Assembly (NCBI RefSeq): GCF_018069865.1
Contig: NZ_JAGQDG010000006.1
Span: forward strand, 1-64,000
DNA: 64,000 nucleotides
Reading direction: 5' to 3'
Source: Ideonella paludis
GTDB taxonomy: Bacteria; Pseudomonadota; Gammaproteobacteria; Burkholderiales; Burkholderiaceae_C
The position numbers were made by a program, and so were the translations under genes. Below the pieces are notes generated by a model that did not search any database, was not told where the DNA came from, and saw only the letters and a list, made by a program, of their open reading frames with translations. Below are positions 1 through 64,000 of the stretch, piece by piece (the first letter of the stretch is position 1; the number at the start of each line of letters is the position of its first letter).

Positions 1-1548
1 GCTCGCCCCAGCGGCACCAGCGCCCGCGCCGGCTGCGGCGCCGGCCGCCGCTGCGGCCCCGCGCCCGGCCAGCAGGCCGCCCACTGCCCCGCCGCCCAAG
101 GCGGCAGCGGCGGTGGCGAAGGCGCCCGTCAGGCCCACCGTGGCGGCGGCCAGGTTGGGGAACATGCGGGCCACTTCAGAGCCGCTCTCAAAGATGCCTT
201 TGAACACCGGCTCCACGGCCTTGAAGGCGGTGTCTTGCGCAAAGGCCAGCTCGTTGGCGGCCTGCTGCTTAGCGAAGCCTGTCTCTTGGCTCATCACGCC
301 AAAGGCGGTGTTGATGGCGCCGGTGTCTGCGCGGCTGCGCTGCATCACGCTCTTGATGTAGTCGCGCTGGCCCAGCTCGGCCACCAGGGCCATCAGGGCT
401 TGGCGGTCCTGGATCACCTGCCCCACGGCCTTGCCCTGCAGCAGCTGCAGCACCGAGTTGGCGGCGTCGGCCTTCTCGCCCGCCGTGCCCGCTGCGGCCA
501 GCTTGCGCTTGGCTTCGACAAAGGCCTTGTCGCGGCTGGCGACCTCGTCGACCAGGTCAACAAAGGCGTCCAGCGCGTTCACGCCCTGGCCCCGAGCCTT
601 GGCCAAACGGCCGGTGAGGTCGATGCCTTGCTTGCTGAAGTCGTTGGCGGTGTCGCGGCTGTTGATCTTGGCCAGCAGGTTCACTAGGTTGTTTCCGGCC
701 TCGTCCTTGGTGCCCGCCGTCGTCACTCCGGCCTGCATGCTGGCGAGCAGCCTGCGGAAGTCCCCCATGCCGCCCATGCCCGCAGTGCCCGCAGCGGCCA
801 TGGTTTGAGGCAGCCACTTGGCCATGTCGCGCAGCTCAAAGCCACCGGCTTGGCCTGCGGCCATGGCCTCATTGAGCACCTGGTCCATCTGCTCCATGGG
901 GATGCGGAAGCTCTGAGCGCTGCGCACGCCGATCATGCCCAGCTCTGTGGGCGTGGCGCCGCTGGCGGTGCTGCCCTTCATCAGGCGTGGCAGCAGCGTG
1001 ATGGCTTGCTGTGGGCTCATGGTGCCGCTGGCGATCAGCGCGTCCAGGGCCTCGGCGGCGCTGTCGCGGCTGCCGCCGCCCACGCGCACAGCCGCGCGGA
1101 TGGCGGCGTCCAGCGTTTGCTTGCCGTAGATGCGCCCGGCCACGTCGCGCTGCGCGAAGGCGGTGTTTGACATCTGCGCCAGGCGGGTGGAGTAATCCAT
1201 CGGCCGCTGGGTCATGGCGCCCACGGCATAGGCCCCGGCCGCGCCCCCGGCCATCACTTGCGGCGCAGCCTTGGCGGCGGCTTTGGCATAGCGCTCGGCG
1301 GCGCTGGCCACTTGGTCATAGCGCACGGCCAGGCGGGCCAGCACCATGGCCTGGCGCTCAGCGCTGGCGGTGCCCGCACCGGCCACGCGCAGCAGCACCT
1401 TTTCAAGGCGGCCCACTTTGCCCTCGGTGTCGCTCAGGGCCTTTTGCACGCGCTGCTGCGCCTCGACCATCGCCTTGGCGTCTTTGCCGCTCTGGGTCTC
1501 CAGGTTGCTCAGAAGCTGGATGACGTAGCGCAGCTTTAGATCACGCAT
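1..1548 (-). CDS. phage tail tape measure protein (partial, N-terminal 516 residues)
   Basis: The frame is open from ATG 1548 to the window edge with no stop, so at least 516 residues are visible and the C-terminus is missing. The start reads MRDLKLRYVIQLLSNLE. It is followed by a helical coiled segment and then the GMIGVRSAQSFRIPMEQMD / DMAKWLPQTMAA region typical of TP901-type tape measure proteins. Near the window edge it becomes Ala/Gly-rich and hydrophobic. It lies directly downstream of the tail assembly chaperone, as in Mu-like and other tailed phages. The protein sets tail length and acts in DNA entry. The call rests on position, composition and motif style. Confidence 0.85.
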   Translation of the reverse strand, partial: MRDLKLRYVIQLLSNLETQSGKDAKAMVEAQQRVQKALSDTEGKVGRLEKVLLRVAGAGTASAERQAMVLARLAVRYDQVASAAERYAKAAAKAAPQVMAGGAAGAYAVGAMTQRPMDYSTRLAQMSNTAFAQRDVAGRIYGKQTLDAAIRAAVRVGGGSRDSAAEALDALIASGTMSPQQAITLLPRLMKGSTASGATPTELGMIGVRSAQSFRIPMEQMDQVLNEAMAAGQAGGFELRDMAKWLPQTMAAAGTAGMGGMGDFRRLLASMQAGVTTAGTKDEAGNNLVNLLAKINSRDTANDFSKQGIDLTGRLAKARGQGVNALDAFVDLVDEVASRDKAFVEAKRKLAAAGTAGEKADAANSVLQLLQGKAVGQVIQDRQALMALVAELGQRDYIKSVMQRSRADTGAINTAFGVMSQETGFAKQQAANELAFAQDTAFKAVEPVFKGIFESGSEVARMFPNLAAATVGLTGAFATAAAALGGGAVGGLLAGRGAAAAAGAAAGAGAGAAGAS

Positions 1549-2167
1549 GGCCTGCCCCGGCGGTCAGGGCTTGCTCTTGAGGCGCTGCAGCTCCGCCGCC
1601 ATGGCCCGCAGCCGCGCCGTTGGCAGGCCCTCCAGCGTAGTCGGCGAGCAGCTCAGGGCCAGGCTGAGCCGCAGCAGGAACCCGTCCCACTCCCTCAGCC
1701 TGGCCCAGGGGCTGTGGGGCTTCTTTGCCCTTGCTGCTGGTGCCCGCCACGATGGCGTCAAAGTCTGCCTGGCTCATCAGGCCGTTGCGCACCTCGGCGG
1801 CCAGGGTCAGCAGGAACACCCGTTTCTCAATCAACCCCAGGTCATAGCTGCTGAGCTTGTCGATCAGCGGCAAGTCGATGATGTCTTGCCCAATGCGCAC
1901 GCCGTCACACTCGAAGCACTCGATGTGCCGCACCGTGAGTGCGTGCTTGAAGTCCTCTTCACTCACCAGCAGCTTGGGCACGCCACCCACGGTGACCACC
2001 CGCTCTGCTTGGCGGCAGGCCCAGCGCTCGTCGCCCACGTTGGTGTCACGCAGGCGCACCAGGCGGTATTTGATGGCCTTGCCGCCGTGCGTGGTGGCGG
2101 GCAGGCCGTGCTTTAGCTCCAGGGTGTAGAGGTCAAGGCTTGGCGGGGTTTGTGTGTGTGCATCCAT
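1541..2167 (-). CDS. tail assembly chaperone, Mu gp41-like (upstream frame)
   Basis: This is a contractile-tail assembly chaperone between tail tube and tape measure. The conserved part is the first ~130 residues (LKHGLPATTHGGKAI, RLRDTNVGDE, LPLIDKLSSYDLGLIEKRVF). After about residue 145 the reading turns into low-complexity Ala/Gly text, while another frame encodes a plausible C-terminal domain (next entry). ATG 2167 is chosen because it puts the upstream palindrome centre 45.5 bp away, matching two other units; an in-frame ATG at 2176 is the alternative. The in-frame stop at 1541 overlaps the tape measure start. Confidence 0.75.
   Translation of the reverse strand: MDAHTQTPPSLDLYTLELKHGLPATTHGGKAIKYRLVRLRDTNVGDERWACRQAERVVTVGGVPKLLVSEEDFKHALTVRHIECFECDGVRIGQDIIDLPLIDKLSSYDLGLIEKRVFLLTLAAEVRNGLMSQADFDAIVAGTSSKGKEAPQPLGQAEGVGRVPAAAQPGPELLADYAGGPANGAAAGHGGGAAAPQEQALTAGAGHA
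1564..1761 (-). CDS. tail assembly chaperone C-terminal extension frame (probable programmed frameshift product)
   Basis: This frame overlaps the 3' part of the chaperone gene and encodes PWARLREWDGFLLRLSLALS and LPTARLRAMAAELQRLKSKP, a normal amphipathic protein sequence with no good start of its own. It is displaced +1 (equivalent to -2) from the chaperone frame. It ends at 1564, leaving 15 nt before the tape measure ATG. Tailed phages commonly join two such frames by ribosomal frameshifting, and I recall that Mu uses an unusual -2 shift. The likely slip area is the A/G-rich run encoding SSKGKEAP, around 1725-1745. Confidence 0.6.
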   Translation of the reverse strand: MTPSWRAPAARAKKPHSPWARLREWDGFLLRLSLALSCSPTTLEGLPTARLRAMAAELQRLKSKP

Positions 2168-2203
2168 GCCCCGCATCTTCTTCGCCGGGGGGCACGCAGG
2201 CCC

Positions 2204-2221
2204 CTGTGAAGTGGTTCACAG
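2204..2221 (-). promoter_or_regulatory. candidate late-promoter activator site (palindrome TGTGAA-N4-TTCACA)
   Basis: TGTGAA 2205-2210, spacer GTGG, TTCACA 2215-2220, extended one base each side by C/G. It lies between a terminator (2250-2281) and the chaperone/tape measure unit. Its centre is 45.5 bp upstream of ATG 2167. It is one of four copies in the prophage, all upstream of virion or lysis units. It also matches the CRP-type core TGTGA-N6-TCACA. Confidence 0.65.
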
Positions 2222-2249
2222 CCCACCCTTGGGGCAGCCGAGCAGGCAC

Positions 2250-2281
2250 AAAAAAGGGGCCAAGGTTTGCACCCCGGCCCC
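2250..2281 (-). terminator. rho-independent terminator after the tail tube gene
   Basis: Read on the minus strand, GGGGCC (2281-2276) pairs with GGCCCC (2261-2256) across a 14-nt loop, followed by a run of at least five T. It lies 55 nt past the tail tube stop and just before the activator palindrome, separating the sheath/tube unit from the chaperone/tape measure unit. A second hairpin (AGCGCC/GGCGCT) lies nearer the tube gene at about 2286-2305. Confidence 0.75.
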
Positions 2282-2335
2282 TGCTAAAAGCGCCCCTGCG
2301 GCGCTTGCCTTGCCTACCTTGCCAAACTCAAACGC

Positions 2336-2698
2336 TCAAAGCCATTGCGGCTCAGACAGCACCAAAAAGGTCACGTCCACGGGGCCTGCGCCCAGGTCGC
2401 CCATGCTTGCGAAGGTGCAGCGCGTCATCAGCACGCGGCGGCCGCTTTGGCTATCTCGGGCGGTGATCTGCTCGTCGCGGATGCTGCGCAAGTCGTCGGG
2501 GCTCATCTCCGGGCCAAACTGCACCTGCATGCGCAGGCTGCGCGGGATACGGGCGCGCTTGCTGAAGTCGTCGCCCAGGCTGCTGGGCACGGCGGTGTTC
2601 TCGTAGCCCGCAAAGCCGCTGCCCACCACGCTGCCGTCCACGGTGTTCAGGCCAATGCCTCGCGCCACCACCTGGTCAAAGTGAAGAAGCTGGTTCAT
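2336..2698 (-). CDS. phage tail tube protein (Mu gpM-like)
   Basis: A 120-residue protein directly after the sheath gene. The size and the segments LNTVDGSVVGSG, RIPRSLRMQVQFGPEMSPDD and a beta-rich C-terminus fit the contractile phage tail tube family. The protein would polymerise inside the sheath to form the DNA conduit. It is separated from the sheath by 39 nt and followed by a terminator, so it probably ends a transcription unit. Confidence 0.85.
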   Translation of the reverse strand: MNQLLHFDQVVARGIGLNTVDGSVVGSGFAGYENTAVPSSLGDDFSKRARIPRSLRMQVQFGPEMSPDDLRSIRDEQITARDSQSGRRVLMTRCTFASMGDLGAGPVDVTFLVLSEPQWL

Positions 2699-2737
2699 CT
2701 CAAATCTCCTTGAATGTGTTTAGTCGCGGCGCGGTGC

Positions 2738-4237
2738 TTAGACCTGGCCCGCCACCACGTAGCTGGTGATCTCGGTGCCGTAGTGCTGTGTCACGATCAC
2801 CGGCTCGTCCACGATCTTCAAGCGCCCATTGGGGGCGTCGATCTCAATCACCAAGGTGTCTTGGTAGTAGCTCGGGTTTTGGCAGATGCCGGCATCGCAC
2901 AGCACCTTGTAGAGCCCGATCATGATCTCCTGCGCCAAGTCCTTGGTCATGATCTTCTGGCCCGGGATCGGCTCATCCAAGTACTGCGCCAGCTTGAAGC
3001 CCTGATACTTGATCTGGAACTCGGTGACGTGGAACCAGCGGTAGTAAGACATTGTCTTGATCCACGCCAGCTCGGCCATGCTGCGGTCTGCCGCGCCGTT
3101 GAGCGTCATCGTGTATGTCGTCACCGCGCGGCGCAGGTAGCCCGTGCCGTCCGTCGCCACTTGCAGGGGCATGCCGCCTAGCTGCAGCAGCGCGTTGGCC
3201 TCATCGTCACTCATGCGGCTGGTGTTGATCGGGCCGAGGTAGCCCGCCAGCTTGACGCCTGTCACGGGCAGCGTCGGGTCGATAGCGGCCAAGCTTTCGA
3301 TGGCGGCGCCGGCCATCGCGGCGGTCAGCCAAGGCGGGGTCAAGTCTTGCCGGGTCGTGATGCAGTGCACATGCGGGCTGTTGCGCCCATTGAGCCAGGC
3401 GCTCAGGGCCGCCTCGTTGCCGCGCACGGCGGTGATGACCTGGCCGTCTTGCATGTTCTGCGCCTGCCAGCGGGTGTCCATCTCCAGCTCAAACACGCGC
3501 ATGGACTCAGCGTCAGAGAAGGGGCAAACGATCTCGGTGGCCCGGTAGCCCACCAGGGCGGCGGAGATGCCGCTCATGCTGGGCAAGCCGGTGCCGCCCG
3601 TGGGGTTTGTCCAGGTCACGTTCAGCTCGTCTGTCAAGCGCTCTTCAGGGTAATAGCCTTCGCGCAGACTCAGGCTGTTGCCCGTCTCGCCGTCCCAGAC
3701 CATGGTGATGGTCACATCGTTGGCGGGTGTGCCCACGGCGGCGGTGACGATTCGTGTGGGGTCGGCGTTGATTGCGGCCACCACCTTGGCGGCCAGCGTC
3801 ACGGGCGTGTCCGTGGTGCCATAGCTCACTGCATAGCGGGTGTGGCCCACATAGACCACTGTGGTGCCGGGCACCGTGAAGGCGGCGCCGGGGGTCTTGG
3901 CGTTCTGGAATGTGAACTTGCCAACGGCTGGAGCTGTCGTGCCCGCGTTGAGCGCGACTGCAATGCAATCAATCGGCAAGCCCTGGCCCGCGTTGGCTTT
4001 GGCCGCCCGCCACATATGGGCCAGCATGCTGCGGGAGCCAAATTGGAGGTCGGCCTGCTCTTGGCTGTTGATGTTGATGATCGTGCCGAGCCCGGCGATG
4101 CCGGAGCCCGCCTTCATCCCGACAAGCAGCAGGCGGCGCGGCATGCCGCGCAGGCCACGGATAGCGCGGCTGAAGTCGTTCTTCTGTGCCACAAAGGGCA
4201 GCAGCCATTGCAGGCTGATGATGTTCGGGATAGCCAT
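2738..4237 (-). CDS. phage tail sheath protein (Mu gpL-like)
   Basis: A 499-residue protein of the length and layout of Mu-type tail sheath subunits. The N-terminus (MAIPNIISLQWLLPF) is followed by a variable middle (VTLAAKVVAAINADPTR), the LRRAVTTYT segment and a C-terminal domain ending near TSYVVAGQV. The contractile sheath surrounds the tube and drives DNA injection. It is flanked by DUF2635 upstream and tail tube downstream, the standard Mu-like order. It establishes that this prophage encodes a myovirus-type tail. Confidence 0.92.
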   Translation of the reverse strand: MAIPNIISLQWLLPFVAQKNDFSRAIRGLRGMPRRLLLVGMKAGSGIAGLGTIININSQEQADLQFGSRSMLAHMWRAAKANAGQGLPIDCIAVALNAGTTAPAVGKFTFQNAKTPGAAFTVPGTTVVYVGHTRYAVSYGTTDTPVTLAAKVVAAINADPTRIVTAAVGTPANDVTITMVWDGETGNSLSLREGYYPEERLTDELNVTWTNPTGGTGLPSMSGISAALVGYRATEIVCPFSDAESMRVFELEMDTRWQAQNMQDGQVITAVRGNEAALSAWLNGRNSPHVHCITTRQDLTPPWLTAAMAGAAIESLAAIDPTLPVTGVKLAGYLGPINTSRMSDDEANALLQLGGMPLQVATDGTGYLRRAVTTYTMTLNGAADRSMAELAWIKTMSYYRWFHVTEFQIKYQGFKLAQYLDEPIPGQKIMTKDLAQEIMIGLYKVLCDAGICQNPSYYQDTLVIEIDAPNGRLKIVDEPVIVTQHYGTEITSYVVAGQV

Positions 4238-4285
4238 GGTGTGTGGGCTCCTTCTGGGGGTCTTTAAACGGGGTTTGCAGCGGCT

Positions 4286-4522
4286 TTAAGCCACCAGCAC
4301 CAAGCAGCCGTCTTGCAGGCGCTGCAGGGTGTGGGCGGTCACGCGCTGGGGGGTGGGCTCACCGGCCGCAAAGCGCTGGCCGGTCTCCAGGTTCATCAGC
4401 GCGCCGGTCGGGTCCTGCACCGTCACTTGCTCGCCCAGGGCGGGCAGTTGGGGCGCGGCTGCGGGGCTGCTGGTGCCCTGCTCTTGCACTGCGGCGGGGG
4501 CGGTTTTGGCTTTGGCGTTCAT
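4286..4522 (-). CDS. DUF2635 small tail-cluster protein (Mu gp38-like)
   Basis: A protein of 78 residues with an Ala/Pro/Gln-rich N-terminus and the core VQDPTGALMNLETGQRF and TPQRVTAHTLQRLQDG. This matches the short DUF2635 proteins found just before the sheath gene in Mu-like phages. ATG 4522 is chosen because a GGAGCC-like ribosome site precedes it; a TTG at 4534 also exists in frame. The precise role is unknown, but its place implies tail assembly. Confidence 0.75.
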   Translation of the reverse strand: MNAKAKTAPAAVQEQGTSSPAAAPQLPALGEQVTVQDPTGALMNLETGQRFAAGEPTPQRVTAHTLQRLQDGCLVLVA

Positions 4523-4543
4523 GGTGGGCTCCAAGGGTTTGGC

Positions 4544-5140
4544 TTAGCGGGGGAACTGCACGTCCTCTTGCACTTGCAAGGGGTTGGGGTTGGGTGGCAC
4601 GGGCGCCTCGGGGGTGGTGCCTTGCCAGCGGGTTAGGTCGGTGATGTGCACCGTGCGCAGGTCAAACAGCGCGCCGGGCGCGACAAGGGGCTTTGCCTCT
4701 TGCTGCCAGCGCAGCATCCACAGCGCCAGGCCGTGCTTGTCCAGCGCCGGGCCATAGAGGTTCTCGGCATCGGCCTCGTCGTTCAGCGGGGCCAGGGCCA
4801 TGGTGGGGGCGTCGGTGGGCTGCCAGGCCTCCAGCAGCAGGCCCACCTGGTCGGCCAGGGCCATGCACTCAGACATGCGGGCCTCGCGGCTCTTGCTGTT
4901 CTTGGTCACAACAAAGGCGGCCATGCTCACCAGGCGCACGCGCCGCCCGCTCAAGCGCTGGGGCTCTTTGGCTTTGCGCCAGCCTAGGCAGGTGACGAAG
5001 ACGGCCGGGCAGTTGAAGCCCACGCGCTCGATCTCCGCCGCGCTGAACTCGCCCGCGTACTCGCGCACCTCGGCCACCTGGCGTGGGGTGAAGCCGGCGC
5101 GCAAGTGCTCGACGGTGGCTTGCAGCAGCTCCACGCTCAT
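4544..5140 (-). CDS. DUF1834 tail protein (Mu gp37-like)
   Basis: A 198-residue protein. FNCPAVFVTCLGW, VRLVSMAAFVVTKNSKSREARMSECMALADQV and the C-terminal RWQQEAK segment fit the Mu gp37 family, predicted tail terminator or tail completion proteins. It overlaps the gpG-like gene by 4 nt and is followed by DUF2635 and sheath, the standard tail order. Function is inferred from family and position. Confidence 0.75.
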   Translation of the reverse strand: MSVELLQATVEHLRAGFTPRQVAEVREYAGEFSAAEIERVGFNCPAVFVTCLGWRKAKEPQRLSGRRVRLVSMAAFVVTKNSKSREARMSECMALADQVGLLLEAWQPTDAPTMALAPLNDEADAENLYGPALDKHGLALWMLRWQQEAKPLVAPGALFDLRTVHITDLTRWQGTTPEAPVPPNPNPLQVQEDVQFPR

Positions 5141-5577
5141 GCTTGCGCCTTTCTGATCTCGGCCACCAGGTAGTCGCCAATCTGGCGTTCTGTGGCCTCT
5201 GTCATGCCCAGCACGGGGCGGGCGGGCAGCGTCACGCGCAGGCCGCGCCCCGCTTTGCCGCCGAAGTGGTGGATGGCCGCATACACGCGGTTAGAGCCCA
5301 CCTCCACGCCGTCTGCCGTGAGCTGATAAACATAGCTGTCGCGCAAGTGGCCCTTGGCGATCAGCGTCTTGCCCTTGCGGGCAATGGCGGCCTTGCTCTG
5401 GGGCATGGGCTGGCCATCAAACAGCTTTTGCTCGTGCAGGGCGTCTTGCACGTTGGCCAGCATCGTCTCGCCGATCTCGCGCCGCGCGGCGGCAAAGTGC
5501 TGGCGCCCCAGCAGCGCCAAGCGCCCCATGTGGCGCAGCACCGGGCCGTTGTCAAAGCGGTAGACAACGCCTGCCAT
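5137..5577 (-). CDS. phage virion morphogenesis protein (Mu gpG-like)
   Basis: A 146-residue protein starting MAGVVYRFDNGPVLRHMGRL. HLRDSYVYQLTADGVEVGS and IHHFGGKAGRG are typical of the gpG/P2 gpS-like virion morphogenesis family, proposed to act in tail completion or head-tail joining. It overlaps the DUF1834 gene by 4 nt. In Mu, gene G lies next to F; here it sits between gp36 and gp37 homologues, far from F. ATG 5577 touches the stop of the upstream gene. Confidence 0.82.
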   Translation of the reverse strand: MAGVVYRFDNGPVLRHMGRLALLGRQHFAAARREIGETMLANVQDALHEQKLFDGQPMPQSKAAIARKGKTLIAKGHLRDSYVYQLTADGVEVGSNRVYAAIHHFGGKAGRGLRVTLPARPVLGMTEATERQIGDYLVAEIRKAQA

Positions 5578-6167
5578 CACAAGCCCCCAAAGCGGGTCCA
5601 GTCGAACCCGCTCGCCGCTTGGCCGCTGCGCACACTGCGGCCGGTGGTGGTGGGCTGGCTGGGCTCTTGCGCGGCGGGGCCTGCCACCAGCTCCACGCGG
5701 CCGTTGGCCACGTCCACCAGCCAGGCGCGCCACAGCTTGCAGCATGCGTCCATGCGCTCGGTCGCGTTGTCGGCGTCATCAGCCAAGCCGCAGCGGGCCA
5801 GGGCCAAGCAGCAGTCCTCCAGCGTGGTGGCGGCGGTGGTGGCCGGGGCCAGGGGCAGCGCCACACGCTTGGCAATGTAGCCGTCGATCAGGTTGGTGCT
5901 CACTGTCAACTGGCGCTGCAGCCGCTCCACGGCGTTCATTGCGGCTGCTTGCTCCGGGCCGGTGGGGTTGCCGCCCCAGGTGCCGGTGCCTTGCACCACG
6001 TTTAAAGCGTCTTTGAGCAGGGCTTCAGTGAGCAGCCGGTCTTCATCGGCCAGCAGCTGCGTGGCCTCGGTGGTGCCATAGCGCTGCAAGTAGCGCTGGG
6101 CGGTGGCATAGGGGCCAACTGCGGGGGCGCTGCCGGGGGTGGCGTTGGGGTCAACGATGAGGGGCAT
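5577..6167 (-). CDS. DUF1320 head-tail connector protein (Mu gp36-like)
   Basis: A 196-residue protein starting MPLIVDPNATPG. The helical core (TLEDCCLALARCGLADDADNATERMDACCKLWRAWLVD, quoted here in parts: TLEDCCLALARC and MDACCKLWRAWL) and the order before gpG and gp37 fit the DUF1320/gp36 family of small connector proteins. ATG 6167 is preferred to the upstream in-frame start at 6236, which overlaps the SGNH gene end. Its stop is shared with the gpG-like start region, indicating translational coupling. Confidence 0.7.
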   Translation of the reverse strand: MPLIVDPNATPGSAPAVGPYATAQRYLQRYGTTEATQLLADEDRLLTEALLKDALNVVQGTGTWGGNPTGPEQAAAMNAVERLQRQLTVSTNLIDGYIAKRVALPLAPATTAATTLEDCCLALARCGLADDADNATERMDACCKLWRAWLVDVANGRVELVAGPAAQEPSQPTTTGRSVRSGQAASGFDWTRFGGL

Positions 6168-6181
6168 GTTGCGCTCCGTCC

Positions 6182-7996
6182 TTACACCACGTTCAGCACC
6201 GGCGGGGGCAGCTGGCGCAAGGTCAGCAGGCTCCACTCCAGCGTGACGGTGCCGGCCGCAGCCAGCTGCAGCTTGATGGTGAAGCTCGCCTGCGTGCAGG
6301 CCGCACCAGGGGGCAGCACAAAGGGCTCAAACAGCGCGGGCTGGTCGTCCAGCACAAGCTCAAAGGGCGCGGGCTCGGCCACGTTTTGGTCTTGCGCAAT
6401 GTGCGCCGTCAGCCGTGCGGCCACGCCGTCCACGGTGGCCTCGATGAAGTGCTCATAGCCGCCCAGCACGCCCGGCGCGCTTTGCTCCACCCGCAGGCCT
6501 GCGGCGGCTTCAAAGGGCAGGCCGTCAGCTAGTCGGGCTTGCAGCAGCGTCTTGAGCTGCCAGCTGCCGAAGCCCTCGTACTGCACCTGCCAGCCGTCGC
6601 CCGCAGCGCCCGTGATGACCATGCGCTGCACATAGCCCCGGCCGTCTGCGCGGGGCACCAGGCTGCACACCATGCTGCGCCCTGCGCTGCCCGTGGTGCC
6701 GATAAAGCCAATGCCTGGGTCCACCAAGCCGGTGGCCTTGTTGCCCGTGCTGGCGGGGGCCACCAGGCCGTCAGTCGTCCAGAAGCCCTGCACCAGCTGG
6801 CGGCTGGTGGCGCTGGCGCTCAGGCGGTCATGCACGCTGGCGGCGCGCCAGTCTGGCAGGCCGCCGCCCAGCAGCGGGCGCAGCGCGTTGGCGCAGGCCT
6901 CGCCCTTCTTGCGGCTGGCGCAGTGGTTGCTGTGGACGTTCGTTGGGTCAGCAAACCACTTGGGGTCGCCCATGCCCGTGGCGGGGTTAACGGTAAGCGG
7001 GAACTCGTCAACAAGCAGCAGGCGGGCGTTGCGCATGCGCTCTTCAAAAAGCCAGCGGTTCACCGGCAGCGCGTTGCTCATCTGCGTGGGTGTGAGCGTG
7101 GGCACCGCAGGCGGCAGGATCACCAGCACCCAAATGCCCTGGGCCGTGAAGTGCCGGATCATCTCCTTCATGCGCGCCTCAGACCCGGCCGTGTCGTTGC
7201 CCAGCACATCATTGCCCAGGCCCCACTCGCCGATCACCAGCTCGGGCGCCAGGGCGTCAATCTCTTGGTAGTACTGCAGCTTGCGGGCCGTGTTTTCACC
7301 GCCCATCGCAAAGTTGGCCACGAGGCGCAGCGCGCCGCCCAGGGCTTGGTTGCACGCCCGCCACCAGCTGGGCGCGGCGTGAAAGCCCAAGAAGCGCACA
7401 TCAGTGCTAAAGGTGGCATTGGGCCGGCCCGGCGCGGGCATGGTGAAGGTGCGCGTGCCGGTGCGGGTGATGGGGCCGGTGACGCGCCACTCTTCAGCCG
7501 CCGTGGTGGGGTTCTTCAGGCCCACGCTCACGCGGTGGCCGGTGTGCGCCATATGGTTCAGCCCGGTGGTGAAAGTGGCCACGCCATTGCTGATCACCAC
7601 ATCGGCCCCCAGCACGCAGTGCACGCGCTGGCCGGTGCTGCTGGCAAAGATCACGCTGCGCAGCCCGCCGGGGGGCAAGCCCACCACCTTCTTCAGGGCC
7701 TTGGCCTGCTCCACCGAGACCGGCATGGCCTCGGGTGCGGTGTAGGGCAACACCTCCACCGCGCTGCGCAGCACGGCCCCGGTGATGGCGTCTCGCACCT
7801 CCACAGTGCCGCTGCAAAACGCCAGCGCCTGGCCGCGCGGGTCCGTCGTCACCACATTGCTGGCCAGCGGCTCCGTGGCAGTCAGGCTGGCAAAGAGCGG
7901 CACCGGGGTGCCATCTGGCCGCACAAGTGCCAAAGCCCGCGCGGGCAGTACGTTGCCCTCGGGGTCGGTGAGTGTGATGTCAAAGATGCCAGCCAT
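6182..7996 (-). CDS. virion-associated SGNH/GDSL-hydrolase-like protein
   Basis: A 604-residue protein. The N-terminal ~110 residues look like an adaptor (AGIFDITLTDPEGNVLPARA). The middle carries SGNH-family blocks: NFAMGGENT (block II-like), GEWGLGND (block III-like) and DPTNVHSNHCASRKKGEA (C-terminal Asp/His block). The C-terminus is a beta-rich carbohydrate-binding-like domain. The usual block I GDS serine motif is not seen: the matching place reads FLGFHAAP. Such proteins may act on surface glycans during adsorption. It starts a unit behind an activator palindrome. ATG 7996 is chosen over 8017, which lies inside a hairpin. Confidence 0.6.
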   Translation of the reverse strand: MAGIFDITLTDPEGNVLPARALALVRPDGTPVPLFASLTATEPLASNVVTTDPRGQALAFCSGTVEVRDAITGAVLRSAVEVLPYTAPEAMPVSVEQAKALKKVVGLPPGGLRSVIFASSTGQRVHCVLGADVVISNGVATFTTGLNHMAHTGHRVSVGLKNPTTAAEEWRVTGPITRTGTRTFTMPAPGRPNATFSTDVRFLGFHAAPSWWRACNQALGGALRLVANFAMGGENTARKLQYYQEIDALAPELVIGEWGLGNDVLGNDTAGSEARMKEMIRHFTAQGIWVLVILPPAVPTLTPTQMSNALPVNRWLFEERMRNARLLLVDEFPLTVNPATGMGDPKWFADPTNVHSNHCASRKKGEACANALRPLLGGGLPDWRAASVHDRLSASATSRQLVQGFWTTDGLVAPASTGNKATGLVDPGIGFIGTTGSAGRSMVCSLVPRADGRGYVQRMVITGAAGDGWQVQYEGFGSWQLKTLLQARLADGLPFEAAAGLRVEQSAPGVLGGYEHFIEATVDGVAARLTAHIAQDQNVAEPAPFELVLDDQPALFEPFVLPPGAACTQASFTIKLQLAAAGTVTLEWSLLTLRQLPPPVLNVV

Positions 7997-8017
7997 GCCC
8001 GGCACTGTGCCGGGCAT
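7995..8017 (-). other. perfect inverted repeat overlapping the start of the SGNH-like gene
   Basis: Two perfect 11-nt arms, ATGCCCGGCAC and GTGCCGGGCAT, flank a single base. The hairpin contains the first ATG (8017) and ends on the second ATG (7996). There is no following T-run. It could terminate read-through from the upstream gene, shape translation initiation, or be chance. Confidence 0.5.
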
Positions 8018-8033
8018 GGGGCTAGCGGGGGAG

Positions 8034-8049
8034 TGTGAAACGCTTCACA
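8034..8049 (-). promoter_or_regulatory. candidate late-promoter activator site (palindrome TGTGAA-N4-TTCACA)
   Basis: TGTGAA 8034-8039, spacer ACGC, TTCACA 8044-8049. It sits in the 62-bp gap between the 824-residue protein and the SGNH-like gene. Its centre is 45.5 bp from ATG 7996. On the minus strand the 20 bases around it are identical to those at 14140-14155, and both copies are followed by a similar GGCACAGTG element just before the start codon. Confidence 0.65.
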
Positions 8050-8058
8050 GCGTGGGGG

Positions 8059-10533
8059 TCACAGGGTGGAGAGGGCCTGGAGCTGAGCGTCTGAAAGACC
8101 GGATGTGGGGACGATCCAAACGCTCTTGATGAACATTGACCCTGCGCCTCCGGTGCCGTCGCGGCCAATCTGAACTGCTGTGATTCCTGGCGGCTGGGTG
8201 CCCGCTGTTCCGGCTGTCGCCAGCACGCCGTTAGAGGCCGCGCGGAAGGCCGCATCCCTCACGCGAAGAACAGACTTGGCCGCGCCTGTGCCACCAGACT
8301 GCTGGAGGTAAATGTCTGTCGTGTTCCGCACCAGGGCAAACTGTGACCCGTTGGGATGAACAAAGAAGCCTGTAGAAACATTGGACCCACCAGCAGCGCC
8401 GACTCGCAACTGAGCAACAGGAGGGTACTGGTTTGGCACCCGGTAGATAACCTCATACTCCATGCCAATCGCGTACTCAGCACCGAGGGTGATGCCCATG
8501 TCGGACAGCAGAGCGGAGAGGCTGAAATTGGGCACCGTCACAGCCGAGCCCTGCGCCACGGTGAACGGGACCGGGTAGGCGGTGTTTGTATGGTTTGCCC
8601 CGGCAAGCAGCACACCCTCAACACCATCGGACACGAATGCTGTAGCCGCGCCTTTAGCAAGATATAGGCGCGCTGAATATCCGCCCGCACCTGGCGCTGT
8701 CTCGCTCAGCGAAACCATCACCCACCCGTCAGCCAATGCAGTCACCACCGGAGTCAGGCCTGGCCCAATCTGCCCAACAATTGCACGCGTGCTGAGGTCA
8801 ACAATTGCCCCCCGGTCAACGGCACCAGCTCCGGTAAATGCAACACCGATTTGCGTTAGCTCGGCCGGCTTAACAAGCCATACAGCGCTATATGCTTGCC
8901 CGGAAGTCGCGGAGATTACCGCCGTCTGCACTGCATGGCCTGTCAGCGTAGCGTTTCCAACAAGTTTGTAGGCCGCCCCAACACCAAGGGGGCTGGGCGC
9001 TGCGACAGCAACCACAGCAGCTTGGTTTTTAATCCAGTCCACTGCGGCAGGATTGGTGCTATTCGTGGCGTAGTTCACCCAGCCCGGATCAAGCCGCACA
9101 CCGGTGGTGCCCCATGGCACTTGCGAGCCCGAGTAGGCCACCATCGAGCCGTCAGCCTGCGGCTCGTAGACCTCGGCGGCGCGGTTGAAGGCTAGGCCTG
9201 GGCGCATGTACCGCGTGCGGCTTTCCAGCAGGCTGACGGCTCCAACATCAGCCAGCGAGAGCCGGCTGAGGTCTTGAACCTGGGTGTCCGTGAGTGGCTT
9301 CGATGGCACCAGCCAGAGGCCGTGGACATGGCCAGAGAAGTCATTTGCCGGGCCGCCCCATGGCGCGCCTGCAAGTCGAATGTTTGTCAGGCCAACAGGC
9401 AGAGCACACGCAGCATCCTGCGGCGCCAAGATGCCATTGACGGCGGCTCTGCTGTCGTTTGCCTTAGCGCGCAAAACAGCACGCTGACGCTCGCCAACGC
9501 CCGCCGCATTTGTGGACATTCCCTCAAGCTGCGGCGTGCCGCCTGACAACATCGAGAAACTCTGAGCCGCCGAGAAGTTGCGCGGAATGACGTAGATGCT
9601 GTTTGCAAAGGCGCCAGAGGACAGGCCCATGACCACCTTGTCGGCGGCAGTTGTCAATGTGGTGTAGTCAACCCCCGCCGTGTACTCGGACCCCAGCGGC
9701 GTGCCGAGCGACGAAAGGAGTGCTGTGCAGTTGGCGGCACCGATAGTTGCTGCGCCGGCCGCAAGTGGGACCGAGTAGCCCGCATTGGTGACATTGGTAA
9801 GCCAAACGTCAAGCCCAGATGCGCCGTCCCCTGTGTAGTTGGCCGTCGCAGCCGCGAACGTGTTGGACAGTCGAACCTGGGTGTTGCTGGTGACGGTAGA
9901 GGTTGGCGTTGACACCATGTTGCAGCGCCAATAGCCGTCAGCGAGAGGCTCGGTGTTTGCAATGACACCGGCAGAGGCAACGCTTGCACCGTTGGCCAGA
10001 TCAAAGCACGCAAACAGGTTTGTGCCGAACCCCGTCGAGGTCTGCACAAGCAGTAAATAACGCTTTGCGCTGCCGGCCCGCTCCTTGGCCACCACGCTGA
10101 CCGTGTGCGCAACAGATGCGGTGTAGGCCGGGTTTGTGCTCAGGTTGTGAGCGCCTGCGCTGGTGTCCTCTGTGAGCGACCATGACTGAGTGAGCCGGTC
10201 TGGCCCAAGCGCGGACGGCACGACATTGTTAAAGCCGACCTTGCTGCGCAGAGACATATCGCGCGGATCAGGCCAAAGCTGGGTAAAGCTCGGGTCAAAC
10301 CGAAACCCCCAGCGCCCATTGGCCCACTCTCGCGGGATCACATTGGCCGCAAAGCTGGACATCGAGCCGTCAGCTTGCGGGCACCACAAGTCAGGGCCGC
10401 TGCGCGTGTAGGTGAAGCCAGAGGCCAGCAGGCCGGTGGCGGCGTCGGCCAGGAACACGCGGCCGTAGGGGTCGCCGATGCCTCTACGAATCCTCCGCCC
10501 CCGCACCGGCCCACCCGCCACACGCAGCGTCAT
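8059..10533 (-). CDS. large virion protein built of two ~405-residue repeats (probable tail/adsorption protein)
   Basis: An 824-residue protein with an internal duplication. PQADGSM occurs at about residues 52 and 457. Each is followed by a WGxxGxRxDP-type segment, a Thr/Ala/Val-rich jelly-roll-like stretch, and a motif of type SLLSDMG/SLGTPLGSEY. Each half ends in a segment like LWLVPSKPLTDTQVQDLS or VWIVPTSGLSDAQLQALS. This two-unit beta-rich architecture suggests a fibre or lectin-like virion protein. I recognise no enzyme motif. It lies between capsid genes and the SGNH-like gene, an accessory position compared with Mu. The DNA looks somewhat less GC-rich than its neighbours. Confidence 0.55.
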   Translation of the reverse strand: MTLRVAGGPVRGRRIRRGIGDPYGRVFLADAATGLLASGFTYTRSGPDLWCPQADGSMSSFAANVIPREWANGRWGFRFDPSFTQLWPDPRDMSLRSKVGFNNVVPSALGPDRLTQSWSLTEDTSAGAHNLSTNPAYTASVAHTVSVVAKERAGSAKRYLLLVQTSTGFGTNLFACFDLANGASVASAGVIANTEPLADGYWRCNMVSTPTSTVTSNTQVRLSNTFAAATANYTGDGASGLDVWLTNVTNAGYSVPLAAGAATIGAANCTALLSSLGTPLGSEYTAGVDYTTLTTAADKVVMGLSSGAFANSIYVIPRNFSAAQSFSMLSGGTPQLEGMSTNAAGVGERQRAVLRAKANDSRAAVNGILAPQDAACALPVGLTNIRLAGAPWGGPANDFSGHVHGLWLVPSKPLTDTQVQDLSRLSLADVGAVSLLESRTRYMRPGLAFNRAAEVYEPQADGSMVAYSGSQVPWGTTGVRLDPGWVNYATNSTNPAAVDWIKNQAAVVAVAAPSPLGVGAAYKLVGNATLTGHAVQTAVISATSGQAYSAVWLVKPAELTQIGVAFTGAGAVDRGAIVDLSTRAIVGQIGPGLTPVVTALADGWVMVSLSETAPGAGGYSARLYLAKGAATAFVSDGVEGVLLAGANHTNTAYPVPFTVAQGSAVTVPNFSLSALLSDMGITLGAEYAIGMEYEVIYRVPNQYPPVAQLRVGAAGGSNVSTGFFVHPNGSQFALVRNTTDIYLQQSGGTGAAKSVLRVRDAAFRAASNGVLATAGTAGTQPPGITAVQIGRDGTGGAGSMFIKSVWIVPTSGLSDAQLQALSTL

Positions 10534-10539
10534 AGCGGC

Positions 10540-10848
10540 TTACTCCCCCACCCCAAAGTAGCACTCGATCTCTTGCGTGCCGCTGGCCACTTGCGCGCTG
10601 TAGTGCGTGGCGTCGCCGATGTGCCAAGAGCCCTTCTCGCCGGGCAAGATGGGCATGGCGCGGGCGTCACCCGTGGCCGTGGCCACGGCCAGGTCGCTGC
10701 GGCCAACGACCAGGCGCACCACGGAGGGGCCGGGGTTGTAGACCATCATCTCGGTGGCCCGGGTGGGGTTGGCGGGCAGCGCGGTGACGGCGGCGGCCGT
10801 GGATGCCGTCAAACCAAAGCCGGTGCGCCACAGGCTGAAGTTAGGCAT
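10540..10848 (-). CDS. hypothetical phage structural-cluster protein, 102 aa
   Basis: Starts MPNFSLWRTGFGLTASTAA. The middle (MMVYNPGPSVVRLVVGRSD, LPGEKGSWHIGDATHYSAQV) looks like a small beta-sandwich, and the C-terminus is acidic. It overlaps the upstream gene by 8 nt and is followed 6 nt later by the 824-residue protein, so it is likely cotranslated with it. Possibly a baseplate or fibre accessory protein. I do not recognise the family. Confidence 0.5.
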   Translation of the reverse strand: MPNFSLWRTGFGLTASTAAAVTALPANPTRATEMMVYNPGPSVVRLVVGRSDLAVATATGDARAMPILPGEKGSWHIGDATHYSAQVASGTQEIECYFGVGE

Positions 10849-11362
10849 GGGCTGCGCCCTCGTCTTCATCGGCAGCGGCTTCGGGCGTGTAGGGCTTGAC
10901 GGTGTGGCCCAGCAGCGGCCCAGCGTCTTCATCGCTCAGCCAAACGCGGTCGCCAATCTCGTGGCGCTTGCCGTTGTTGAGCGGGCTCACCACTTCGTAT
11001 TCCAGGCGGCCTTGCTCGTCCCGCACGGGGCCTTCTGGGGCGGCGGGTGCGGCTTGCTCTGTTGCGGCCAGCACTTGGGCCACAGTGGCCAGTGCTGCGG
11101 ACGCGGCGGCGGCTGGGCCGGCGCCCAAGATCACCACGTCGGTGTTCGGGTCGTTGCCGACCTGGTCGCTCGCTGCGCCTTCGCCGGCGAGCTCGGCGCC
11201 CGTGCCGCCTGAGGATTGCCCGCCGCTCTCGGGCGCGGCGTTATCGGTGGCCGCGTCGCCTTGCGCGGCGGTCGTTCCCTGAGCATTGGTGTCTTGTTGG
11301 TCTTGCCCCTGCTCTTGCGCGGCGGGGGTGGTGCGTGGGCTTTGGGGCTTGGCTTTTGCCAT
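10841..11362 (-). CDS. hypothetical Ala/Gln/Pro-rich phage head-cluster protein, 173 aa
   Basis: The first ~100 residues are low complexity (repeated AAQ, TNAQGTT and Gly/Ala runs). The C-terminal ~60 residues (EVVSPLNNGKRHEIGDRVWL, LLGHTVKPYTP) look folded and resemble small head-completion or capsid-associated domains. It follows the major capsid gene. ATG 11362 is preceded by a good purine-rich site (GGAGCC); the longer in-frame start at 11410 gives an implausible Pro-rich extension. Function unknown. Confidence 0.55.
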   Translation of the reverse strand: MAKAKPQSPRTTPAAQEQGQDQQDTNAQGTTAAQGDAATDNAAPESGGQSSGGTGAELAGEGAASDQVGNDPNTDVVILGAGPAAAASAALATVAQVLAATEQAAPAAPEGPVRDEQGRLEYEVVSPLNNGKRHEIGDRVWLSDEDAGPLLGHTVKPYTPEAAADEDEGAAHA

Positions 11363-11455
11363 GGCGGGCTCCGGTAGGTGTTGGCTGTGTGGGGGCGGTG
11401 GCCACGGCACCAGGTGGGCCGTGGCCGGGGGGCGCGGTGGCGCCCCAAGGCTTGC

Positions 11456-12424
11456 TTAGGCGACGGCGTTCTGGAAGTAGTAGCCCGCCTCTTGCATGGT
11501 CACCAGCTCGATGACTTGCTCACCCACGCGCACAATCTGGCTGCCACGCACGCCCTTGGTCGGCGCGTCGATGGTGCCCGCGATACGGCTGCCCCACTGT
11601 GCTGTGAAGCCGAAGGTGGGCATCGGGCTGCGGGTGTTGCGCACGGCGGTCTCGATCTTGAGCAGCGCGCAGTGCTTGCCCCACAAACGGCTGTAGCTGG
11701 CCGTTTGGCCCTTGTTGGCCGTGTTGGCAAAGGCCTGGCCCACGTGCACGCGGCGCAGCTCCAGCAGCGCGGCTACGGCCTCGCGGGTGGCGTAGCCACT
11801 TGCGGCCAAGCCGCCTTGGCCGCCCGTCATGTTCAGCACAGCGGCCACCACCTTGGGGTGCTGGCGGAAGGCCGTCCAGGTTGCCTGGCCAAACACGATG
11901 TCGGTGGGGCGCACCAGCATCTTGTCCATGGCGGCCAGGATGGCGGCGACGGGGTTGCTGTTGGTGTAGTCCGACCACTGGCCGACGCCGGAGAGGGTCT
12001 CGCGCAGGCTGGAGCTGTAGGTGTTCAGGTTGAACACCAGGTTGGCCACGCGCTGCTCGCGTGCCATCTCCAACAAGACCGTGGTGTTCTCGGCCGCGAT
12101 GTCCAGCGGGTTGGCGCCGCTGTTGCTGTTCTTGGCGTTGTCCACATCCTTGTTGGGCACCAAGTCGTCCAGCGCGTGGTCTTCGGTGGCGGCCGTCACA
12201 TCGACGCTACCAAACTCGACCTGGTTAGGCTCGCTGGTGCGGCCGACCTTGGTGTCGGGGATGGTGAACACCTCGGAGGTGTTGAACTTGGTGTAGACGA
12301 ACTTCTCGCCGTCTGTCTGCACGCGGGGCAGCACGGCGTCGGCGATCATGCCCTCGGGCTTGATGGCCAGGGCGATTTGGGTCAAGCGCGGTTGCACTTG
12401 CATGGGGCTGGTGTTGCTGCTCAC
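11456..12424 (-). CDS. major capsid protein (BcepMu-like)
   Basis: A 322-residue protein lying after the protease/scaffold and cement genes, the standard place of the major head subunit. AIKPEGMIADAVLPRVQ, a VFTIPDTKVG stretch, ENTTVLLEMAREQRVANLVF and GKHCALLKIETAVRNTRSP are typical of HK97-fold capsid proteins of this phage group. It would form the icosahedral shell and be processed together with the gpI-like protease. A 42-bp gap separates it from the cement gene. Confidence 0.82.
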   Translation of the reverse strand: MSSNTSPMQVQPRLTQIALAIKPEGMIADAVLPRVQTDGEKFVYTKFNTSEVFTIPDTKVGRTSEPNQVEFGSVDVTAATEDHALDDLVPNKDVDNAKNSNSGANPLDIAAENTTVLLEMAREQRVANLVFNLNTYSSSLRETLSGVGQWSDYTNSNPVAAILAAMDKMLVRPTDIVFGQATWTAFRQHPKVVAAVLNMTGGQGGLAASGYATREAVAALLELRRVHVGQAFANTANKGQTASYSRLWGKHCALLKIETAVRNTRSPMPTFGFTAQWGSRIAGTIDAPTKGVRGSQIVRVGEQVIELVTMQEAGYYFQNAVA

Positions 12425-12466
12425 AGAGGGCTCCTAGTAGTTTGTTGAAGCGGTGCTGCCTGGGCC

Positions 12467-12841
12467 TTAGCCCTGGATGCGCATGGGGCTGACGAGCACT
12501 TTGATGATGTCGCCGCTCACACCGGCCGTTTCAGCCTGGCCGATAGACCAGACATTGGCGCCAGCGGCCGGGGCCGCCACCACCAATCGGCCGTTGGCGT
12601 CTGCCACCAGCGGGTCGCCGGCGGTTACGGTGCCGCCCAACTCGAACTCTTCAAAGCCCAAGCGGGTGACTTCGATGCGGTCGCCAGCCACGCTGGCGCC
12701 CAAGCGGCCGGAGCCACCGATCACCTTGTCTGCGGCGGCGGTGGCCAGAACCACGGCCAGCTTGGCGGTGTCGAACTTGACAGCGCGGTACGGGGGGACG
12801 ACAGCCGAGGCGTCGTAGTTTTTGCGAAGGATGGAAGGCAC
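12467..12841 (-). CDS. capsid cement/decoration protein (DUF2190-like)
   Basis: A 124-residue Gly/Ala/Val-rich protein (MPSILRKNYDASAVVPPYRA; VTAGDPLVADANGRLVVAAP; DIIKVLVSPMRIQG). Length, composition and position between protease and major capsid gene fit the capsid cement or decoration group. Such proteins stabilise the expanded shell. Confidence is limited because the sequences are short and beta-rich. Confidence 0.7.
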   Translation of the reverse strand: MPSILRKNYDASAVVPPYRAVKFDTAKLAVVLATAAADKVIGGSGRLGASVAGDRIEVTRLGFEEFELGGTVTAGDPLVADANGRLVVAAPAAGANVWSIGQAETAGVSGDIIKVLVSPMRIQG

Positions 12842-12882
12842 GTTGCGCTCCTGTGTTGACCGGGGTTTGGGGGCAGCGCCGC

Positions 12883-13386
12883 TTACTTGGCAGCGCGTTG
12901 GGTGACGTGGTCGATGGCCTGGCCGATGCTGATCGTGTGGCCCTTGGCCGCTTCAGCGGCCTGGAACTGGCGGGCTTCTGCGGCCACCTCGGCGTCGGTC
13001 TTGTTTCCTTGGCCGGGCGCGGGGTCGCCGCCGTCCTCTTGCTTGCCCAGCTTGATCTGCGGCGCCAAGCGCCCCATGAACTCGGCAAAGAACTCGGCGG
13101 CCGGCTTCTTGGCTGGGGTGTCGGTGCCCGGCGCTGCAAAGGTCAGCTCAAAGCCGCCGTCTTCAATGGCGGCCATGAACTCGGCCAGGCCGGCTTCTTG
13201 CGCGGGCAGCAGCTTGCCCTCGGCCTTCCAGCCGGTGATCTGCAGCTTGATGCGCTCGCCTTGGCGCTCGCTCTTGAGCTTCTTCAGCTCTTCGGCTTGC
13301 GCGGCAAATTCGGCGGCGGCTTCGGCCTTGGCTTTGGCGGCGGCCTCTTGGGCGGCGCGCTCCAGGTCTGCGGGGGTGAGGCTCAT
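12883..13386 (-). CDS. possible internal in-frame scaffold product (Mu Z-like)
   Basis: An in-frame ATG at 13386 (MSLTPADLERAAQEAAAK) begins exactly at the coiled-coil domain and is preceded by GGAGAAG about 11 nt upstream. In Mu, scaffold Z is made by internal initiation within I. The predicted 167-residue product is almost purely helical and charged. Inference from position only. Confidence 0.4.
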   Translation of the reverse strand: MSLTPADLERAAQEAAAKAKAEAAAEFAAQAEELKKLKSERQGERIKLQITGWKAEGKLLPAQEAGLAEFMAAIEDGGFELTFAAPGTDTPAKKPAAEFFAEFMGRLAPQIKLGKQEDGGDPAPGQGNKTDAEVAAEARQFQAAEAAKGHTISIGQAIDHVTQRAAK

Positions 13387-14103
13387 GGTGTGGTCTTCTC
13401 CAGGGGTGGGGGCGGTGAACATGGGGCGGGGTGGTGCGTCTTCTGTGGCCTCTTTGCTGGCCAGCTCGCGCAGCTGGGCTGCGGCGGTGCTCACGCTGCT
13501 GATGCGCCACTCGGGCAGCAGGCGGTCGGCCTCTTCCAGGCCTTTGTCGGCAATGGTTGCTTCACGCATGGCGCGCAGGGTGGCGGCAATGTCATCAAGC
13601 GCCCAGCCGGTGATGCGCTCGTCGTCGCCGCTTGCAAACTCGTGCGCCTCGGCGTCCTCAGCCGCGCTGAACTGCACGGGCTTCAGGCCGTCAATGGCCG
13701 GCGGGGCGGCGCCCAGCCAGCCGATGTGGCGCACGCGCCAGCCGTGCTGCTTGTCTTTGACCACGGCCACGCTGCGGTTGCGATAGGCACCCTGCGCCAC
13801 GCCCGCTTCAAAGCTGGGGTTCACGTCGTCGAACTTGGCAAACAAGCTCTCGCCGTCGCGCTTGAGCGTGGCCCAGCCGTAGGCCGGGGCGTCGTGCTTG
13901 GGGTGGCCAATCACGGCGGGGGGCTTGCCCAGGGCCACGTTTGCGACCATCTGATCCAGGTCAGCGGTGCTGAAGGCGCACTCGGTGCCTTTGCTGTCGG
14001 TGTGGGCACCGGCTTTGAAGACCTCGATCCAATCGGCCAGGCCTTTGAAGGCATGGGCGGCGGCATGGGCCGGTGGCTTGGGTGTGGGGTGCTTGTGTGG
14101 CAT
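12883..14103 (-). CDS. phage prohead protease/scaffold (Mu gpI-like)
   Basis: A 406-residue protein. The N-terminal ~210 residues carry the protease-like part: ADLDQMVANVALGKPPAVIGHPKHDAPAYGW, given here in parts as ADLDQMVANVALG and IGHPKHDAPAYGW, then NPSFEAGVAQGAYRNRSV and HIGWLGAAPPAIDGL. The C-terminal half is a charged Ala/Glu/Lys coiled coil typical of scaffold. Mu gene I has the same protease-plus-scaffold design. ATG 14103 is chosen over 14220, because the longer reading would translate through the activator palindrome. It is the first gene of the left virion block, yet F, its usual neighbour, is 20 kb away. Confidence 0.85.
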   Translation of the reverse strand: MPHKHPTPKPPAHAAAHAFKGLADWIEVFKAGAHTDSKGTECAFSTADLDQMVANVALGKPPAVIGHPKHDAPAYGWATLKRDGESLFAKFDDVNPSFEAGVAQGAYRNRSVAVVKDKQHGWRVRHIGWLGAAPPAIDGLKPVQFSAAEDAEAHEFASGDDERITGWALDDIAATLRAMREATIADKGLEEADRLLPEWRISSVSTAAAQLRELASKEATEDAPPRPMFTAPTPGEDHTMSLTPADLERAAQEAAAKAKAEAAAEFAAQAEELKKLKSERQGERIKLQITGWKAEGKLLPAQEAGLAEFMAAIEDGGFELTFAAPGTDTPAKKPAAEFFAEFMGRLAPQIKLGKQEDGGDPAPGQGNKTDAEVAAEARQFQAAEAAKGHTISIGQAIDHVTQRAAK

Positions 14104-14139
14104 GCCGCCACTGTGCCCACCGCTGCCCGCTGGGGGCAG

Positions 14140-14155
14140 TGTGAAACGCTTCACA
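14140..14155 (-). promoter_or_regulatory. candidate late-promoter activator site upstream of the protease gene
   Basis: TGTGAA 14140-14145, spacer ACGC, TTCACA 14150-14155. Its centre is 44.5 bp from ATG 14103. It is the counterpart of the Mu promoter in front of gene I. It is identical over 20 bp to the 8034-8049 copy, including flanks, and shares a downstream GGCACAGTG element with it. Confidence 0.65.
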
Positions 14156-14298
14156 GCGTTGGGATGGGGGCTGAACCCCGAAGGCCTGTTTAAGCCATTT
14201 TTTCGACCCCGCCTGTCCACAGACAGCGGAAAACCGGACAGCAGGCCTTGTTGGGGCCGTTAAACGGCTCTAAAACATGGTCAGGCTTGCAGGCAAGC
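14156..14298. other. intergenic block with several inverted repeats; candidate phage end or rearrangement junction
   Basis: This 143-bp segment separates the late I unit from the end of the early operon, which are not neighbours in standard BcepMu order. It holds AGGCTTGC-AG-GCAAGCCT (14283-14300, overlapping the Mor-like stop), GCCGTTAAACGGC (14256-14268), CCTGTCC/GGACAG arms and AAGGCCTG/CAGGCCTT arms. It also contains TTTTTTCGACCC (about 14198-14208), which recurs as TTTTTCGACCC downstream of F at about 35283-35293. No gene is seen. Transposase end sites or a terminator are both possible. Confidence 0.5.
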
Positions 14299-14805
14299 CT
14301 AGCGTTTTGCCAATCCGAAGGGGTTGTGGGCGGTGGGCGTGCCTTCGGCGCTGGTTTCGGGCTCGGCGTCTTCTTTGTCGAGCCAGTCGCGGAAGATGTC
14401 CATCTGGCCGGCGGCGGCGGCTTCGGCCTCGGCTTGGCAGATGGTGATCACATGGCGGCGGGTGTAGTTGGTCTCTACAGCAATCTCGCCTTGCGTCCAG
14501 CCCTCCCGAGCCAGGGCGTGCACGCGCTGGTGCCGGTATTGCTGCAGCACCTTGTCGTACTTGGGCAGCTCAAGGGTGATGCCCGCGCACTCGGCCACCA
14601 GGGCGGCAAAGGCGCTGTGGCCCACCACGTCATACAGCCAATGGTCGCGCCGCACCCGCACGGGCACCGTGAGCTGCGTGCCGCCCCGCTGGGCGGCCAG
14701 CTCCAGGGCCGGGCCTTCACCCATCACGCGGATGAGCAGGCGCAGCTGCGGCGGCAGCAGGTGCGTGTTCAAGCACTGGGGGGCGGGGCGCTTGGGGCGG
14801 GCCAT
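14299..14805 (-). CDS. Mor/C-family transcriptional activator
   Basis: A 168-residue protein. The C-terminal half reads ITLELPKYDKVLQQYRHQRV followed by HALAREGWTQGEIAVETNYT and RRHVITICQAEAEA, the pattern of the Mor activator family (PxxDK... then a helix-turn-helix). Mor and C turn on middle and late transcription in Mu. It is the last gene of the early operon, directly after gemA as in Mu. It is the natural candidate to bind the four TGTGAA-N4-TTCACA sites. ATG 14805 gives the compact protein; the upstream extension to 15030 overlaps gemA and is rejected. Confidence 0.75.
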   Translation of the reverse strand: MARPKRPAPQCLNTHLLPPQLRLLIRVMGEGPALELAAQRGGTQLTVPVRVRRDHWLYDVVGHSAFAALVAECAGITLELPKYDKVLQQYRHQRVHALAREGWTQGEIAVETNYTRRHVITICQAEAEAAAAGQMDIFRDWLDKEDAEPETSAEGTPTAHNPFGLAKR

Positions 14806-14831
14806 GGGTGCGGTGGTTCCTGCTTGCTCAA

Positions 14832-15332
14832 TCAGCCGTTGACCTGCGCGCCCACGCGCTGGCCCCAGGCTTTCATGCCTTCGATCAGCTCGGCCATCTG
14901 GTAGCCGGTGATGGTGGCCATGCTCTCCAGGCCTTTGACCTGGCGCAGCGCCCAGGCCTCTATGGCGGCGTTGCAGGCCTCGGCGTTGGGCGGGTGGCCC
15001 ACGGCGTTCACAGCGGCCAGGGCGTACCACATGGCGCGCAGCTTGCGGTGCTGGGCCTCGCGGATGGTGTGCACCGCAGGCTTGGCATTAGCGCGGGGCT
15101 TGGGCGCAAAGCCCATGGCCTTGAAGCGGGCCAGCACGGCTTGGCGCTCGGCCGGGGTCATCTGCTTGGCGCTGCTCTTGCCTGTCACGCCCTCCAGCAC
15201 GGCGCGGTATTGGTCTTCAGCCAGGCCCAGCACGCCACGCCCGATGTGGATCAGCTTCACCTCGATAGCGTAGGCGGGGTCGTCCGCGTGGGTGGTGTCG
15301 TCGATGACGACGGCCTGGGGGCGGGCGCTCAT
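14832..15332 (-). CDS. GemA-like regulatory protein (DUF1018)
   Basis: A 166-residue protein. KLIHIGRGVLGLAEDQYRAVLEGVTGKSSAK, given in parts as KLIHIGRGVLGL and QYRAVLEGVTGKSSAK, is diagnostic of the GemA family, followed by LTPAERQAVLARFKAMGF-type text (here MTPAERQAVLARFKAMGF). In Mu GemA affects host and phage DNA topology and expression. ATG 15332 overlaps the upstream stop as TGATG. It is followed 26 nt later by the Mor-like gene, the same pair as in Mu. Confidence 0.85.
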   Translation of the reverse strand: MSARPQAVVIDDTTHADDPAYAIEVKLIHIGRGVLGLAEDQYRAVLEGVTGKSSAKQMTPAERQAVLARFKAMGFAPKPRANAKPAVHTIREAQHRKLRAMWYALAAVNAVGHPPNAEACNAAIEAWALRQVKGLESMATITGYQMAELIEGMKAWGQRVGAQVNG

Positions 15333-15610
15333 CACAGGGCCTCCACGGTGAAGGGCTCGCCGCTTTCAGTGCCCCAGTCTTGGGTGTGGCTCGTCAGCAC
15401 GGCCAGGGTGCTGGTGTAGCCGAAGGGGCTCTTCTCGTGCAGGGTGAACATGGGCCTGGCGGTGCTGTTCTGCAGCCCGCACAACAGGCTCACGCAAGAC
15501 ATCATGCACACCTCCAGCTCGGCCCGGTTGGTGGCGGGCAAGGTGCCCAGGTGGTGCCGCCCTTGGCCGTCTGGCAGCTCGATGTACAGGCGGTAGCTCT
15601 TCATGTTCAT
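15332..15610 (-). CDS. hypothetical early phage protein, 92 aa
   Basis: Starts MNMKSYRLYIELPDGQGRHH, then an MSCVSLLCGL helix and a beta-rich end. It is coupled to gemA by a TGATG overlap. A GGAG site precedes ATG 15610; ATG 15604 is an alternative. It is the first gene after the terminator at 15679-15709, so it may begin a separate middle transcription unit with gemA and mor. I do not recognise the family. Confidence 0.55.
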   Translation of the reverse strand: MNMKSYRLYIELPDGQGRHHLGTLPATNRAELEVCMMSCVSLLCGLQNSTARPMFTLHEKSPFGYTSTLAVLTSHTQDWGTESGEPFTVEAL

Positions 15611-15642
15611 TTGCTTGTTCTCCGGGTGTTTGCAAGGCTTGC

Positions 15643-15679
15643 TCAAACGCTCTTCACAGGGGCTTTGCTGAGCGTTTGA
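15643..15679. repeat. 10-bp perfect inverted repeat upstream of the gemA-mor unit
   Basis: TCAAACGCTC (15643-15652) and GAGCGTTTGA (15670-15679) are perfect inverted arms, 17 nt apart. They lie between the terminator of the DUF3164 gene and the next start codon, the expected place of a middle promoter or operator. Confidence 0.5.
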
Positions 15680-15709
15680 AAAAGCCCCCGCCATTACTTG
15701 CGCGGGGGT
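15679..15709 (-). terminator. rho-independent terminator after the DUF3164 gene
   Basis: Minus-strand reading gives CCCCCGC, a 10-nt loop, GCGGGGG and then CTTTTTC. The strong GC stem plus T-run lies 37 nt beyond the DUF3164 stop. It separates the long early operon from the three-gene hypothetical-gemA-mor unit, suggesting a distinct promoter or regulated read-through for the latter. Confidence 0.75.
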
Positions 15710-15745
15710 GAAAGGGGCCTCGTAACAGGCCAGGGAGTCGAGGGG

Positions 15746-16369
15746 TTAGACGGCAGCCAAGCTCAGCGCAATGGGCTGGTACTTGCCGTTGTCGTCGCGT
15801 TCGTAGAAGCGGATGTATGCGGTGGTGCTCACGGCCTTGCAGGCGTCGCTGATGAGGTTCATCGCGCGCTGCCACTGCTCGTCTTCGATCTTCAAGCTGC
15901 GCAGGCCCAGCACGCGGGCGGTGCTGATGTTGCCGGCCTTGTCGACCTGGAATGCCTGCTGCACCAGGGCCTGGATGTTCTTGTTCGCGCCCTTGCTCCA
16001 GGCGTGCACGCACTCGTCGATGATCTGCTTGGCCACTTGCAGGCGCTCGTCGAACATGAGCTGGTCTTGCATGGCGCGCTCAACCTTGAAGCGGGCGTCG
16101 AAGCTGGTCAGGCTGATGTTGCCCTTCTTGCCGCCCCATGTCACACCATGCTCGGCGGCGCTGGCGGTCACAAAGTCTTCCACCTCGCCCATGGCCAGCA
16201 GCTTGAACTGGCCCAGCGTCACTTCCAGCTCGCGGGCGGCCTTGATGAGCTTGCGCACGGTCTTGTCGCGGGCCTTGTCTACGGGCTTGACCTTGTCGGC
16301 CGGGATCAGGTTGCCGTTGCCGTCTTCCCAGTAGCCAGCGGGCACGGTGCGGGGGGTTGTTTCACTCAT
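15746..16369 (-). CDS. DUF3164 family phage protein
   Basis: A 207-residue protein. VPAGYWEDGNGNLIPADKVK at the N-terminus and WGGKKGNISLTSFDARFKVE in the middle are hallmarks of DUF3164, a family found in the early regions of Mu-like phages. The function is unknown; a DNA-related role (sulfate/DUF3164 genes near recombination functions) is only inferred from context. It overlaps the upstream gene by 8 nt and is followed by a terminator. Confidence 0.8.
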   Translation of the reverse strand: MSETTPRTVPAGYWEDGNGNLIPADKVKPVDKARDKTVRKLIKAARELEVTLGQFKLLAMGEVEDFVTASAAEHGVTWGGKKGNISLTSFDARFKVERAMQDQLMFDERLQVAKQIIDECVHAWSKGANKNIQALVQQAFQVDKAGNISTARVLGLRSLKIEDEQWQRAMNLISDACKAVSTTAYIRFYERDDNGKYQPIALSLAAV

Positions 16370-17093
16370 GGTTGTTCGCTCCTTCAGCGGTGGTGGTTGC
16401 AGGTTGCTCTGTAGTGCCGCCCTGGCGCTGGGCAAGGGTGGCTTCAATCTCGGCGCGCAGCTTCAGCGCGGCGCGGCTGGGGCCGGTGTAGGCCGGTGGT
16501 GGGGGTTGGGTCAGCGGCAGCGGTGCGGCCGCAGGCAGCTTGCCGCCCAGCACTGCCGCCTGGGTCACCGCCTGGGCCACCACTTGGGCCACGCTGGTGG
16601 CGCCTGGGTCGCGCCAGCCAGCAGCGCGGCGGTTTTGGCGCTCGGCCTCGGCGCGGCCTTCGGCGTCGCGCTCATGGCGGTCCACCATGCGCACGATCAC
16701 TTCGTATAGGTAGGCGTTGCCGTCAAGGGGCAGTTGCAAGGTGCCTTTGTCTTTGGCCTCGTGCACTGCGGCCAGGGCCATGCGCCAGGTCTCGTGCCCG
16801 GCCTGCCAGTCGCGCCCCTTGCGGGTGATGGCACCGCGCTTGATGTCGGGCACCAGCTCGGCCAGCAGGGCGGCCACGCGGCTCATGCGCAGGCGCTGCT
16901 TGGCCGGCTTGTGCAAGCGCAGGTAGCGCACCACGTCGCCGCCCAGGGGCAGGCTGGTGGTCAGCACATCGGCGATCAGGCGGCGGGTGTCGGCGTCGTC
17001 GATCATGCGGCCCAGCAGGCCGTCCAGGCTCTCTTCAGCACCGCAGGCGGGGCACACGTTCACCAGCTCGGCGCTTGTGTTCGTCACAGCCAT
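16362..17093 (-). CDS. hypothetical early phage protein with N-terminal zinc-knuckle-like motif, 243 aa
   Basis: Starts MAVTNTSAELVNVCPACGAE. One CxxC pair is visible near the start, then a helical domain (RMIDDADTRRLIADVLTT, LRLHKPAKQRLRMSRVAALL) and a Pro/Ala-rich tail ending in a coiled helix. BcepMu-like early regions carry similar proteins between the transposition genes and DUF3164. A nucleic-acid-binding role is plausible but not shown. ATG 17093 overlaps the preceding gene by 10 nt; the longer ORF start at 17282 runs through other genes. Confidence 0.55.
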   Translation of the reverse strand: MAVTNTSAELVNVCPACGAEESLDGLLGRMIDDADTRRLIADVLTTSLPLGGDVVRYLRLHKPAKQRLRMSRVAALLAELVPDIKRGAITRKGRDWQAGHETWRMALAAVHEAKDKGTLQLPLDGNAYLYEVIVRMVDRHERDAEGRAEAERQNRRAAGWRDPGATSVAQVVAQAVTQAAVLGGKLPAAAPLPLTQPPPPAYTGPSRAALKLRAEIEATLAQRQGGTTEQPATTTAEGANNHE

Positions 17094-17320
17094 GGCGTAG
17101 CCCCCTTCAGGTAGCGCCACAGGGCACGCGCCAAGCGGCGGGTGTTGCGGCGCAGCTCGCGGGGCCAGCGCCGGCCGGTGCGGGCGGTGTAGGGGCCGTC
17201 GATCACGCCAGGGGCAAAGGGCCGTTGCAGGCGCATCACATGCTGGCCGCTGATGGCGGGGCAGTGGCCGCCCTTCTCGCACAGGCCGTCGCAGCAGGTG
17301 CGGTCGTCAGGCTTGCGCAT
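17084..17320 (-). CDS. hypothetical Cys-rich small early phage protein, 78 aa
   Basis: Starts MRKPDDRTCCDGLCEKGGHC; four cysteines and a histidine cluster in the first 20 residues, a possible metal site. The C-terminus is Arg-rich (RRWPRELRRNTRRLARALWR), suggesting nucleic-acid contact. It overlaps both neighbours. Family not recognised. Confidence 0.5.
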   Translation of the reverse strand: MRKPDDRTCCDGLCEKGGHCPAISGQHVMRLQRPFAPGVIDGPYTARTGRRWPRELRRNTRRLARALWRYLKGATPWL

Positions 17321-17510
17321 GGTCTGCCTCCTTGGCCTGCAAGGGCTGCACTTCCACGCGGGCCAGGTTGTTGGCGCCCCAGCGCTCGATGGCGGCGTCG
17401 TAGGCGTCAAAGGTGGTGGGCACGGTCATCTCCACCTCAAAGCGGCGGTTGTCAACGGTGCGCACCTGCAGCAGCACGCGGCGGGGGGTGGCTTGTGGGG
17501 CGGTGTTCAT
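17307..17510 (-). CDS. hypothetical small early phage protein, 67 aa
   Basis: Starts MNTAPQATPRRVLLQVRTVD. It is a compact alpha/beta-like sequence (RFEVEMTVPTTFDAYDAAIE, ARVEVQPLQAKE). ATG 17510 overlaps the MuB-like stop by 4 nt, and its end overlaps the next gene, so it is translationally coupled in the transposition operon. Function unknown. Confidence 0.5.
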   Translation of the reverse strand: MNTAPQATPRRVLLQVRTVDNRRFEVEMTVPTTFDAYDAAIERWGANNLARVEVQPLQAKEADHAQA

Positions 17511-18529
17511 GCGGCCCTCCCGGCTTTGGCGGCTTGGCTCAGGGGGCGCATGAAGAGCACCTTGGTGGCTACGGCCTCCACAAGCTGGGCGCTCAGGGCC
17601 TTGCCGCTGCCGTAGTCCTTGATGGCGGGCACAAGGCTTTCCATCAGCATGCGGGCGCTGCCGGCGCAATAGGCCCACAGGGTGTCCAGCACGTCGTCGG
17701 GCACGTCGCCAAACTCGGCCAGGGCTTCGGTGGCCATGGCGTCGGCGTCATCGCGGGTGATGCACTTCACGGTTTCGGGCCACATGCTCACGCGGCTGCG
17801 AATCTGGTCAAACTGGCCGGTCTCGGGCTTGAGCAGCTGCATCAGCTTCTCGGTGCCCACCAGCACGGTGCCGATTTCGGCTTTGTCGCGGATGCGGCGC
17901 ACGTAGTGCAGCGCGGTGTCGTTCAGGCTCTCGGCCTCGTCAACGATCAGCAAGTAGTGAGTGTCCTTGAGCGCCTTCACCACGTTGTTGAACATTTGGT
18001 CAACGCTGATGGCGGTGGGGATGCCCAACTGGCCGTGCAGCTCCAGCAGCAGGCTCTTGGCTGTCATGCGGGGGTTGCTCTCGATCAGCAGGGTCTGGGG
18101 CTTCTCGCGCCAGTACTCTTTGAGCGTGCGGGTCTTGCCCACGCCCACGCGGCCACACACCACGCCAAAGTTGGCGTGCTTGCGGGTGCGGTCGCACACC
18201 ACAAAAACCAGCTTGTGCACGCTGCCCTTCACATAGCCCGGCGTGCCGTCGCCCAGGCGCTCGGCCTCCAGGTGCACGATGGCCAGCATCTCGGCCAAGT
18301 AGCTGCTGGGGCTGCTGGGGTACTTCTGGTTCAGCACCTGGCTCACGGTGCTGCTGCTGATCTTGGTCTTCTTGGCCAGCCAGCTGCGCGGCAGGTCGCG
18401 GGCTTGCAGCCAGGCGATGATCTCTTTGGCGGCGGCGCGGTCTTGCTCCGAGTAGAAGCTCGGGGCCGGGCACACAAGGTCGGTGCCCGCAACAGCGATT
18501 TGGACGGGGTTATCGGCGGGGTTGCTCAT
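17507..18529 (-). CDS. MuB-like transposition AAA+ ATPase
   Basis: A 340-residue protein. The N-terminal ~85 residues form a helix-turn-helix (WLAKKTKISSSTVSQVLNQK), as in MuB. The AAA+ part follows with Walker A GRVGVGKT (126-133) and Walker B LLIVDEAE (about 193-200). The protein would choose target DNA and activate the transposase, giving target immunity and replicative transposition. Its ATG overlaps the transposase stop as TGATG, so the two are made together. Confidence 0.92.
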   Translation of the reverse strand: MSNPADNPVQIAVAGTDLVCPAPSFYSEQDRAAAKEIIAWLQARDLPRSWLAKKTKISSSTVSQVLNQKYPSSPSSYLAEMLAIVHLEAERLGDGTPGYVKGSVHKLVFVVCDRTRKHANFGVVCGRVGVGKTRTLKEYWREKPQTLLIESNPRMTAKSLLLELHGQLGIPTAISVDQMFNNVVKALKDTHYLLIVDEAESLNDTALHYVRRIRDKAEIGTVLVGTEKLMQLLKPETGQFDQIRSRVSMWPETVKCITRDDADAMATEALAEFGDVPDDVLDTLWAYCAGSARMLMESLVPAIKDYGSGKALSAQLVEAVATKVLFMRPLSQAAKAGRAA

Positions 18530-20217
18530 CAGTCATTCCTCCAGGACAGGACGTCGATATCGATCACATTCGCGCCGCTGTTGGGCAGCGCGGGCTTAGG
18601 CGTGGCGGTTGTGGTGTTGGTGGGCTCGGCGGGGGGCAGCGCGGCGCGCTCCAGGTCTTCAATGGCCGCGACCTGGTCGGCGGTGGTGATGGCGTCCGCA
18701 CGGCGGGCCTGGGCCTCTTCGTAGTGGCGCTCCAGGCGCTTGAGCTGGCCCTGCAGGCGCTTGTCGCGCTGCTCTTCAATGCGGCTTGTTGGCAGCACGC
18801 CGATGGTGTTGACCAGGCGGGCTTCGCACACCAAGCGGCCCTTGGTGTCTTGCACCCACACGGTTTTGTCGTTGTGGATGTCGTACTCCACCACCAGCTT
18901 CTTGCCGTCGTACAAGGCCAGGGCCTCGTGGAAGTAAAAGCGGTTGTGGATACGCACGGTCTGCCGCTGCACGGTGGCCTCTTTGCTGGGGCGCATCACT
19001 GCGCCAGCGTCCACCCCCAGGGGCACGGGCACCAGCTCTGCCCACACCTGGGCCGGGGTGCGCCCGCCCAGGCTGTCCATGGGCTCGTTGTGGTACTGGT
19101 CGAGGAAGGCGCGGAAGCTCTCCACGTACTGCGCAAAGCTGGGCAATGTGCGCTTGCCGCTGGCCAGCTCGGCGCTCAGGCGGCGGTTGATCTCGGGCGC
19201 CATGTCGTCGCCGCAATAGACCAAGCCATCAGCAAAGAACTTGTCGTGCTTGTCGCGGGCGGTGCGGAACCACCGCTCGATCCAGCCCTTGCCGTGCGGG
19301 TTGCCGGGCAGCGCACCGATGACGGCAATGCTGAACTTGCTGTACCAGCCCGTGGCTTCATCCGTCAGCATCTTGTTGCGGTAGCCAGCGCCTCGGTCGA
19401 TGTAGAGCCATGCGGGCACGTGGTCGTTGCTGACCATGGCGTGGCTCAGGGCAAACATGGTGGAGAGGCCCGACTCACTCTCGGTGAAGTACCAGCCCGC
19501 CACGTACTTGCTCTTGATGTCGATGAAGGCGGTCAGCTCAGGCCGGAAGGGCTTGCCGGTGTTGGGGTGGGCCACGTAGCAGTCCACGGTGTGGCCGTCA
19601 CCGGCCAAGATTTCGCCCACCAGCACTTCGTCCAGGTTGCGGCGCTGGTAGCCCTGGCGTGTCAGCTTGTGCAGGTGCTTGCCAATGCGGGCGGGGCTGT
19701 TCTCGCCCAAGGTGGCGGGCAGGGCCTTCAGGTAGCGCTTCACGCGGCTCTCTGTGGCCTCGGGGTGCCCCTCTTGGCGCAGGCGCCAGGCCACGTCGGC
19801 AAAGCCGGGCTTGCTGGGTTGGTTGTAGATGGCCACGGCCCGCGCTTCCCAGCCGTAGTCCTTGCGCACGCGGCCGGTGTGGGCGGGCAGCAGCGCGGCC
19901 TTGCCGCCGCTGATGTAGGCGCGCAGGTAGCGCTTGAGGGTGCTCTCTGAGCCGTCAGCCCCCAGGGCCTTCAGCACGTGGGCGGTGTTGGGGTCGAGCA
20001 GGCCGCCCTCGGCGCGGGCCAGGAACAGGCGCACGGCGTTGTTCTGGCTCACGCCGGTTTCCACCATCTTGGCCAGCGGGGCCACGATGGCGGCGCGCAG
20101 CTCGGCGGTGCGGCGCTTGTCCTCTGTGGCGGCGGCCCATGGGTCCGCAGTCAGTGCGGCGGGCAGGTCGCTCATATGACGGACGTTTGCGTTGACGAGT
20201 TTGAGTAGGGCGCCCAT
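18529..20217 (-). CDS. MuA-like DDE transposase
   Basis: A 562-residue protein. Helical DNA-binding segments at the N-terminus are followed by an integrase/rve-type core with D207 (ILAGDGHT), D274 (LYIDRGAGYR) and E314 (GKGWIERWF). A Mu-transposase C-terminal beta-barrel-like part and an Arg-rich coil follow. It would cut and join phage ends during integration and replication. ATG 20217 gives an N-terminus MGALLKLVNANVRHM; ATG 20175 (MSDLPAALTADPW) is a plausible alternative. Leftward orientation, divergent from the repressor, matches BcepMu rather than Mu. Confidence 0.95.
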   Translation of the reverse strand: MGALLKLVNANVRHMSDLPAALTADPWAAATEDKRRTAELRAAIVAPLAKMVETGVSQNNAVRLFLARAEGGLLDPNTAHVLKALGADGSESTLKRYLRAYISGGKAALLPAHTGRVRKDYGWEARAVAIYNQPSKPGFADVAWRLRQEGHPEATESRVKRYLKALPATLGENSPARIGKHLHKLTRQGYQRRNLDEVLVGEILAGDGHTVDCYVAHPNTGKPFRPELTAFIDIKSKYVAGWYFTESESGLSTMFALSHAMVSNDHVPAWLYIDRGAGYRNKMLTDEATGWYSKFSIAVIGALPGNPHGKGWIERWFRTARDKHDKFFADGLVYCGDDMAPEINRRLSAELASGKRTLPSFAQYVESFRAFLDQYHNEPMDSLGGRTPAQVWAELVPVPLGVDAGAVMRPSKEATVQRQTVRIHNRFYFHEALALYDGKKLVVEYDIHNDKTVWVQDTKGRLVCEARLVNTIGVLPTSRIEEQRDKRLQGQLKRLERHYEEAQARRADAITTADQVAAIEDLERAALPPAEPTNTTTATPKPALPNSGANVIDIDVLSWRND

Positions 20218-20269
20218 GGCAGGTGTTGTGTGTGTGTTGGGGGCGGCGTAGGGGATGGGCCTCTGGGGC

Positions 20270-20560
20270 TTACCAGGGGCGGCGCGGCAGCGGCGCGGGG
20301 CAAGTCACGGCAGGCGGGCGGCGCACTTGGGCGAAGACGTCGTACAGGCGGGGCCAGTCGGTGTAGTCGGCCAGGTCGGCGTCGTCGGGCACCAGCAGGG
20401 CCTGGCGCACGGTGTCCACGGCGAACATCTCCACCACGCCCCGGTGCGCGTCGCGCACCTCCAGGAGCGAGCCTTTGATCTCAGCCGTCACCTTGGGAGA
20501 CCCCCCCATTCGGGGGAGGCGGTGTTGCTGGCCGGTGTGCAGGGTGATGAGGGCGTGCAT
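20270..20560 (-). CDS. hypothetical early phage protein, 96 aa
   Basis: Starts MHALITLHTGQQHRLPRMGG, then SLLEVRDAHRGVVEMFAVD, and ends Pro/Arg-rich. It precedes the transposase gene by 52 nt. No known domain is recognised. ATG 20560 is chosen because the longer ORF start lies in the upstream gene and adds Pro/Arg filler. Confidence 0.45.
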   Translation of the reverse strand: MHALITLHTGQQHRLPRMGGSPKVTAEIKGSLLEVRDAHRGVVEMFAVDTVRQALLVPDDADLADYTDWPRLYDVFAQVRRPPAVTCPAPLPRRPW

Positions 20561-20576
20561 GGGGGTGGGCTCCTGC

Positions 20577-21617
20577 TCAGGCCTTGCCGGGCGCCTTGGG
20601 GGCGTTGGTGGGGCGGCCACGGCCGCGCGGGCGCTCTTGCTCGCGCTGGTGGGCGCGGAGGTCTTGTTCGTAGGTGTGGGTCTGGGCCAGCACCTTCCAG
20701 GCGTCAGCGCACTCGGCCAGCTCCTGCTGGGTGAGGTAGCTGCTAGGCACCGGCTCTGGGCGGTCGCCGTCTGGCAGCAGGCCCACGTACTTGCGCAGCA
20801 CGCCGTCGATCTGCAGGCGCAGGGCTGTCAGCCCGCTCACCGCCAGGCGCACAGTGCCGTCCACCCAGTCGTGGGCGGGGCCGCCGATCATCATGGCCAG
20901 CTCGGGGCCGATGGCCTCCACGCTCTTGAGCGCAAGGTCTACCTTGCCGGTGTTGGCCACAAACTCAGCCCGCAGGTCTGCCACGGCCACGGGCACCGCG
21001 TCTTCGCGCTCCACCGGGGTCTTGGCCAGCTTCTTCTTCAGGCCGGTGGCCTCGGCCTCGGCGGCGTCGCGTTGGGCCTGGGTGTCGGCGATCTCGGCTT
21101 CCAGGTCACGCAGGCGGGCGCGGAGGTCACGCACGCTCAGGGTGCTGATGTCGATGTCGCCGTCTTCCAGCATCTGGTCGACGACTTCGGGGCTCGCATT
21201 GCCCAAGGCCAGCACCTTGCTCTTGCCCAGGCTCAGCACCTGGTCGCGCTGGTCTTCAGGCAGGCGGGCGGCCAGGGCGGCGCCGTTCATGAGGGAGTAG
21301 GCGCGCTGCTTGTGCATGCCCCGCTCAGCCAGCAACTGCAGGAACTGCTCTTGCGACACGTCGCGCTTCAGGCTGGCAAGCAGGAGGCCGGCTTCGACAA
21401 GGCTGCGAGTGGCGCTGTTGTAGGCCACAACGGCGCGCTCGGCGCGCACATCGGGGGCGACGGTCAGGTCAAGGCCCAGGAAGTCGGCCAGGGCGGCGTC
21501 AGCCTCGCCAAAGGCGGCGCGGTCGCTCAACACCTCAATTTCTCCAGTCCGCACGTGCGGACTGGCTCCCTTTGCGGGCTCGATGACTTCGGCGGCGGGG
21601 GTGGCTTTCTTGCTCAT
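20577..21617 (-). CDS. early phage protein with helix-turn-helix and coiled coil (ParB/DUF3102-like architecture)
   Basis: A 346-residue protein. Residues ~80-135 read ERAVVAYNSATRSLVEAGLL, LKRDVSQEQFLQLLAERGMH and KQRAYSLMNGAALAARLP, resembling DUF3102 or KorB/ParB-type DNA-binding regions. A long coiled coil (DLRARLRDLEAEIADTQAQR) and a basic tail (RPRGRGRPTNAP) follow. BcepMu-like phages have such a gene early in the transposition operon. A 22-bp perfect palindrome lies within codons ~18-25 (21544-21565) and could be its own target. The functional call is inference. Confidence 0.5.
   Translation of the reverse strand: MSKKATPAAEVIEPAKGASPHVRTGEIEVLSDRAAFGEADAALADFLGLDLTVAPDVRAERAVVAYNSATRSLVEAGLLLASLKRDVSQEQFLQLLAERGMHKQRAYSLMNGAALAARLPEDQRDQVLSLGKSKVLALGNASPEVVDQMLEDGDIDISTLSVRDLRARLRDLEAEIADTQAQRDAAEAEATGLKKKLAKTPVEREDAVPVAVADLRAEFVANTGKVDLALKSVEAIGPELAMMIGGPAHDWVDGTVRLAVSGLTALRLQIDGVLRKYVGLLPDGDRPEPVPSSYLTQQELAECADAWKVLAQTHTYEQDLRAHQREQERPRGRGRPTNAPKAPGKA
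21544..21565. repeat. 22-bp perfect palindrome inside an early gene
   Basis: Arms CCAGTCCGCAC (21544-21554) and GTGCGGACTGG (21555-21565) are exact complements with no loop. It lies about 55-75 nt into the 346-codon early gene. A long gapless palindrome in coding DNA is unusual and looks like a dimer-binding or centromere-type site. Confidence 0.7.
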
Positions 21618-21633
21618 GGCGTGGCTTTCGTGT

Positions 21634-21921
21634 TCAGTGGACGGTGGCGCCGCAGGCGTCGGCCTGGGCTTGCAGGGAGGCGATCTCTTCAGGGCTGGTG
21701 GCGGGCAGCTCGTTGCTCATCAGCACCAGGCGGGTCAGCACCAGGGCCATATCAGCGGGCGGCACGGTGGCCAGCAGCGCGGCGCACATGTCGTGCACCT
21801 CTTGCGGGCTCAGCTGGCCCGCAAAGGCGAGCTGCAGGCAGGTTTGGCTGTCGGTGCTCAACAGGCTGTAGGCGCGGGTGATGGCCAGCACCAGGGCGGC
21901 GGGGTCTTGGGGGCGGCTCAT
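21634..21921 (-). CDS. hypothetical early phage protein, 95 aa
   Basis: Starts MSRPQDPAALVLAITRAYSL. It is a mostly helical protein (DSQTCLQLAFAGQLSPQEVH, ALLATVPPADMALVLTRLVL). ATG 21921 overlaps the stop of the gp16-like gene (ATGA), making it the second gene of the early operon. Family not recognised. Confidence 0.5.
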   Translation of the reverse strand: MSRPQDPAALVLAITRAYSLLSTDSQTCLQLAFAGQLSPQEVHDMCAALLATVPPADMALVLTRLVLMSNELPATSPEEIASLQAQADACGATVH

Positions 21922-22157
21922 CGCTTCATCCCCAGGGCAATGGCGATGCGGTGGCCCATGCCGTAGGTGCCACGGTTGACGCCGCGCACGACTTGGCTCA
22001 CGGTGGCGTAGGGGTAGCCGTTTGCCTCGGCCCATGCCTTGAGCGTGGTGCCGCGCTCGTGCAAACGGGTCTTGGCCTCTTCAGCGGTCAACAGTGCGCC
22101 GCTGGTTTGGGGCTTGGCAGGCTGGCGGGCCTTGGGGGCTTTGGCCGGGGTGCTCAT
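21918..22157 (-). CDS. BcepMu gp16-family DNA-binding protein (early operon first gene)
   Basis: A 79-residue protein. LLTAEEAKTRLHERGTTLKA, WAEANGYPYATVSQVVRGVN and GTYGMGHRIAIALGMK form the pattern I recall for the BcepMu gp16 phage-associated family, a small helix-turn-helix protein with a Ner/Cro-like role. It is the first gene leftward from the switch region, divergent from the repressor, exactly where such a regulator is expected. Likely function: repress or tune the early promoter and the repressor promoter during lytic growth. Confidence 0.75.
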   Translation of the reverse strand: MSTPAKAPKARQPAKPQTSGALLTAEEAKTRLHERGTTLKAWAEANGYPYATVSQVVRGVNRGTYGMGHRIAIALGMKR

Positions 22158-22367
22158 ATGCGATCAATCTCCGGTGGTTGGTTGTTCGATTCGGAGCGAA
22201 TCATAACGCTCGATTTCGATCAACGCAAGCGCTAATTAATCGCATGCGAGTAAGACGACGCCCGAAACCGATCAAGCCCTCTTTCAGGTGCAAGCCGGGG
22301 GCTATCCGTTACCGGGTAAAGGCGGGACAATTCACTACGAATCGTGTTGTTTTGCGATCAAGGTTTT
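22158..22367. promoter_or_regulatory. prophage genetic switch region with repeated candidate operators
   Basis: The 210 bp lie between divergent early and repressor genes. Four same-direction copies of CGATCAA occur at 22161, 22217, 22269 and 22355. A perfect inverted repeat GATTCG-GAG-CGAATC lies at 22188-22202. AT-rich TAATTAAT-type sequence near 22232 may hold promoter elements. These are the only plausible operators for the LexA-like repressor and the gp16-like protein. Confidence 0.6.
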
Positions 22368-23081
22368 ATGCACGCCCTCTCGACTTCAAGCACCCCGGAC
22401 AGCGCGGCCGACAGCACGGCCATGGCGGAGCGTGTCCGTTCTGTGTTGCTCGATAGCGGGCTAGATGGCACCGTTTTTGCCGCGCGCTTGGGTGTGCCCT
22501 ACAGCACCATGCGGGCCTATCTAAGCGGCGCTCGGGCGCCGAGCATCGAGTTCGTCACAGCGGCATGGCGCCATATGGGCGTGAACACGACTTGGCTGTT
22601 GACCGGCGAAGGCGCAATGAAGGCTGAAGAGGCACCCGCGCCCAGCAGCCACATGGCTGAAGCGTTTGTCTCTGTGCCCTTGCTGCCGGTGACGGCAAGC
22701 GCCGGCCCGGGCGTCGTCAACGAGCCCGCCGCGCAGTACCTCGTGCCGGGCTTGGCGTTTAGTCGCGACTGGATCAGCTCGCGGCGGCTGAACCCTCAAA
22801 ACCTGCGAGTGATCGAGGTACGCGGTGCCAGCATGGAGGGCGTGCTTTCTGATGGCGACAAGGTGCTGATCGACATGAGCGACACGGCCCCCAAAAGCGG
22901 CTTTGTCTATGTCTTACGCCAGGGCGATGAGCTGCTGGTCAAGTACTGCCAGCTCCTGCCTGGCGGCTTGCTGCGGGTGAGCAGCGCAAACCCCACCTAC
23001 GCTCCGTATGACGTAGACCTGGCCAAGACGCCAGATGTCCAGATCGTCGGGCGTGTGGTGGCTTCAATGCACGAGTGGTGA
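22368..23081 (+). CDS. LexA/S24-type prophage repressor
   Basis: A 237-residue protein. The N-terminal HTH (TVFAARLGVPYSTMRAYLSG, about residues 35-54) is followed by a Pro/Ala linker and an S24 peptidase domain. Ser155 (RGASMEG) and Lys192 (ELLVKYC) form the expected dyad, and an Ala112-Gly113 bond (TASAGPG) is a candidate self-cleavage site. The layout predicts SOS-linked induction, unlike Mu c repressor but like many Mu-like phages. ATG 22368 is preferred; a GTG at 22344 is possible. Confidence 0.88.
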   Translation: MHALSTSSTPDSAADSTAMAERVRSVLLDSGLDGTVFAARLGVPYSTMRAYLSGARAPSIEFVTAAWRHMGVNTTWLLTGEGAMKAEEAPAPSSHMAEAFVSVPLLPVTASAGPGVVNEPAAQYLVPGLAFSRDWISSRRLNPQNLRVIEVRGASMEGVLSDGDKVLIDMSDTAPKSGFVYVLRQGDELLVKYCQLLPGGLLRVSSANPTYAPYDVDLAKTPDVQIVGRVVASMHEW

Positions 23082-23100
23082 AGAGCCACGGGGAGGTTGA

Positions 23101-23700
23101 ATGTTTGGGTACACCTTATCGAGAACCGGATGGGTCGTTCTTTGGGTCTTGTCGCTGCTGTTCACTTGGCAAGTCGCTCGGTCTACGGCACCGGCGGCAA
23201 TAAAGCCGGGGCCTGAGCGCGTCATGGAACAGCGGCCACCGTCGGCAGGCATCGTCCCGCCTCCTAAGCCTACGCGCGCCCATAACTACGACTCGCAAGA
23301 CGGTATCGCCTACGGCTACACGGCGGTCATCAGTCAGAAGCAACGAGAAGAGGGCCGAGCCGCCGCCAACGTGCTCATGTTCAAGTACGCGGGCAGCAAG
23401 AACGGAAGGCACCAGATTCACAGCAGGGATGGTGACTCCCTGGCCGCATATGAGTGCTCCGCGCCTTGTGACGTGATCAAGGTCATGCAGGTCACTGATG
23501 CGGACTACCTACGCAACAAGGTTTTCACCGAGCACATCCGTGCGGAGCCAAACGCCATTGCATCACTTGCGCTCGACGACGCTATCAAGGGCAAGCTCAA
23601 AGAGTATGCCGAGTACCACGGGGACATGATGGTCGGTGTTTGGGTTGATGAGGTTAAGGGCATCCAGCGGACCAAGCTTGGCCCGCGACCAAAGCTATGA
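23101..23700 (+). CDS. membrane-anchored hypothetical protein (possible lysogeny accessory gene)
   Basis: A 199-residue protein. One N-terminal membrane segment (GWVVLWVLSLLFTWQVA, about residues 10-26) is followed by a Pro-rich linker and a periplasmic-looking domain with two cysteines (YECSAPCDVI). It follows the repressor by 19 nt on the same strand, so it may be expressed in the lysogen, as phage exclusion or conversion genes often are. Its end overlaps the next small gene (ATGA). No family recognised. Confidence 0.55.
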   Translation: MFGYTLSRTGWVVLWVLSLLFTWQVARSTAPAAIKPGPERVMEQRPPSAGIVPPPKPTRAHNYDSQDGIAYGYTAVISQKQREEGRAAANVLMFKYAGSKNGRHQIHSRDGDSLAAYECSAPCDVIKVMQVTDADYLRNKVFTEHIRAEPNAIASLALDDAIKGKLKEYAEYHGDMMVGVWVDEVKGIQRTKLGPRPKL

Positions 23701-23897
23701 GCGCCGCCCCCTGCTGGCACTGCATCAGCTGGGGCGGCTGGGCCTGGGGCGGCCCGCACAGCTTTTGCCGCGACCCGCGCTGCCCCAAGGTGCAGGCGTC
23801 GCCCGCAACGGGCTGCTGCAGCTTTGAGCGGGCGCCCGGTGTAGACGACGAGGCCGGGCCGCCGCCTTACCCGCCGCCCGCCGAGCTCAACCCTTGA
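23697..23897 (+). CDS. small Cys-rich protein, 66 aa
   Basis: Starts MSAAPCWHCISWGGWAWGGP, with six cysteines (CxxC, C, C, CC) and Trp/Gly-rich text, then a Pro-rich tail. It is coupled to the preceding gene by an ATGA overlap and converges with the formyltransferase gene, overlapping its 3' end by 11 nt. The Cys pattern suggests a metal site. Function unknown. Confidence 0.5.
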   Translation: MSAAPCWHCISWGGWAWGGPHSFCRDPRCPKVQASPATGCCSFERAPGVDDEAGPPPYPPPAELNP

Positions 23898-24486
23898 GCC
23901 TCTTGCCCACCGCGTAGGCGGGCTCCCAGCTCGCCAGCGCTGGGTCTTGCTCATGCCGCTGCAGGCGGCCTTGGGCCAGCAGGCGCAGCGCGTCTCTCAG
24001 CAGCCGCACGCCCATGGGGCCTAGATCGCGCTCCCACAGGCTGCGGGCGTCATCACCCGGCCTTACCCAGCACCAGTCTTGCAAGGCGATGGGGCCGGTG
24101 TCGGCTCCGTCGTCCATCCAATAGACCGTGCCGCCAGCGACCTGGTCGCGCATGTGCAGCGTCCATACAATCGCGTCTCTGCCCCGGTGCCGGGGTAGCA
24201 GGCTGGGGTGGTAGCCCAGCGCCCCGTGGCGGGCCTTGGCGCGGGCCTCTGAGGTGATGAAGACATGGGCATGGGCACACACCAGCACGTCCACGCCGTC
24301 AGGCACCCACACGGGGCCAAGCGCGGTGGGCACTTGGCACACGGGCACGCCCAGCTCGTTGGCAAGTGCTGCCAGGCGGTCGTCGCTGCGCGGGGCGCTC
24401 ACGGCGGCCACGTCGTGGCCCTCGTCTATGCACATGCGCAGCACTTCCAGGCCCAGCCACTTCTGGCCGATCAGCATCACCCGCAT
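23887..24486 (-). CDS. formyltransferase-like protein (last gene of accessory/modification operon)
   Basis: A 199-residue protein with the formyltransferase N-terminal fold: MRVMLIGQKWLGLEVLRMC, then GYHPSLLPRHRGRDAIVWTL (about residues 91-110) and DDGADTGPI (125-132). His93 and Asp129 match the catalytic His and Asp of 10-formyl-tetrahydrofolate-dependent enzymes. The usual Asn two residues before His (N-x-H) is Gly91 here. It lacks the tRNA-binding C-terminal domain of Fmt, so Met-tRNA is an unlikely substrate. It overlaps the ABC-GNAT gene by 10 nt. I infer a role in modifying a small molecule or DNA base with its operon partners. Confidence 0.75.
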   Translation of the reverse strand: MRVMLIGQKWLGLEVLRMCIDEGHDVAAVSAPRSDDRLAALANELGVPVCQVPTALGPVWVPDGVDVLVCAHAHVFITSEARAKARHGALGYHPSLLPRHRGRDAIVWTLHMRDQVAGGTVYWMDDGADTGPIALQDWCWVRPGDDARSLWERDLGPMGVRLLRDALRLLAQGRLQRHEQDPALASWEPAYAVGKRLKG

Positions 24487-25610
24487 AGCGGCTCCCCCAA
24501 GTAGCGAAAGCCCTGCACGGCCCTGAAGTGGCCGCCGTGGCCCGCGCCATGCACGCCCGGCTTGCCTTTGCGGGCGGCGGACGCCTGCAAGGTCTGCATG
24601 CTTCTGGCCCTGTCATCGCCCACCAGGTTGGCCGAGACTTGCGTCCACTTCGCGCTGCGGCGCAGTGCCGCCGCTAGGCCAGGGTGGCTGGTGTGGAACA
24701 GGGTTTTCATGGGCTTTGAATAGCGGTTTTCGCCCTGGCGCCAGCGCTCGCACACGGCGTCCAGAAAGCGCAGGCCCACGCCCGCGCCTTGCCACTCGGG
24801 CATCACCACCAGGCGGCAAGCTCGGGCCTCTGCCAGGCCGGGCCGGGTGCTCACGGCCACATGGGCCACGGGCGCCCCGGCCACGCTGGCCACGTAGTTG
24901 GTCGCGGCAATCATGCGCGGCAGCTTCAGATAGTGATGCGGCTCAAAAGCTGGCCAATGCTCCCAGCCGGTTTGCCACAGCTCCACGTCGATGCGCGGCC
25001 GTCGCCGAAGCCACCCCCGTGAGAACTGGCCCGTGGCGGTGTCAAACACCCAGTCGGGCTGCACCCAGTCGAGGATGTCGTAGTGGCAACTCAGCAGCAC
25101 AGCCCGGCCTTGGGTGCGGCGCCAGGCCTTGGCAAAGGCGCCCGCGCCGATCTGGGCGATCTGGCGGTCTACCACGCTGCTAAACTCGTCCAGCACGGCA
25201 CGGGCCGGGGCCTCGGCGATCAGCCGTGCCAGGTTGGCGCGGAACTGCTCGCCGTTACTCAGCACCGGGTAAGGCCGCAGCCAGGTGGGCACGCTGCCCA
25301 GGCCCACGCTGGCCAGGGCGGTGGTCACGTCATCAAAGCTGCCCTCGGGGGTGATGGCGTCGATCAGCGGCTTGTCGGCGGGCCAGCTGGGCGCATAGAC
25401 GGCCCCAGCGCCCCACAGGGCACGGCCTAGGCTCGTCTTGCCACTGCCGCTGGGGCCTACGATGACCCCAAGGCTCCAAGGCGCGCTGTCGAGGTCTAGC
25501 TCTGCGTCCAGGCTGAAGTTGGCGCCGCTCTCCACGTTGAACAGGCTTTTCACCCGGGCGGCGCGGTAGCTGTTGAAGTCCGCGCAGCTGTGTTGAATGG
25601 TGAGCTTCAT
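24477..25610 (-). CDS. ABC-type ATPase fused to a GNAT acyltransferase domain (Mom-position gene)
   Basis: A 377-residue fusion. The ATPase half is complete: Walker A GPSGSGKT (52-59), signature LSNGE (117-121), Walker B with D141-E142, D-loop and switch His176. The C-terminal half (about 220-350) is GNAT-like: YVASVAGAPVAHVAVSTRPG, then VVMPEWQGAGVGLRFLDAV with the Q-G-x-G-x-G/A acetyl-CoA loop. No membrane partner is present, so transport is unlikely. It stands two genes after com-like, where Mu has mom, and Mom is itself a GNAT-fold DNA-modifying enzyme. ATG 25610 overlaps the upstream stop (ATGA). Confidence 0.8.
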   Translation of the reverse strand: MKLTIQHSCADFNSYRAARVKSLFNVESGANFSLDAELDLDSAPWSLGVIVGPSGSGKTSLGRALWGAGAVYAPSWPADKPLIDAITPEGSFDDVTTALASVGLGSVPTWLRPYPVLSNGEQFRANLARLIAEAPARAVLDEFSSVVDRQIAQIGAGAFAKAWRRTQGRAVLLSCHYDILDWVQPDWVFDTATGQFSRGWLRRRPRIDVELWQTGWEHWPAFEPHHYLKLPRMIAATNYVASVAGAPVAHVAVSTRPGLAEARACRLVVMPEWQGAGVGLRFLDAVCERWRQGENRYSKPMKTLFHTSHPGLAAALRRSAKWTQVSANLVGDDRARSMQTLQASAARKGKPGVHGAGHGGHFRAVQGFRYLGEPLCG

Positions 25611-25804
25611 ACGCACACCACCTTGGGGGCGTGCCCCTGCTTGAGCAGCCGGTTATAGAGCCGCTGCTGGTCGGCCTCGGTGGCGCACTCCAGGATGATC
25701 CCGAAGCGGCGCCGGTAGGCAAAGCCGTTCTCGCCCGGCCGGGTGATGGGGTTACGGGGGTGCTTCTTTCGCGGGGGCGCTCCCCGCTGTGCGGTCGTGG
25801 TCAT
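25607..25804 (-). CDS. small basic protein between com-like and ABC-GNAT genes, 65 aa
   Basis: Starts MTTTAQRGAPPRKKHPRNPI, a basic N-terminus, then YRRRFGIILECATEADQQRLYNRLL, given in parts as YRRRFGIILEC and EADQQRLYNRLLKQG. It overlaps the com-like gene by 53 nt and the ABC-GNAT start by 4 nt (ATGA). The fold beta-alpha (FGIILECATEADQQRLYNRL) looks like a small ParB-linked or RHH-like unit, but I do not recognise it. The nested overlaps recall the com-mom overlap in Mu. Confidence 0.6.
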   Translation of the reverse strand: MTTTAQRGAPPRKKHPRNPITRPGENGFAYRRRFGIILECATEADQQRLYNRLLKQGHAPKVVCV

Positions 25805-25964
25805 GGGTCAACTCCTCACGGTTTGACGCTCCACGGCGCTCAGGGGTGGGGCTCTCGGCCCTCAGGTCGTTCAAGGTGCCGCAGCGCGGGCACTTGATCT
25901 GCAAGCGGCGGTAGTCGCCCACCGCCAGTTTGCGGGCGCACTGCCCGCATCTGATTTCTTCCAT
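25752..25964 (-). CDS. Com-like zinc-ribbon translational regulator
   Basis: A 70-residue protein. MEEIRCGQC at the start, then IKCPRCGTLN gives C6-x2-C9 and C25-x2-C28, the same spacing and context (IRCxxC...IxCPRC) that I recall for Mu Com. Mu Com binds mom mRNA and opens its translation start. The C-terminal half is charged and disordered. It is followed by overlapping genes ending in the ABC-GNAT fusion, so it plausibly controls their translation. Confidence 0.85.
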   Translation of the reverse strand: MEEIRCGQCARKLAVGDYRRLQIKCPRCGTLNDLRAESPTPERRGASNREELTHDHDRTAGSAPAKEAPP

Positions 25965-26046
25965 GGCATCTCGGATAATGCGCCCGCCTGTACAGGTGGC
26001 AGGGCCTTAGGCTGATGCCGTGGCTACTCACGGCGGAGGCGGGTGT

Positions 26047-26066
26047 CCTGGTGTTAGCGCACCAGG
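26047..26066 (-). other. hairpin in the leader upstream of the com-like gene
   Basis: CCTGGTG and CACCAGG (7-bp arms, 6-nt loop) lie within a longer imperfect stem (about 26037-26076) between the DUF5131 stop and the com-like start. No T-run follows. It could be an attenuator, a Com target or a processing site. Confidence 0.45.
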
Positions 26067-26082
26067 GCACTCGCCCTGTTCT

Positions 26083-26985
26083 TTAGTCGGTGCTCTCCTT
26101 ACAAGCGATGCGGGCCACAGCGGGAAACTCGGTGTGATCCACCCCGTCCAGCATGCGGCCGGCGGCGGCCTTGCCAATGCGGGCGCCATGCCACCACTCG
26201 CCCCACTGCTTGAACAAGAAGGGCACGTCCGCCCGGCGGCATTGGTCGCGCAGGCCACGCACCCAGTCCGGGTGCATAGGCCTTGCGCCTGGGCCTGACT
26301 CACCGCCCACGATGACCCAATGCACACCGCCGTCGTCAGGCTTGCGCAGCTTCATCTGTCGCAGGCCTCCACGGGTGCGTGTCTCCCCGGTCGGCACGCT
26401 GAAGAAGTGGAAGCGCAGGTCAACGGGGCCGAGTAGCGGCTCCACGCTCAGGAAGCGCACGCTTGCGGGCACCTCCAGCAGCTTGGGAATATCCCGATCC
26501 GCCTCGGCTTGGTTGCAGATAGTCGCGCCAATCCAGACGTTCGACCACGGGTTTCCGTCCCACTCGGCGGCGCCGACAAACTCGCCCGCAACTGCTGCGG
26601 CTGCGTTGTTCAGCATCCCGCGAGCGTTGCCGATGCGCTTCGTCAACAGCAGCCAGTCAAGGTGGGGTGTCACGGCGATCAGGCGGAACAAGTCCCATCG
26701 CCACCACTCCGGCACCTGGTTGTCAAACACATCGGCCAGGCTGGCACAAAACACCCTATAGCGCCGCCCCTCGGCCTGCGCTTGGGCGTTCCACTTCAGG
26801 GGCGCTGCCCAGGTGCTCTTGCTGGTGCGGCGGCGCTCGCCACCCCACACCACGCCCGCAGCCTTGCCCCCACGCTTGGCCCAAGCCTCGGCGTAGCAGT
26901 GGTCGCACGCGGGGCTTACTTTGGTGCAACCCACCCACGGGTTGAAGGTGTGGTCAGCCCACTCGATCTTGGTGTCTTGTGCCAT
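26083..26985 (-). CDS. DUF5131 (phage Gp37/Gp68) three-Cys protein
   Basis: A 300-residue protein. IEWADHTFNPWVGCTKVSP and CDHCYAEAWAKR give C20-x6-C27-x2-C30, the hallmark of DUF5131. I recall that this family is considered radical-SAM-like. VHWVIVGGESGPGARPMHPD near residue 225 and FLFKQWGEWW are further family signatures. ATG 26985 overlaps the ASCH gene stop (TGATG); ATG 27015 would extend into that gene. Its place in a com-mom-like operon suggests a role in nucleic-acid or nucleotide modification. Confidence 0.88.
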   Translation of the reverse strand: MAQDTKIEWADHTFNPWVGCTKVSPACDHCYAEAWAKRGGKAAGVVWGGERRRTSKSTWAAPLKWNAQAQAEGRRYRVFCASLADVFDNQVPEWWRWDLFRLIAVTPHLDWLLLTKRIGNARGMLNNAAAAVAGEFVGAAEWDGNPWSNVWIGATICNQAEADRDIPKLLEVPASVRFLSVEPLLGPVDLRFHFFSVPTGETRTRGGLRQMKLRKPDDGGVHWVIVGGESGPGARPMHPDWVRGLRDQCRRADVPFLFKQWGEWWHGARIGKAAAGRMLDGVDHTEFPAVARIACKESTD

Positions 26986-27374
26986 CACAAGCCCCCCTGC
27001 GCGGGCTTTTCCCACTCCACCATCCAGCCCTCAAGCTGGCCCTGGTGCGCTTCCTGGAAGTAGCCGTACAAGTCCTCTAGGCATGTGAAGCCGTCTTGCT
27101 TGGCCAGGGCCACTTTCTCAGCCACGCCCAGCAGCTGGCCATCCACAACGATGCTGCGCTCCTCACAGTCGATCTGCACACCGTGCACAGCCGTGGCCGG
27201 CGTAGCCAGCAACAAGCGCGTGCCACTGGTGCGCAGGCCGGTGTAGAGCTTCAGCGTGTCGCCCGCCTTGGGGCGGCGGCCATCGGCCCGTTCTTTGCGG
27301 ATGGTGCTGGTCTTTGTGCCCGCTTCAATCGCGGGGGCAAAGGCCTTCATGAAGTTGATCGTGAAGGTGGCCAT
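26985..27374 (-). CDS. ASCH-domain-like protein
   Basis: A 129-residue protein starting MATFTINFMKAFAPAIEAGT. KTSTIRKERADGRRPKAGDT and LKLYTGLRTSGT match the ASCH/PUA-like pattern (G-x-K-x2-T-I-R then GD-x-L-x-LYTG-x-RT). The family binds RNA or modified nucleobases; some members are amidohydrolases acting on acetylated cytidine. The start is 2 nt after the upstream stop and the end overlaps DUF5131. Such a protein could recognise the modified base or an RNA in this operon. Confidence 0.75.
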   Translation of the reverse strand: MATFTINFMKAFAPAIEAGTKTSTIRKERADGRRPKAGDTLKLYTGLRTSGTRLLLATPATAVHGVQIDCEERSIVVDGQLLGVAEKVALAKQDGFTCLEDLYGYFQEAHQGQLEGWMVEWEKPAQGGL

Positions 27375-27375
27375 C

Positions 27376-27816
27376 TCACACCCCCACGCGGGCGCGCCAG
27401 CCGCGCCACAGGGCGGTGGTGATGAGGCTGTTGTAGTCGCCAAGTGGGGCGCTGTCATTGCTCAGGTCATATCCCAGCGGCTTGGCCAACGCCTCAAAGG
27501 CTAGGCGCTCAGCCTCCAGCACCTCGGCGGGTGTCGCAAAGTCTTGGTAGGCAAACGGGCGCGGCTGCAGCGCCCAGCGCTGGGGCTTGCGGCCCTGCAC
27601 GCCGCCCGCCGCCTCGCCTTTGTCTGCCAGGTAAGCCATGCCGCTGTCCTTCAGCTCTTTAAGCCACAGCAGCAGGGTGCTTTCATGGGCGCCCACCATC
27701 TCTTCCAGGTCTTGCAGGGTCTTGGGGCCTTTGGCCAGTGCGGCCACCAGCTCACACATCCGCACCACGGTGTCGAGCTTGCGTTTGCCCTCGGCGGGCT
27801 TTGGGTTTGAGGTCAT
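27376..27816 (-). CDS. winged-helix DNA-binding protein heading the accessory operon
   Basis: A 146-residue protein. KLDTVVRMCELVAALAKGPK, TLQDLEEMVGAHESTLLLWL and KELKDSGMAYLADKGEAAGG form a winged helix of the type found in phage regulators. The C-terminal ~60 residues (LGYDLSNDSAPLGDYNSLIT) are unassigned. It is the promoter-proximal gene of the operon, divergent from the holin across the 27817-27987 region containing an activator palindrome, so it may regulate either direction. Confidence 0.65.
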   Translation of the reverse strand: MTSNPKPAEGKRKLDTVVRMCELVAALAKGPKTLQDLEEMVGAHESTLLLWLKELKDSGMAYLADKGEAAGGVQGRKPQRWALQPRPFAYQDFATPAEVLEAERLAFEALAKPLGYDLSNDSAPLGDYNSLITTALWRGWRARVGV

Positions 27817-27884
27817 GTCAAGGCTTTCTGTCGGTGTTGGTTTGGTGTTTTTCTATTGCACCGCCACAGCCGCTTTGCGTCCCC

Positions 27885-27900
27885 TGTGAACCGTTTCACA
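27885..27900. promoter_or_regulatory. candidate late activator site between the accessory operon and lysis genes
   Basis: TGTGAA 27885-27890, spacer CCGT, TTCACA 27895-27900, extended by flanking CCC/GGG (CCCCTGTGAA...TTCACAGGGG). The centre is 95.5 bp from the holin ATG and 76.5 bp from the winged-helix ATG on the other strand. It corresponds in position to the Mu lysis promoter, and by analogy with C-activated mom it might also serve the accessory operon. Confidence 0.6.
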
Positions 27901-27987
27901 GGGGCCATATCAGGCCCATTCCAGACACTCAGGGCTCGTGCTTTTGCATGTCTCGCTTAGACCCTATTCACCCGTTTGGAGCCCTCT

Positions 27988-28341
27988 ATGCCACGAATGT
28001 TCATCTGGTTGATCTTCACCATCTTCTTGTTCAGCGCCGCGCTGTTCGCACAGCACACACACCCTGGCTCGATCTTTGCTGTGAGCCTCTACAAGGCGCA
28101 CCTGATGAGCTTAGGCGGCTGGGGCGGCTACTGGCTTGACCGGGCGCTGTTCCCCTATGCCCGGCCGCATGAGTACCTGCTGCTTGATGAGATCAGCATG
28201 GACCCGGAAGACTCGGCCAAGATCGCTGGCGCCGAAGGGCTAGACTTCTTGGAGGTCAGCTCAACCGCCTACCCCATGGCCATGATGCGCCGCGCGGTGA
28301 TCGTCGTCGGCTGCCTCATCTGCGTCGGCCTGGGGGCCTGA
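27988..28341 (+). CDS. putative holin
   Basis: A 117-residue protein starting MPRMFIWLIFTIFLFSAALF. There is one N-terminal membrane segment (residues 4-22) and one at the C-terminus (AVIVVGCLICVGLGA). The middle contains GGWGGYWLDRALFPYARPHE, typical of putative holins in BcepMu-like and P2-like lysis cassettes. It is followed 1 nt later by the endolysin. It would control the time of membrane permeabilisation. ATG 27988 chosen over a TTG at 27976. Confidence 0.78.
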   Translation: MPRMFIWLIFTIFLFSAALFAQHTHPGSIFAVSLYKAHLMSLGGWGGYWLDRALFPYARPHEYLLLDEISMDPEDSAKIAGAEGLDFLEVSSTAYPMAMMRRAVIVVGCLICVGLGA

Positions 28342-28342
28342 C

Positions 28343-28951
28343 ATGACCCGCGCTTTTGCACGCTTCTTTGGCTATGCCGTTCTGCTGGCCGTGCTGTTCA
28401 CCAGCGTGCTGGCCCAGGCCCAGCCCGCACAGGCCGAGCGCTACAAGCGCACGCTGCGCCAAGAGGCGCACTTGGCCTGGGGCCTGGGCGCGCCGGTGGC
28501 CACCTTTGCGGCGCAAGTCCACCAAGAGAGCATGTGGCGCGAGGATGCCCGCAGCCAGGTGGGCGCGCAAGGCTTGGCCCAGTTCATGCCCGCCACCACG
28601 CAGTGGATCGGCGGCGCCTATGCCAGCCTGGGAGAGCGAGCGCCGCTCAATCCCACCTGGGCGCTGCGCGCTTTGGTCACCTACGACAAGCACCTTTACA
28701 GCCGCGTTAAAGCGGCTTCGCACTGCGAGCAAATGGCCTTTGCGCTGGCTGCCTACAACGGCGGCTTGGGTTGGGTCTACAAGCGGCAAAAGCTCAGCCC
28801 CAACCCCGGGGTGTGCATGGGTGCCACGTGCGCCATCAACCCCGGCGTGAGCCCGGCCAGCCAGCGCGAGAACGAGCACTACCCGGTGGTGATCTTGCGC
28901 AAGTGGGAGCCGCTGTACGCAAGCTGGGGCATGGGGAGCTGCGCGTCGTGA
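28343..28951 (+). CDS. endolysin, lytic transglycosylase (SLT family) with N-terminal signal/anchor
   Basis: A 202-residue protein. Residues 8-30 (FFGYAVLLAVLFTSVLAQAQ) form an export signal or signal-arrest-release anchor. The SLT-type core follows: AAQVHQESMWREDARS with the catalytic Glu, VGAQGLAQFMPATTQW and FALAAYNGGLGWV. This is the transglycosylase rather than T4-lysozyme type. It sits between holin and spanins, so it is the phage endolysin. Its stop overlaps the GTG start of the Rz-like gene. Confidence 0.88.
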   Translation: MTRAFARFFGYAVLLAVLFTSVLAQAQPAQAERYKRTLRQEAHLAWGLGAPVATFAAQVHQESMWREDARSQVGAQGLAQFMPATTQWIGGAYASLGERAPLNPTWALRALVTYDKHLYSRVKAASHCEQMAFALAAYNGGLGWVYKRQKLSPNPGVCMGATCAINPGVSPASQRENEHYPVVILRKWEPLYASWGMGSCAS

Positions 28952-29544
28952 GCCGCGTCTACCTCTTCAGTGCTGTATTCATGCTGCTGGCGGCACTTCT
29001 GCTGGGCGGCTTTGGGCTTGGCACATACCACGGCGCCCAAAAGTGCCGTGCCAACGCAGCCGCCACTGCGGCCACTGCCCAAGCCGCCCAGGCCACCGCC
29101 ACCACCACCGCCGTGGTGCAGGCCGCAAGCGCTGCCCAGGCCACCACCGCTGCAGCCGTGGCCAGCGCTGCCCGTGTGGGCCAGCGCCGAGAGGCACACC
29201 GCGCCCAGGTCGATGCCTTCTTCACCCCCTTGCAGGAGCCCGCCGCCTATGCTTCCCAGCCCATCTCTGAACCGCTCTCTGCTGCTGCTGAGTGCAGCCT
29301 TGATGCTGACGGCCTGCGCCGCTGGGCCGCAGCCAATGCCGGACCCTGGGGCGGTGATGCAAGCCACCCGCCCGGTGCCGGTGCCGCCCCCGGCCAGCCT
29401 GCTGACGGTGCCGCCCACGCTGCCCCCACCGCGTTCGGGCTCGATGCCCGACCTGCTGGCCAACCACTTGACGGTGGCGCGCCAGTACCACCTTCTGCGC
29501 TCTCAGGTGTGCCTGCTGCTGGCACACCTGGGCGCGCCCACTGA
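28948..29544 (+). CDS. inner-membrane spanin (Rz-like)
   Basis: A 198-residue protein beginning at GTG 28948 (VSRVYLFSAVFMLLAALLLG). One N-terminal membrane anchor is followed by a long Ala/Thr/Gln-rich helical region and a Pro-rich end, as in i-spanins. It overlaps the endolysin stop, and a lipoprotein gene in another frame is nested in its 3' half. Together they would link inner and outer membranes at lysis. Confidence 0.72.
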   Translation: MSRVYLFSAVFMLLAALLLGGFGLGTYHGAQKCRANAAATAATAQAAQATATTTAVVQAASAAQATTAAAVASAARVGQRREAHRAQVDAFFTPLQEPAAYASQPISEPLSAAAECSLDADGLRRWAAANAGPWGGDASHPPGAGAAPGQPADGAAHAAPTAFGLDARPAGQPLDGGAPVPPSALSGVPAAGTPGRAH

Positions 29545-29560
29545 CGGCTGCCCCCAGTAG
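29249..29560 (+). CDS. outer-membrane spanin lipoprotein (Rz1-like), nested out of frame in Rz
   Basis: A 103-residue frame starting MLPSPSLNRSLLLLSAALML and continuing TAC, a classic lipobox with Cys23. The mature part is Pro-rich (PVPVPPPASLLTVPPTLPPP), as in Rz1 proteins. It is nested +1 in the Rz-like gene and extends 16 nt beyond it. The nested Rz/Rz1 arrangement is well known in lambda-like lysis cassettes and supports both calls. Confidence 0.82.
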   Translation: MLPSPSLNRSLLLLSAALMLTACAAGPQPMPDPGAVMQATRPVPVPPPASLLTVPPTLPPPRSGSMPDLLANHLTVARQYHLLRSQVCLLLAHLGAPTDGCPQ

Positions 29561-29613
29561 GCAAGACCTAGGCCGCCACCCACCACCACTACAAACCGTT
29601 CGGGACCACCACC

Positions 29614-29904
29614 ATGTCGCAGTCAGACGCCGAAACAAACGCCAAGCTCTTGCAAGAGATTGCAGAAGTCCGCGGTGACCTCAAAACCATCACCGCGCTG
29701 CTGCAGCACCAGGCCGAGAGCAGCGAGCGGCGTCACGCCGACCTCAAAGAGCACCTGAGCCAGCGCCTGGACGGGCACGAGCGCCGCATCGGCAAGCTGG
29801 AAGACAACGAGCGCTCCACGGCGATCAAGGCCGCAGGCTTGGGCGTCGTCACCAGCGCGTTGGTGGCCGCTGGCATTGCCGCACTGCGCGGCGGCCTGAA
29901 GTAA
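29614..29904 (+). CDS. DUF2730-like coiled-coil membrane protein (Mu gp25-like)
   Basis: A 96-residue protein. A coiled coil (LLQEIAEVRGDLKTITALLQ, HLSQRLDGHERRIGKLEDNE) is followed by a C-terminal membrane helix (GLGVVTSALVAAGIAAL). Mu-like phages carry such DUF2730 proteins between lysis and terminase genes. Its function is unknown; a second holin/antiholin role is possible from topology. Confidence 0.65.
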   Translation: MSQSDAETNAKLLQEIAEVRGDLKTITALLQHQAESSERRHADLKEHLSQRLDGHERRIGKLEDNERSTAIKAAGLGVVTSALVAAGIAALRGGLK

Positions 29905-29932
29905 CCCGCCCGCTTTCAGCCCATAAGCCCGC

Positions 29933-30430
29933 ATGGCCTACGACACCGCCACCCGCAACAAGCTGCGCGCAAAGTACGTGCAAGGCATGGCGCTCACCTC
30001 GGCTGCTGAAGCCGTGGGCGTGCCCTATGCAACATGCCGCACCTGGAAGCGCCAGGCCGCCGAGAGCGGTGATGACTGGGACGTGGCCCGCAACGCCCGC
30101 CGCATGACCAAGGACGGCGTGGCCGAGATGGCCAACCAGGTGATGCACGAGATCGCCGAGCAGTTCTTGGCCACGATTGAAGCGATCAAGGCTGACAAGA
30201 AGATGGGCGCCGAGGCCCGCGCCAAGATTCTGGTGCAGCTGATGGACGCCTATAACAAGGCCATCCACGCAACCGGCAAAGCCACGCCCCATGCCAACCG
30301 CCTGGCCGTGGCCATGGACGTGGTGCGATTCCTCACCCAGCGCATGCACGGCACCGCCCGCGCTGAGTTCTTGGCTGTGGTCGAGACGCTGGGCGACGCC
30401 CTGGTCAAAGAGTTCGGGGCGCAAGCGTGA
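29933..30430 (+). CDS. DUF1804 protein, probable small terminase
   Basis: A 165-residue protein. The N-terminal helix-turn-helix (LRAKYVQGMALTSAAEAVGV, PYATCRTWKRQAAE) and the helical rest fit DUF1804, found directly before TerL in BcepMu-like phages. It would recognise phage DNA for packaging. Its stop overlaps the TerL GTG/ATG region (start at 30427), so the two subunits are cotranslated. Confidence 0.82.
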   Translation: MAYDTATRNKLRAKYVQGMALTSAAEAVGVPYATCRTWKRQAAESGDDWDVARNARRMTKDGVAEMANQVMHEIAEQFLATIEAIKADKKMGAEARAKILVQLMDAYNKAIHATGKATPHANRLAVAMDVVRFLTQRMHGTARAEFLAVVETLGDALVKEFGAQA

Positions 30431-32082
30431 GCCGCACCAAGGCCATCAACCCCAAGCTCTTCTTGGCCGAGCTGGCCGCGTATGCGGACGAGCAGCGCAA
30501 GCTGATCGAGGCCGACTGCGAAGGCTTCAGCACCGACCCCGCCGCCCAGGCTGAGCGCGTCAAGCGCGCCCAGGCCGACTTCCGCTTCTTCTCCAAGACC
30601 TACTTCCCGCACTACGTCAAAGGCTCAGAAAGCGCCTTTCACACTTGGTTCTATGACCGCGTGCCGGGCCTGATCGACGCGCCATCTGGCGCCCTGATCA
30701 ACGTCTCCGCCCCACGGGGCGAGGCCAAGTCCACCTTGGGCACGCAGTTGCTGGCGCTCTGGTGCATCGTCACCGGCCGCAAGCACTTCATGCCCGTTGT
30801 GATGGACAGCTGGGACCAAGCCGCGACCATGCTTGAGGCCATCAAGACCGAGCTGACGGCCAACCCGCGCTTGATGATGGACTACCCCAAGGCCACAGGC
30901 GCCGGCCGCGTCTGGAACGCGGGCGTCATCCTCACGGCCAACAACGTCAAGATGCAGGCCTTCGGCTCGGGCAAAAAGATGCGGGGCCTGCGCCACGGCC
31001 CGCACCGGCCCGACCTGGTCTTTCTCGACGACATCGAGAACGACGAAAACGTCCGGCAAAAGGCCCAGCGCGACAAGACAGAAGACTGGGTGGCCAAGAC
31101 GGTGCTGAACCTTGGCCCGCCTGACGGCAGCATGGATGTGCTCTATCTGAACACCATCCTGCACTACGACTCGGTGGCAAACCGCTATCACAAGAAGCCG
31201 CGCTGGGTGCGGGTCAAGTTCAAAGCCATCACCCGCTGGCCCGACAGGCTCGACCTGTGGGAGCAGTGGGAGCAGCTCTACCTGGCCGAGGCCGATGACG
31301 ACGACAGCGGCCTGCAGGGCAACGAGGCCCCCACCGCCGCCGCGCAGTTCTACGAGCAGAACAAGGCCGAGATGGAGCGGGGCGCCGTCGTCTCTTGGCC
31401 CACCATGCGGCCTCTCTTGCGCCTGATGCAGATCAGGGCCGAAAACCACAAGGCCTTCGACTGCGAATATCAAAACGACCCGACCAACGACGAGACGGCC
31501 CTTTTCACGAACATGCAGTACTGGGTTGTTCCCTGCCGAGACTGGGTCTTCTATGGCGCACACGACCCCAGCCTTGGCAGGAACAACAAGGGCAACGACC
31601 CCATGGCTTGCCTGGTGGGCGGGTTCGACCGTGAGAAGGGCATCCTTGATGTGGTGGAGGCCCGCGTGGCCCGCATGGTCCCCAACAAGCAGATCGACCT
31701 GATCATTCAGTATCAGAGCGAGTACAACTGCCTGGCGTGGGCGTTCGAGGCTATCCAGTTTCAGGAGTTCATGCGCCAGATTCTGGTTGCACGAAGCGCC
31801 GCTGAAGGTGTCCCGGTGCCCGCATTGCCCGTGACACCGCACTCGGACAAAGACCTGCGCATTCAGGGCATCAGCCCCCATGTGTTCAATGGCCTGATCC
31901 GCTTCCGCCAGGCGCACACGACGCTCAACACCCAGTTGCGGCACTACCCCGAGGCCGACCACGACGACGGCCCAGACGCACTAGAAATGCTTTGGAAGCT
32001 CGCCGTCTCGCGCCGGGGTGGAACGCCCAAGATTCGCACCGGCAGGCGCCGCGCCCCCGCCTTGCCCACCCCGACCCACTGA
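30427..32082 (+). CDS. terminase large subunit
   Basis: A 551-residue protein beginning at GTG 30427 (SRTKAINPKLFLAELAAY). The ATPase part has SAPRGEAKST (94-103, Walker A-like) and LVFLDDIEND (about 198-207, Walker B). A C-terminal nuclease-like part contains FYGAHDPSLG and HDDGPDALEML. It packages DNA headful-style into proheads and cuts host DNA at the right end in Mu-like phages. It precedes the portal by 14 nt. Confidence 0.92.
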   Translation: MSRTKAINPKLFLAELAAYADEQRKLIEADCEGFSTDPAAQAERVKRAQADFRFFSKTYFPHYVKGSESAFHTWFYDRVPGLIDAPSGALINVSAPRGEAKSTLGTQLLALWCIVTGRKHFMPVVMDSWDQAATMLEAIKTELTANPRLMMDYPKATGAGRVWNAGVILTANNVKMQAFGSGKKMRGLRHGPHRPDLVFLDDIENDENVRQKAQRDKTEDWVAKTVLNLGPPDGSMDVLYLNTILHYDSVANRYHKKPRWVRVKFKAITRWPDRLDLWEQWEQLYLAEADDDDSGLQGNEAPTAAAQFYEQNKAEMERGAVVSWPTMRPLLRLMQIRAENHKAFDCEYQNDPTNDETALFTNMQYWVVPCRDWVFYGAHDPSLGRNNKGNDPMACLVGGFDREKGILDVVEARVARMVPNKQIDLIIQYQSEYNCLAWAFEAIQFQEFMRQILVARSAAEGVPVPALPVTPHSDKDLRIQGISPHVFNGLIRFRQAHTTLNTQLRHYPEADHDDGPDALEMLWKLAVSRRGGTPKIRTGRRRAPALPTPTH

Positions 32083-32096
32083 GACCAAACCACGCC

Positions 32097-33701
32097 ATGG
32101 CCCTCCTATCAAAACTCATTGGTGGCTTGCGCGGCATGCTGGGCAAGCCACAGGCCACGCCCGAGACAGACCCGCAGCTTTGGCTTAACGGTTTGCTGGC
32201 CATGCCTGACCCAGACCCGATCCTCCGAAGCATCGGGCAGGCAGAGCGTGTCTACAACGGCATGGTGCGCGAGCCCCACATCCTGGGCGAGATTCGCAGC
32301 CTGCGGGGAAACTTCCGCTCCTACAAGTACCGCCTGCTGCCGGGCAATGAGGGCGACGCGGCGAGCCTGCGCGCCCATCAAATCTGCGAAGAGTGGATGC
32401 GCAGCACCGCCCCCTGCGGTGTGGACACCAACGGCGTGCAGACCGACTGGATGGAGGTGATGTGGCAGATGGCCAGCTCGGTGCTTTACGGCTACCGCGC
32501 CCACGAGGTGGTGCCCGACCTGGTCAACGGCCTGTACCTGCCCACAGCCGTGGTGGATAGGCCCAACCGCCGCTTCACGTTCAAGGCTGATGGTTCACCG
32601 CTGCTCATCAGCAAAGGCAGCGGCCTGCAGGGCGAGCCTGTAGACCCATGGCGCTACGTCATCAGCCGCCACATGGCAGACGCCACCAACCCCTACGGCA
32701 TCGCGATCTTGAGCGCGTGCTTCTGGGCTTGGACGTTCAAGACCGGCGGCTGGAAGTACTTCGTCAAGTACTGCGAAAAGCACGGCCTGCCGTGGCCCGT
32801 GGCCCGCTACCCCATGGGCACCTCTGAGGCGGACATCGACAAGCTCGAAGCCGCTATTGCCGAGATGGTGGAGAGCGGCTACGTCGTCACGCAAGAGGGT
32901 ACGGGCCTAGAGCTGCTGGTGCCCAGTTCCTCTGGCTCTGGCAGCCTGCCGCAGCTTCAGCTTATCCAGCTTGCCAATGCCGAGATCAGCAAAGCGATCA
33001 ACGGCCAGGCGATGGTCTCCGAGCTGAACGGCGTGGGCGCCCGCGCCGCCAGCGAGACGGCGGCGGAGCGCCAAGCCGCCATCAACGACAGCGACCGCGA
33101 CACCGCCGCCGCTGGCATGGGCCAAATTTTCAAGTGGATCACCCGCTGGAACATCGGCGACGGCGTCGCACCGCCCACGCTGGAGTTCTTCCGCAACGAG
33201 AAGGCGGGCAAAGACCGCGCCGAGACTTACCAGATCGCCGTGGCCATGGGCGCGAACCCCAGCAAGAGCGCACTGCTGGAAGAGCTGGGCATCCCCGAGG
33301 CTGAAGACGAGGCCGACCGGCTCACCGCCCCCAAGGCAGCTGCCCCCGCGCTGCCCGCTCAGCCCTCAAAGCCCGCCCCTAAGCAGGGCGAGCCCACACC
33401 GCCCACCGAGCTGGAGCTTTCCGGCCTGGCCGGGCTCACCTTTGCCAAAGCGGCAGGCATGACGGAAGAGGAGGCCATCACCCTGGCCACCGAGGCGGCA
33501 GACCAGGCGATTGAAACGTCCATGATCGCCCCCGTCGCCCAGATGCTGGCCGACTACGAGGCCCAAGGCAAAACCCTGGCCGAGTTCAAAGCCGCCCTGG
33601 AAGACGTGGTGGGCGTCATGGACGACGAGGCCCTGCGCGAGGTGATCGAGCGCGCCTTGCAGTACTCCATCCTCCGTGGCTCGGCCACCAACGCAGCATG
33701 A
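32097..33701 (+). CDS. DUF935 portal protein (Mu gp29-like)
   Basis: A 534-residue protein. EIRSLRGNFRSYKYRLLPGN, VLYGYRAHEVVPDLVNGLYL, YGIAILSACFWAWTFKTGGW and ARAASETAAERQAAINDSDR are hallmark segments of the DUF935 portal family. The C-terminus holds an Ala/Pro linker and a helical domain. The portal forms the dodecameric ring for DNA entry. ATG 32097 gives the family-typical start (MALLSKLIGGLRGML); the longer ORF overlaps TerL. Confidence 0.92.
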   Translation: MALLSKLIGGLRGMLGKPQATPETDPQLWLNGLLAMPDPDPILRSIGQAERVYNGMVREPHILGEIRSLRGNFRSYKYRLLPGNEGDAASLRAHQICEEWMRSTAPCGVDTNGVQTDWMEVMWQMASSVLYGYRAHEVVPDLVNGLYLPTAVVDRPNRRFTFKADGSPLLISKGSGLQGEPVDPWRYVISRHMADATNPYGIAILSACFWAWTFKTGGWKYFVKYCEKHGLPWPVARYPMGTSEADIDKLEAAIAEMVESGYVVTQEGTGLELLVPSSSGSGSLPQLQLIQLANAEISKAINGQAMVSELNGVGARAASETAAERQAAINDSDRDTAAAGMGQIFKWITRWNIGDGVAPPTLEFFRNEKAGKDRAETYQIAVAMGANPSKSALLEELGIPEAEDEADRLTAPKAAAPALPAQPSKPAPKQGEPTPPTELELSGLAGLTFAKAAGMTEEEAITLATEAADQAIETSMIAPVAQMLADYEAQGKTLAEFKAALEDVVGVMDDEALREVIERALQYSILRGSATNAA

Positions 33702-34012
33702 GCACCAAGCCCCGCCTCTACGTCGCAGGCCCCATGAGCGGCCTGCCCGAGCTGAACTTCCCCGCCTTCCACCAAGCCGCCGCCGCCCTGCGCGCCCGGG
33801 GCTTTGAAGTGGTCAACCCGGCCGAGATCAACGTCGATCCCGCCGCTGGCTGGCTGGCCTGCATGCGGGCAGACATCGCCCAGCTGATCACCTGTGATGG
33901 CCTGGCTATGCTGTCCGGCTGGGAGAAAAGCCGGGGGGCGAAAGTTGAATACGAATTAGCCAGGGGCCTAGGGCTGACAGTTAAGTCCGTTCAGTACTGG
34001 ATGGCGAAGTAA
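33698..34012 (+). CDS. DUF4406, nucleoside deoxyribosyltransferase-like protein
   Basis: A 104-residue protein. LYVAGPMSGLPELNFPAFHQ, FEVVNPAEINVD and LAMLSGWEKSRGAKVEYELA fit DUF4406, a short deoxyribosyltransferase-like fold (GPM, then D-x-L/A..GW-x-S-x-GA-x-x-E). It overlaps the portal stop by 4 nt and the F start by 1 nt, so it is embedded in the head operon as an extra gene. A role in nucleotide or base metabolism is inferred only. Confidence 0.75.
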   Translation: MSTKPRLYVAGPMSGLPELNFPAFHQAAAALRARGFEVVNPAEINVDPAAGWLACMRADIAQLITCDGLAMLSGWEKSRGAKVEYELARGLGLTVKSVQYWMAK

Positions 34013-35202
34013 TGGCCGTTGAGCCCTTCGGCCTACGCTTCGACGAGGCCATCCAATACCTGCGCGGCAAGCTGCCCGAGGCCAGCGTGCGCTGGGACGA
34101 CCTGGCCGGGCCGGTCCACGGCAAGGTGTTTACGGTGGCCGGCGCCACCACGGCCGACCTGGCGCGCGACATTCAAGACGCCCTGGTCAAAGGTCTGGAG
34201 AGCGGCCAAACCCTCACCGCGTTTCGCAAGGACTTCGACCGCATCGTCCAAGAGCGGGGCTGGTCTTACAACGGCAAGCGCGGCTGGCGCACGGCGGTGA
34301 TCTTCGACACCAACATGCGCAGCGCCCACATGGCCGGGCGCTGGGCGCAGCTCCAGGCCAACAAAGAGGCTCGCCCCTTCCTGCAATACCGCACCGCAGG
34401 CGACGCCCGCGTCCGCAAGCAGCACCGCCAGTGGGACGGCAAGGTCTACCCTGTCGACGACCCCTTCTGGTCAACCCACTACCCGCCCAACGGCTGGGGC
34501 TGCCGCTGCACCGTGCGCGCCTACAGCCAGGCCGAGATGGAGCGCAAGGGCCTGTCCCAGTCCGAGCCCTTCCAGATGCAGACCCGCGACGTGGTCACCC
34601 GAGACGGCGAGATCACCGACCGCGTGCCAGTCGGCATCGACCCTGGCTGGGATCACAACGTGGGCAAGAGCTGGATCACGCCCGAGCTGGCGCTCGGCGC
34701 CAAGATCGCCCGCCTGCCCAAAGAGCTGCGCGGCCCGGTGACCGACAAAACCGTTTCTCCGGCCTTTCAAACAGCCATTGAAGCCAATTGGAAAGCCTTT
34801 CAAAACAGCGGCAAAGCCGCCCAAGGCGACGCCCAAATCCTCGGCTTTCTGGATAGCGCCATGCTCGACGGCCTAGAAACCGTGGCCGCCGTGGAGCTGC
34901 GCGGCAGCGCCATCGCCGCCACCGCCGACTTGGCCAACGCCTGGCCCCAAGAACTGACCGACCGCGTGCCTTCGCTGCTGCGCGACTACCGCGCCGTGCT
35001 GTGGGACCGCCAAGCCGCCCAGTTGGTGGTGGTGCCCGACGTTGCCCGGCCCGCCCAAGGCCAAGCCCAGGTGATCCGCGTTACCCCCAACGTCAAAACC
35101 AAGTACGGCACCGCCGCCGTCGTCACCGCGCTGGAGGCCCACTCCACCGCCGACCTCGCCACCCAGCGCTACCAAGTCATCGCGGGCCGCGCCCCCCGCT
35201 GA
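34012..35202 (+). CDS. Mu F-like minor head protein
   Basis: A 396-residue protein. TAVIFDTNMRSAHMAGRWAQ, YRTAGDARVRKQHRQWDGKV and WSTHYPPNGWGCRCTVRAYS are diagnostic of the Mu F/SPP1 gp7 head morphogenesis domain. The C-terminal ~120 residues resemble a barnase-EndoU/ColicinE5-like or toxin-type tail found in some F proteins. In Mu-like phages I and the capsid gene follow; here the gene is followed by non-coding DNA and host sequence. Confidence 0.9.
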   Translation: MAVEPFGLRFDEAIQYLRGKLPEASVRWDDLAGPVHGKVFTVAGATTADLARDIQDALVKGLESGQTLTAFRKDFDRIVQERGWSYNGKRGWRTAVIFDTNMRSAHMAGRWAQLQANKEARPFLQYRTAGDARVRKQHRQWDGKVYPVDDPFWSTHYPPNGWGCRCTVRAYSQAEMERKGLSQSEPFQMQTRDVVTRDGEITDRVPVGIDPGWDHNVGKSWITPELALGAKIARLPKELRGPVTDKTVSPAFQTAIEANWKAFQNSGKAAQGDAQILGFLDSAMLDGLETVAAVELRGSAIAATADLANAWPQELTDRVPSLLRDYRAVLWDRQAAQLVVVPDVARPAQGQAQVIRVTPNVKTKYGTAAVVTALEAHSTADLATQRYQVIAGRAPR

Positions 35203-35517
35203 CCCCGGGCCGGCTCCCGCCGGCCCCAATTTCGAGCGCTTCCCAGCGCCGTCTGCATCACTCTCCAGCCCCGCCCCGCCTATTTTTCGACCCAAAACCG
35301 AGCTTTTTTCTAACTCCCCCTGGGTCAAAATAAACGTCTGAGCTTCTCCCCCGCTTTTTCCCTAAGTCTTTGATCCGCCGCCGTTTTTAGGCTTTTTTGG
35401 GCCGTCTGGTCTTTGGATCAATTCAAACGTCCCCCCCCTTTTGACAGGCGTCGTTGGGTCCTGCGACATCTACATCTCCCCAGGGAGAACTTCTATAAAT
35501 GGTCGTTTTGCACATTC
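35203..35517. other. non-coding block spanning the prophage end and host boundary
   Basis: No credible gene is seen for about 410 bp after F. GGGCCGGCTCCCGCCGGCCCC-type repeats directly after the stop could form a hairpin. TATTTTTCGACCC (about 35281-35293) and GGGTCAAAATA (about 35324-35334) are near-perfect inverted arms. TTTTTAGGC and TTTTTTGGGCC runs at 35383-35403 resemble sequence at 14187-14208. GTCG-N10-CGAC at about 35450-35467 is on the host side and could be an enhancer-type site for the sigma-54 promoter. The exact junction cannot be fixed by eye. Confidence 0.55.
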
Positions 35518-35533
35518 TGGCACGCTGCTTGCA
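35518..35533 (+). promoter_or_regulatory. sigma-54 (RpoN) promoter
   Basis: TGGCACG (35518-35524), 4-nt spacer, TTGCA (35529-35533): an exact match to the -24/-12 consensus TGGCACG-N4-TTGCW. It lies about 80 bp before ATG 35615, with a good AGGAG ribosome site at 35602. An NtrC-type activator gene is 1.9 kb downstream. Confidence 0.85.
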
Positions 35534-35614
35534 ATGTTGAAGGCAGGCCGGCCCATTGGGGGCAGGCCCCACTGGCAGACAAATCTGCCCTTCAAGACCT
35601 TCAGGAGAAGCATC

Positions 35615-35989
35615 ATGACCAAACTGTCCAACACACTCATCGCTGTCGCCGCTCTGCTGGCTTTGAGCACCGCCGCTCAAGCGCAAAGCATTCGCGTCAA
35701 GTGCGAGAAGCGCGCCGACCGCTCCACCGCCTCCATCGACGGCACCAACCTGGTTCCCGGCACCTACAGCGCCGTGCTGACGTCGGGGCCCAACACGGCC
35801 CAAGCTGCCGCGCGTGCGAGCGTGGGCGACGAGGTCGGTTTTGACTTCTCCAGCCAGCAGCGCGACATCCGCCGTGGTGCCACACCGCTGTCCACCACCT
35901 TCATCACGGGCGGCCAAGCCACCGGGACCTTGCTGGATGCAAACGGCCAAGTCGTCGCCACCCAGACAGCACGCTGCCGCGTCCGCTGA
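35615..35989 (+). CDS. small secreted protein of unknown function under sigma-54 control
   Basis: A 124-residue protein. MTKLSNTLIAVAALLALSTA followed by AQAQS is a clear Sec signal peptide (cleavage after AQA, about residue 23). The mature domain (~100 residues) has three cysteines (VKCEKR, TARCRVR end), and is beta-rich (GTYSAVLTSGPNTA, EVGFDFSSQQRDIRRGA). AGGAG precedes the ATG. It is the only obvious product of the sigma-54 promoter. No family recognised. Confidence 0.8.
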   Translation: MTKLSNTLIAVAALLALSTAAQAQSIRVKCEKRADRSTASIDGTNLVPGTYSAVLTSGPNTAQAAARASVGDEVGFDFSSQQRDIRRGATPLSTTFITGGQATGTLLDANGQVVATQTARCRVR

Positions 35990-36077
35990 TCTCAGCAGTT
36001 TGAGGGCCGTCAAGGGCTTGCTCCATGCAAGCAGCGCAATGCCCTTGACCGCGCCCCATCCCTTACCATCTGCGCTG

Positions 36078-37457
36078 ATGACAGCACGCCACCGCCCCTT
36101 GACGCGCCAGTTTCTGTTGCTGGGTGCTGTGGGCATGGCCTTGTTGGCGGCCGCCTTGGCCCAGGTGCTCACGGGCTTTATGCAAAGCCGACTGCTCGCG
36201 CGCGATGCGGCACTCAGCCAAGACTTTGTTCAGAGCGTGGCAGACACCCAGCATGTGGTGCCGACGTTTCGCCGTGGCTCGCTGGAAGGCGACGCTGGAT
36301 TTCAAGAATTCCTGGCACACATATCGGCCATGCCGGATGTGCTGCGCATCAATGTCTACACCCCGGAGCGGCGTGTGCTGTGGTCCAGCCGACCTGAGCT
36401 CACCGGCCGGCAATTCGGCGCCAATCACGAGCTGGATGAGGCGCTCTCCGGGCAACTGGTGGCGCACTGGGCCGAAGATCATCACAACAAAGCCGAACAC
36501 CTTTTGCTGGCGCCCTCACGCAGCGGCTTTGTAGAGAACTACATTCCCGTGAAAGACAAGGCAGGCGGCCAGGTAGTGGGCGTGATTGAGCTCTACCGCC
36601 AGCCGACCGCGCTGACCCAAACCATTGCCGAAGGTGAGCGGCGCTTGTGGCTGGGCGCGGCGCTGGGCGGCACTTTGCTGTTTGGCCTGCTGAGCCTGTT
36701 TGTGCTGCGCATCGAACGTGACCTGCGCGCCCAACAGGCCCGCTTGGTCGATGCCGAAGCTCTGGCCATGATGGGTGAGATCGCGGCCTCCGTGGCCCAC
36801 AGCATTCGCAATCCACTGAGCTCCATCCGCAGCTCGGCTGAGTTGCAGTTGGCCCTGGGCAGCGATGCGCCGATGGCGCCTCAAACCATCATGCGAGAGG
36901 CTGACCGGATTGAAGCATTGGTGCGTGCTTTGCTCACGTATGGCAGCGAGCACACCACCAGTCTGGGCCGCTGCGACGTGGCCACGGCGCTGGAAGCCAC
37001 CGAAGCGCGTTTTGCCACCGACTTGAAAAGCCAAGGCAAGCCCTTTGTCTGCGAATGGCCGGACGACCTGGGTGAGGTGAACCTGGACCCCGTGCTGATG
37101 GCCCAGGTCCTGGCCTCCTTGATGAGCAACGCCGCCGAAGCCAGCAGCCCAGGCCAGACCATCACCCTGTACGCGCGGCGCCAGGGTGCACAGGTGCGCA
37201 TCGTCGTTGCCGACCAAGGCAGCGGCATCGCCAGCCACCACCAAGCCCAGGCGGGCCGTCCCTTCTTCACCACCAAGCCCCAAGGCCTGGGCATGGGCTT
37301 GCCCCTGGCTCGCCGCGCTGCCGAGCGTGCGGGAGGCACGCTGCATTTGGAGAGTGCGCCCGGCGCCGGCTGCTCGGCCATCCTGACATTGCCCGTTCGG
37401 CCCGCCCAAAACCCAGAGCCCAGCGCCAGTGCGACGCCACTGGCCCCCACGCCATGA
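36078..37457 (+). CDS. membrane sensor histidine kinase (NtrB/ZraS-like)
   Basis: A 459-residue protein. Membrane segments lie at about 12-32 and 190-211, flanking a ~155-residue periplasmic sensor region. No clear HAMP follows. The HisKA motif is ASVAHSIRNPLSSIRSS with H241. The ATPase domain shows MSNAAEASSPGQ (N box), VVADQGSGI (G1) and GLGMGLPLARRAAERAGG (G2). ATG 36078 is chosen; ATG 36039 is possible. It overlaps the regulator gene by 4 nt, forming a two-component pair. The signal is unknown. Confidence 0.9.
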   Translation: MTARHRPLTRQFLLLGAVGMALLAAALAQVLTGFMQSRLLARDAALSQDFVQSVADTQHVVPTFRRGSLEGDAGFQEFLAHISAMPDVLRINVYTPERRVLWSSRPELTGRQFGANHELDEALSGQLVAHWAEDHHNKAEHLLLAPSRSGFVENYIPVKDKAGGQVVGVIELYRQPTALTQTIAEGERRLWLGAALGGTLLFGLLSLFVLRIERDLRAQQARLVDAEALAMMGEIAASVAHSIRNPLSSIRSSAELQLALGSDAPMAPQTIMREADRIEALVRALLTYGSEHTTSLGRCDVATALEATEARFATDLKSQGKPFVCEWPDDLGEVNLDPVLMAQVLASLMSNAAEASSPGQTITLYARRQGAQVRIVVADQGSGIASHHQAQAGRPFFTTKPQGLGMGLPLARRAAERAGGTLHLESAPGAGCSAILTLPVRPAQNPEPSASATPLAPTP

Positions 37458-38848
37458 GTCATGCGGTTCTGATCATTGACGACGAAGAGACGCTCGCCCG
37501 CAATGTCGCGCTCTATCTGGAGCGACAACACTATGAGTGCCGGGTGGCCAGCAGTGCCGAAGAAGGTTTGGGCCTGTTCCAAAGCTTCAGGCCCGATGTG
37601 GTGCTGCTTGATCACAACCTGCCGGGCATGAAGGGTCTGCAAGCGCTAGAGCACTTGAGGGCTCTAGACCCGCAGTGCTGCGTGGTGTTGATGACGGGCT
37701 ACGGCAGCGTGGACCTGGCAGTGCAAGCCTTGAAGTCCGGCGCTGCGGATTACCTGACCAAGCCCGTGGCGCTGGCGGAGATGAAGCTCGTCCTGGAGCG
37801 CTTGCTGACCCAAGACCGCCTGCAGCGAACAGTGCGCTATTACGAAGGCCGCGCGGCCGCCAGCAGCGGCTTGGACAAACTGCTGGGCCAGTCTGCTGCG
37901 ATGCAGGCCTTGAGGGCGCAAGTGGCCTCTCTGCTGGAGGCCGAGCGGAACTTGGCCGATGACCAGGCGCCGGCGGTGTTGATCCGTGGCGAGACGGGCA
38001 CTGGCAAAGAGTTGGTGGCCAGAGCGCTGCACTTCGACGGCCCGCGCCAAGCCCAGCCCTTTGTGGAGCTCAACTGCGGCGCCCTGCCCGGCTCTTTGAT
38101 CGAGGCCGAATTGTTTGGCTACGAGCGCGGCGCGTTCACCGGGGCCCAGCAGCGCAAGGTGGGCCTGGTGGAAACCGCCGAAGGCGGCACCCTGTTTTTG
38201 GACGAAATCGCTGAGACGGAACCGGGCACGCAGGTCAAGCTGCTGAAGCTGCTGGAAGAGCGGCGCGTGCGGCGCCTGGGTGGCTTGCGCGACCAAGCAG
38301 TGCGTGCGCGCATCATCAGCGCCACGCACCAGCCGCTGGAGACCTGGGTCAAAGAAGGCCGGTTTCGCGCTGACCTGTTCTACCGCCTGCGCATTGTGGA
38401 GTTGGTGGTGCCACCGCTGCGCGAGCGGGGCGACGATGTGATGCTGCTGGCCCAACGCTTTCTAGACCAGCAAGCCGCCCGTTATCGCCGTGAAGGCTTG
38501 TGCTTTGACGCCGGCGCGCAAGACGCGCTGTTGCGCCACCACTGGCCCGGCAATGTGCGCGAGCTGCGCAACACCATCGAGCAAGCCGTGCTGATGGCCC
38601 GCGGCGAGCGGGTGACTGCCGCCGACCTGGGCCGCAGCGCTGGCAGCAGCACAGCGCCACAGGCCGGGCCTGCAGCAACGCCCTCCACAGAGGAAGACCT
38701 CAATCTGGGCCGCACAGAGCGGCGCTTGATCCAGACGGCCCTGGCCCGCACCGAGGGCAATGTCACCCACGCAGCGCGGCTGCTGGGCATCTCACGCGAT
38801 ACGCTCAGATATCGCCTGGAGCGTTTGGGGCTGGGCGAGGCTCACTGA
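37454..38848 (+). CDS. NtrC-family sigma-54-dependent response regulator
   Basis: A 464-residue protein. Receiver domain with Asp53 (VVLLDHNLPGMKG); AAA+ domain with Walker A GETGTGKE, the GAFTGA loop (YERGAFTGAQQ) that contacts sigma-54, and Walker B TLFLDEIAE. The C-terminal Fis-type helix-turn-helix is TEGNVTHAARLLGISRDTLR. All elements for sigma-54 activation are intact. ATG 37454 overlaps the kinase stop. The nearest perfect sigma-54 promoter is at 35518, so the small secreted protein is its likely target. Confidence 0.93.
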   Translation: MSHAVLIIDDEETLARNVALYLERQHYECRVASSAEEGLGLFQSFRPDVVLLDHNLPGMKGLQALEHLRALDPQCCVVLMTGYGSVDLAVQALKSGAADYLTKPVALAEMKLVLERLLTQDRLQRTVRYYEGRAAASSGLDKLLGQSAAMQALRAQVASLLEAERNLADDQAPAVLIRGETGTGKELVARALHFDGPRQAQPFVELNCGALPGSLIEAELFGYERGAFTGAQQRKVGLVETAEGGTLFLDEIAETEPGTQVKLLKLLEERRVRRLGGLRDQAVRARIISATHQPLETWVKEGRFRADLFYRLRIVELVVPPLRERGDDVMLLAQRFLDQQAARYRREGLCFDAGAQDALLRHHWPGNVRELRNTIEQAVLMARGERVTAADLGRSAGSSTAPQAGPAATPSTEEDLNLGRTERRLIQTALARTEGNVTHAARLLGISRDTLRYRLERLGLGEAH

Positions 38849-39795
38849 GCCTGCTGCACGGCGGCAAGCTGGGTCAGCATCTCGCGCACCATGGCTTGCA
38901 AGTCAAAGCGCTGAGCCCAGCGCCAGTCGCGCTGCGCGGCGCTGTCATCAATCGAGCGCGGCCAGGAATCCGCAATCGCTTGGCGGAAGTCCGGTGCGTA
39001 GTCGATCTGGAAGCCAGGCAGTTCCGCAGCAATGGCCTCAGCGATCTGCGCAGGCGTGAAGCTGATGCCCGCCAGGTTGTAGGAGGTCCGCTCCTGGATG
39101 GCATCGGCCGGCGCGTCCATCAGCTCCAGCGTGGCTCGGATCGCATCGTCCATGTACATCATGGGCAGTGCCGTCTCGGGCCCGAGGAAGCTGGTGTAGC
39201 GGCGTTCTTTGAGGGCCGCGTGAAAGATCTCCACCGCATAGTCCGTGGTGCCGCCGCCGGGGGGCGTCTTCCAGCTGATCAAGCCGGGATAGCGGATGGA
39301 GCGCACATCCACGCCATGCATGCGGTGGTACCAGGCGCACCAGCCCTCGCCCGCCAGCTTGGAGATGCCGTAGACCGTGGTCGGCTCCATGATGGTTTTT
39401 TGCGGGGTGAAGTCGCGTGGCGTGGTCGGGCCAAAGGCCGCGATGGAGCTGGGCCAGAACACGCGCTCCAGCTTGTGGGTGCGGGCCACTTCCAACACAT
39501 TGAGCAGGCCCTTCATGTTCAGGTCCCAAGCCCACATCGGGTGCTGCTCGCCTCGTGCTGACAAGGCTGCAGCCAGGTGATAGACCTGGGTGATGCTGTG
39601 GCGCTCGACCACGGCGGTCAGCGCCGCGATGTCGGTCACATCCAAGGTCTCGTGCTGCAGGGTGGGCACGCGGCCCTTGGGCGACACGTCGCTGGTGATC
39701 ACAGCTTGTGGGCCCAAGCGCTGCGCCAGGGTTTCGGCTAGTTCCGTGCCAATTTGGCCGTTGGCACCAATGATGAGAATGCGCGGGGTGCTCAT
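38842..39795 (-). CDS. tdh: NAD-dependent L-threonine 3-dehydrogenase, short-chain (epimerase) type
   Basis: A 317-residue extended SDR protein. Rossmann motif GANGQIG (10-16) and active-site Y142-x3-K146 with Ser near 117. PRDFTPQKTIMEPTTVYGIS and YPGLISWKTPPGGGTTDYAV are characteristic of the SDR-type threonine dehydrogenase known from Cupriavidus. It would oxidise L-threonine to 2-amino-3-oxobutyrate, which kbl next door cleaves to glycine. The gene follows kbl by 11 nt. Its 3' end overlaps the response regulator end by 7 nt, convergent. Confidence 0.88.
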   Translation of the reverse strand: MSTPRILIIGANGQIGTELAETLAQRLGPQAVITSDVSPKGRVPTLQHETLDVTDIAALTAVVERHSITQVYHLAAALSARGEQHPMWAWDLNMKGLLNVLEVARTHKLERVFWPSSIAAFGPTTPRDFTPQKTIMEPTTVYGISKLAGEGWCAWYHRMHGVDVRSIRYPGLISWKTPPGGGTTDYAVEIFHAALKERRYTSFLGPETALPMMYMDDAIRATLELMDAPADAIQERTSYNLAGISFTPAQIAEAIAAELPGFQIDYAPDFRQAIADSWPRSIDDSAAQRDWRWAQRFDLQAMVREMLTQLAAVQQAQ

Positions 39796-39806
39796 GGGGG
39801 CGCTCC

Positions 39807-41009
39807 TTACTGAATCAAGCCCAGCTCGCGACCGGCCTGGGTAAAGGCCGCCACGGCTTGCTCCAGGTGCTGGCGATCATGCGCAGCGCTCATCTGGCAG
39901 CGGATGCGGGCCTGGCCCTTGGGCACCACGGGGAAGAAGAAGCCGACGGCATAAACACCCAACTCCAAGAGGCGAGCGCTGAGCTGCTGTGCCTTGACCG
40001 CGTCATAGACCATGATGGGCACGATGGGATGATCACCGGGCTTGATCTCGAAGCCCGCGGCTTGAATCGCCTCACGGAAGTAGCGGGTGTTGTCTTCGAG
40101 CTTGTCGCGCAAGGCGGTGGAGCCTTCCAGCAGGTCGAGCACGGCGATGGATGCGCCCACGATGCTGGGGGCCACGGTGTTGGAGAAGAGATAGGGGCGC
40201 GAGCGCTGGCGCAGCAGCTCGATCACCTCTTTGCGGCCCGCCGTGAAGCCGCCCGACGCACCGCCCAGGGCTTTGCCCAATGTGCCAGTGATGATGTCAA
40301 TCTTGCCGAACACACCCCGGTGCTCATGCGTGCCCCGGCCGGTTTGGCCCATAAAGCCCGAGGCGTGGCATTCATCAATGCCGAGCAATGCGCCATAGCG
40401 GTCACACAGCGCTCGGATCTTGTCCAACTGTGCCACTGTGCCGTCCATCGAGAACACGCCGTCGGTAAACACCAGCTTGAAGCGCGCCCCCTTGGCGTCG
40501 GCTTCTTGCAAGCAGCGCTCCAGATCAGCCAAGTTGTTGTGGCTGTAGCGCCAGCGTTGAGCTTTGCACAGGCGAATGCCGTCGATGATGGAGGCGTGGT
40601 TCAACTCGTCGCTGATGATGGCATCGGCTTCGCCCAGCAGGGGCTCGAAGAGGCCGCCGTTGGCGTCAAAGGCGGCGGCATACAAGATGCTGTCCTCGGT
40701 GCCCAGAAAACGCGCCAAGCGGGCCTCCAAGCGCTTGTGAAGGTCTTGTGTGCCGCAAATGAAGCGCACCGAGCTGAGCCCATAACCATGGGTGCGCAGC
40801 GCCTCATGGGCGGCCTCAATCACGGTCGGATGGCTGGACAAGCCCAAGTAGTTGTTGGCACACAGGTTGATGACTTGGCGGCCATCGGCAGTGCGCACCA
40901 CCGCGCCCTGCGGCGTGGCGATGATGCGCTCGCCCTTAAAGAGACCTGCATCCTTCAAGCCTTGCAACTCGGCTTGGATGTGGGTCAGAAAGTCGGTAGG
41001 TGTGCTCAT
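39807..41009 (-). CDS. kbl: glycine C-acetyltransferase (2-amino-3-ketobutyrate CoA ligase)
   Basis: A 400-residue alpha-oxoamine synthase. [13 protein letters not shown] near residue 50, LDE-type segment [12 protein letters not shown] (210-221), and PLP lysine K246 in [14 protein letters not shown]. It converts 2-amino-3-oxobutyrate and CoA to glycine and acetyl-CoA, in an operon with tdh. ATG 41009 gives the usual N-terminus; the in-frame start 41048 adds unrelated residues. A divergent XRE-cupin regulator lies 172 bp away. Confidence 0.95.
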
Positions 41010-41073
41010 GATGCGGCGCGGCTCTAGGTTGTGAGATGATCGCGCCATTGGACGCGTTCATTAGAAATGCGTT

Positions 41074-41091
41074 TGTTCGATATATCGAACA
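41074..41091. promoter_or_regulatory. 18-bp perfect palindrome, candidate operator between kbl and its divergent regulator
   Basis: TGTTCGATA-TATCGAACA is an exact gapless palindrome. A further half-site, TACGAACA, follows at 41104-41111. It lies in the 171-bp divergent region between kbl (minus) and the XRE-cupin gene (plus). This is the expected position of an operator used by that regulator. Confidence 0.75.
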
Positions 41092-41180
41092 CGTGCGCAG
41101 TATTACGAACAAGCTGTTGGCCGTCAAGCCCTTGTCCCCACTTTTTGCCCTCCTTGAGGTGATCCGCCCAAGGCTCTGCC

Positions 41181-41762
41181 ATGAACCTGCCCCGCCCTGC
41201 CCCTGCCGAGCCACCCAAAGTCGGCCAGACCCTCGCGGGCCTGCGCCAAGCCAAAGCGCTGTCGCTGGATGAACTCTCGCGCCAAGCGGGTGTCTCTAAA
41301 TCCATGCTCTCGCAGATCGAACGCAATCAAGCCAACCCAACCGTCGCGGTGGTTTGGCGCTTGGCGAATGCCTTGGGTGTGTCGATGGCCGACCTGTTGG
41401 GCGGCGACAAGCCCCCAGCACCGCCTGTCACCACGGTGGCCGCCCATGCCACGCCCTCCTTGCGCAGCCCGGACGGCCTGTGTGAGCTTCGGATCTTGGG
41501 GCCTATTGAGCTGGCAGGCGTGTTCGAGTGGTACGAGCTCGTGATTCAGGCCCAAGGCGCTTTGGCCTCGGACGCTCACGAGCCGGGCTCCCGGGAACAC
41601 CTCACGGTGCTCGAGGGTGAAATGCAAGTCAGCACAGGCGGGGTCGACAGCCTGCTCGCCCCCGGTGACACCGCACGCTATGCGGTCGATCAGCCGCATG
41701 TGATCCGCAATCTGAGCACCGCACCGGCCCGCGGGCTGCTGGTGGTGTTGCACCCCGCCTGA
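41181..41762 (+). CDS. XRE-family transcriptional regulator with C-terminal cupin domain
   Basis: A 193-residue protein. The HTH is at about residues 17-70 (LRQAKALSLDELSRQAGVSK, SMLSQIERNQANPTVAVVWR), followed by a cupin (REHLTVLEGEMQVSTGGVDS, LLAPGDTARYAVDQPHVIRN). Such regulators sense small molecules through the cupin pocket and often control neighbouring amino-acid catabolism. Divergent placement from kbl-tdh suggests it controls threonine degradation. Confidence 0.9.
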   Translation: MNLPRPAPAEPPKVGQTLAGLRQAKALSLDELSRQAGVSKSMLSQIERNQANPTVAVVWRLANALGVSMADLLGGDKPPAPPVTTVAAHATPSLRSPDGLCELRILGPIELAGVFEWYELVIQAQGALASDAHEPGSREHLTVLEGEMQVSTGGVDSLLAPGDTARYAVDQPHVIRNLSTAPARGLLVVLHPA

Positions 41763-41775
41763 GCGGCACTCGCCC

Positions 41776-43011
41776 TCAGTGGCGCAGCAGGTCCGCCAGC
41801 ACCATACGGTCCAAACCAGCCCGCGAGCGGAAGGTCAGCAGTTCATCCTGTGGTGCCAGAAGCATGCTGTTGATCAAGGGCGCCGCCACCGTGTGCTCGG
41901 GCTCAGCCAGTAGCACATAGCGCTGGCCCCCGTCCTCGTCGAGCCGTGCCACCCAATCCAGGCCCATGAGCTCTTCGACCACCGGCTCCAGTTGGATAGG
42001 CTCAATGCGAAGCTGGGTGGCCAAATGCGCCATATCGAGGCCTCGCACACTCGCTGTACGGGCTTGGTTGAGGGCAGCCAAGACTTTGAGTGCAAGCGCA
42101 AAGCGCAAGCCCGGCGTGTCGCCCAAACGGACGACGCGCATCTGGAGGCTGGGCGCATACGCCGCCACCACCGCCCCTAGCAGCACGATCACCCAACTCA
42201 AGTACAACCACAGCAAAAAGATGGGCACGATGGCGAACGCGCCATAGATGGTGGAAAAGGAGCCAACGGAGCTGACATACCAGCTCAGTGCACGCTTGGC
42301 CAATTCAAAGCCCACCGACACAAAGATGCCGCCGGCAATGGCATGGCGCCAACGCACATGGGTGTTGGGGACATAGTGAAACAGGCCCGACATGGTCACC
42401 GCCAACAAGACGAACTCCACCACATCAAACAACAAGCGTGTGCCCCCAGCCATGTTGCCGACAAAGCCTTTGGAGGCCGACACAGCATAGGAGGTGAGGC
42501 TCAGACTGACCCCCAGCACCAAGGGCCCCAGCGTGGCAGCAGCCCAGTACACCAGGACCCGCTGCGCCAGTGGGCGAGGCTTGCGCACGCGCCAAATGCC
42601 ATTGAGCGTGCGGTCAATGGTCAACATCAGGGCCAGCGCACTGACCACCAAGAACACCAGCCCGGCGGTGCCCAGCTTATGGGCTTTGCTAGAGAACTGT
42701 GTGAGCGCGCCCAACACCGGCTTGGCGATGCCGTCCGGCACCAAGCTTTGCAAAAAGTACTTCTGCAGCGAGTCTTGGAAGTTGGCGAACATGGGGAACG
42801 CCGTGAACACGGCCAGCATCACCGTGAGCAAGGGCACCAGGGCAATCAGGGTGGTGAAGGTCAAGCTGCCCGCAGTCAGCCCCAAGCGATCTTCTCGGAA
42901 CCGCAGGCGCAAGGTCTTGACGGTGTCAAACCAAGGCCAGTTTCTGAGGGTCTCTAGGGCTTCAGCCAAACGCTGGCGTCCATCGCCGCGCCAGTCTCTT
43001 GTGGTGCTCAT
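41776..43011 (-). CDS. YihY/virulence-factor BrkB family inner membrane protein
   Basis: A 411-residue protein. FREDRLGLTAGSLTFTTLIA and LVPLLTVMLAVFTAFPMF open the YihY core, followed by about six membrane segments (WAAATLGPLVLGVSLSLTSY, FVLLAVTMSGLFHYVPNTHV, IYGAFAIVPIFLLWLYLSWV). The C-terminal ~130 cytosolic residues include a winged-helix-like part. The family was once called RNase BN; function is still unclear. ATG 43011 is preferred over 43023. It diverges from the DUF2069 gene. Confidence 0.9.
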   Translation of the reverse strand: MSTTRDWRGDGRQRLAEALETLRNWPWFDTVKTLRLRFREDRLGLTAGSLTFTTLIALVPLLTVMLAVFTAFPMFANFQDSLQKYFLQSLVPDGIAKPVLGALTQFSSKAHKLGTAGLVFLVVSALALMLTIDRTLNGIWRVRKPRPLAQRVLVYWAAATLGPLVLGVSLSLTSYAVSASKGFVGNMAGGTRLLFDVVEFVLLAVTMSGLFHYVPNTHVRWRHAIAGGIFVSVGFELAKRALSWYVSSVGSFSTIYGAFAIVPIFLLWLYLSWVIVLLGAVVAAYAPSLQMRVVRLGDTPGLRFALALKVLAALNQARTASVRGLDMAHLATQLRIEPIQLEPVVEELMGLDWVARLDEDGGQRYVLLAEPEHTVAAPLINSMLLAPQDELLTFRSRAGLDRMVLADLLRH

Positions 43012-43021
43012 GGCGGCTATC

Positions 43022-43468
43022 ATGCCAAAGATGTTGTCAGATTCTTCCGTCGTCGATGCTTCCGCTGAGGGCTCGCACCCTCCTCAACGCCCCAGCGCCA
43101 AGGTGCGCTGGACGCGAACGGTGGCCCTTTCCGCCGTTGTCGCCTTGATCTGCCTGGGCTTGGCCTGGGAGCTTTGGCTCGCACCCACCGGCCGTGGCAC
43201 CTTGGCCATCAAGGTCATCCCTTTGTTTTTCCCGCTGGTGGGGCTGTGGCGCTATCGCCTCTACACCTATCGCTGGCTCAGCCTTTTGGTCTGGGTGTAT
43301 TGCGGCGAAGGCTTGGTGCGTGCGACCAGCGAGACCGGGCTGTCCCAGATTTTGGCCATGATTGAGGTGGCCTTGTGTGTGGTCCTGTTTGCGGCCTGTG
43401 CGGCCCAGGTGCGGTGGCGCCTGGCACAGGGGCAAGTCACTGAATCGCCACCCTCCTCCGCGCCTTGA
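43022..43468 (+). CDS. DUF2069 membrane protein
   Basis: A 148-residue protein with four membrane segments (VALSAVVALICLGLAWELWL, IPLFFPLVGLWRYRLYTYRW, LSLLVWVYCGEGLVRA, MIEVALCVVLFAACAAQ). The RLYTYRW...YxxEG pattern is typical of DUF2069. Its stop and the start of the FAD oxidase gene overlap as TGATG, indicating coupling. Function unknown. Confidence 0.85.
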   Translation: MPKMLSDSSVVDASAEGSHPPQRPSAKVRWTRTVALSAVVALICLGLAWELWLAPTGRGTLAIKVIPLFFPLVGLWRYRLYTYRWLSLLVWVYCGEGLVRATSETGLSQILAMIEVALCVVLFAACAAQVRWRLAQGQVTESPPSSAP

Positions 43469-44874
43469 TGTCCCGCTTTCACGAACTGCTCGCAGAGCTT
43501 AGCACCCTGTTGGGCGCCACCCAGGTGCTCACCGACCAAGATCTCAGCGCTTGGGAGTGGGATTGGCGCAAGCGCTATCGAGGCCGCGCACTGGCGGTGG
43601 TTCGCCCAGCCTCTACTCAGGAGGTTGCCGCTGTCGTCAAGGCCTGCGCTCAGCATGGCGTCGCCGTGGTGCCGCAAGGCGGCAATACGGGGCTGGTGGG
43701 CGGAGGTGTGCCGGATGAGTCGGGCCAGCAAGTGGTCCTGAGCCTGAGCAGAATGCGGAAGGTCCGCGCCTTGGATACCGCCAACCTCACGATGACCGTG
43801 GATGCCGGCGTGATCTTGGCGCAGGCGCAAGCCGCAGCCGCCGAGGCGGGCCTGCTGTTTCCGCTGAGCTTGGCGGCAGAGGGCTCGTGCACCATCGGCG
43901 GCAACCTAGCGACTAACGCCGGAGGAACTCAGGTATTGCGTTACGGCAATGCACGGGAGTTGTGCTTGGGCCTGGAGGTCGTCACCGCCCAAGGCGAGGT
44001 CTGGGAGGGATTGAGTGGACTGCGCAAGGACAACACCGGCTACGACCTGCGCGACCTGTTCGTAGGCAGTGAAGGCACTCTGGGCGTGATCACGGGTGCG
44101 ACCCTCAAGCTCTTCCCTGCCCCAGCGGCCAAGGTCACGGCGCTGGCGGCCTGCCAAACGATTGATCAGACCGTTGCCCTGCTGCATCGCGCCCGGCAGC
44201 ACTTAGATGCCCAACTGACGGGCTTTGAGATCATGGCTGAAGCGGCTTTGCAACTGGTGGCTCAACACTTCCCCGCTCTGAGCCAGCCCCTGCCACCTGC
44301 GCCGTGGTGCGTGCTGCTGGAGGCTTCTGGGTCTGAGGCTGCCTGCCGTTTGGCAATGGAACAGGTCTTGGAGTCTGCACTCGAGGCCGAGGAGATTCAT
44401 GATGCCGCCCTGGCGGACAGCCTGGGTCACGCCAAAGCCATGTGGCATTTGCGCGAGTCCATCCCACTGGCACAAAGCCAAGATGGGCTGAACATCAAGC
44501 ACGATGTGTCTTTGCCGGTGTCGGCCATCCCGGCGTTCGTGCGGTCCATGGGTCAGCGCCTGTCCGATGCGCTGCCGGGTGTGCGCTTGATCACCTTTGG
44601 GCATTTGGGGGACGGCAATTTGCACTACAACGTGCAGGCCCCCGTGGGCCAAGAGGCCGCGGCATTTCTGGCGCAGCATGAGGCCCCCATCAACGCTTGG
44701 GTTTATGACGAGATCATGCAACTCGGCGGGTCGTTTTCAGCCGAACATGGCATTGGTGCCTTGAAGCGTGAAGACTTAGCCACGCGCAAGTCGGCGGTGG
44801 CCGTGGACATGATGCGCGCCATCAAGCGGGCGTTGGACCCGCATGGCATCCTCAATCCGGGCAAGATGCTTTGA
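43468..44874 (+). CDS. FAD-linked oxidoreductase, GlcD/D-2-hydroxyacid dehydrogenase type
   Basis: A 468-residue protein. The FAD-binding domain reads VVRPASTQEVAAVVKACAQH, VVPQGGNTGLVGGGVPDESG and SCTIGGNLATNAGGTQVLRY. The C-terminal domain ends with FGHLGDGNLHYNVQAP and GGSFSAEHGIGALKRE, the two metal/substrate signatures of the family. It would oxidise a D-2-hydroxyacid such as D-lactate or 2-hydroxyglutarate. Exact substrate cannot be read from the sequence. Confidence 0.9.
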   Translation: MSRFHELLAELSTLLGATQVLTDQDLSAWEWDWRKRYRGRALAVVRPASTQEVAAVVKACAQHGVAVVPQGGNTGLVGGGVPDESGQQVVLSLSRMRKVRALDTANLTMTVDAGVILAQAQAAAAEAGLLFPLSLAAEGSCTIGGNLATNAGGTQVLRYGNARELCLGLEVVTAQGEVWEGLSGLRKDNTGYDLRDLFVGSEGTLGVITGATLKLFPAPAAKVTALAACQTIDQTVALLHRARQHLDAQLTGFEIMAEAALQLVAQHFPALSQPLPPAPWCVLLEASGSEAACRLAMEQVLESALEAEEIHDAALADSLGHAKAMWHLRESIPLAQSQDGLNIKHDVSLPVSAIPAFVRSMGQRLSDALPGVRLITFGHLGDGNLHYNVQAPVGQEAAAFLAQHEAPINAWVYDEIMQLGGSFSAEHGIGALKREDLATRKSAVAVDMMRAIKRALDPHGILNPGKML

Positions 44875-44940
44875 CCTCCACGCCGCGCCACCAAACGCGG
44901 TTGCAAAGCAAGGCCGCAGACGCGCTGGGCCTGACACACC

Positions 44941-45411
44941 TCAGTGGGTCGGCCCGGTAAGGCTTTTGGGTGTAGGGAGCGCCACCACCTCAATCCCCTC
45001 CTCAGCCAGTTCGGCCCGCTCTTGCGCGCTGGCTTGGCCGCGAATGTTGCGGGCGGCCGCTTCCCCGTAGTGGATGCGGCGTGCCTCCTCAGGAAAACGA
45101 GTCCCCACATCTTCTGTATTGGCCATCACGGCCTTCACGGCCTGCAGCAGTCCGCCCTGCAGCGCCGCCAAGGCCTTGGCATGGTCATGCTGCGCTTGGG
45201 ACACTGGGGCTTCAACGGGCGCGGAGACCTCGGGCCCTGCGGCTGCGCCCAAATTGAGCCTGGGGGCACTGGGCAAGCGAGTCACCTGCGTGTCCTCACA
45301 CAGCGGGCAACTCAGCAGTCCGCGTTCTGTCTGAGACTGATAGTCGGCTTCCGAGCCAAACCACCCTTCAAAAGCGTGGCCATGCGCGCAGCAGAGGTTG
45401 AAGACTTTCAT
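44941..45411 (-). CDS. DUF1178 protein
   Basis: A 156-residue protein. MKVFNLCCAHGHAFEGWFGS and LSCPLCEDTQVTRLPSAP form the DUF1178 N-terminus with two Cys pairs, probably a zinc ribbon; FPEEARRIHYGEAAARNIRG is also typical. The gene is commonly found near the NUDIX gene in Burkholderiales. Function unknown. Confidence 0.9.
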   Translation of the reverse strand: MKVFNLCCAHGHAFEGWFGSEADYQSQTERGLLSCPLCEDTQVTRLPSAPRLNLGAAAGPEVSAPVEAPVSQAQHDHAKALAALQGGLLQAVKAVMANTEDVGTRFPEEARRIHYGEAAARNIRGQASAQERAELAEEGIEVVALPTPKSLTGPTH

Positions 45412-45420
45412 GCGCCAACC

Positions 45421-46011
45421 TTAACCCTGCGGCGCCTCAGTCACAGCCATCCAGTTCAGAGGCCATTGGCCACTCTGGGACTTTTGCAGCCACATCAGCG
45501 CGATCAGCGACTTGGCGTCGGTCAGCGCGCCCTCATAGGCGGCTGCATCCAGGGCCGCAGTCTCCATGGCCAAAACTTCGATGAACTCCCCTTCGTCCAA
45601 GCTGCGCTGGCCAAGGTAGAGGTCGCGGGCAAACCAAATCTCGATGAACTCTGTGGAGTACGCCACGGTGGGGTGCAACACGCCCGCACGCGCCCATTGC
45701 CGGGCTCTATAGCCGGTTTCCTCGGCCAATTCGCGCATCGCGCAGCGCTGTCCGGTCTCACCAGCGTCTAGCTTGCCGGCCGGGAACTCTAAGATGACCT
45801 GCTGCAAAGGATAGCGATACTGCCGCTCCACGATGACCCGACCATCGTCCAGGATGGGCACAACCATCACGGCCCCCGGGTGGACCACATACTCTCGCGT
45901 GGCCTGGCCACCATCAGGCAGCCCAATGGTGTCTCGGCGGACATCCAAAAAGTTGCCCCGCACCAGTTGCTCTGAACTGAGACGGGTTTCGACCAAGTGA
46001 GCGTCAGACAT
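45421..46011 (-). CDS. NUDIX hydrolase, probable ADP-ribose pyrophosphatase
   Basis: A 196-residue protein. The Nudix box GKLDAGETGQRCAMRELAEE followed by TG fits GX5EX7REUXEEXGU. The N-terminal YRYPLQQVILEFPAGK segment is typical of NudF-type ADP-ribose pyrophosphatases. It overlaps the DUF2818 gene by 8 nt. It would hydrolyse ADP-ribose or similar nucleotides; the substrate is inferred. Confidence 0.9.
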   Translation of the reverse strand: MSDAHLVETRLSSEQLVRGNFLDVRRDTIGLPDGGQATREYVVHPGAVMVVPILDDGRVIVERQYRYPLQQVILEFPAGKLDAGETGQRCAMRELAEETGYRARQWARAGVLHPTVAYSTEFIEIWFARDLYLGQRSLDEGEFIEVLAMETAALDAAAYEGALTDAKSLIALMWLQKSQSGQWPLNWMAVTEAPQG

Positions 46012-46315
46012 CAGCGCGCGGCTGCTTGCGGAGATAACGCCAAATGAAGCCCGGGAAGGCCAGGGTCACAAACAGGCACACGAACGCTGCGTAAAACTCC
46101 CAGCGCTGCGGGGCGATTTGACCCAAGCTCGATTCCAGCAAGCTGCCCGCCAGGAGCGTGAGCCCACCAAAAAGCACCAACTCAAGCAAACGCCACGCGA
46201 AAGACTTGGGCGCTCTTTTGGGGCCCACCAGCAAAACGCGCTCGTTGGCAAAGGGCAAGTTGGCGGCCAAGACCGCCAACACCAACACCACCCAAACCGC
46301 TGTGGCAGAGGTCAT
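46004..46315 (-). CDS. DUF2818 membrane protein
   Basis: A 103-residue protein with three membrane segments (AVWVVLVLAVLAANLPF; LVLFGGLTLLAGSLLE; FYAAFVCLFVTLAFPGFIW) and the SFAWRLLELVLFGG pattern. DUF2818 follows nuoN in Burkholderiales and may be linked to complex I, but this is not established here. It starts 13 nt after nuoN. Confidence 0.9.
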   Translation of the reverse strand: MTSATAVWVVLVLAVLAANLPFANERVLLVGPKRAPKSFAWRLLELVLFGGLTLLAGSLLESSLGQIAPQRWEFYAAFVCLFVTLAFPGFIWRYLRKQPRADV

Positions 46316-46328
46316 GATCGGCGGTGGC

Positions 46329-47828
46329 TCAGCTGGCCAGGGCCGCGACGATGGTCTGGCGGCACAGTGCCATCAAGCCTTCGGGCATCAAGCCCAGCCC
46401 CAGAGCAGCCAAGCCATTGGCCGCCAGCAAGATGCCAACAGGGCCTTGTGCGGGCACGGGTGCCGCGTCTTTGGGCTCGTCAAAGTACATGACCTTGACC
46501 ACACGCAGGTAGTAGAAGGCACCGATCAAGGACAGCATCACCGCCGCGATGGCCAAACCGATGTACAGCGCTTCGTTCGTGCTGACCAGGGCTTGCAGGA
46601 TCGCAAACTTGGCATAGAAGCCCACCATCGGGGGCACCCCTGCCAAAGAGAACATGAAGATGGTCATCACGCCCGCCAGCCAGGGATTGCGCTTGGCCAA
46701 GCCAGCGAGGTCCGACACCTCATCGCTCTCGAAGCCCTGGCGGGACATGAACATGATCAGGCCGAAGGTGCCCAGCGTGGTCAACACATAGGTGATCACA
46801 TAGAACATCGCCGAGCTGTAGCCGTTAGCGGCATTCAGCGTGTTGTGTGCCACCACCGTGGGCGTGAAGCCCAGCAGCATGAAACCCAGCTGCGCAATAC
46901 CCGAGTAGGCCAACATGCGCTTGAGGTTGGTCTGGGCAATCGCGGCCAAGTTGCCGACCGCCATGGAGCAGACGGCCAAGAACATGAACATCTGTTGCCA
47001 ATCGTGGGCGACGCCGCTGAGGCCTTCGACCAAAATGCGAATCGTCACCGCGAAGGCCGCCAACTTGGGGAAGCCACCGATCATCAAGGTGATGGCCGTC
47101 GGCGCACCTTGATAGACGTCTGGCACCCACATGTGGAAGGGCACCACGCCCAGCTTGAATGCCAAGCCAGCCACGATGAACACCACACCAAAGGTGAGCA
47201 CGGTGGGATTGATCTTGCCGGTCTGAATGGCATTGAAGACTTCGGGGAGATCCAGTGAGCTGGTGGCACCGTACATCATGGACATGCCATAGAGCAGGAA
47301 GCCGCTGGCCAACGCGCCCAGCACGAAATACTTCATCGCGGCTTCAGTCGCCACCGCATGATCGCGGCGCAGGGCCACGAGTGCGTAGAGCGACAGGCTC
47401 ATCAACTCCAAGCCGACATAGATGACCAAGAAGTTGTTGGCCGAGATCATCACCGACACGCCCAGCAAAGCCAGCAGCGTCAAGACGTACAACTCGCCTT
47501 TGGACAGTTCACGGCTGCCGATGTAGGGCTGGGCATAGGCCAAAGTGATCATCACGGCCACACCGGCCGCCACCGCCAGCAAATGCCCCATGGGGTCAGA
47601 CACCATCAGGCCCTGCAGGGCGTTGACGGAAGCCGCCGCACCCGTAGCCAAGCCGTTGCTCAGAAGGTTGGCATGCATCAGGGTGAAAACCGCCACGGAT
47701 GCTTGCGACAGCCAGAAGGTCACGCGACGGCGTTCGTCCATGACCCACAGGTCTGCCAGCGCGATGACGCAGGCAGCCACGAGCAGAAAAATCTCAGGTG
47801 CGGCGACGAGCCAGTTCAATTCATTCAT
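46329..47828 (-). CDS. nuoN: NADH-quinone oxidoreductase subunit N
   Basis: A 499-residue, about 14-segment membrane antiporter-like subunit of complex I. YVGLELMSLSLYALVALRRD and AAMKYFVLGALASGFLLYGM carry the conserved Glu and Lys of proton channels, and VPFHMWVPDVYQGAPTAIT is the family signature. It is the last gene of the nuo operon, 18 nt after nuoM. Confidence 0.97.
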   Translation of the reverse strand: MNELNWLVAAPEIFLLVAACVIALADLWVMDERRRVTFWLSQASVAVFTLMHANLLSNGLATGAAASVNALQGLMVSDPMGHLLAVAAGVAVMITLAYAQPYIGSRELSKGELYVLTLLALLGVSVMISANNFLVIYVGLELMSLSLYALVALRRDHAVATEAAMKYFVLGALASGFLLYGMSMMYGATSSLDLPEVFNAIQTGKINPTVLTFGVVFIVAGLAFKLGVVPFHMWVPDVYQGAPTAITLMIGGFPKLAAFAVTIRILVEGLSGVAHDWQQMFMFLAVCSMAVGNLAAIAQTNLKRMLAYSGIAQLGFMLLGFTPTVVAHNTLNAANGYSSAMFYVITYVLTTLGTFGLIMFMSRQGFESDEVSDLAGLAKRNPWLAGVMTIFMFSLAGVPPMVGFYAKFAILQALVSTNEALYIGLAIAAVMLSLIGAFYYLRVVKVMYFDEPKDAAPVPAQGPVGILLAANGLAALGLGLMPEGLMALCRQTIVAALAS

Positions 47829-47846
47829 AGTGCTTTCCCGGCCGCG

Positions 47847-49322
47847 TCAGTTGATCTTGGACGCTGCCACGTGCTTGAGCAGCTCGGTGACGGACACATG
47901 CATCACATCCGTGAAGGGCTTGGGATACAGGCCCATGGCCAACACAGCCACAGCCAGGATGCCCAACATCACGAACTCACGCGAGTTCAAATCGGTCAGC
48001 TCGCGGACGTTGTCGTTCGCCACATCACCAAAGTAAACGCGCTTGACCATCCACAGGGTGTAGGCCGCGCCAAAAATCAGCGCCGTGGCCGCCAAGGCGC
48101 CAATCCAGAAGTTGTACTGCACGGCGCCCAAGATCACCATCCACTCGCCGATGAAGCCTGCCGTGCCTGGCAGACCGGCATTGGCCATGGAGAACAGCAC
48201 CGCAAAGCCCACGAACTTAGGCATGGTGTTGACCACGCCGCCATAGGCTGCGATCTCTCGAGAGTGAACGCGGTCGTAGAGCACGCCGATGCACAAGAAC
48301 ATGGCGCCCGAGACAAACCCGTGCGAAATCATCTGCACGATGCCGCCCGCCATGCCCAACTCATTGAAGAGGAAGAAGCCCAGAGTCACGAAGCCCATGT
48401 GTGCAATCGATGAATAGGCGACCAGCTTCTTCATGTCTTGCTGAACCATGGCCACCAAGCCGATGTAGATCACGGCAATCAGGGACAGCGTAATGATGAG
48501 CCATGCGTACTCATGAGCCGCATCCGGGGCGATGGGCATGGAGAAACGCAGGAAACCATAAGCGCCCAGCTTCAGCATGATGGCGGCCAGCACCACCGAG
48601 CCGCCAGTAGGCGCCTCGACGTGGGCGTCCGGCAACCAGGTGTGCACTGGCCACATCGGCACCTTGACCGAGAAGGCTGCAAAGAAGGCAAAGAACAGCA
48701 AGGTCTGCGCCGACATGGGCAGCGGCATCTTGTGCCAAGTCTGGATGTCAAAGCTGCCACCAGCCTTGAAATACAGATAGGTCAAGGCAATGAGCATCAA
48801 GAGCGAGCCCAGCAGCGTATACAGGAAGAACTTGAAGGCCGCATAGACCCGACGCGGACCGCCCCAAATCCCGATGATGATGTACATCGGGATCAAGGTC
48901 GCTTCAAAGAAGACGTAGAACAGCAGACCATCGGCGGCAGCAAAGACGCCAATCATCAAGCCCGACAGGATCAGGAACGCACCCAGGTACTGGTGGGCAC
49001 GGTCGGTGATGACTTCCCAGGCTGCGATCACCACAATGATGGTGATGAAGGCCGTCAGCAGCACAAACCACACCGAGATGCCGTCCACACCCAGGTGGTA
49101 GTTGACTTTGAAGGACTCAATCCAGGGCAGTTTCTCGACGAACTGCAAACTGGCTGATGCAGTGTCAAAGCCCGTGATCAGGGGCAAGGTGACCAAGAAG
49201 GACACCACGGCGCCCACCAAGGCCATCCAGCGGGCGGAATCGGCACGCTCGTCGCGACCGAAAGCCAGCAAGACGGTGCCGAATGCAATCGGCAACCAAA
49301 TGGCAACACTCAAATAACCCAT
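47847..49322 (-). CDS. nuoM: NADH-quinone oxidoreductase subunit M
   Basis: A 491-residue membrane subunit. FFEATLIPMYIIIGIWGGPR contains the key Glu; VHTWLPDAHVEAPTGGSVVL and KLGAYGFLRFSMP are conserved proton-channel segments. Sits between nuoL and nuoN with short gaps. Confidence 0.97.
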   Translation of the reverse strand: MGYLSVAIWLPIAFGTVLLAFGRDERADSARWMALVGAVVSFLVTLPLITGFDTASASLQFVEKLPWIESFKVNYHLGVDGISVWFVLLTAFITIIVVIAAWEVITDRAHQYLGAFLILSGLMIGVFAAADGLLFYVFFEATLIPMYIIIGIWGGPRRVYAAFKFFLYTLLGSLLMLIALTYLYFKAGGSFDIQTWHKMPLPMSAQTLLFFAFFAAFSVKVPMWPVHTWLPDAHVEAPTGGSVVLAAIMLKLGAYGFLRFSMPIAPDAAHEYAWLIITLSLIAVIYIGLVAMVQQDMKKLVAYSSIAHMGFVTLGFFLFNELGMAGGIVQMISHGFVSGAMFLCIGVLYDRVHSREIAAYGGVVNTMPKFVGFAVLFSMANAGLPGTAGFIGEWMVILGAVQYNFWIGALAATALIFGAAYTLWMVKRVYFGDVANDNVRELTDLNSREFVMLGILAVAVLAMGLYPKPFTDVMHVSVTELLKHVAASKIN

Positions 49323-49343
49323 TCTTTTTCTCCGCCTGTCCGA

Positions 49344-51365
49344 TCAATGGCCCATCAGGCTCGAAAGAAATGGCCACAACTGCCAGGTCATCAAACCGAA
49401 GATACCCAGCACCATCACGAGCGCATACAGCGACAAATAACCTGTCTGGAATGTTCTGACCACGCCAGCCAAGGCCCCAACACCTTGCGCTGAGCCATTG
49501 ACCACAGCGCCGTCAATCAAGGCCATGTCGCCGCCCTTCCAGAGGCCAACACCCAGCTTGCGGGCACCAGCGGCCAACACATTCTCATTGAACCAGTCCA
49601 TGTAGTACTTGTTCTCCAAGATGCGAACCACGGGCGACAAGGCGCGTCCGATAGCCGCAGGAATGGCCGGGTTGACCATGTAGAAGTAGTAGGACACCGC
49701 CACACCAGCCACCGCCAACCAGAAGGGCAAGGTGGACACCGCGTGCAGGGCCATCGCCGTTGCGCCGTGGAAATGCCCGGCAATGACCGACATGGCAGGA
49801 TGAGCGGCCGCGTTGACCACGATGGCATCCTTCAGGAAGTCACCGTAGAGCATGGGCTGGATCGTCAGGTAGCCGATCAGCACAGAGGGAATAGCCAACA
49901 ACACCAGAGGCGCGGTCACCACCCACGGCGATTCATGCGGCGCATGGTGCTCGCCATGATCGTCGTGATGATCGTGCTCACCAGGGAAGGGCTTGTGATG
50001 GAAGTGCTCCTTGCCGTGGAAGACCAGGAAGTACATCCGGAAGCTGTAGAAGGCCGTCACAAAGACACCCGCTACGACGGCGAAGTACGCAAACCCAGCA
50101 GCCGGCAAGGTGCTGGCATGCACCGCTTCGATGATGGAGTCCTTCGAATAAAAGCCCGCGAAGAACGGCGTGCCGATCAAGGCCAGCGAGCCCAGCAAGG
50201 ACGTGATCCAGGTGATGGGCATGTACTTGCGCAGCCCACCCATGTTGCGGATGTCCTGATCATGGTGCATACCGATGATGACCGAGCCGGCCGCCAAGAA
50301 CAGCAAAGCCTTGAAGAACGCGTGCGTCATCAGGTGGAAAACGGCCACGTTGTAGGCAGAAACACCCAGGGCCACCGTCATGTAACCCAGCTGCGACAGC
50401 GTCGAGTAGGCCACCACGCGCTTGATGTCGTTCTGGATGATGCCCAGGAAGCCCATGAACAAGGCCGTGATAGAGCCAATCACCAGCACAAAGTTGAGTG
50501 CCGTATCGCTCAGCTCAAACAGCGGCGACATGCGAGTCACCATGAAGATACCCGCTGTCACCATGGTCGCAGCGTGAATCAGCGCAGAGATAGGTGTTGG
50601 GCCTTCCATCGAGTCAGGCAGCCAGACATGCAGGGGGAACTGCGCCGACTTGCCCATCGCGCCGATGAACAAGCAGATGCACGTCACGCTCAACAGCGCC
50701 CAGTCAGTGCCAGGGAAACCCAACTTGGCCAGATCGCCCGCCTTGGCAAAGACTTCGGTGTAGTTCAGCGAGCCGGTGTAGGCCAAAACCAGACCAATGC
50801 CCAAGATGAAGCCGAAGTCACCCACACGGTTGACCAGGAAAGCCTTCATGTTGGCGAAGATGGCCGTGGGCTTCTTGAACCAGAAGCCGATCAGCAGGTA
50901 GGACACCAAACCCACAGCTTCCCAACCGAAGAAGAGCTGGAGGAAGTTGTTGCTCATCACGAGCATCAACATCGAGAAGGTGAACAAAGAGATGTAGCTG
51001 AAGAAGCGGTGATAGCCCGGATCTTCTTCCATGTAGCCGATGGTGTAGATGTGCACCATCAGCGACACGAAGGTGACCACGCACATCATCATCGCCGTCA
51101 GGCCGTCGACCATGAAGCCGACTTCCATCTTCAAGGGGCCAAGCGTCATCCACTCATAGACAGTGGCATTGAAGCGAGCGCCGTCCACGGCCACATCTTT
51201 CAGCACCATGGCTGAAATGATGAAGGCGATCAGCACACCCAGGATGGTGACGACGTGCGAAGCGCGCCGTCCGATGACTTTGCCAAAGAGACCGGCAACG
51301 ATGGAGCCCGCGAGAGGCGCCAAGGGGACAGTCAGCAGCAGGGATTGGGAGAGTTGGGTAGACAT
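49344..51365 (-). CDS. nuoL: NADH-quinone oxidoreductase subunit L
   Basis: A 673-residue membrane subunit with the long C-terminal lateral helix expected of NuoL. FFGWEAVGLVSYLLIGFWF, FPLHVWLPDSMEGPTPISAL and HLMTHAFFKALLFLAAGSVI are core channel segments. A His-rich stretch (EHFHHKPFPGEHDHHDDHGE) lies near residue 460, a variable loop that might bind metal. Confidence 0.97.
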   Translation of the reverse strand: MSTQLSQSLLLTVPLAPLAGSIVAGLFGKVIGRRASHVVTILGVLIAFIISAMVLKDVAVDGARFNATVYEWMTLGPLKMEVGFMVDGLTAMMMCVVTFVSLMVHIYTIGYMEEDPGYHRFFSYISLFTFSMLMLVMSNNFLQLFFGWEAVGLVSYLLIGFWFKKPTAIFANMKAFLVNRVGDFGFILGIGLVLAYTGSLNYTEVFAKAGDLAKLGFPGTDWALLSVTCICLFIGAMGKSAQFPLHVWLPDSMEGPTPISALIHAATMVTAGIFMVTRMSPLFELSDTALNFVLVIGSITALFMGFLGIIQNDIKRVVAYSTLSQLGYMTVALGVSAYNVAVFHLMTHAFFKALLFLAAGSVIIGMHHDQDIRNMGGLRKYMPITWITSLLGSLALIGTPFFAGFYSKDSIIEAVHASTLPAAGFAYFAVVAGVFVTAFYSFRMYFLVFHGKEHFHHKPFPGEHDHHDDHGEHHAPHESPWVVTAPLVLLAIPSVLIGYLTIQPMLYGDFLKDAIVVNAAAHPAMSVIAGHFHGATAMALHAVSTLPFWLAVAGVAVSYYFYMVNPAIPAAIGRALSPVVRILENKYYMDWFNENVLAAGARKLGVGLWKGGDMALIDGAVVNGSAQGVGALAGVVRTFQTGYLSLYALVMVLGIFGLMTWQLWPFLSSLMGH

Positions 51366-51387
51366 TTCTCTGGGGCTCCGTGCGGGG

Positions 51388-51702
51388 TTACCCCTTCAGC
51401 GTGTCGAGCTCGTCCACCGCAATGGTGGAGCGATTCCGGAACAGCACGACCAAGATGGCCAAGCCGATGGCTGACTCAGCAGCCGCCACGGTCAGAATGA
51501 AAAAGACGAAAACTTGCCCAGCCATATCGCCCAGATAGTGCGAGAAGGCCACGAAATTCATATTCACCGCCAGCAGCATCAGCTCGATGGCCATCAGCAG
51601 CACGATCAGGTTGCGGCGGTTCATGAAAATGCCCACCACCGACAAGGCGAACAAGAAGCCGCCCAGGGTCAGGAAGTGATACAGCGAGACGCCCGTGCTC
51701 AT
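51388..51702 (-). CDS. nuoK: NADH-quinone oxidoreductase subunit K
   Basis: A 104-residue, three-helix subunit. [20 protein letters not shown] carries the conserved membrane Glu residues used in proton coupling (with a second Glu in [11 protein letters not shown]). Overlaps nuoJ by 4 nt. Confidence 0.97.
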
Positions 51703-52337
51703 GCCTGGCCTCCTTCTTGTTTCTGTGCCTCGGAGGGCTGGTCCACCACAGCCGCCATCTTGACGACGCGCAGGCGGTCCGCCGCTTTGACGCGCACCTG
51801 CTCAGACGGGTTCTGATACCGGCTGTCCTTGCGCTTGCGCAGTGTCAGGGCAATGGCAGCGACCATGGCCACCAACAGCAGCACTGCGGCCACCTGCAGC
51901 GGATAGAGATACTGCGTGTAGATCTCAACCCCCAAAGCGCGGGTGTTGCCCAGCTTGAGGACCGCAGGGTCCATGGCATCTGCGACCGGCAGATTGAAGC
52001 CCTGCTTCATGACCAAGGCCATCTCCAGCGCGATCAGCACGCCGATAAAGGCTGCCAACGGGAAGTGTGTCCAAAAGCCTTCACGCATGCTGTCCGTGTT
52101 GATGTCCAGCATCATCACGACAAACAAGAAGAGCACCATCACGGCGCCGACATAGACCAGCACCAAGGTGATGGCCAAGAACTCGGCCTTCAACAGCATC
52201 CACACACAAGATGCGTTGAAGAAGGCCAGCACCAAGAACAATGCGGCATGCACGGTGCTACGCGCCGTAATCACTCTGAAGGCTGAAAACAACAGCACAC
52301 CAGAGAACAGGTAGAACAAAGCGGAGATGGTCGTCAT
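51699..52337 (-). CDS. nuoJ: NADH-quinone oxidoreductase subunit J
   Basis: A 212-residue membrane subunit. [20 protein letters not shown] and [20 protein letters not shown] (with the conserved Tyr-Val-Gly pi-bulge region) identify NuoJ. A charged cytosolic tail follows the last helix. Overlaps nuoK. Confidence 0.97.
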
Positions 52338-52402
52338 AGGTAAAACGCGCCGATAAGTTGCTGCGCCTAGGTCAGCGGGCTACAAAGCCCGCAACGCCCG
52401 GC

Positions 52403-52900
52403 TTAGCGGTACTTGGCGTCAGCCTCCTTGTTGGCTGCGATGTCCTTCTCGTAGCGGTCACCCACTGCGAGCAGCATCTCCTTGGTGAAATAGAGGTCGC
52501 CACGCTTTTCGCCGTGGTATTCGAAGATGTGCGTCTCGACGATCGAGTCCACTGGGCAGCTCTCTTCGCAGAAACCGCAGAAGATGCACTTGGTCAGGTC
52601 GATGTCATAGCGCGTGGTACGGCGCGAACCGTCATCCCGCTGGCCGGCTTCGATGGTGATGGCCATGGCCGGGCAAACGGCTTCGCAGAGCTTGCAGGCA
52701 ATGCAGCGCTCTTCACCGTTTTCATAGCGGCGCAGCGCATGCAGCCCCCGGAATCGCGGCGACAGCGGCGTCTTTTCTTCGGGGAACTGCACCGTGATGT
52801 TGCGGGACAGGAAATGTCGTCCTGTGAGGGCCAGGCCTTTCCAAAGCTCTAGGAGCAGGAAGCTGGAGAACAGGTCTTTGAGGGGAGTAGCAGCAGACAT
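52403..52900 (-). CDS. nuoI: NADH-quinone oxidoreductase subunit I (two 4Fe-4S)
   Basis: A 165-residue ferredoxin-like subunit. Two CxxCxxCxxxCP motifs, [12 protein letters not shown] and [12 protein letters not shown], bind clusters N6a and N6b passing electrons to NuoB. ATG 52900 gives the standard start ([14 protein letters not shown]); the longer ORF overlaps nuoH and is rejected. Confidence 0.97.
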
Positions 52901-52916
52901 GGATGGGCGCCTTGCC

Positions 52917-53984
52917 TTACTTCCAAATGTTGAACGGTGACTGGATCCACAGGCCGACAACGACCAGCCAAACCAGGGTCACGGGAATGAAGATCTTCCA
53001 GCCCAGACGCATGATCTGGTCATAACGGTAGCGCGGGAATGAGGCGCGGACCCAGAGGAACATGGTGACTACGACGAAGGTCTTGAGTCCGAGCCAGATC
53101 CAGCCAGGGATCCAATTGAAGACCGCCGAATCGATAGGAGGCAACCAGCCGCCCAAGAAGAACAACACGGTCAGCATGGACACCAAAATCATGTTGGCGT
53201 ATTCGGCCAAGAAGAACATGGCAAAGGACATGCCCGAATACTCAATCATGTGGCCGGCCACAATTTCAGACTCACCTTCCACCACGTCAAAGGGGTGACG
53301 GTTGGTTTCAGCCAAGCCAGAGATGAAGTAGACGACAAAGATAGGCAACAGAGGCAGCCAGTTCCAGGACAGGAAGTTCAAGCCCATGTCAGCAAACTGG
53401 CCCTTGTCCTGCTGCATCACTACATCGATGAGGTTCAGACTGCCCGAAACCATCAGCACGATGACCAGGGCGAAACCCATGGCGATCTCATAGGAGACCA
53501 TTTGGGCAGAGGCCCGAAGTGCACCCAAGAACGCGTACTTGGAGTTCGAGGCCCAACCGGCAATGATCACACCATAAACCTCCAAGGAGGTGATGGCCAT
53601 CAGGAACAGCAAGCCCGCATTGACGTTAGCCAGGACCACATCCGGCCCGAAGGGGATGACCGCCCATGCCGCGAGTGCCGGCATGATGGTCATGATGGGG
53701 CCGAGGAAGAACAGGCCCTTGTTGGCCGCCGTCGGGCGAATGATTTCCTTGAAGATCAGCTTGACCGCGTCGGCGATCGGCGTCAACAGACCTTTGGGAC
53801 CGACTCGGTTAGGACCGGGGCGGACCTGCGACCAGGCAATCGCCTTACGCTCCCAGAGCGTCAGATAAGCCACGCAGCCCATCAAGGGCGCGACCACGGC
53901 AACGATCTTGATCAGCGACCACACGACGGCCCACAGTGTGGGCCCCATGGTCGAGAGACCGAGTTGATAGAGTTGTTCGATCAT
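52917..53984 (-). CDS. nuoH: NADH-quinone oxidoreductase subunit H
   Basis: A 355-residue membrane subunit forming part of the quinone chamber. [20 protein letters not shown] and [20 protein letters not shown], then [20 protein letters not shown] are NuoH signatures with the conserved acidic loop ([15 protein letters not shown]). Confidence 0.97.
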
Positions 53985-54004
53985 GTGTGTTCCCGTCTCG
54001 TCTC

Positions 54005-56323
54005 TCAGGCCGCAGCGACCTTGCTCACCGAGATCTCACCAAACATCGCGCCCAGGGCCGCGGTGTCGGGGTGGCCTGCAGGTACTCGAATGGTGTTGGC
54101 CGCCAAGCTGCTGTCCAACACGGCGGGCAAGACCACACTGGCCGAGCCCTGGCTGACGAGCACTCGGGCGCCTTCGGTCAAACCCAAGGCCGCCCAGACA
54201 GCCTGCGGCAAACTGGCCTTGGGAGCGCGTGCATCCGCCGTGCGCTGCAGGGCGTCAGCGCGGCGCACCAGCGCATCCGTGCTGTAAATGGGCACGTCAG
54301 CCACACGCTGCAGTGCGCCGGCGGCCACAGGCACGCCACCGGCCTTGATCTCGTTGCTCAGTTTTCCGGGCAGGCTGTTGACGTCGCCGAGAGCCTCCGC
54401 GCGGACTTCTTCCACCGACTCTTGCTCAAAGCCTTGCAGGCCGAGCAAGTTGCCCAGCACCCGCAAGACCTTCCAGGCGGGACGGGAATCGCCCAGCGCC
54501 TTCACGACGCCGTGGAAACTCTGCAAACGGCCTTCGGCATTCACATAGCTGCCTGCAGTCTCGGTGAACGGTGCAATGGGCAGCAAGACGTCGGCGTTGT
54601 CGACAGCAGCATCACGGAAGGAGGTCAAAGCAACCACCAAGCCAGTGCCCTTGAGCGCCGCTGTGGCTGCAGCAGCATTGCCTGCGTCCAGAGCCGGCTC
54701 AACATTCAGCAAGAGCAAAGCCTTCATGGGTTGGCTCAGCATTTGGCCCGCGTTCAGGCCGGCCTCACGGGGCTGAGCGCCCACCAATTGCGCGCCCACA
54801 GCGTTCGCAGCGGCGCCGAAAACACCAACCTTGGCACCCGTCTGCTGGCCAATCCAGTTGGCCAGTGCCAGCAAGGCCGAGGCTTGGGGGTGCTGCTGGG
54901 CTGCGTTGCCCAGGAGGATGGCCGACTGTTGGCCCGACATCAAAGCGTCTGCGACAGCCTGCGCGGCCGCGTCAGCCTGCCCGGACACCGGAGAGGCCGC
55001 ACCCTTGGCTGAAGCCACAGCCGCGGCCACGTTCGCCAAGGTTTGCAGCCATTCGCTGGGCGCGGCGGTCAGGCGACCTGCCAAGCTCATGGCCCAATCG
55101 TCATGCACGGCGTTCAAGCTGAACACTTGCGCGCCACGGCGAGTGGCCTGGCGCAGACGCTGTGCGAACAGCGGGTGGTCTTTGCGCAGGAAGGAGCCCA
55201 CGACCAAGGCACGGTCCAAGGTAGACAGCTCGGCAATAGGCATGCCCAGCCACTGAGCGCCCTGTCCCAACGTGAAGTCGGCATGACGCAGACGGTGGTC
55301 GATGTTGTCGCTGCCCAAACCGCGGACCAGCTTCGCAAGCAGGTGGAGCTCTTCCACGGTGCTGTGCGCGGTGCCCAATGCGCCGATACCTTGCGCACCG
55401 AACTCACCCTTGACGCGCTTCAGGCCATCGGCGACATAGCCCAGCGCCGTGTTCCAGTCGACGGTGATCCACTCGCCGCCTTGCTTGATCATGGGGGCAG
55501 TCAGACGCTGAGCGCTGTTGAGCGCTTCGTAGCTGAAACGGTCACGGTCAGCAATCCAGCATTCATTGACCGCTTCGTTTTCCAGCGGCACCACGCGCAT
55601 GACCTGATGGTTCTTGACCTGAACAATCAGGTTGGCCCCTGTGGAGTCATGAGGGCTGACGCTCTTGCGACGCGACAGCTCCCAAGTGCGCGCGTTGTAG
55701 CGGAAGGGCTTGCTGGTCAGCGCCCCGACCGGGCACAGATCGATCATGTTGCCCGACAGCTCAGAGTCAATGGTCTGGCCGACGAAGGTGGTGATCTCGG
55801 AGTGCTCGCCGCGATGCTGCATGCCGAGCTCCATCACGCCAGCCATTTCTTGGCCGAAGCGGACGCAGCGGGTGCAGTGGATACAGCGGCTCATCTCTTC
55901 CATGCTGATGAGCGGACCCACGTTCTTGTGGAACACCACGCGCTTCTCTTCTTCGTAGCGTGAGGCTGTGCCGCCGTAGCCCACGGCCAAGTCTTGCAAC
56001 TGGCACTCGCCGCCTTGGTCGCAGATCGGGCAATCCAGGGGGTGGTTGATCAGCAGAAATTCCATGACCGACTTCTGGGCCTTGAGGGCCTTGTCGGACT
56101 TGGTGCGCACGATCATGCCTTGTGTCACGGGCGTGGCACAGGCCGGCATGGGCTTGGGGGCCTTTTCCACATCGACCAAGCACATGCGACAGTTGGCGGC
56201 GATGGAAAGCTTTTTGTGATAGCAGAAGTGAGGGATATAGGTGCCTGCGGCATCTGCAGCATGCATCACCATGCTGCCCACAGGGACCGAGACCTTCTTG
56301 CCGTCGAGTTCGATTTCAACCAT
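54005..56323 (-). CDS. nuoG: NADH-quinone oxidoreductase subunit G
   Basis: A 772-residue Fe-S subunit. The N-terminal 2Fe-2S segment (THE pattern [20 protein letters not shown] with CATPVTQG) is followed by [14 protein letters not shown] and [14 protein letters not shown] for 4Fe-4S clusters, then a molybdopterin-oxidoreductase-like domain without a cofactor role. The C-terminal ~250 residues are Ala-rich and less conserved, as usual in betaproteobacteria. Confidence 0.96.
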
Positions 56324-56341
56324 GTTCTTCGTGTCCGCGTT

Positions 56342-57688
56342 TTAGACGTAGGCAGGGACCACGCAGGTCTTGTGCTCGACGTGATGGACAAATTCGTCGC
56401 GGAAGTGCTTGAGCATGCCGCGCACTGGCATGGCCGCCGCATCACCCAGGGCGCAGATGGTGCGGCCCATGATGTTCTCGGCGACGTTGTCCAGCAAGGC
56501 CAAATCTTCCATGCGGCCTTCACCGTGTTCGATGCGGCTGACCAGGCGGTGCAGCCAGCCTGTGCCCTCGCGGCACGGTGTGCATTGACCGCAGGATTCG
56601 TGGGCATAGAAGTAAGACAAACGCAGCAGGCTCTTGACCATGCAACGCGTCTCATCCATGACGATGACTGCGCCTGAACCCAGCATGGAGCCGGCCTTGG
56701 CGATGGAGTCATAGTCCATGGTGCAGTCCATCATCACGGACGCAGGCAACACCGGTGCCGACGAGCCCCCAGGAATGACGGCCTTCAGCTTCTTGCCGCC
56801 TTTGACACCACCGGCCAACTCCAACAGTTTGGAGAACGGCGTGCCCATCGGAATCTCGTAGTTGCCGGGACGTTCCACGTCGCCCACCATCGAGAAAATC
56901 TTGGTGCCGCCGTTGTTAGGCTTGCCGCACTCCAGATAGGCTTGGCCGCCGTTGCGGATGATCCAAGGCACGGCTGCAAAGGTTTCGGTGTTATTGATGG
57001 TCGTCGGCCGGCCATACAAACCAAAGCTCGCAGGGAACGGCGGCTTGAAGCGAGGTTGCCCCTTCTTGCCTTCCAGCGACTCCAGCAAGGCCGTTTCTTC
57101 ACCGCAGATGTAAGCGCCAAAACCATGATGAGCATGGAGTTGGAAGCTGAAGCTGCTGCCCAGGATGTTGTTGCCCAACAAGCCTGCGGCGCGGGCTTCT
57201 TCCAAGGCTGCTTCAAAGCGCTCGTAAGTGCCGAAGATCTCGCCGTGGATGTAGTTGTAGCCCACTGTGATGCCCATCGCGAAAGCCGCAATGGCCATGC
57301 CTTCGATCACGCTGTGCGGGTTGTACTGAAGGATGTCGCGGTCTTTGCAGGTGCCCGGCTCGCCTTCGTCCGAATTACAGACGAGGTATTTCTGCCCTGG
57401 GAAGGCGCGGGGCATGAAGCTCCACTTCAGGCCTGTCGGGAAACCAGCGCCGCCGCGGCCACGCAAGCCCGAGGCCTTCACTTCCGCAATCACCTGGTCT
57501 TGCGTCATCGGCTCAGTGCCATCGACGCCCAAGATTTTGCGCAGCGCTTGGTAGCCACCACGCGCTTGGTAATCCGCCAGATGCCAATTGCTGCCGTTCA
57601 GGTCTGCGTAGATCTGGGCACCGATGTGACGACCATGGAAACAAGTGTGATCGCCGGTACTCTGGAAACGTGAGAGATCGAGGGTCAT
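56342..57688 (-). CDS. nuoF: NADH-quinone oxidoreductase subunit F (NADH/FMN binding)
   Basis: A 448-residue subunit. [16 protein letters not shown] binds NADH, the FMN region follows ([17 protein letters not shown]), and [12 protein letters not shown] binds cluster N3. It accepts hydride from NADH. It starts 2 nt after the nuoE stop. Confidence 0.97.
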
Positions 57689-57690
57689 GC

Positions 57691-58215
57691 TCAGACCGCC
57701 TTTCCAGATTCAGAGGCCTTGATCAAGTCGACCATTTCGTCGAGCTTGTCGTTGCTCATGTAGCTCAGCATTTGGCGGTCATTGACCAGCATCACGGGTG
57801 CATCGGCACAAGCGCCTAAACATTCGCACTTGGCCACGGTAAACAGGCCGTCGGCGGTGGTGCCACCGTCCTCGACACCGAGCTTCTTGCAGAGATGCTC
57901 CAGCGCCTGTTGGCCGTTGCGCAGCTGGCAAGGCAGGTTTGTGCACACGTTCAACTTGTACTTACCCACCGGGTGCTGGTTGTACATGTTGTAGAAGGTG
58001 GTGACTTCGTGCACGGCCATCGCTGGCATACCCAAGTACTCAGCGATTTGAGCTTCGGCGTCCGTCGACACCCAACCCTGTTCCTGCTGAACAATGGACA
58101 AGCAGGCCATCACAGCGGATTGCGCCTGCTCTTTCGGGTACTTGGCAACCTCTTTGGCAAATCGGGCCAAGGTCGCGTCACTCAGCTTCACAGCGGTGGT
58201 TTGAGCTGCAGTCAT
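57691..58215 (-). CDS. nuoE: NADH-quinone oxidoreductase subunit E (2Fe-2S)
   Basis: A 174-residue thioredoxin-like subunit. CTNLPCQ and [16 protein letters not shown] supply the four cysteine ligands of cluster N1a. The N-terminal helical part ([20 protein letters not shown]) is standard. Overlaps the nuoD stop by 4 nt. Confidence 0.97.
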
Positions 58216-59465
58216 CGATCAATCTCACCAAACACAATGTCCATGGTCCCGATGACTGCCACGGCGTCGGCAATCATGTGGCCACGGGCCATTTCATCCA
58301 GAGCGGCCAAATGGGCGAAGCCTGGGGCGCGGATCTTCAAGCGATAAGGCTTGTTGGCGCCATCGCTCATCAGGTAGATACCAAACTCACCTTTGGGGTG
58401 CTCGACGGCGGCATACGCCTCGCCTTCGGGCACGTGGAAGCCTTCGGAAAAGAGCTTGAAGTGATGGATCAGCTCTTCCATCGAGGTCTTCATCTGCACG
58501 CGCGACGGCGGAGCGACCTTGTGGTTGTCGGTGATCACGGGGCCGGGGTTCTTGCGCAACCAATCCACGCATTGCTTGATGATGCGGTTGGACTGGCGCA
58601 TCTCTTCCACGCGAACCAAGTAGCGGTCATAGGTATCGCCACCCACGCCTACCGGCACGTCGAAGTCCATCTTCGCGTACACATCGTAAGGCTGGGTCTT
58701 GCGCAGATCCCATTCCACCCCAGAGCCGCGCAACATCGCACCGGTGAAGCCGAGGTTCAGTGCACGCTCAGGCGACACCACGCCAATGCCGACCGTACGC
58801 TGCTTCCAGATGCGGTTGTCGGTCAGCAGGGTTTCGTATTCATCGACCAGCTTGGGGAAGCGATTGGTGAAGTCTTCGATGAAGTCCAACAACGAGCCTT
58901 GGCGGTTCTCGTTGAGCTGCTTGATCGCGCGCTCATTCTTGATGCGGCTGACCTTGTACTGCGGCATGCTGTCCGGCAGGTCGCGATAGACACCACCTGG
59001 GCGGAAGTAGGCCGCATGCATCCGCGCACCCGACACCGCTTCGTACATATCAAAGAGGTCTTCGCGCTCGCGGAAGCAATAGATACAGATATTCATCGCG
59101 CCGCAGTCCAGGCCATGACAGCCCAGCCACAGCAAGTGATTCAGCAGACGCGTGATTTCCGAGAACATCACGCGGATGTACTGCGCACGCTCCGGGACTT
59201 CGATGCCCAACAGCTTTTCGATGGCCAAGCAATAGGCATGCTCGTTGCACATCATCGAGACGTAATCCAGACGGTCCATGTAGGGCAAGGACTGGATGTA
59301 GGTCTTCTGCTCGGCGAGTTTTTCGGTGGCGCGATGCAGCAAGCCGATGTGCGGGTCGGCGCGTTGGATCACTTCACCGTCCAACTCCAGCACCAAACGC
59401 AGCACACCGTGGGCTGCCGGGTGCTGAGGACCGAAGTTCAGCGTGTAGTTCTTAATTTCTGCCAT
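58212..59465 (-). CDS. nuoD: NADH-quinone oxidoreductase subunit D (49 kDa-type)
   Basis: A 417-residue subunit. [20 protein letters not shown] with the quinone-site His, [20 protein letters not shown] and [15 protein letters not shown] are hallmarks. It forms the quinone-binding pocket with NuoB. Separate from nuoC, as in most betaproteobacteria. Confidence 0.97.
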
Positions 59466-59477
59466 GGCTGATAACCT

Positions 59478-60077
59478 TTAGTGCAGGCCGCCGTAGTTGT
59501 CTTCACGGATGACACGCGGGGTGATCTCGCGCGGCTCAATGGACACAGGCTGATAGACCACGCGGCGCTGTTCCGCGTCGTAGCGCATTTCGACATGGCC
59601 CGACACCGGGAAGTCCTTGCGCATGGGGTGACCGATAAAGCCATAGTCCGTCAAGATGCGGCGCAAGTCCTGATGGCCTTCAAAAATGATGCCGTAGAAG
59701 TCAAAGGCTTCGCGCTCGAACCAGTTGGCGGAATTCCAAATCGGCGTCACGGCAGGCACCACAGGCAGGTCGTCGTTTGGTGCGAACACCTTGAGACGAA
59801 CGCGCCAGTTCAAGCTCACTGATAGCAAGTGGGAGACCACGCAAAAACGCAGGCCGTCCCACGGTTGATCTTTGTAGCTGGACATGTCCAAGCCGCACAA
59901 ATCAATCAGTTGTTCAAACTTCAGCTTTGGGTGATCGCGCAGCGTGGTGGCCACATCGATCAGATCAGCAGCCGCCACCGTGATGGTGATCTCGCCGCGC
60001 TCGCGCTTGAAATCTCGAATGCGTTCCCCCAGAACCTCGTGCAAGGCCGCCTGGAGTTGGTCAAGTCGTTGGGTCAT
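59478..60077 (-). CDS. nuoC: NADH-quinone oxidoreductase subunit C (30 kDa-type)
   Basis: A 199-residue subunit. [20 protein letters not shown] and [20 protein letters not shown] form the signature of the 30-kDa subunit. The N-terminal half is typically variable. Lies 12 nt from nuoD and nuoB. Confidence 0.97.
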
Positions 60078-60089
60078 GAATCTGTTGCC

Positions 60090-60566
60090 TCAGCGAGCGA
60101 TGGTGTTTTCGCGCCGGATCTTGGCTTGCAGCTGCAAGATGCCGTAGAGCAAGGCCTCCGCCGTCGGGGGGCAGCCAGGCACATACACGTCCACAGGGAC
60201 GATGCGATCACAGCCACGAACCACAGAGTAGCTGTAGTGGTAGTAGCCACCACCGTTGGCGCACGACCCCATGGACATCACCCAGCGAGGCTCCGCCATC
60301 TGGTCATACACCTTCCGCAGCGCGGGGGCCATCTTGTTGCACAAGGTGCCCGCCACGATCATCAAGTCAGATTGACGAGGGCTGGGGCGAAACAACATGC
60401 CAAAGCGGTCAATGTCATATCGCGCCGCGCCGGCATGGATCATCTCCACCGCGCAGCAGGCCAAACCAAAGGTCATAGGCCACAGAGAGCCCGTCTTTGA
60501 CCAATTGATGAGGGTGTCGACCGAAGTCGTGACAAAACCCTCTTTCAGAACGCCTTCAATACCCAT
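60090..60566 (-). CDS. nuoB: NADH-quinone oxidoreductase subunit B (cluster N2)
   Basis: A 158-residue subunit. [19 protein letters not shown] and [14 protein letters not shown] contribute the cysteines of cluster N2, including the tandem CC. ATG 60566 ([17 protein letters not shown]) is the family start; the longer ORF to 60638 is not conserved in style. Confidence 0.97.
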
Positions 60567-60654
60567 TGCGTATGCCTTCTTTCCTGATGCGCCCAATTCA
60601 GCGCGGGACTCGAAAAGCTGATGCCAGGTGACATCCACTCAGACTTTGGAGCCA

Positions 60655-61014
60655 TCACTCCCAGTCCAGTGCGCCCTTCTTCCACTCGTAGGCAAAGCCC
60701 ACCACCAGAATGGCCAAGAAAACCATCATCGCCCAGAAACCTGACGCCCCGATGTCTTTGAGCGAAACCGCCCAAGGAAACAGGAAAGCAATTTCCAAGT
60801 CGAAGAGGATGAACAGAATGGCGACGAGGTAGTAGCGCACATCGAATTTCATGCGCGCGTCTTCAAAGGCCTCGAAGCCGCATTCGTAGGGGGAGTTTTT
60901 GGCAGCATCAGGGCGATTGGGCCCCATCAAGAAACCCAAGACCTGAGGCACGACGCCGACACCGACACCGACCAAAATGAAGAGGATCACGGGGAGATAG
61001 GCTTGCAGATCCAT
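60655..61014 (-). CDS. nuoA: NADH-quinone oxidoreductase subunit A
   Basis: A 119-residue, three-helix subunit. [20 protein letters not shown] and [20 protein letters not shown] are diagnostic (loop Cys and conserved acidic residues). First gene of the nuo operon; ATG 61014 is the family-typical start ([14 protein letters not shown]). A promoter must lie between it and the tRNA gene. Confidence 0.97.
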
Positions 61015-61052
61015 GGTCAGTGTTCCAGCGATGATCAAAACTCATCCGGCCA

Positions 61053-61107
61053 TAAAAAAAGCGCGCCATTCATAGCCCACTGCTGTGAACCACTGACTTA
61101 GCGCGCC
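61053..61107 (-). terminator. possible terminator between tRNA-Leu and nuoA
   Basis: Read on the minus strand, two GCGCGC arms about 35 nt apart are followed by a run of seven T (61060-61054). The stem is short and the loop long. It would end tRNA/secG transcripts before nuoA. Confidence 0.45.
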
Positions 61108-61174
61108 CCCTTCGCATCCCTCATGTCTCAGGGCGCTCAGCAAGATGCCGGATAAAGATCTTGCTGATATTGAC

Positions 61175-61259
61175 TGGTGCCGACGGCGAGACTCGAACTC
61201 GCACAGCTTTCGCCACTACCCCCTCAAGATAGCGTGTCTACCAATTTCACCACGTCGGC
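61175..61259 (-). tRNA. tRNA-Leu (anticodon GAG)
   Basis: An 85-nt cloverleaf. Acceptor arms GCCGACG and CGTCGGC, D-loop AATTGGTAGAC, anticodon stem CTATC/GGTAG with loop TTGAGGG (anticodon GAG), a long variable arm typical of tRNA-Leu, T-loop GTTCGAGTC, and an encoded CCA end. Confidence 0.95.
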
Positions 61260-61400
61260 TAAACAGGCCTTGCGCAAACCCAATGGGCTATGGCTCGGTC
61301 CGTTAAGCTACTCTCGCTTGCTTGAGGATTTGCTTGCTGAGTAGCCTCAAATTCTAGCCTGAAAAATCACCTTTTCCAGGGTTTCTGTGTAGGAATGTCA

Positions 61401-61784
61401 TCAGCGCGCTGCGCTTGCCGCCGAGGCGCCAGACTCCAAGGCCGGAGCGGGTGCTGCCGAAGGGATCTGCGGCACTGCAGACGCTGCTGGAGCGGCAGGG
61501 ATGGCACGCTCCAAAACGCTGCCACTGTCAGCCGGGCTGGTGTTGGCTTTGTTGGACAACAGCGCCAAGCCCAATGTGGAGGCGAAAAAGATGGCGGCGC
61601 ACACGGCTGTGAAGCGCGACAAGAAGTTGGCGCTGCCTGTCGCGCCAAAAAGACTGCCCGAGGCACCGCTGCCGAAGGACGCGCCCATGTCCGCACCCTT
61701 GCCGTGCTGAACCAACACCAAACCAATCATGGCAATGGCGGCCAACATCTGGACCACCACCAAGAGACTTGACCAAACTTGCAT
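61401..61784 (-). CDS. secG: preprotein translocase subunit SecG
   Basis: A 127-residue protein. Two membrane helices (SLLVVVQMLAAIAMIGLVLV; FTAVCAAIFFASTLGLALL) flank the conserved loop QHGKGADMGASFGSGASGSL. The Ala/Pro-rich C-terminal tail is common in betaproteobacteria. Follows tpiA by 30 nt, as often in this group. Confidence 0.95.
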   Translation of the reverse strand: MQVWSSLLVVVQMLAAIAMIGLVLVQHGKGADMGASFGSGASGSLFGATGSANFLSRFTAVCAAIFFASTLGLALLSNKANTSPADSGSVLERAIPAAPAASAVPQIPSAAPAPALESGASAASAAR

Positions 61785-61814
61785 AGCTTAAAACTCCACT
61801 AAATCAGTATTCGC

Positions 61815-62555
61815 TTATTTGGCGGCGCGGCAGATCGCCACAAAGTCAGCCGCCTTCAAAGCCGCTCCGCCAATCAGGCCGCCATCAATGTCTTTTTGCC
61901 CAAACAAGCTGGCTGCGTTATCTGGCTTCACACTGCCGCCGTACAACAGCACCATGGACTCCGCCTTCGGCGTCGCCGCTTGCAATTGAGCCCGCAACAA
62001 GGCGTGCACCGCTTGCGCCTGCTCGGGCGTGGCGGTGCGGCCCGTGCCGATGGCCCAAACAGGCTCATACGCCACGATCATTTCGCCCACACAATGGCCC
62101 AAGGTGTGAATCACGGCGGACAGTTGCCGCTTCACCACCGCATCGGTCTCACCGGCCTCCCGCTGAGCCAGGGTTTCACCCACGCAGACGATGGGCGTGA
62201 CACCCCGCGCGAGCGCTGCCTTGGCTTTGTCGGCCACCAACTGATCGCTCTCCGCGTGATAACCGCGGCGCTCCGAATGGCCGACGATCACATAGCGGCA
62301 GCCAAACTCGGCCAACATGCCCACCGACACTTCGCCGGTGTAGGCCCCTTGCTCGTGCGCGGAACAATCCTGCGCCCCCCAGCGGAGGTCGCTGGTGGCC
62401 AAAGACACAGCCGTGTCCGCCAAATAGGGGTATGGGACGCATACCGCCACATCGCAATCGAAGGGTCGCGCCTGGGTGATGCCTGCCAACAACTCCGCAT
62501 TCGCTGCGCGGCTGCCATGCATCTTCCAGTTCCCGACCACGAGTTTGCGTCGCAT
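61815..62555 (-). CDS. tpiA: triosephosphate isomerase
   Basis: A 246-residue TIM barrel. GNWKMHGS with the substrate Lys, [10 protein letters not shown] with the catalytic His, [12 protein letters not shown] with the catalytic Glu, and [12 protein letters not shown] are all intact. It interconverts dihydroxyacetone phosphate and glyceraldehyde 3-phosphate. ATG 62555 is chosen over 62588. Confidence 0.97.
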
Positions 62556-62581
62556 GTTTTCTTCCTCAAATCTCTGTTGTT

Positions 62582-63568
62582 TCACCACTGCAAAACGATC
62601 TTGCCGACGTGCTGGCTGGCTTCCATCAAGGCATGAGCATCGCAGGCCTGCGCCGCCGGAAAAGTCCGCTCAATCACGGGCTTGATGCGCCCGGCCTCGA
62701 TCAGAGGCCACACCTTTTCACGCAGGGCTGCCGCAATGGACGCTTTGAAACTGACGGGCCGAGGCCGCAGCGTTGAGCCCGTGATCGTCAGACGCCGACG
62801 CAGAACTTCACCGGCGTTGAATTCTGAGCGCACGCCACCTTGAACCGCGATGATCACGAGGCGGCCATCGTCGGCCAGGCACGACACTTCGCGCCCGACA
62901 TAGTCGCCCGCCACCATGTCCAGGATCACATCCGCACCGCGGCCGTCGGTCAACCGCATAACCTCTGCCGCAAAATCGGCCGTCCGGTAATTGATGGCAG
63001 CATCGGCCCCCAGCGCCACGCAGGCTTGGCATTTGTCATCCGAGCCTGCTGTCACCAGGACACGAGCGCCCCAGGCCTTGGCCAACTGAATGGCCGTCAC
63101 ACCGATGCCACTGGCGCCACCTTGCACCAACAAGGTTTCACCGGCCTGCAACCCACCTCTGACGAAGACGTTGGACCAGACCGTGAAGAAGGTCTCCGGC
63201 AGCGAGGCCGCCTCAACATCCGACAGGCCTCGGGGCACAGGCAGACATTGCGCAATCGGTGCCACGCACAGTTCAGCATAGCCACCGCCCGCCACCAAGG
63301 CACAAACGCGGTCCCCCACCGCCAAGCCGGCGGCGGCCATGGCCTCGGCATCGCCCGAGACCACGACGCCCGCGATCTCCAGACCCGGCAAGTCAGACGC
63401 ACCGGCGGGTGGCGGATACGCGCCCTTGCGCTGCAGCACATCCGGCCGATTGACACCGGAGGCGCAGACGCGCACCAAGACTTCTCCCGCAGCCGCAACA
63501 GGATCAGGGCGCCGGCATTCCACCAGAACCTCAGGTCCACCCGGCTGAGAGATAGCAATGGCGCGCAT
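62582..63568 (-). CDS. NAD(P)H quinone oxidoreductase, PIG3/zinc-free MDR family
   Basis: A 328-residue medium-chain reductase. [20 protein letters not shown] is the PIG3-type signature; [20 protein letters not shown] (Rossmann) and [20 protein letters not shown] bind NADPH. No zinc ligands are seen. It would reduce quinones or enones. Lies between tpiA and pnp. Confidence 0.9.
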
Positions 63569-63585
63569 CGGCGGTGACTCCTGGT

Positions 63586-64000
63586 TTACTGCTGCTGTTG
63601 CTGTTGCTGCTCGCCTTGGTCGCCAGCGGTGTCAGCATCCCGAGGAGCTTGCTCGGCACGCTCGCGACGAGGACGATCACCACGGTCGCCGCCACGGCCA
63701 CCGCGATCACCGCGGTCGCCATAGTCGCGACGTGGACGCTCGCTGCGGGTCTCTTCTTCCATGCCTTCAGGACGATCCAGCAAGGCTTTCAGAGACAGCT
63801 TGATACGACCCTTCTCGTCGGTCTCCAACACCTTGACCTTGACGATCTGTCCTTCGGTCAGGAAGTCGGTGACCTTCTCAACGCGCTGGTGGGCGATCTG
63901 GCTGATGTGCAGCAGGCCGTCCTTGCCGGGCAGGATGTTGACCAAGGCACCGAAGTCCAAAATCTTGGTGACCGGGCCTTCATAGACCTTGCCGATTTCC
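63586..64000 (-). CDS. pnp: polyribonucleotide nucleotidyltransferase, C-terminal part (partial)
   Basis: The frame enters from the right edge ([20 protein letters not shown]) and contains the S1 domain ([40 protein letters not shown]). A long Arg/Gly/Asp-rich tail follows ([20 protein letters not shown]) and the protein ends in seven Gln. The KH and catalytic domains lie outside the window. PNPase degrades RNA 3'-5'. Confidence 0.9.

Follow-up and report, generated by a model that had tools for sequence, protein, structure and literature searches.

The genes for Com, a small partner protein, an ABC ATPase-GNAT fusion (ABC-GNAT), and a formyltransferase (FT), at 25964-23887 on the minus strand of the Ideonella paludis window (the whole 64,000-nt stretch of DNA that was analysed), form a recurring, widespread phage unit. 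We tentatively propose, with not quite even confidence, that this unit is a DNA-modification operon of phages, switched by Com and probably late, in which FT would pass a formyl group to a thiol, ABC-GNAT would carry it on to a DNA base, and restriction would thereby be blocked.

Seven open reading frames were read from the sequence on the minus strand from 27816 to 23887, the same seven listed in an earlier note on this DNA (Table 1). The translational couplings described there are likewise present, TGATG at the ASCH/DUF5131 junction and ATGA at the small/ABC-GNAT junction, as is the C-x6-C-x2-C motif, which lies in the DUF5131 protein. The winged-helix and ASCH-like genes are separated by 1 nt, Com and the small gene overlap by 53 nt, ABC-GNAT and FT overlap by 10 nt, and DUF5131 and Com lie 118 nt apart, with a 17-pair stem-loop (26038-26075) between them. 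Pfam matches exceed their cut-offs for Com (65.7 bits vs 22.9), DUF5131 (301.6 vs 28.9), Formyl_trans_N (73.3 vs 26.1), and ABC_tran (28.7 vs 25); the ASCH and winged-helix names from the note stay provisional, with Pfam matches under the curated cut-offs. A promoter scan returned no promoter, terminator-like sites were in no excess (5 vs 4.3 ± 2.3 in shuffles), an inverted repeat to account for the odd prophage gene order was looked for and not found, and a DNA-level search found no close phage relative.

Table 1. Genes and candidate RNA hairpins at the com locus of the window, with profile matches.
Feature	Position	Strand	Match or remark
Winged-helix gene	27376..27816	-	HTH_5 E 8.7e-4, under Pfam curated cut-off
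ASCH-like gene	26985..27374	-	PF04266 E 0.0095, under Pfam curated cut-off
DUF5131 gene	26083..26985	-	PF07505 E 5.2e-90
com, zinc-finger translational activator, 70 aa	25752..25964	-	PF10122 E 2.6e-18; phrog_6417 E 1.4e-20
Candidate Com-binding RNA hairpin 1, within com	25849..25861	-	Stem GGGC/GCCC, loop CGAGA
Candidate Com-binding RNA hairpin 2, within com	25826..25839	-	Stem GCGC/GCGT, loop CGTGGA
Small partner protein, 65 aa	25607..25804	-	phrog_28816 E 3.9e-15
ABC ATPase-GNAT fusion, 377 aa, predicted DNA base acyltransferase	24477..25610	-	phrog_11143 E 1.3e-155
Formyltransferase (FT), 10-formyl-THF-dehydrogenase hydrolase type, 199 aa, predicted formyl-thioester maker	23887..24486	-	

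ABC-GNAT, at the core of the module, is a common gene: it was confirmed in 415 stretches among the IMG/VR pattern matches and in 170 from GTDB genomes, and the best 80 of each were kept as relatives. The locus set holds 151 distinct ABC-GNAT sequences, and counts out of 164 loci exclude a copy of the window itself. The small gene lies directly upstream of ABC-GNAT in 162/164 loci and Com within 600 nt upstream in 115/164. Where the contig leaves room, FT follows directly in 120 of 140 loci; one of the remaining 20 has FT 454 nt off. A reciprocal search from FT recovered ABC-GNAT, Com, and the small gene in all 21 viral loci (17 on contigs shared with the first set, 4 new). The synteny check that the earlier note had suggested thus bore out these four genes and failed for DUF5131: in the search from that gene, ABC-GNAT, FT, Com, and the small gene were absent within about 5 kb in all 80 loci, and DUF5131 occurred in 4 of 163 other ABC-GNAT loci, twice on the opposite strand. 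By single-sequence phmmer, which distant relatives can escape, one other ABC-GNAT locus had an ASCH-like gene, there on the opposite strand, and the winged-helix gene had no match in any. The winged-helix, ASCH, and DUF5131 genes therefore look like bystander neighbours outside the module. The earlier note had joined all seven genes, which are contiguous in the window, into one system with DUF5131 perhaps contributing radical chemistry. We reject that seven-gene operon as scarcely credible: besides the DUF5131 counts, the 118-nt gap and its stem-loop interrupt the set, and the unit is not conserved across the examined loci. Because DUF5131, ASCH, and the winged helix are not supported as parts, the basis for radical chemistry is gone.

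The ATPase half of ABC-GNAT is complete, as the earlier note had it: Walker A (GPSGSGKT), signature (LSNGE), Walker B (with LDEF), and the H-loop (H176) are intact, with key positions at least 95% kept in 164 sequences. For the GNAT half, the acyl-CoA loop (Q-x-x-G-x-G) is conserved in the same 164 sequences, which upholds the note's GNAT call in part; Pfam matches are under the curated cut-offs (best E 1.1e-4). The order of predicted strands and helices in an AF2 model (pLDDT 87.5) backs the call. The first 50 matches of a fold search were all ABC ATPases, none informative for the GNAT half, and PADLOC returned weak ABC-type matches only. Kinship with Mom was considered and rejected; no Mom family was named among PHROG and Pfam matches at E ≤ 1, and hhalign against Mu Mom gave 0.1%, a weak test with a single sequence. 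Prediction of an ABC ATPase-coupled GNAT as a DNA-base acyl modifier is already in print (PMC7824862, section 3.4.7), a precedent that the earlier note passed over, and the window protein is likewise predicted to be a DNA base acyltransferase.

By sequence, the nearest kin of FT appears to be the hydrolase domain of 10-formyl-THF dehydrogenase (FDH; ALDH1L1), which passes formyl to a thiol. Its best PDB relative is the FDH hydrolase (E 2.3e-33; next class 1.3e-12), with 36-39% identity in the fold alignment. Residues H93, S95, and D129 are invariant in 120 of 120 FT sequences (4 of 124 were removed by a length filter) and correspond to the His/Ser/Asp catalytic triad of FDH; HypX, which has a like N-terminal domain, itself has Asp for Ser (PMC6802093). 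The N-x-H position is filled by Gly (108), Ile/Val (5), Ser (4), or Ala (3) and never by the Asn canonical in ordinary formyltransferases, which is kept by two other formyltransferases of the host; FDH itself has Ile there. The AF2 model (pLDDT 95) has FDH as its first five fold matches, with TM-scores that do not separate the classes (FDH 0.83-0.88 vs Fmt 0.82-0.89). Unlike FDH and HypX, FT is a short, single-domain phage protein encoded beside a GNAT, with neither dehydrogenase nor enoyl-CoA hydratase and no attached formyl-receiving domain (carrier or CoA site); the formyl would have to be received by free CoA or by a partner. The like domain of HypX has been proposed, without direct experiment, to give formyl-CoA (PMC6802093).

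In a sister branch, an aspartate decarboxylase (PanD) and a CoA-transferase-like gene occupy the slot of FT. PanD lies beside ABC-GNAT in 14 of 39 viral loci and the CoA-transferase-like gene in 18, counts that contain near-identical copies (12 distinct CoA-transferase-like and 8 distinct PanD sequences, Jace included). Neither FT nor the CoA-transferase is present in 20 of the 39, two of which end at a contig edge. Since these 20 loci and 20 of the 140 above go without one, a donor gene next door is not essential.

The small-protein profile also matches the C-terminal end of longer partners (at least 130 aa) in 23 loci, and by this homology the small protein, which the earlier note listed without explaining it, appears to be that C-terminal domain standing alone; some of the longer proteins are ParB-like. 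An initial reading of all 23 as ParB-like was cut back: Pfam ParB_N is matched at E ≤ 3e-5 in 12 (7 of them above the cut-off), weakly in 1, and not at all in 10, some of which may be over-extended frames. Com is absent from all 12 ParB_N loci and from all 23 long-partner loci (Fisher 1e-7 and 3e-15, relatedness not removed). A short orphan protein is now tied to ParB-like partners.

Com recognizes the RNA motif CC(N)2-3GAG (PMC6483171). Candidate hairpin 1 contains this motif, and candidate hairpin 2 ends 21 nt ahead of the small-gene start codon. A simple hairpin with the whole motif in its loop was rejected, as stems of at least 4 Watson-Crick pairs numbered 14 vs 20.4 ± 3.8 in shuffles of 100 distinct regions; at least 3 pairs gave 77 vs 53.5 ± 4.5. 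Under a later, post hoc definition, derived from viewing the same sequences and pairing the first C with the last G, at least one Com-type hairpin occurs in 86 of 110 Com-positive regions (5 of the 115, without the four-Cys pattern, were left out). A 4-pair stem accompanies 135 of 233 motif matches vs 81 ± 4 when arms were re-dealt among loci, a control in which kinship, repeated rows, and the codon constraint on hairpins inside com remain. The motif is also somewhat enriched in Com-negative loci (32/47 vs 23 ± 3.5), and the fold of the window's 101-nt region is not unusual (z -1.36).

In 14 of 15 phage loci elsewhere, the gene that Com precedes is a DNA methyltransferase (11), a Mom-like gene (2, the Mom of GEC_PNG14 being identified by tblastn), or one labelled "putative DNA modification protein" (1). 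A Com match was found in 27 phage records, from which these 15 come; Komp_PAO1_1, which carries ABC-GNAT, is counted apart, 7 of the other 11 are second records of counted phages, and Mu's own Com gave no match in this search. Because Com elsewhere precedes DNA-modifying genes, DNA is the likely target of the module. Phage DNA modifiers that are unrelated to each other (Mom, methyltransferases, and ABC-GNAT) seem to have Com as their general switch. The recurrence of Com with the module and its position upstream of such genes both favour the earlier note's Com-controlled operon, probably for DNA modification; the conserved GNAT loop and FDH-type FT do the same for the acyl-CoA-type and formyl-folate chemistry envisaged there.

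In the mechanism we propose, binding of Com to one or two hairpins within the com message would open the small-protein and ABC-GNAT genes to translation, as the conserved hairpin pattern suggests. FT, with its FDH/HypX-type active site, would move formyl from 10-formyl-THF to a thiol, most likely CoA. ABC-GNAT and its small partner would use ATP to engage DNA, and the acyl group would leave the thioester for the exocyclic amine of a base. The N-formyl base, or a derivative, would then block host restriction enzymes. Several points count against the model: the loci without an adjacent donor gene, the GNAT matches under Pfam cut-offs and the uninformative fold search for that half, the failure to detect kinship with Mom, the missing carrier domain of FT and its unresolving TM-scores, the purely proposed status of formyl-CoA in HypX, and the chance-level result for the first hairpin definition at stems of four or more pairs. 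Water also hydrolyses N-formyl amides on bases readily, an odd trait for a shield.

The order of chemistry could be reversed, with the base first receiving an aminoacyl-type group from ABC-GNAT and FT then formylating the free amine, as Fmt does on Met-tRNA. Ordinary members of the superfamily to which FT belongs formylate amines, and Mom, a known Com partner, is described in PMC7824862 as taking an acyl group, glycyl for example, from CoA. We nonetheless consider this unlikely: FT is nearest the thiol-formylating FDH type, Asn is found in none of 120 FT sequences yet kept in the two host enzymes, and acyl-CoA-type genes fill the FT slot in the sister branch. Alternatively, FT may be an accessory 10-formyl-THF hydrolase for one-carbon housekeeping and phage DNA synthesis, leaving ABC-GNAT to ordinary acetyl-CoA. 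The FDH domain is named as such a hydrolase in the PDB, and ABC-GNAT lacks an adjacent FT in the 20 loci noted above; the overlap of the two genes here, their reciprocal linkage, and the unrelated donor-type gene pair in the same slot of the sister branch make this account rather improbable.

ATPase-GNAT fusions that work on tRNA exist, TmcA being one, and the module could act on RNA, tRNA, or protein. Charged tRNA is the target of GNAT toxins (PMC7641849), and submitters label FT "tRNA-methyltransferase" in several Gordonia phages. A target other than DNA is quite improbable in view of the DNA-modifying genes that Com serves elsewhere, the ParB-like partners, and the position of the module after the tail-fibre genes in the Mu-like phage Komp_PAO1_1, much like com-mom in Mu.

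Our proposed Com-switched operon shares with Mu com-mom a transposable phage setting, an upstream Com zinc finger (PF10122) whose frame overlaps the effector operon, and a Com-type hairpin pattern ahead of the effector genes, here as candidate sites; anti-restriction DNA modification is predicted here too. It differs in its effector, which is ABC-GNAT with the small protein and FT rather than Mom, and no Mom kinship was detected. The ABC ATPase-GNAT system that Aravind and colleagues predicted (PMC7824862; phrog_11143) likewise couples the two domains in phages, and its example from Tenacibaculum phage pT24 also matches the window protein; FT, Com, the small/ParB partner, and PanD/CoA-transferase are unmentioned in its section 3.4.7. 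Similarly, the prophage-borne GNAT-EVE/ASCH systems, proposed to acetylate a DNA base, have a GNAT whose predicted substrate is a nucleobase; an ABC ATPase, FT, and Com are not named in the passages of PMC7641849 consulted on them, and the window's ASCH is not conserved with ABC-GNAT.

Finally, it is possible, though doubtful, that ABC-GNAT is an exchangeable base acylation engine whose adjacent gene sets the chemistry: N-formyl in Mu-like and other phages, through a folate-fed formyl-thioester maker, and beta-alanyl in Jace-like phages, through aspartate decarboxylase and a class-III CoA-transferase relative. To our knowledge, neither N-formyl nor beta-alanyl DNA bases were known before. The donor logic itself, in which a partner gene would supply the acyl thioester for ABC-GNAT, was not found in the literature. 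The previous ABC-GNAT prediction, in section 3.4.7, gives no acyl group, and the neighbouring genes suggest two, formyl and beta-alanyl. If true, both bases would be new, and the N-formyl one would be made through a formyl-CoA donor.

Between 27816 and 23887, the minus strand carries the seven open reading frames claimed in the earlier note. In Pfam scans of the window proteins, Com (a zinc-finger translational activator; PF10122), DUF5131 (PF07505), the ABC domain, and the formyl transferase score above curated cut-offs, and the ASCH, winged-helix, and GNAT matches fall below them. Two products match phage families without known function, namely the ABC ATPase/GNAT fusion (ABC-GNAT; phrog_11143) and the 65-aa small protein (phrog_28816). 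For comparison, we combined the best 80 of 415 confirmed IMG/VR stretches with ABC-GNAT relatives, the best 80 of 170 from GTDB genomes, three phage records, and the window, and scored neighbors by profiles grown from the window's proteins. Across these 164 loci (151 distinct ABC-GNAT sequences), the small gene lies directly upstream of ABC-GNAT in 162, Com no more than 600 nt upstream in 115, and the formyltransferase (FT) directly downstream in 124 (120 when counting just the 140 loci with 600 nt or more left on that side). Reciprocal searches agree: all 21 loci found with FT as query (17 contigs already in the ABC-GNAT set, four new) carry ABC-GNAT, Com, and the small gene, and none of the best 80 of at least 600 DUF5131 loci carries Com, the small gene, ABC-GNAT, or FT. 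DUF5131 occurs in four other ABC-GNAT loci, twice on the opposite strand; single-sequence searches recovered ASCH in one other locus and the winged helix in none. Based on these neighbor counts and the agreeing reciprocal searches, the unit is Com–small–ABC-GNAT–FT. The seven-gene system of the earlier note is thereby reduced to these recurring genes, without DUF5131, ASCH, and the winged helix.

The excluded genes have features of their own. DUF5131 and ASCH (26083-27374) overlap by TGATG, the DUF5131 protein matches PADLOC models PDC-M41B and PDC-M30B, and an ASCH relative sits directly behind DUF5131 in one (L326) of the best 80 of at least 600 DUF5131 loci. Between DUF5131 and com is a 17-pair stem-loop (26038-26075), terminator-like on the plus strand, and the surrounding 131 nt fold better than 200/200 shuffles (z -3.3). 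These genes lie in a Mu-like prophage of a 22-contig, 4.8-Mb genome, and the prophage genes seem to be in inverted order. Those for the head protease, major head protein, tail sheath, and tail chaperone are left of the transposase (1-14220, minus), and those for endolysin, terminase, portal, and minor head protein are to its right (28343-35202, plus). An inversion of about 14.5-35.3 kb, either real or an assembly error, would account for this order; a search for a long near-perfect inverted repeat at its joints found none. At the prophage edge (35814-38848), two large plus-strand ORFs resembling phrog_857/phrog_10912 ('kinase') and phrog_7998 are possible cargo genes.

Features of the prophage, the recurring unit, and the comparison loci (window positions unless a locus is named)
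Feature	Position	Strand	Remark
Transposition protein	17507-18529	minus	
Transposase	18529-20217	minus	
Recurring unit, Com to FT	25964-23887	minus	
Two candidate Com hairpins	25861-25849 and 25839-25826	minus	motif and stem pattern, both present
Terminase	30427-32082	plus	
Portal	31992-33701	plus	
Phage aspartate decarboxylase and short CoA-transferase-like gene	L168 5065-6176; others among L176-L196		close behind ABC-GNAT

ABC-GNAT, numbered from the ATG at 25610, conserves Walker A (52-59), the signature LSNGE (117), Walker B with LDEF (140), and H-loop H176, as well as HHYL (225) and the acyl-CoA loop QGAGVG (274). The first 50 fold matches of its structure model (pLDDT 87.5) are all ABC ATPases, so the GNAT half is read from sub-threshold Pfam matches, the loop, and strand order. 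In Streptococcus phage Javan141, the two halves are encoded by two neighboring genes that follow the gene of a ParB_N protein, and matches in Oenococcus and Lactococcus phages likewise come in two pieces. GNAT-half residues 250, 272, 287, 305, and 312 are fixed within, and differ between, 39 window-branch and 4 CoA-transferase-linked sequences; with so few sequences, they are possible acyl-specificity sites.

The small-protein profile also hits the C-terminus of longer proteins whose genes immediately precede ABC-GNAT, among them those of Gordonia phage Sisko and of Kuenenia. The partner frame reaches at least 130 aa in 23 of 162 loci; 12 of these match ParB_N at E <= 3e-5 (seven over the Pfam cut-off), one matches weakly, and ten do not match, including the Sisko partner that its submitters call 'ParB-like'. 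ParB_N partners recur in the more distant branches of Jace and Javan141. Com is absent from all long-partner loci (0/23 vs 115/162 overall; Fisher 3e-15, or 1e-7 for the 12 ParB_N loci, both ignoring relatedness among loci). Given these matches and this absence, the 65-aa protein looks like a free-standing version of the C-terminal domain found in ParB-like partners, and Com and the ParB part look like alternatives to each other.

According to passages of PMC6483171, mom translation is opened when Com binds a hairpin whose loop contains CC(N)2-3GAG. Upstream of the small gene, this motif is present in 110 of the 115 loci with Com, where dinucleotide shuffles give 57 +/- 5, and in 32 of 47 Com-negative loci, where they give 23 +/- 3.5. 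Under a hairpin definition chosen post hoc, which requires the motif's first C to pair with its last G, 86 of the 110 regions hold at least one candidate and 49 hold two in a row, and four-pair stems accompany 135 of 233 motif matches vs 81 +/- 4 with arms re-dealt among loci. Stems use many different pair sets (e.g., GCGC/GCGC, AGGC/GCCT, ATGC/GCAT, TCGC/GCGA). An earlier definition, which gave no excess of stems with at least four pairs, was dropped. A Com match was present in 27 phage records; in the 15 whose next gene was examined, that gene is a DNA methyltransferase or methylase by label in 11, Mom-like in two (one by label, one by tblastn), a 'putative DNA modification protein' in one, and hypothetical in one (DVM-2008). 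With such a gene next in 14 of 15 records, Com is a predicted marker of DNA-modification genes, which is our best argument that ABC-GNAT would act on DNA. In Pseudomonas phage Bise (L249, 66-1097), a 'reverse transcriptase family' gene closely precedes com and a DNA adenine methylase gene.

The closest PDB relative of FT is the hydrolase domain of 10-formyl-THF dehydrogenase (FDH; E 2.3e-33), ahead of sugar formyltransferase (1.3e-12) and Fmt (5e-11). The first five matches of its AlphaFold model (pLDDT 95) by E-value are FDH entries at 36-39% identity; by TM-score, neither FDH nor Fmt stands out. Passages of PMC6802093 describe how FDH His106, Ser108, and Asp142 pass formyl to a 4'-phosphopantetheine thiol, a carrier arm also covered in part of PMC8748788, and the former passages give HypX, which has a related domain, as a formyl-CoA maker by proposal, without direct experiment. 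The corresponding H93, S95, and D129 are found in every one of 120 FT sequences. The Asn preceding His in ordinary formyltransferases occurs in none of the 120, which have Gly (108), Ile or Val (5), Ser (4), or Ala (3); FDH has Ile. Two of three other host PF00551 proteins, taken for PurN and Fmt, keep the Asn (LNIHPSLLP, LNIHASLLP), and the third did not fit the motif pattern. Given the FDH affinity, the invariant triad, and the missing Asn, FT looks built to load a thiol, as a GNAT would need.

A possible second chemistry is suggested by the sister branch, the loci found with the ABC-GNAT of phage Jace (Gordonia/Rhodococcus). Jace encodes, in order, a ParB-like protein, ABC-GNAT, an aspartate decarboxylase (PF02261, E 2e-33), and a family III CoA-transferase (PF02515, E 2e-8, partial). 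Among 39 such viral loci, the decarboxylase is close by in 14 and the CoA-transferase relative in 18; many copies are near-identical, leaving 8 and 12 distinct sequences, respectively, Jace included. The decarboxylase retains the Gly-Ser pair at which PanD, aspartate decarboxylase, cuts itself, and the CoA-transferase relative is short, with weak similarity to a solved one (E 0.007). The natural reading of the pair is a route from aspartate through beta-alanine to beta-alanyl-CoA, and the pair is a candidate for beta-alanyl DNA modification. At the core of our model, two unrelated gene sets, both predicted to be acyl-thioester-capable, occupy the same slot beside ABC-GNAT. Its main weakness is the many sister-branch loci with neither set: FT occurs in 1 of the 39, and 20, two at a contig edge, have neither FT nor the CoA-transferase relative.

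Finally, PMC7824862 (section 3.4.7) records an earlier prediction in which a GNAT, linked to an ABC ATPase, carries out an uncharacterized acyl modification of a DNA base, and the module is a variant of that kind. Our searches of an open-access library did not turn up a paper joining FT, Com, or PanD/CoA-transferase to ABC-GNAT, including passages of PMC12839542, PMC10853773, PMC8705779, and PMC7641849; the NAR 2013 source may list partners. DNA-base acylation is probably the function of the module; that the donor is a formyl thioester and the group moved is formyl is a tentative assignment, held at slightly under even confidence. With this donor logic, the product of the module becomes directly testable by mass.
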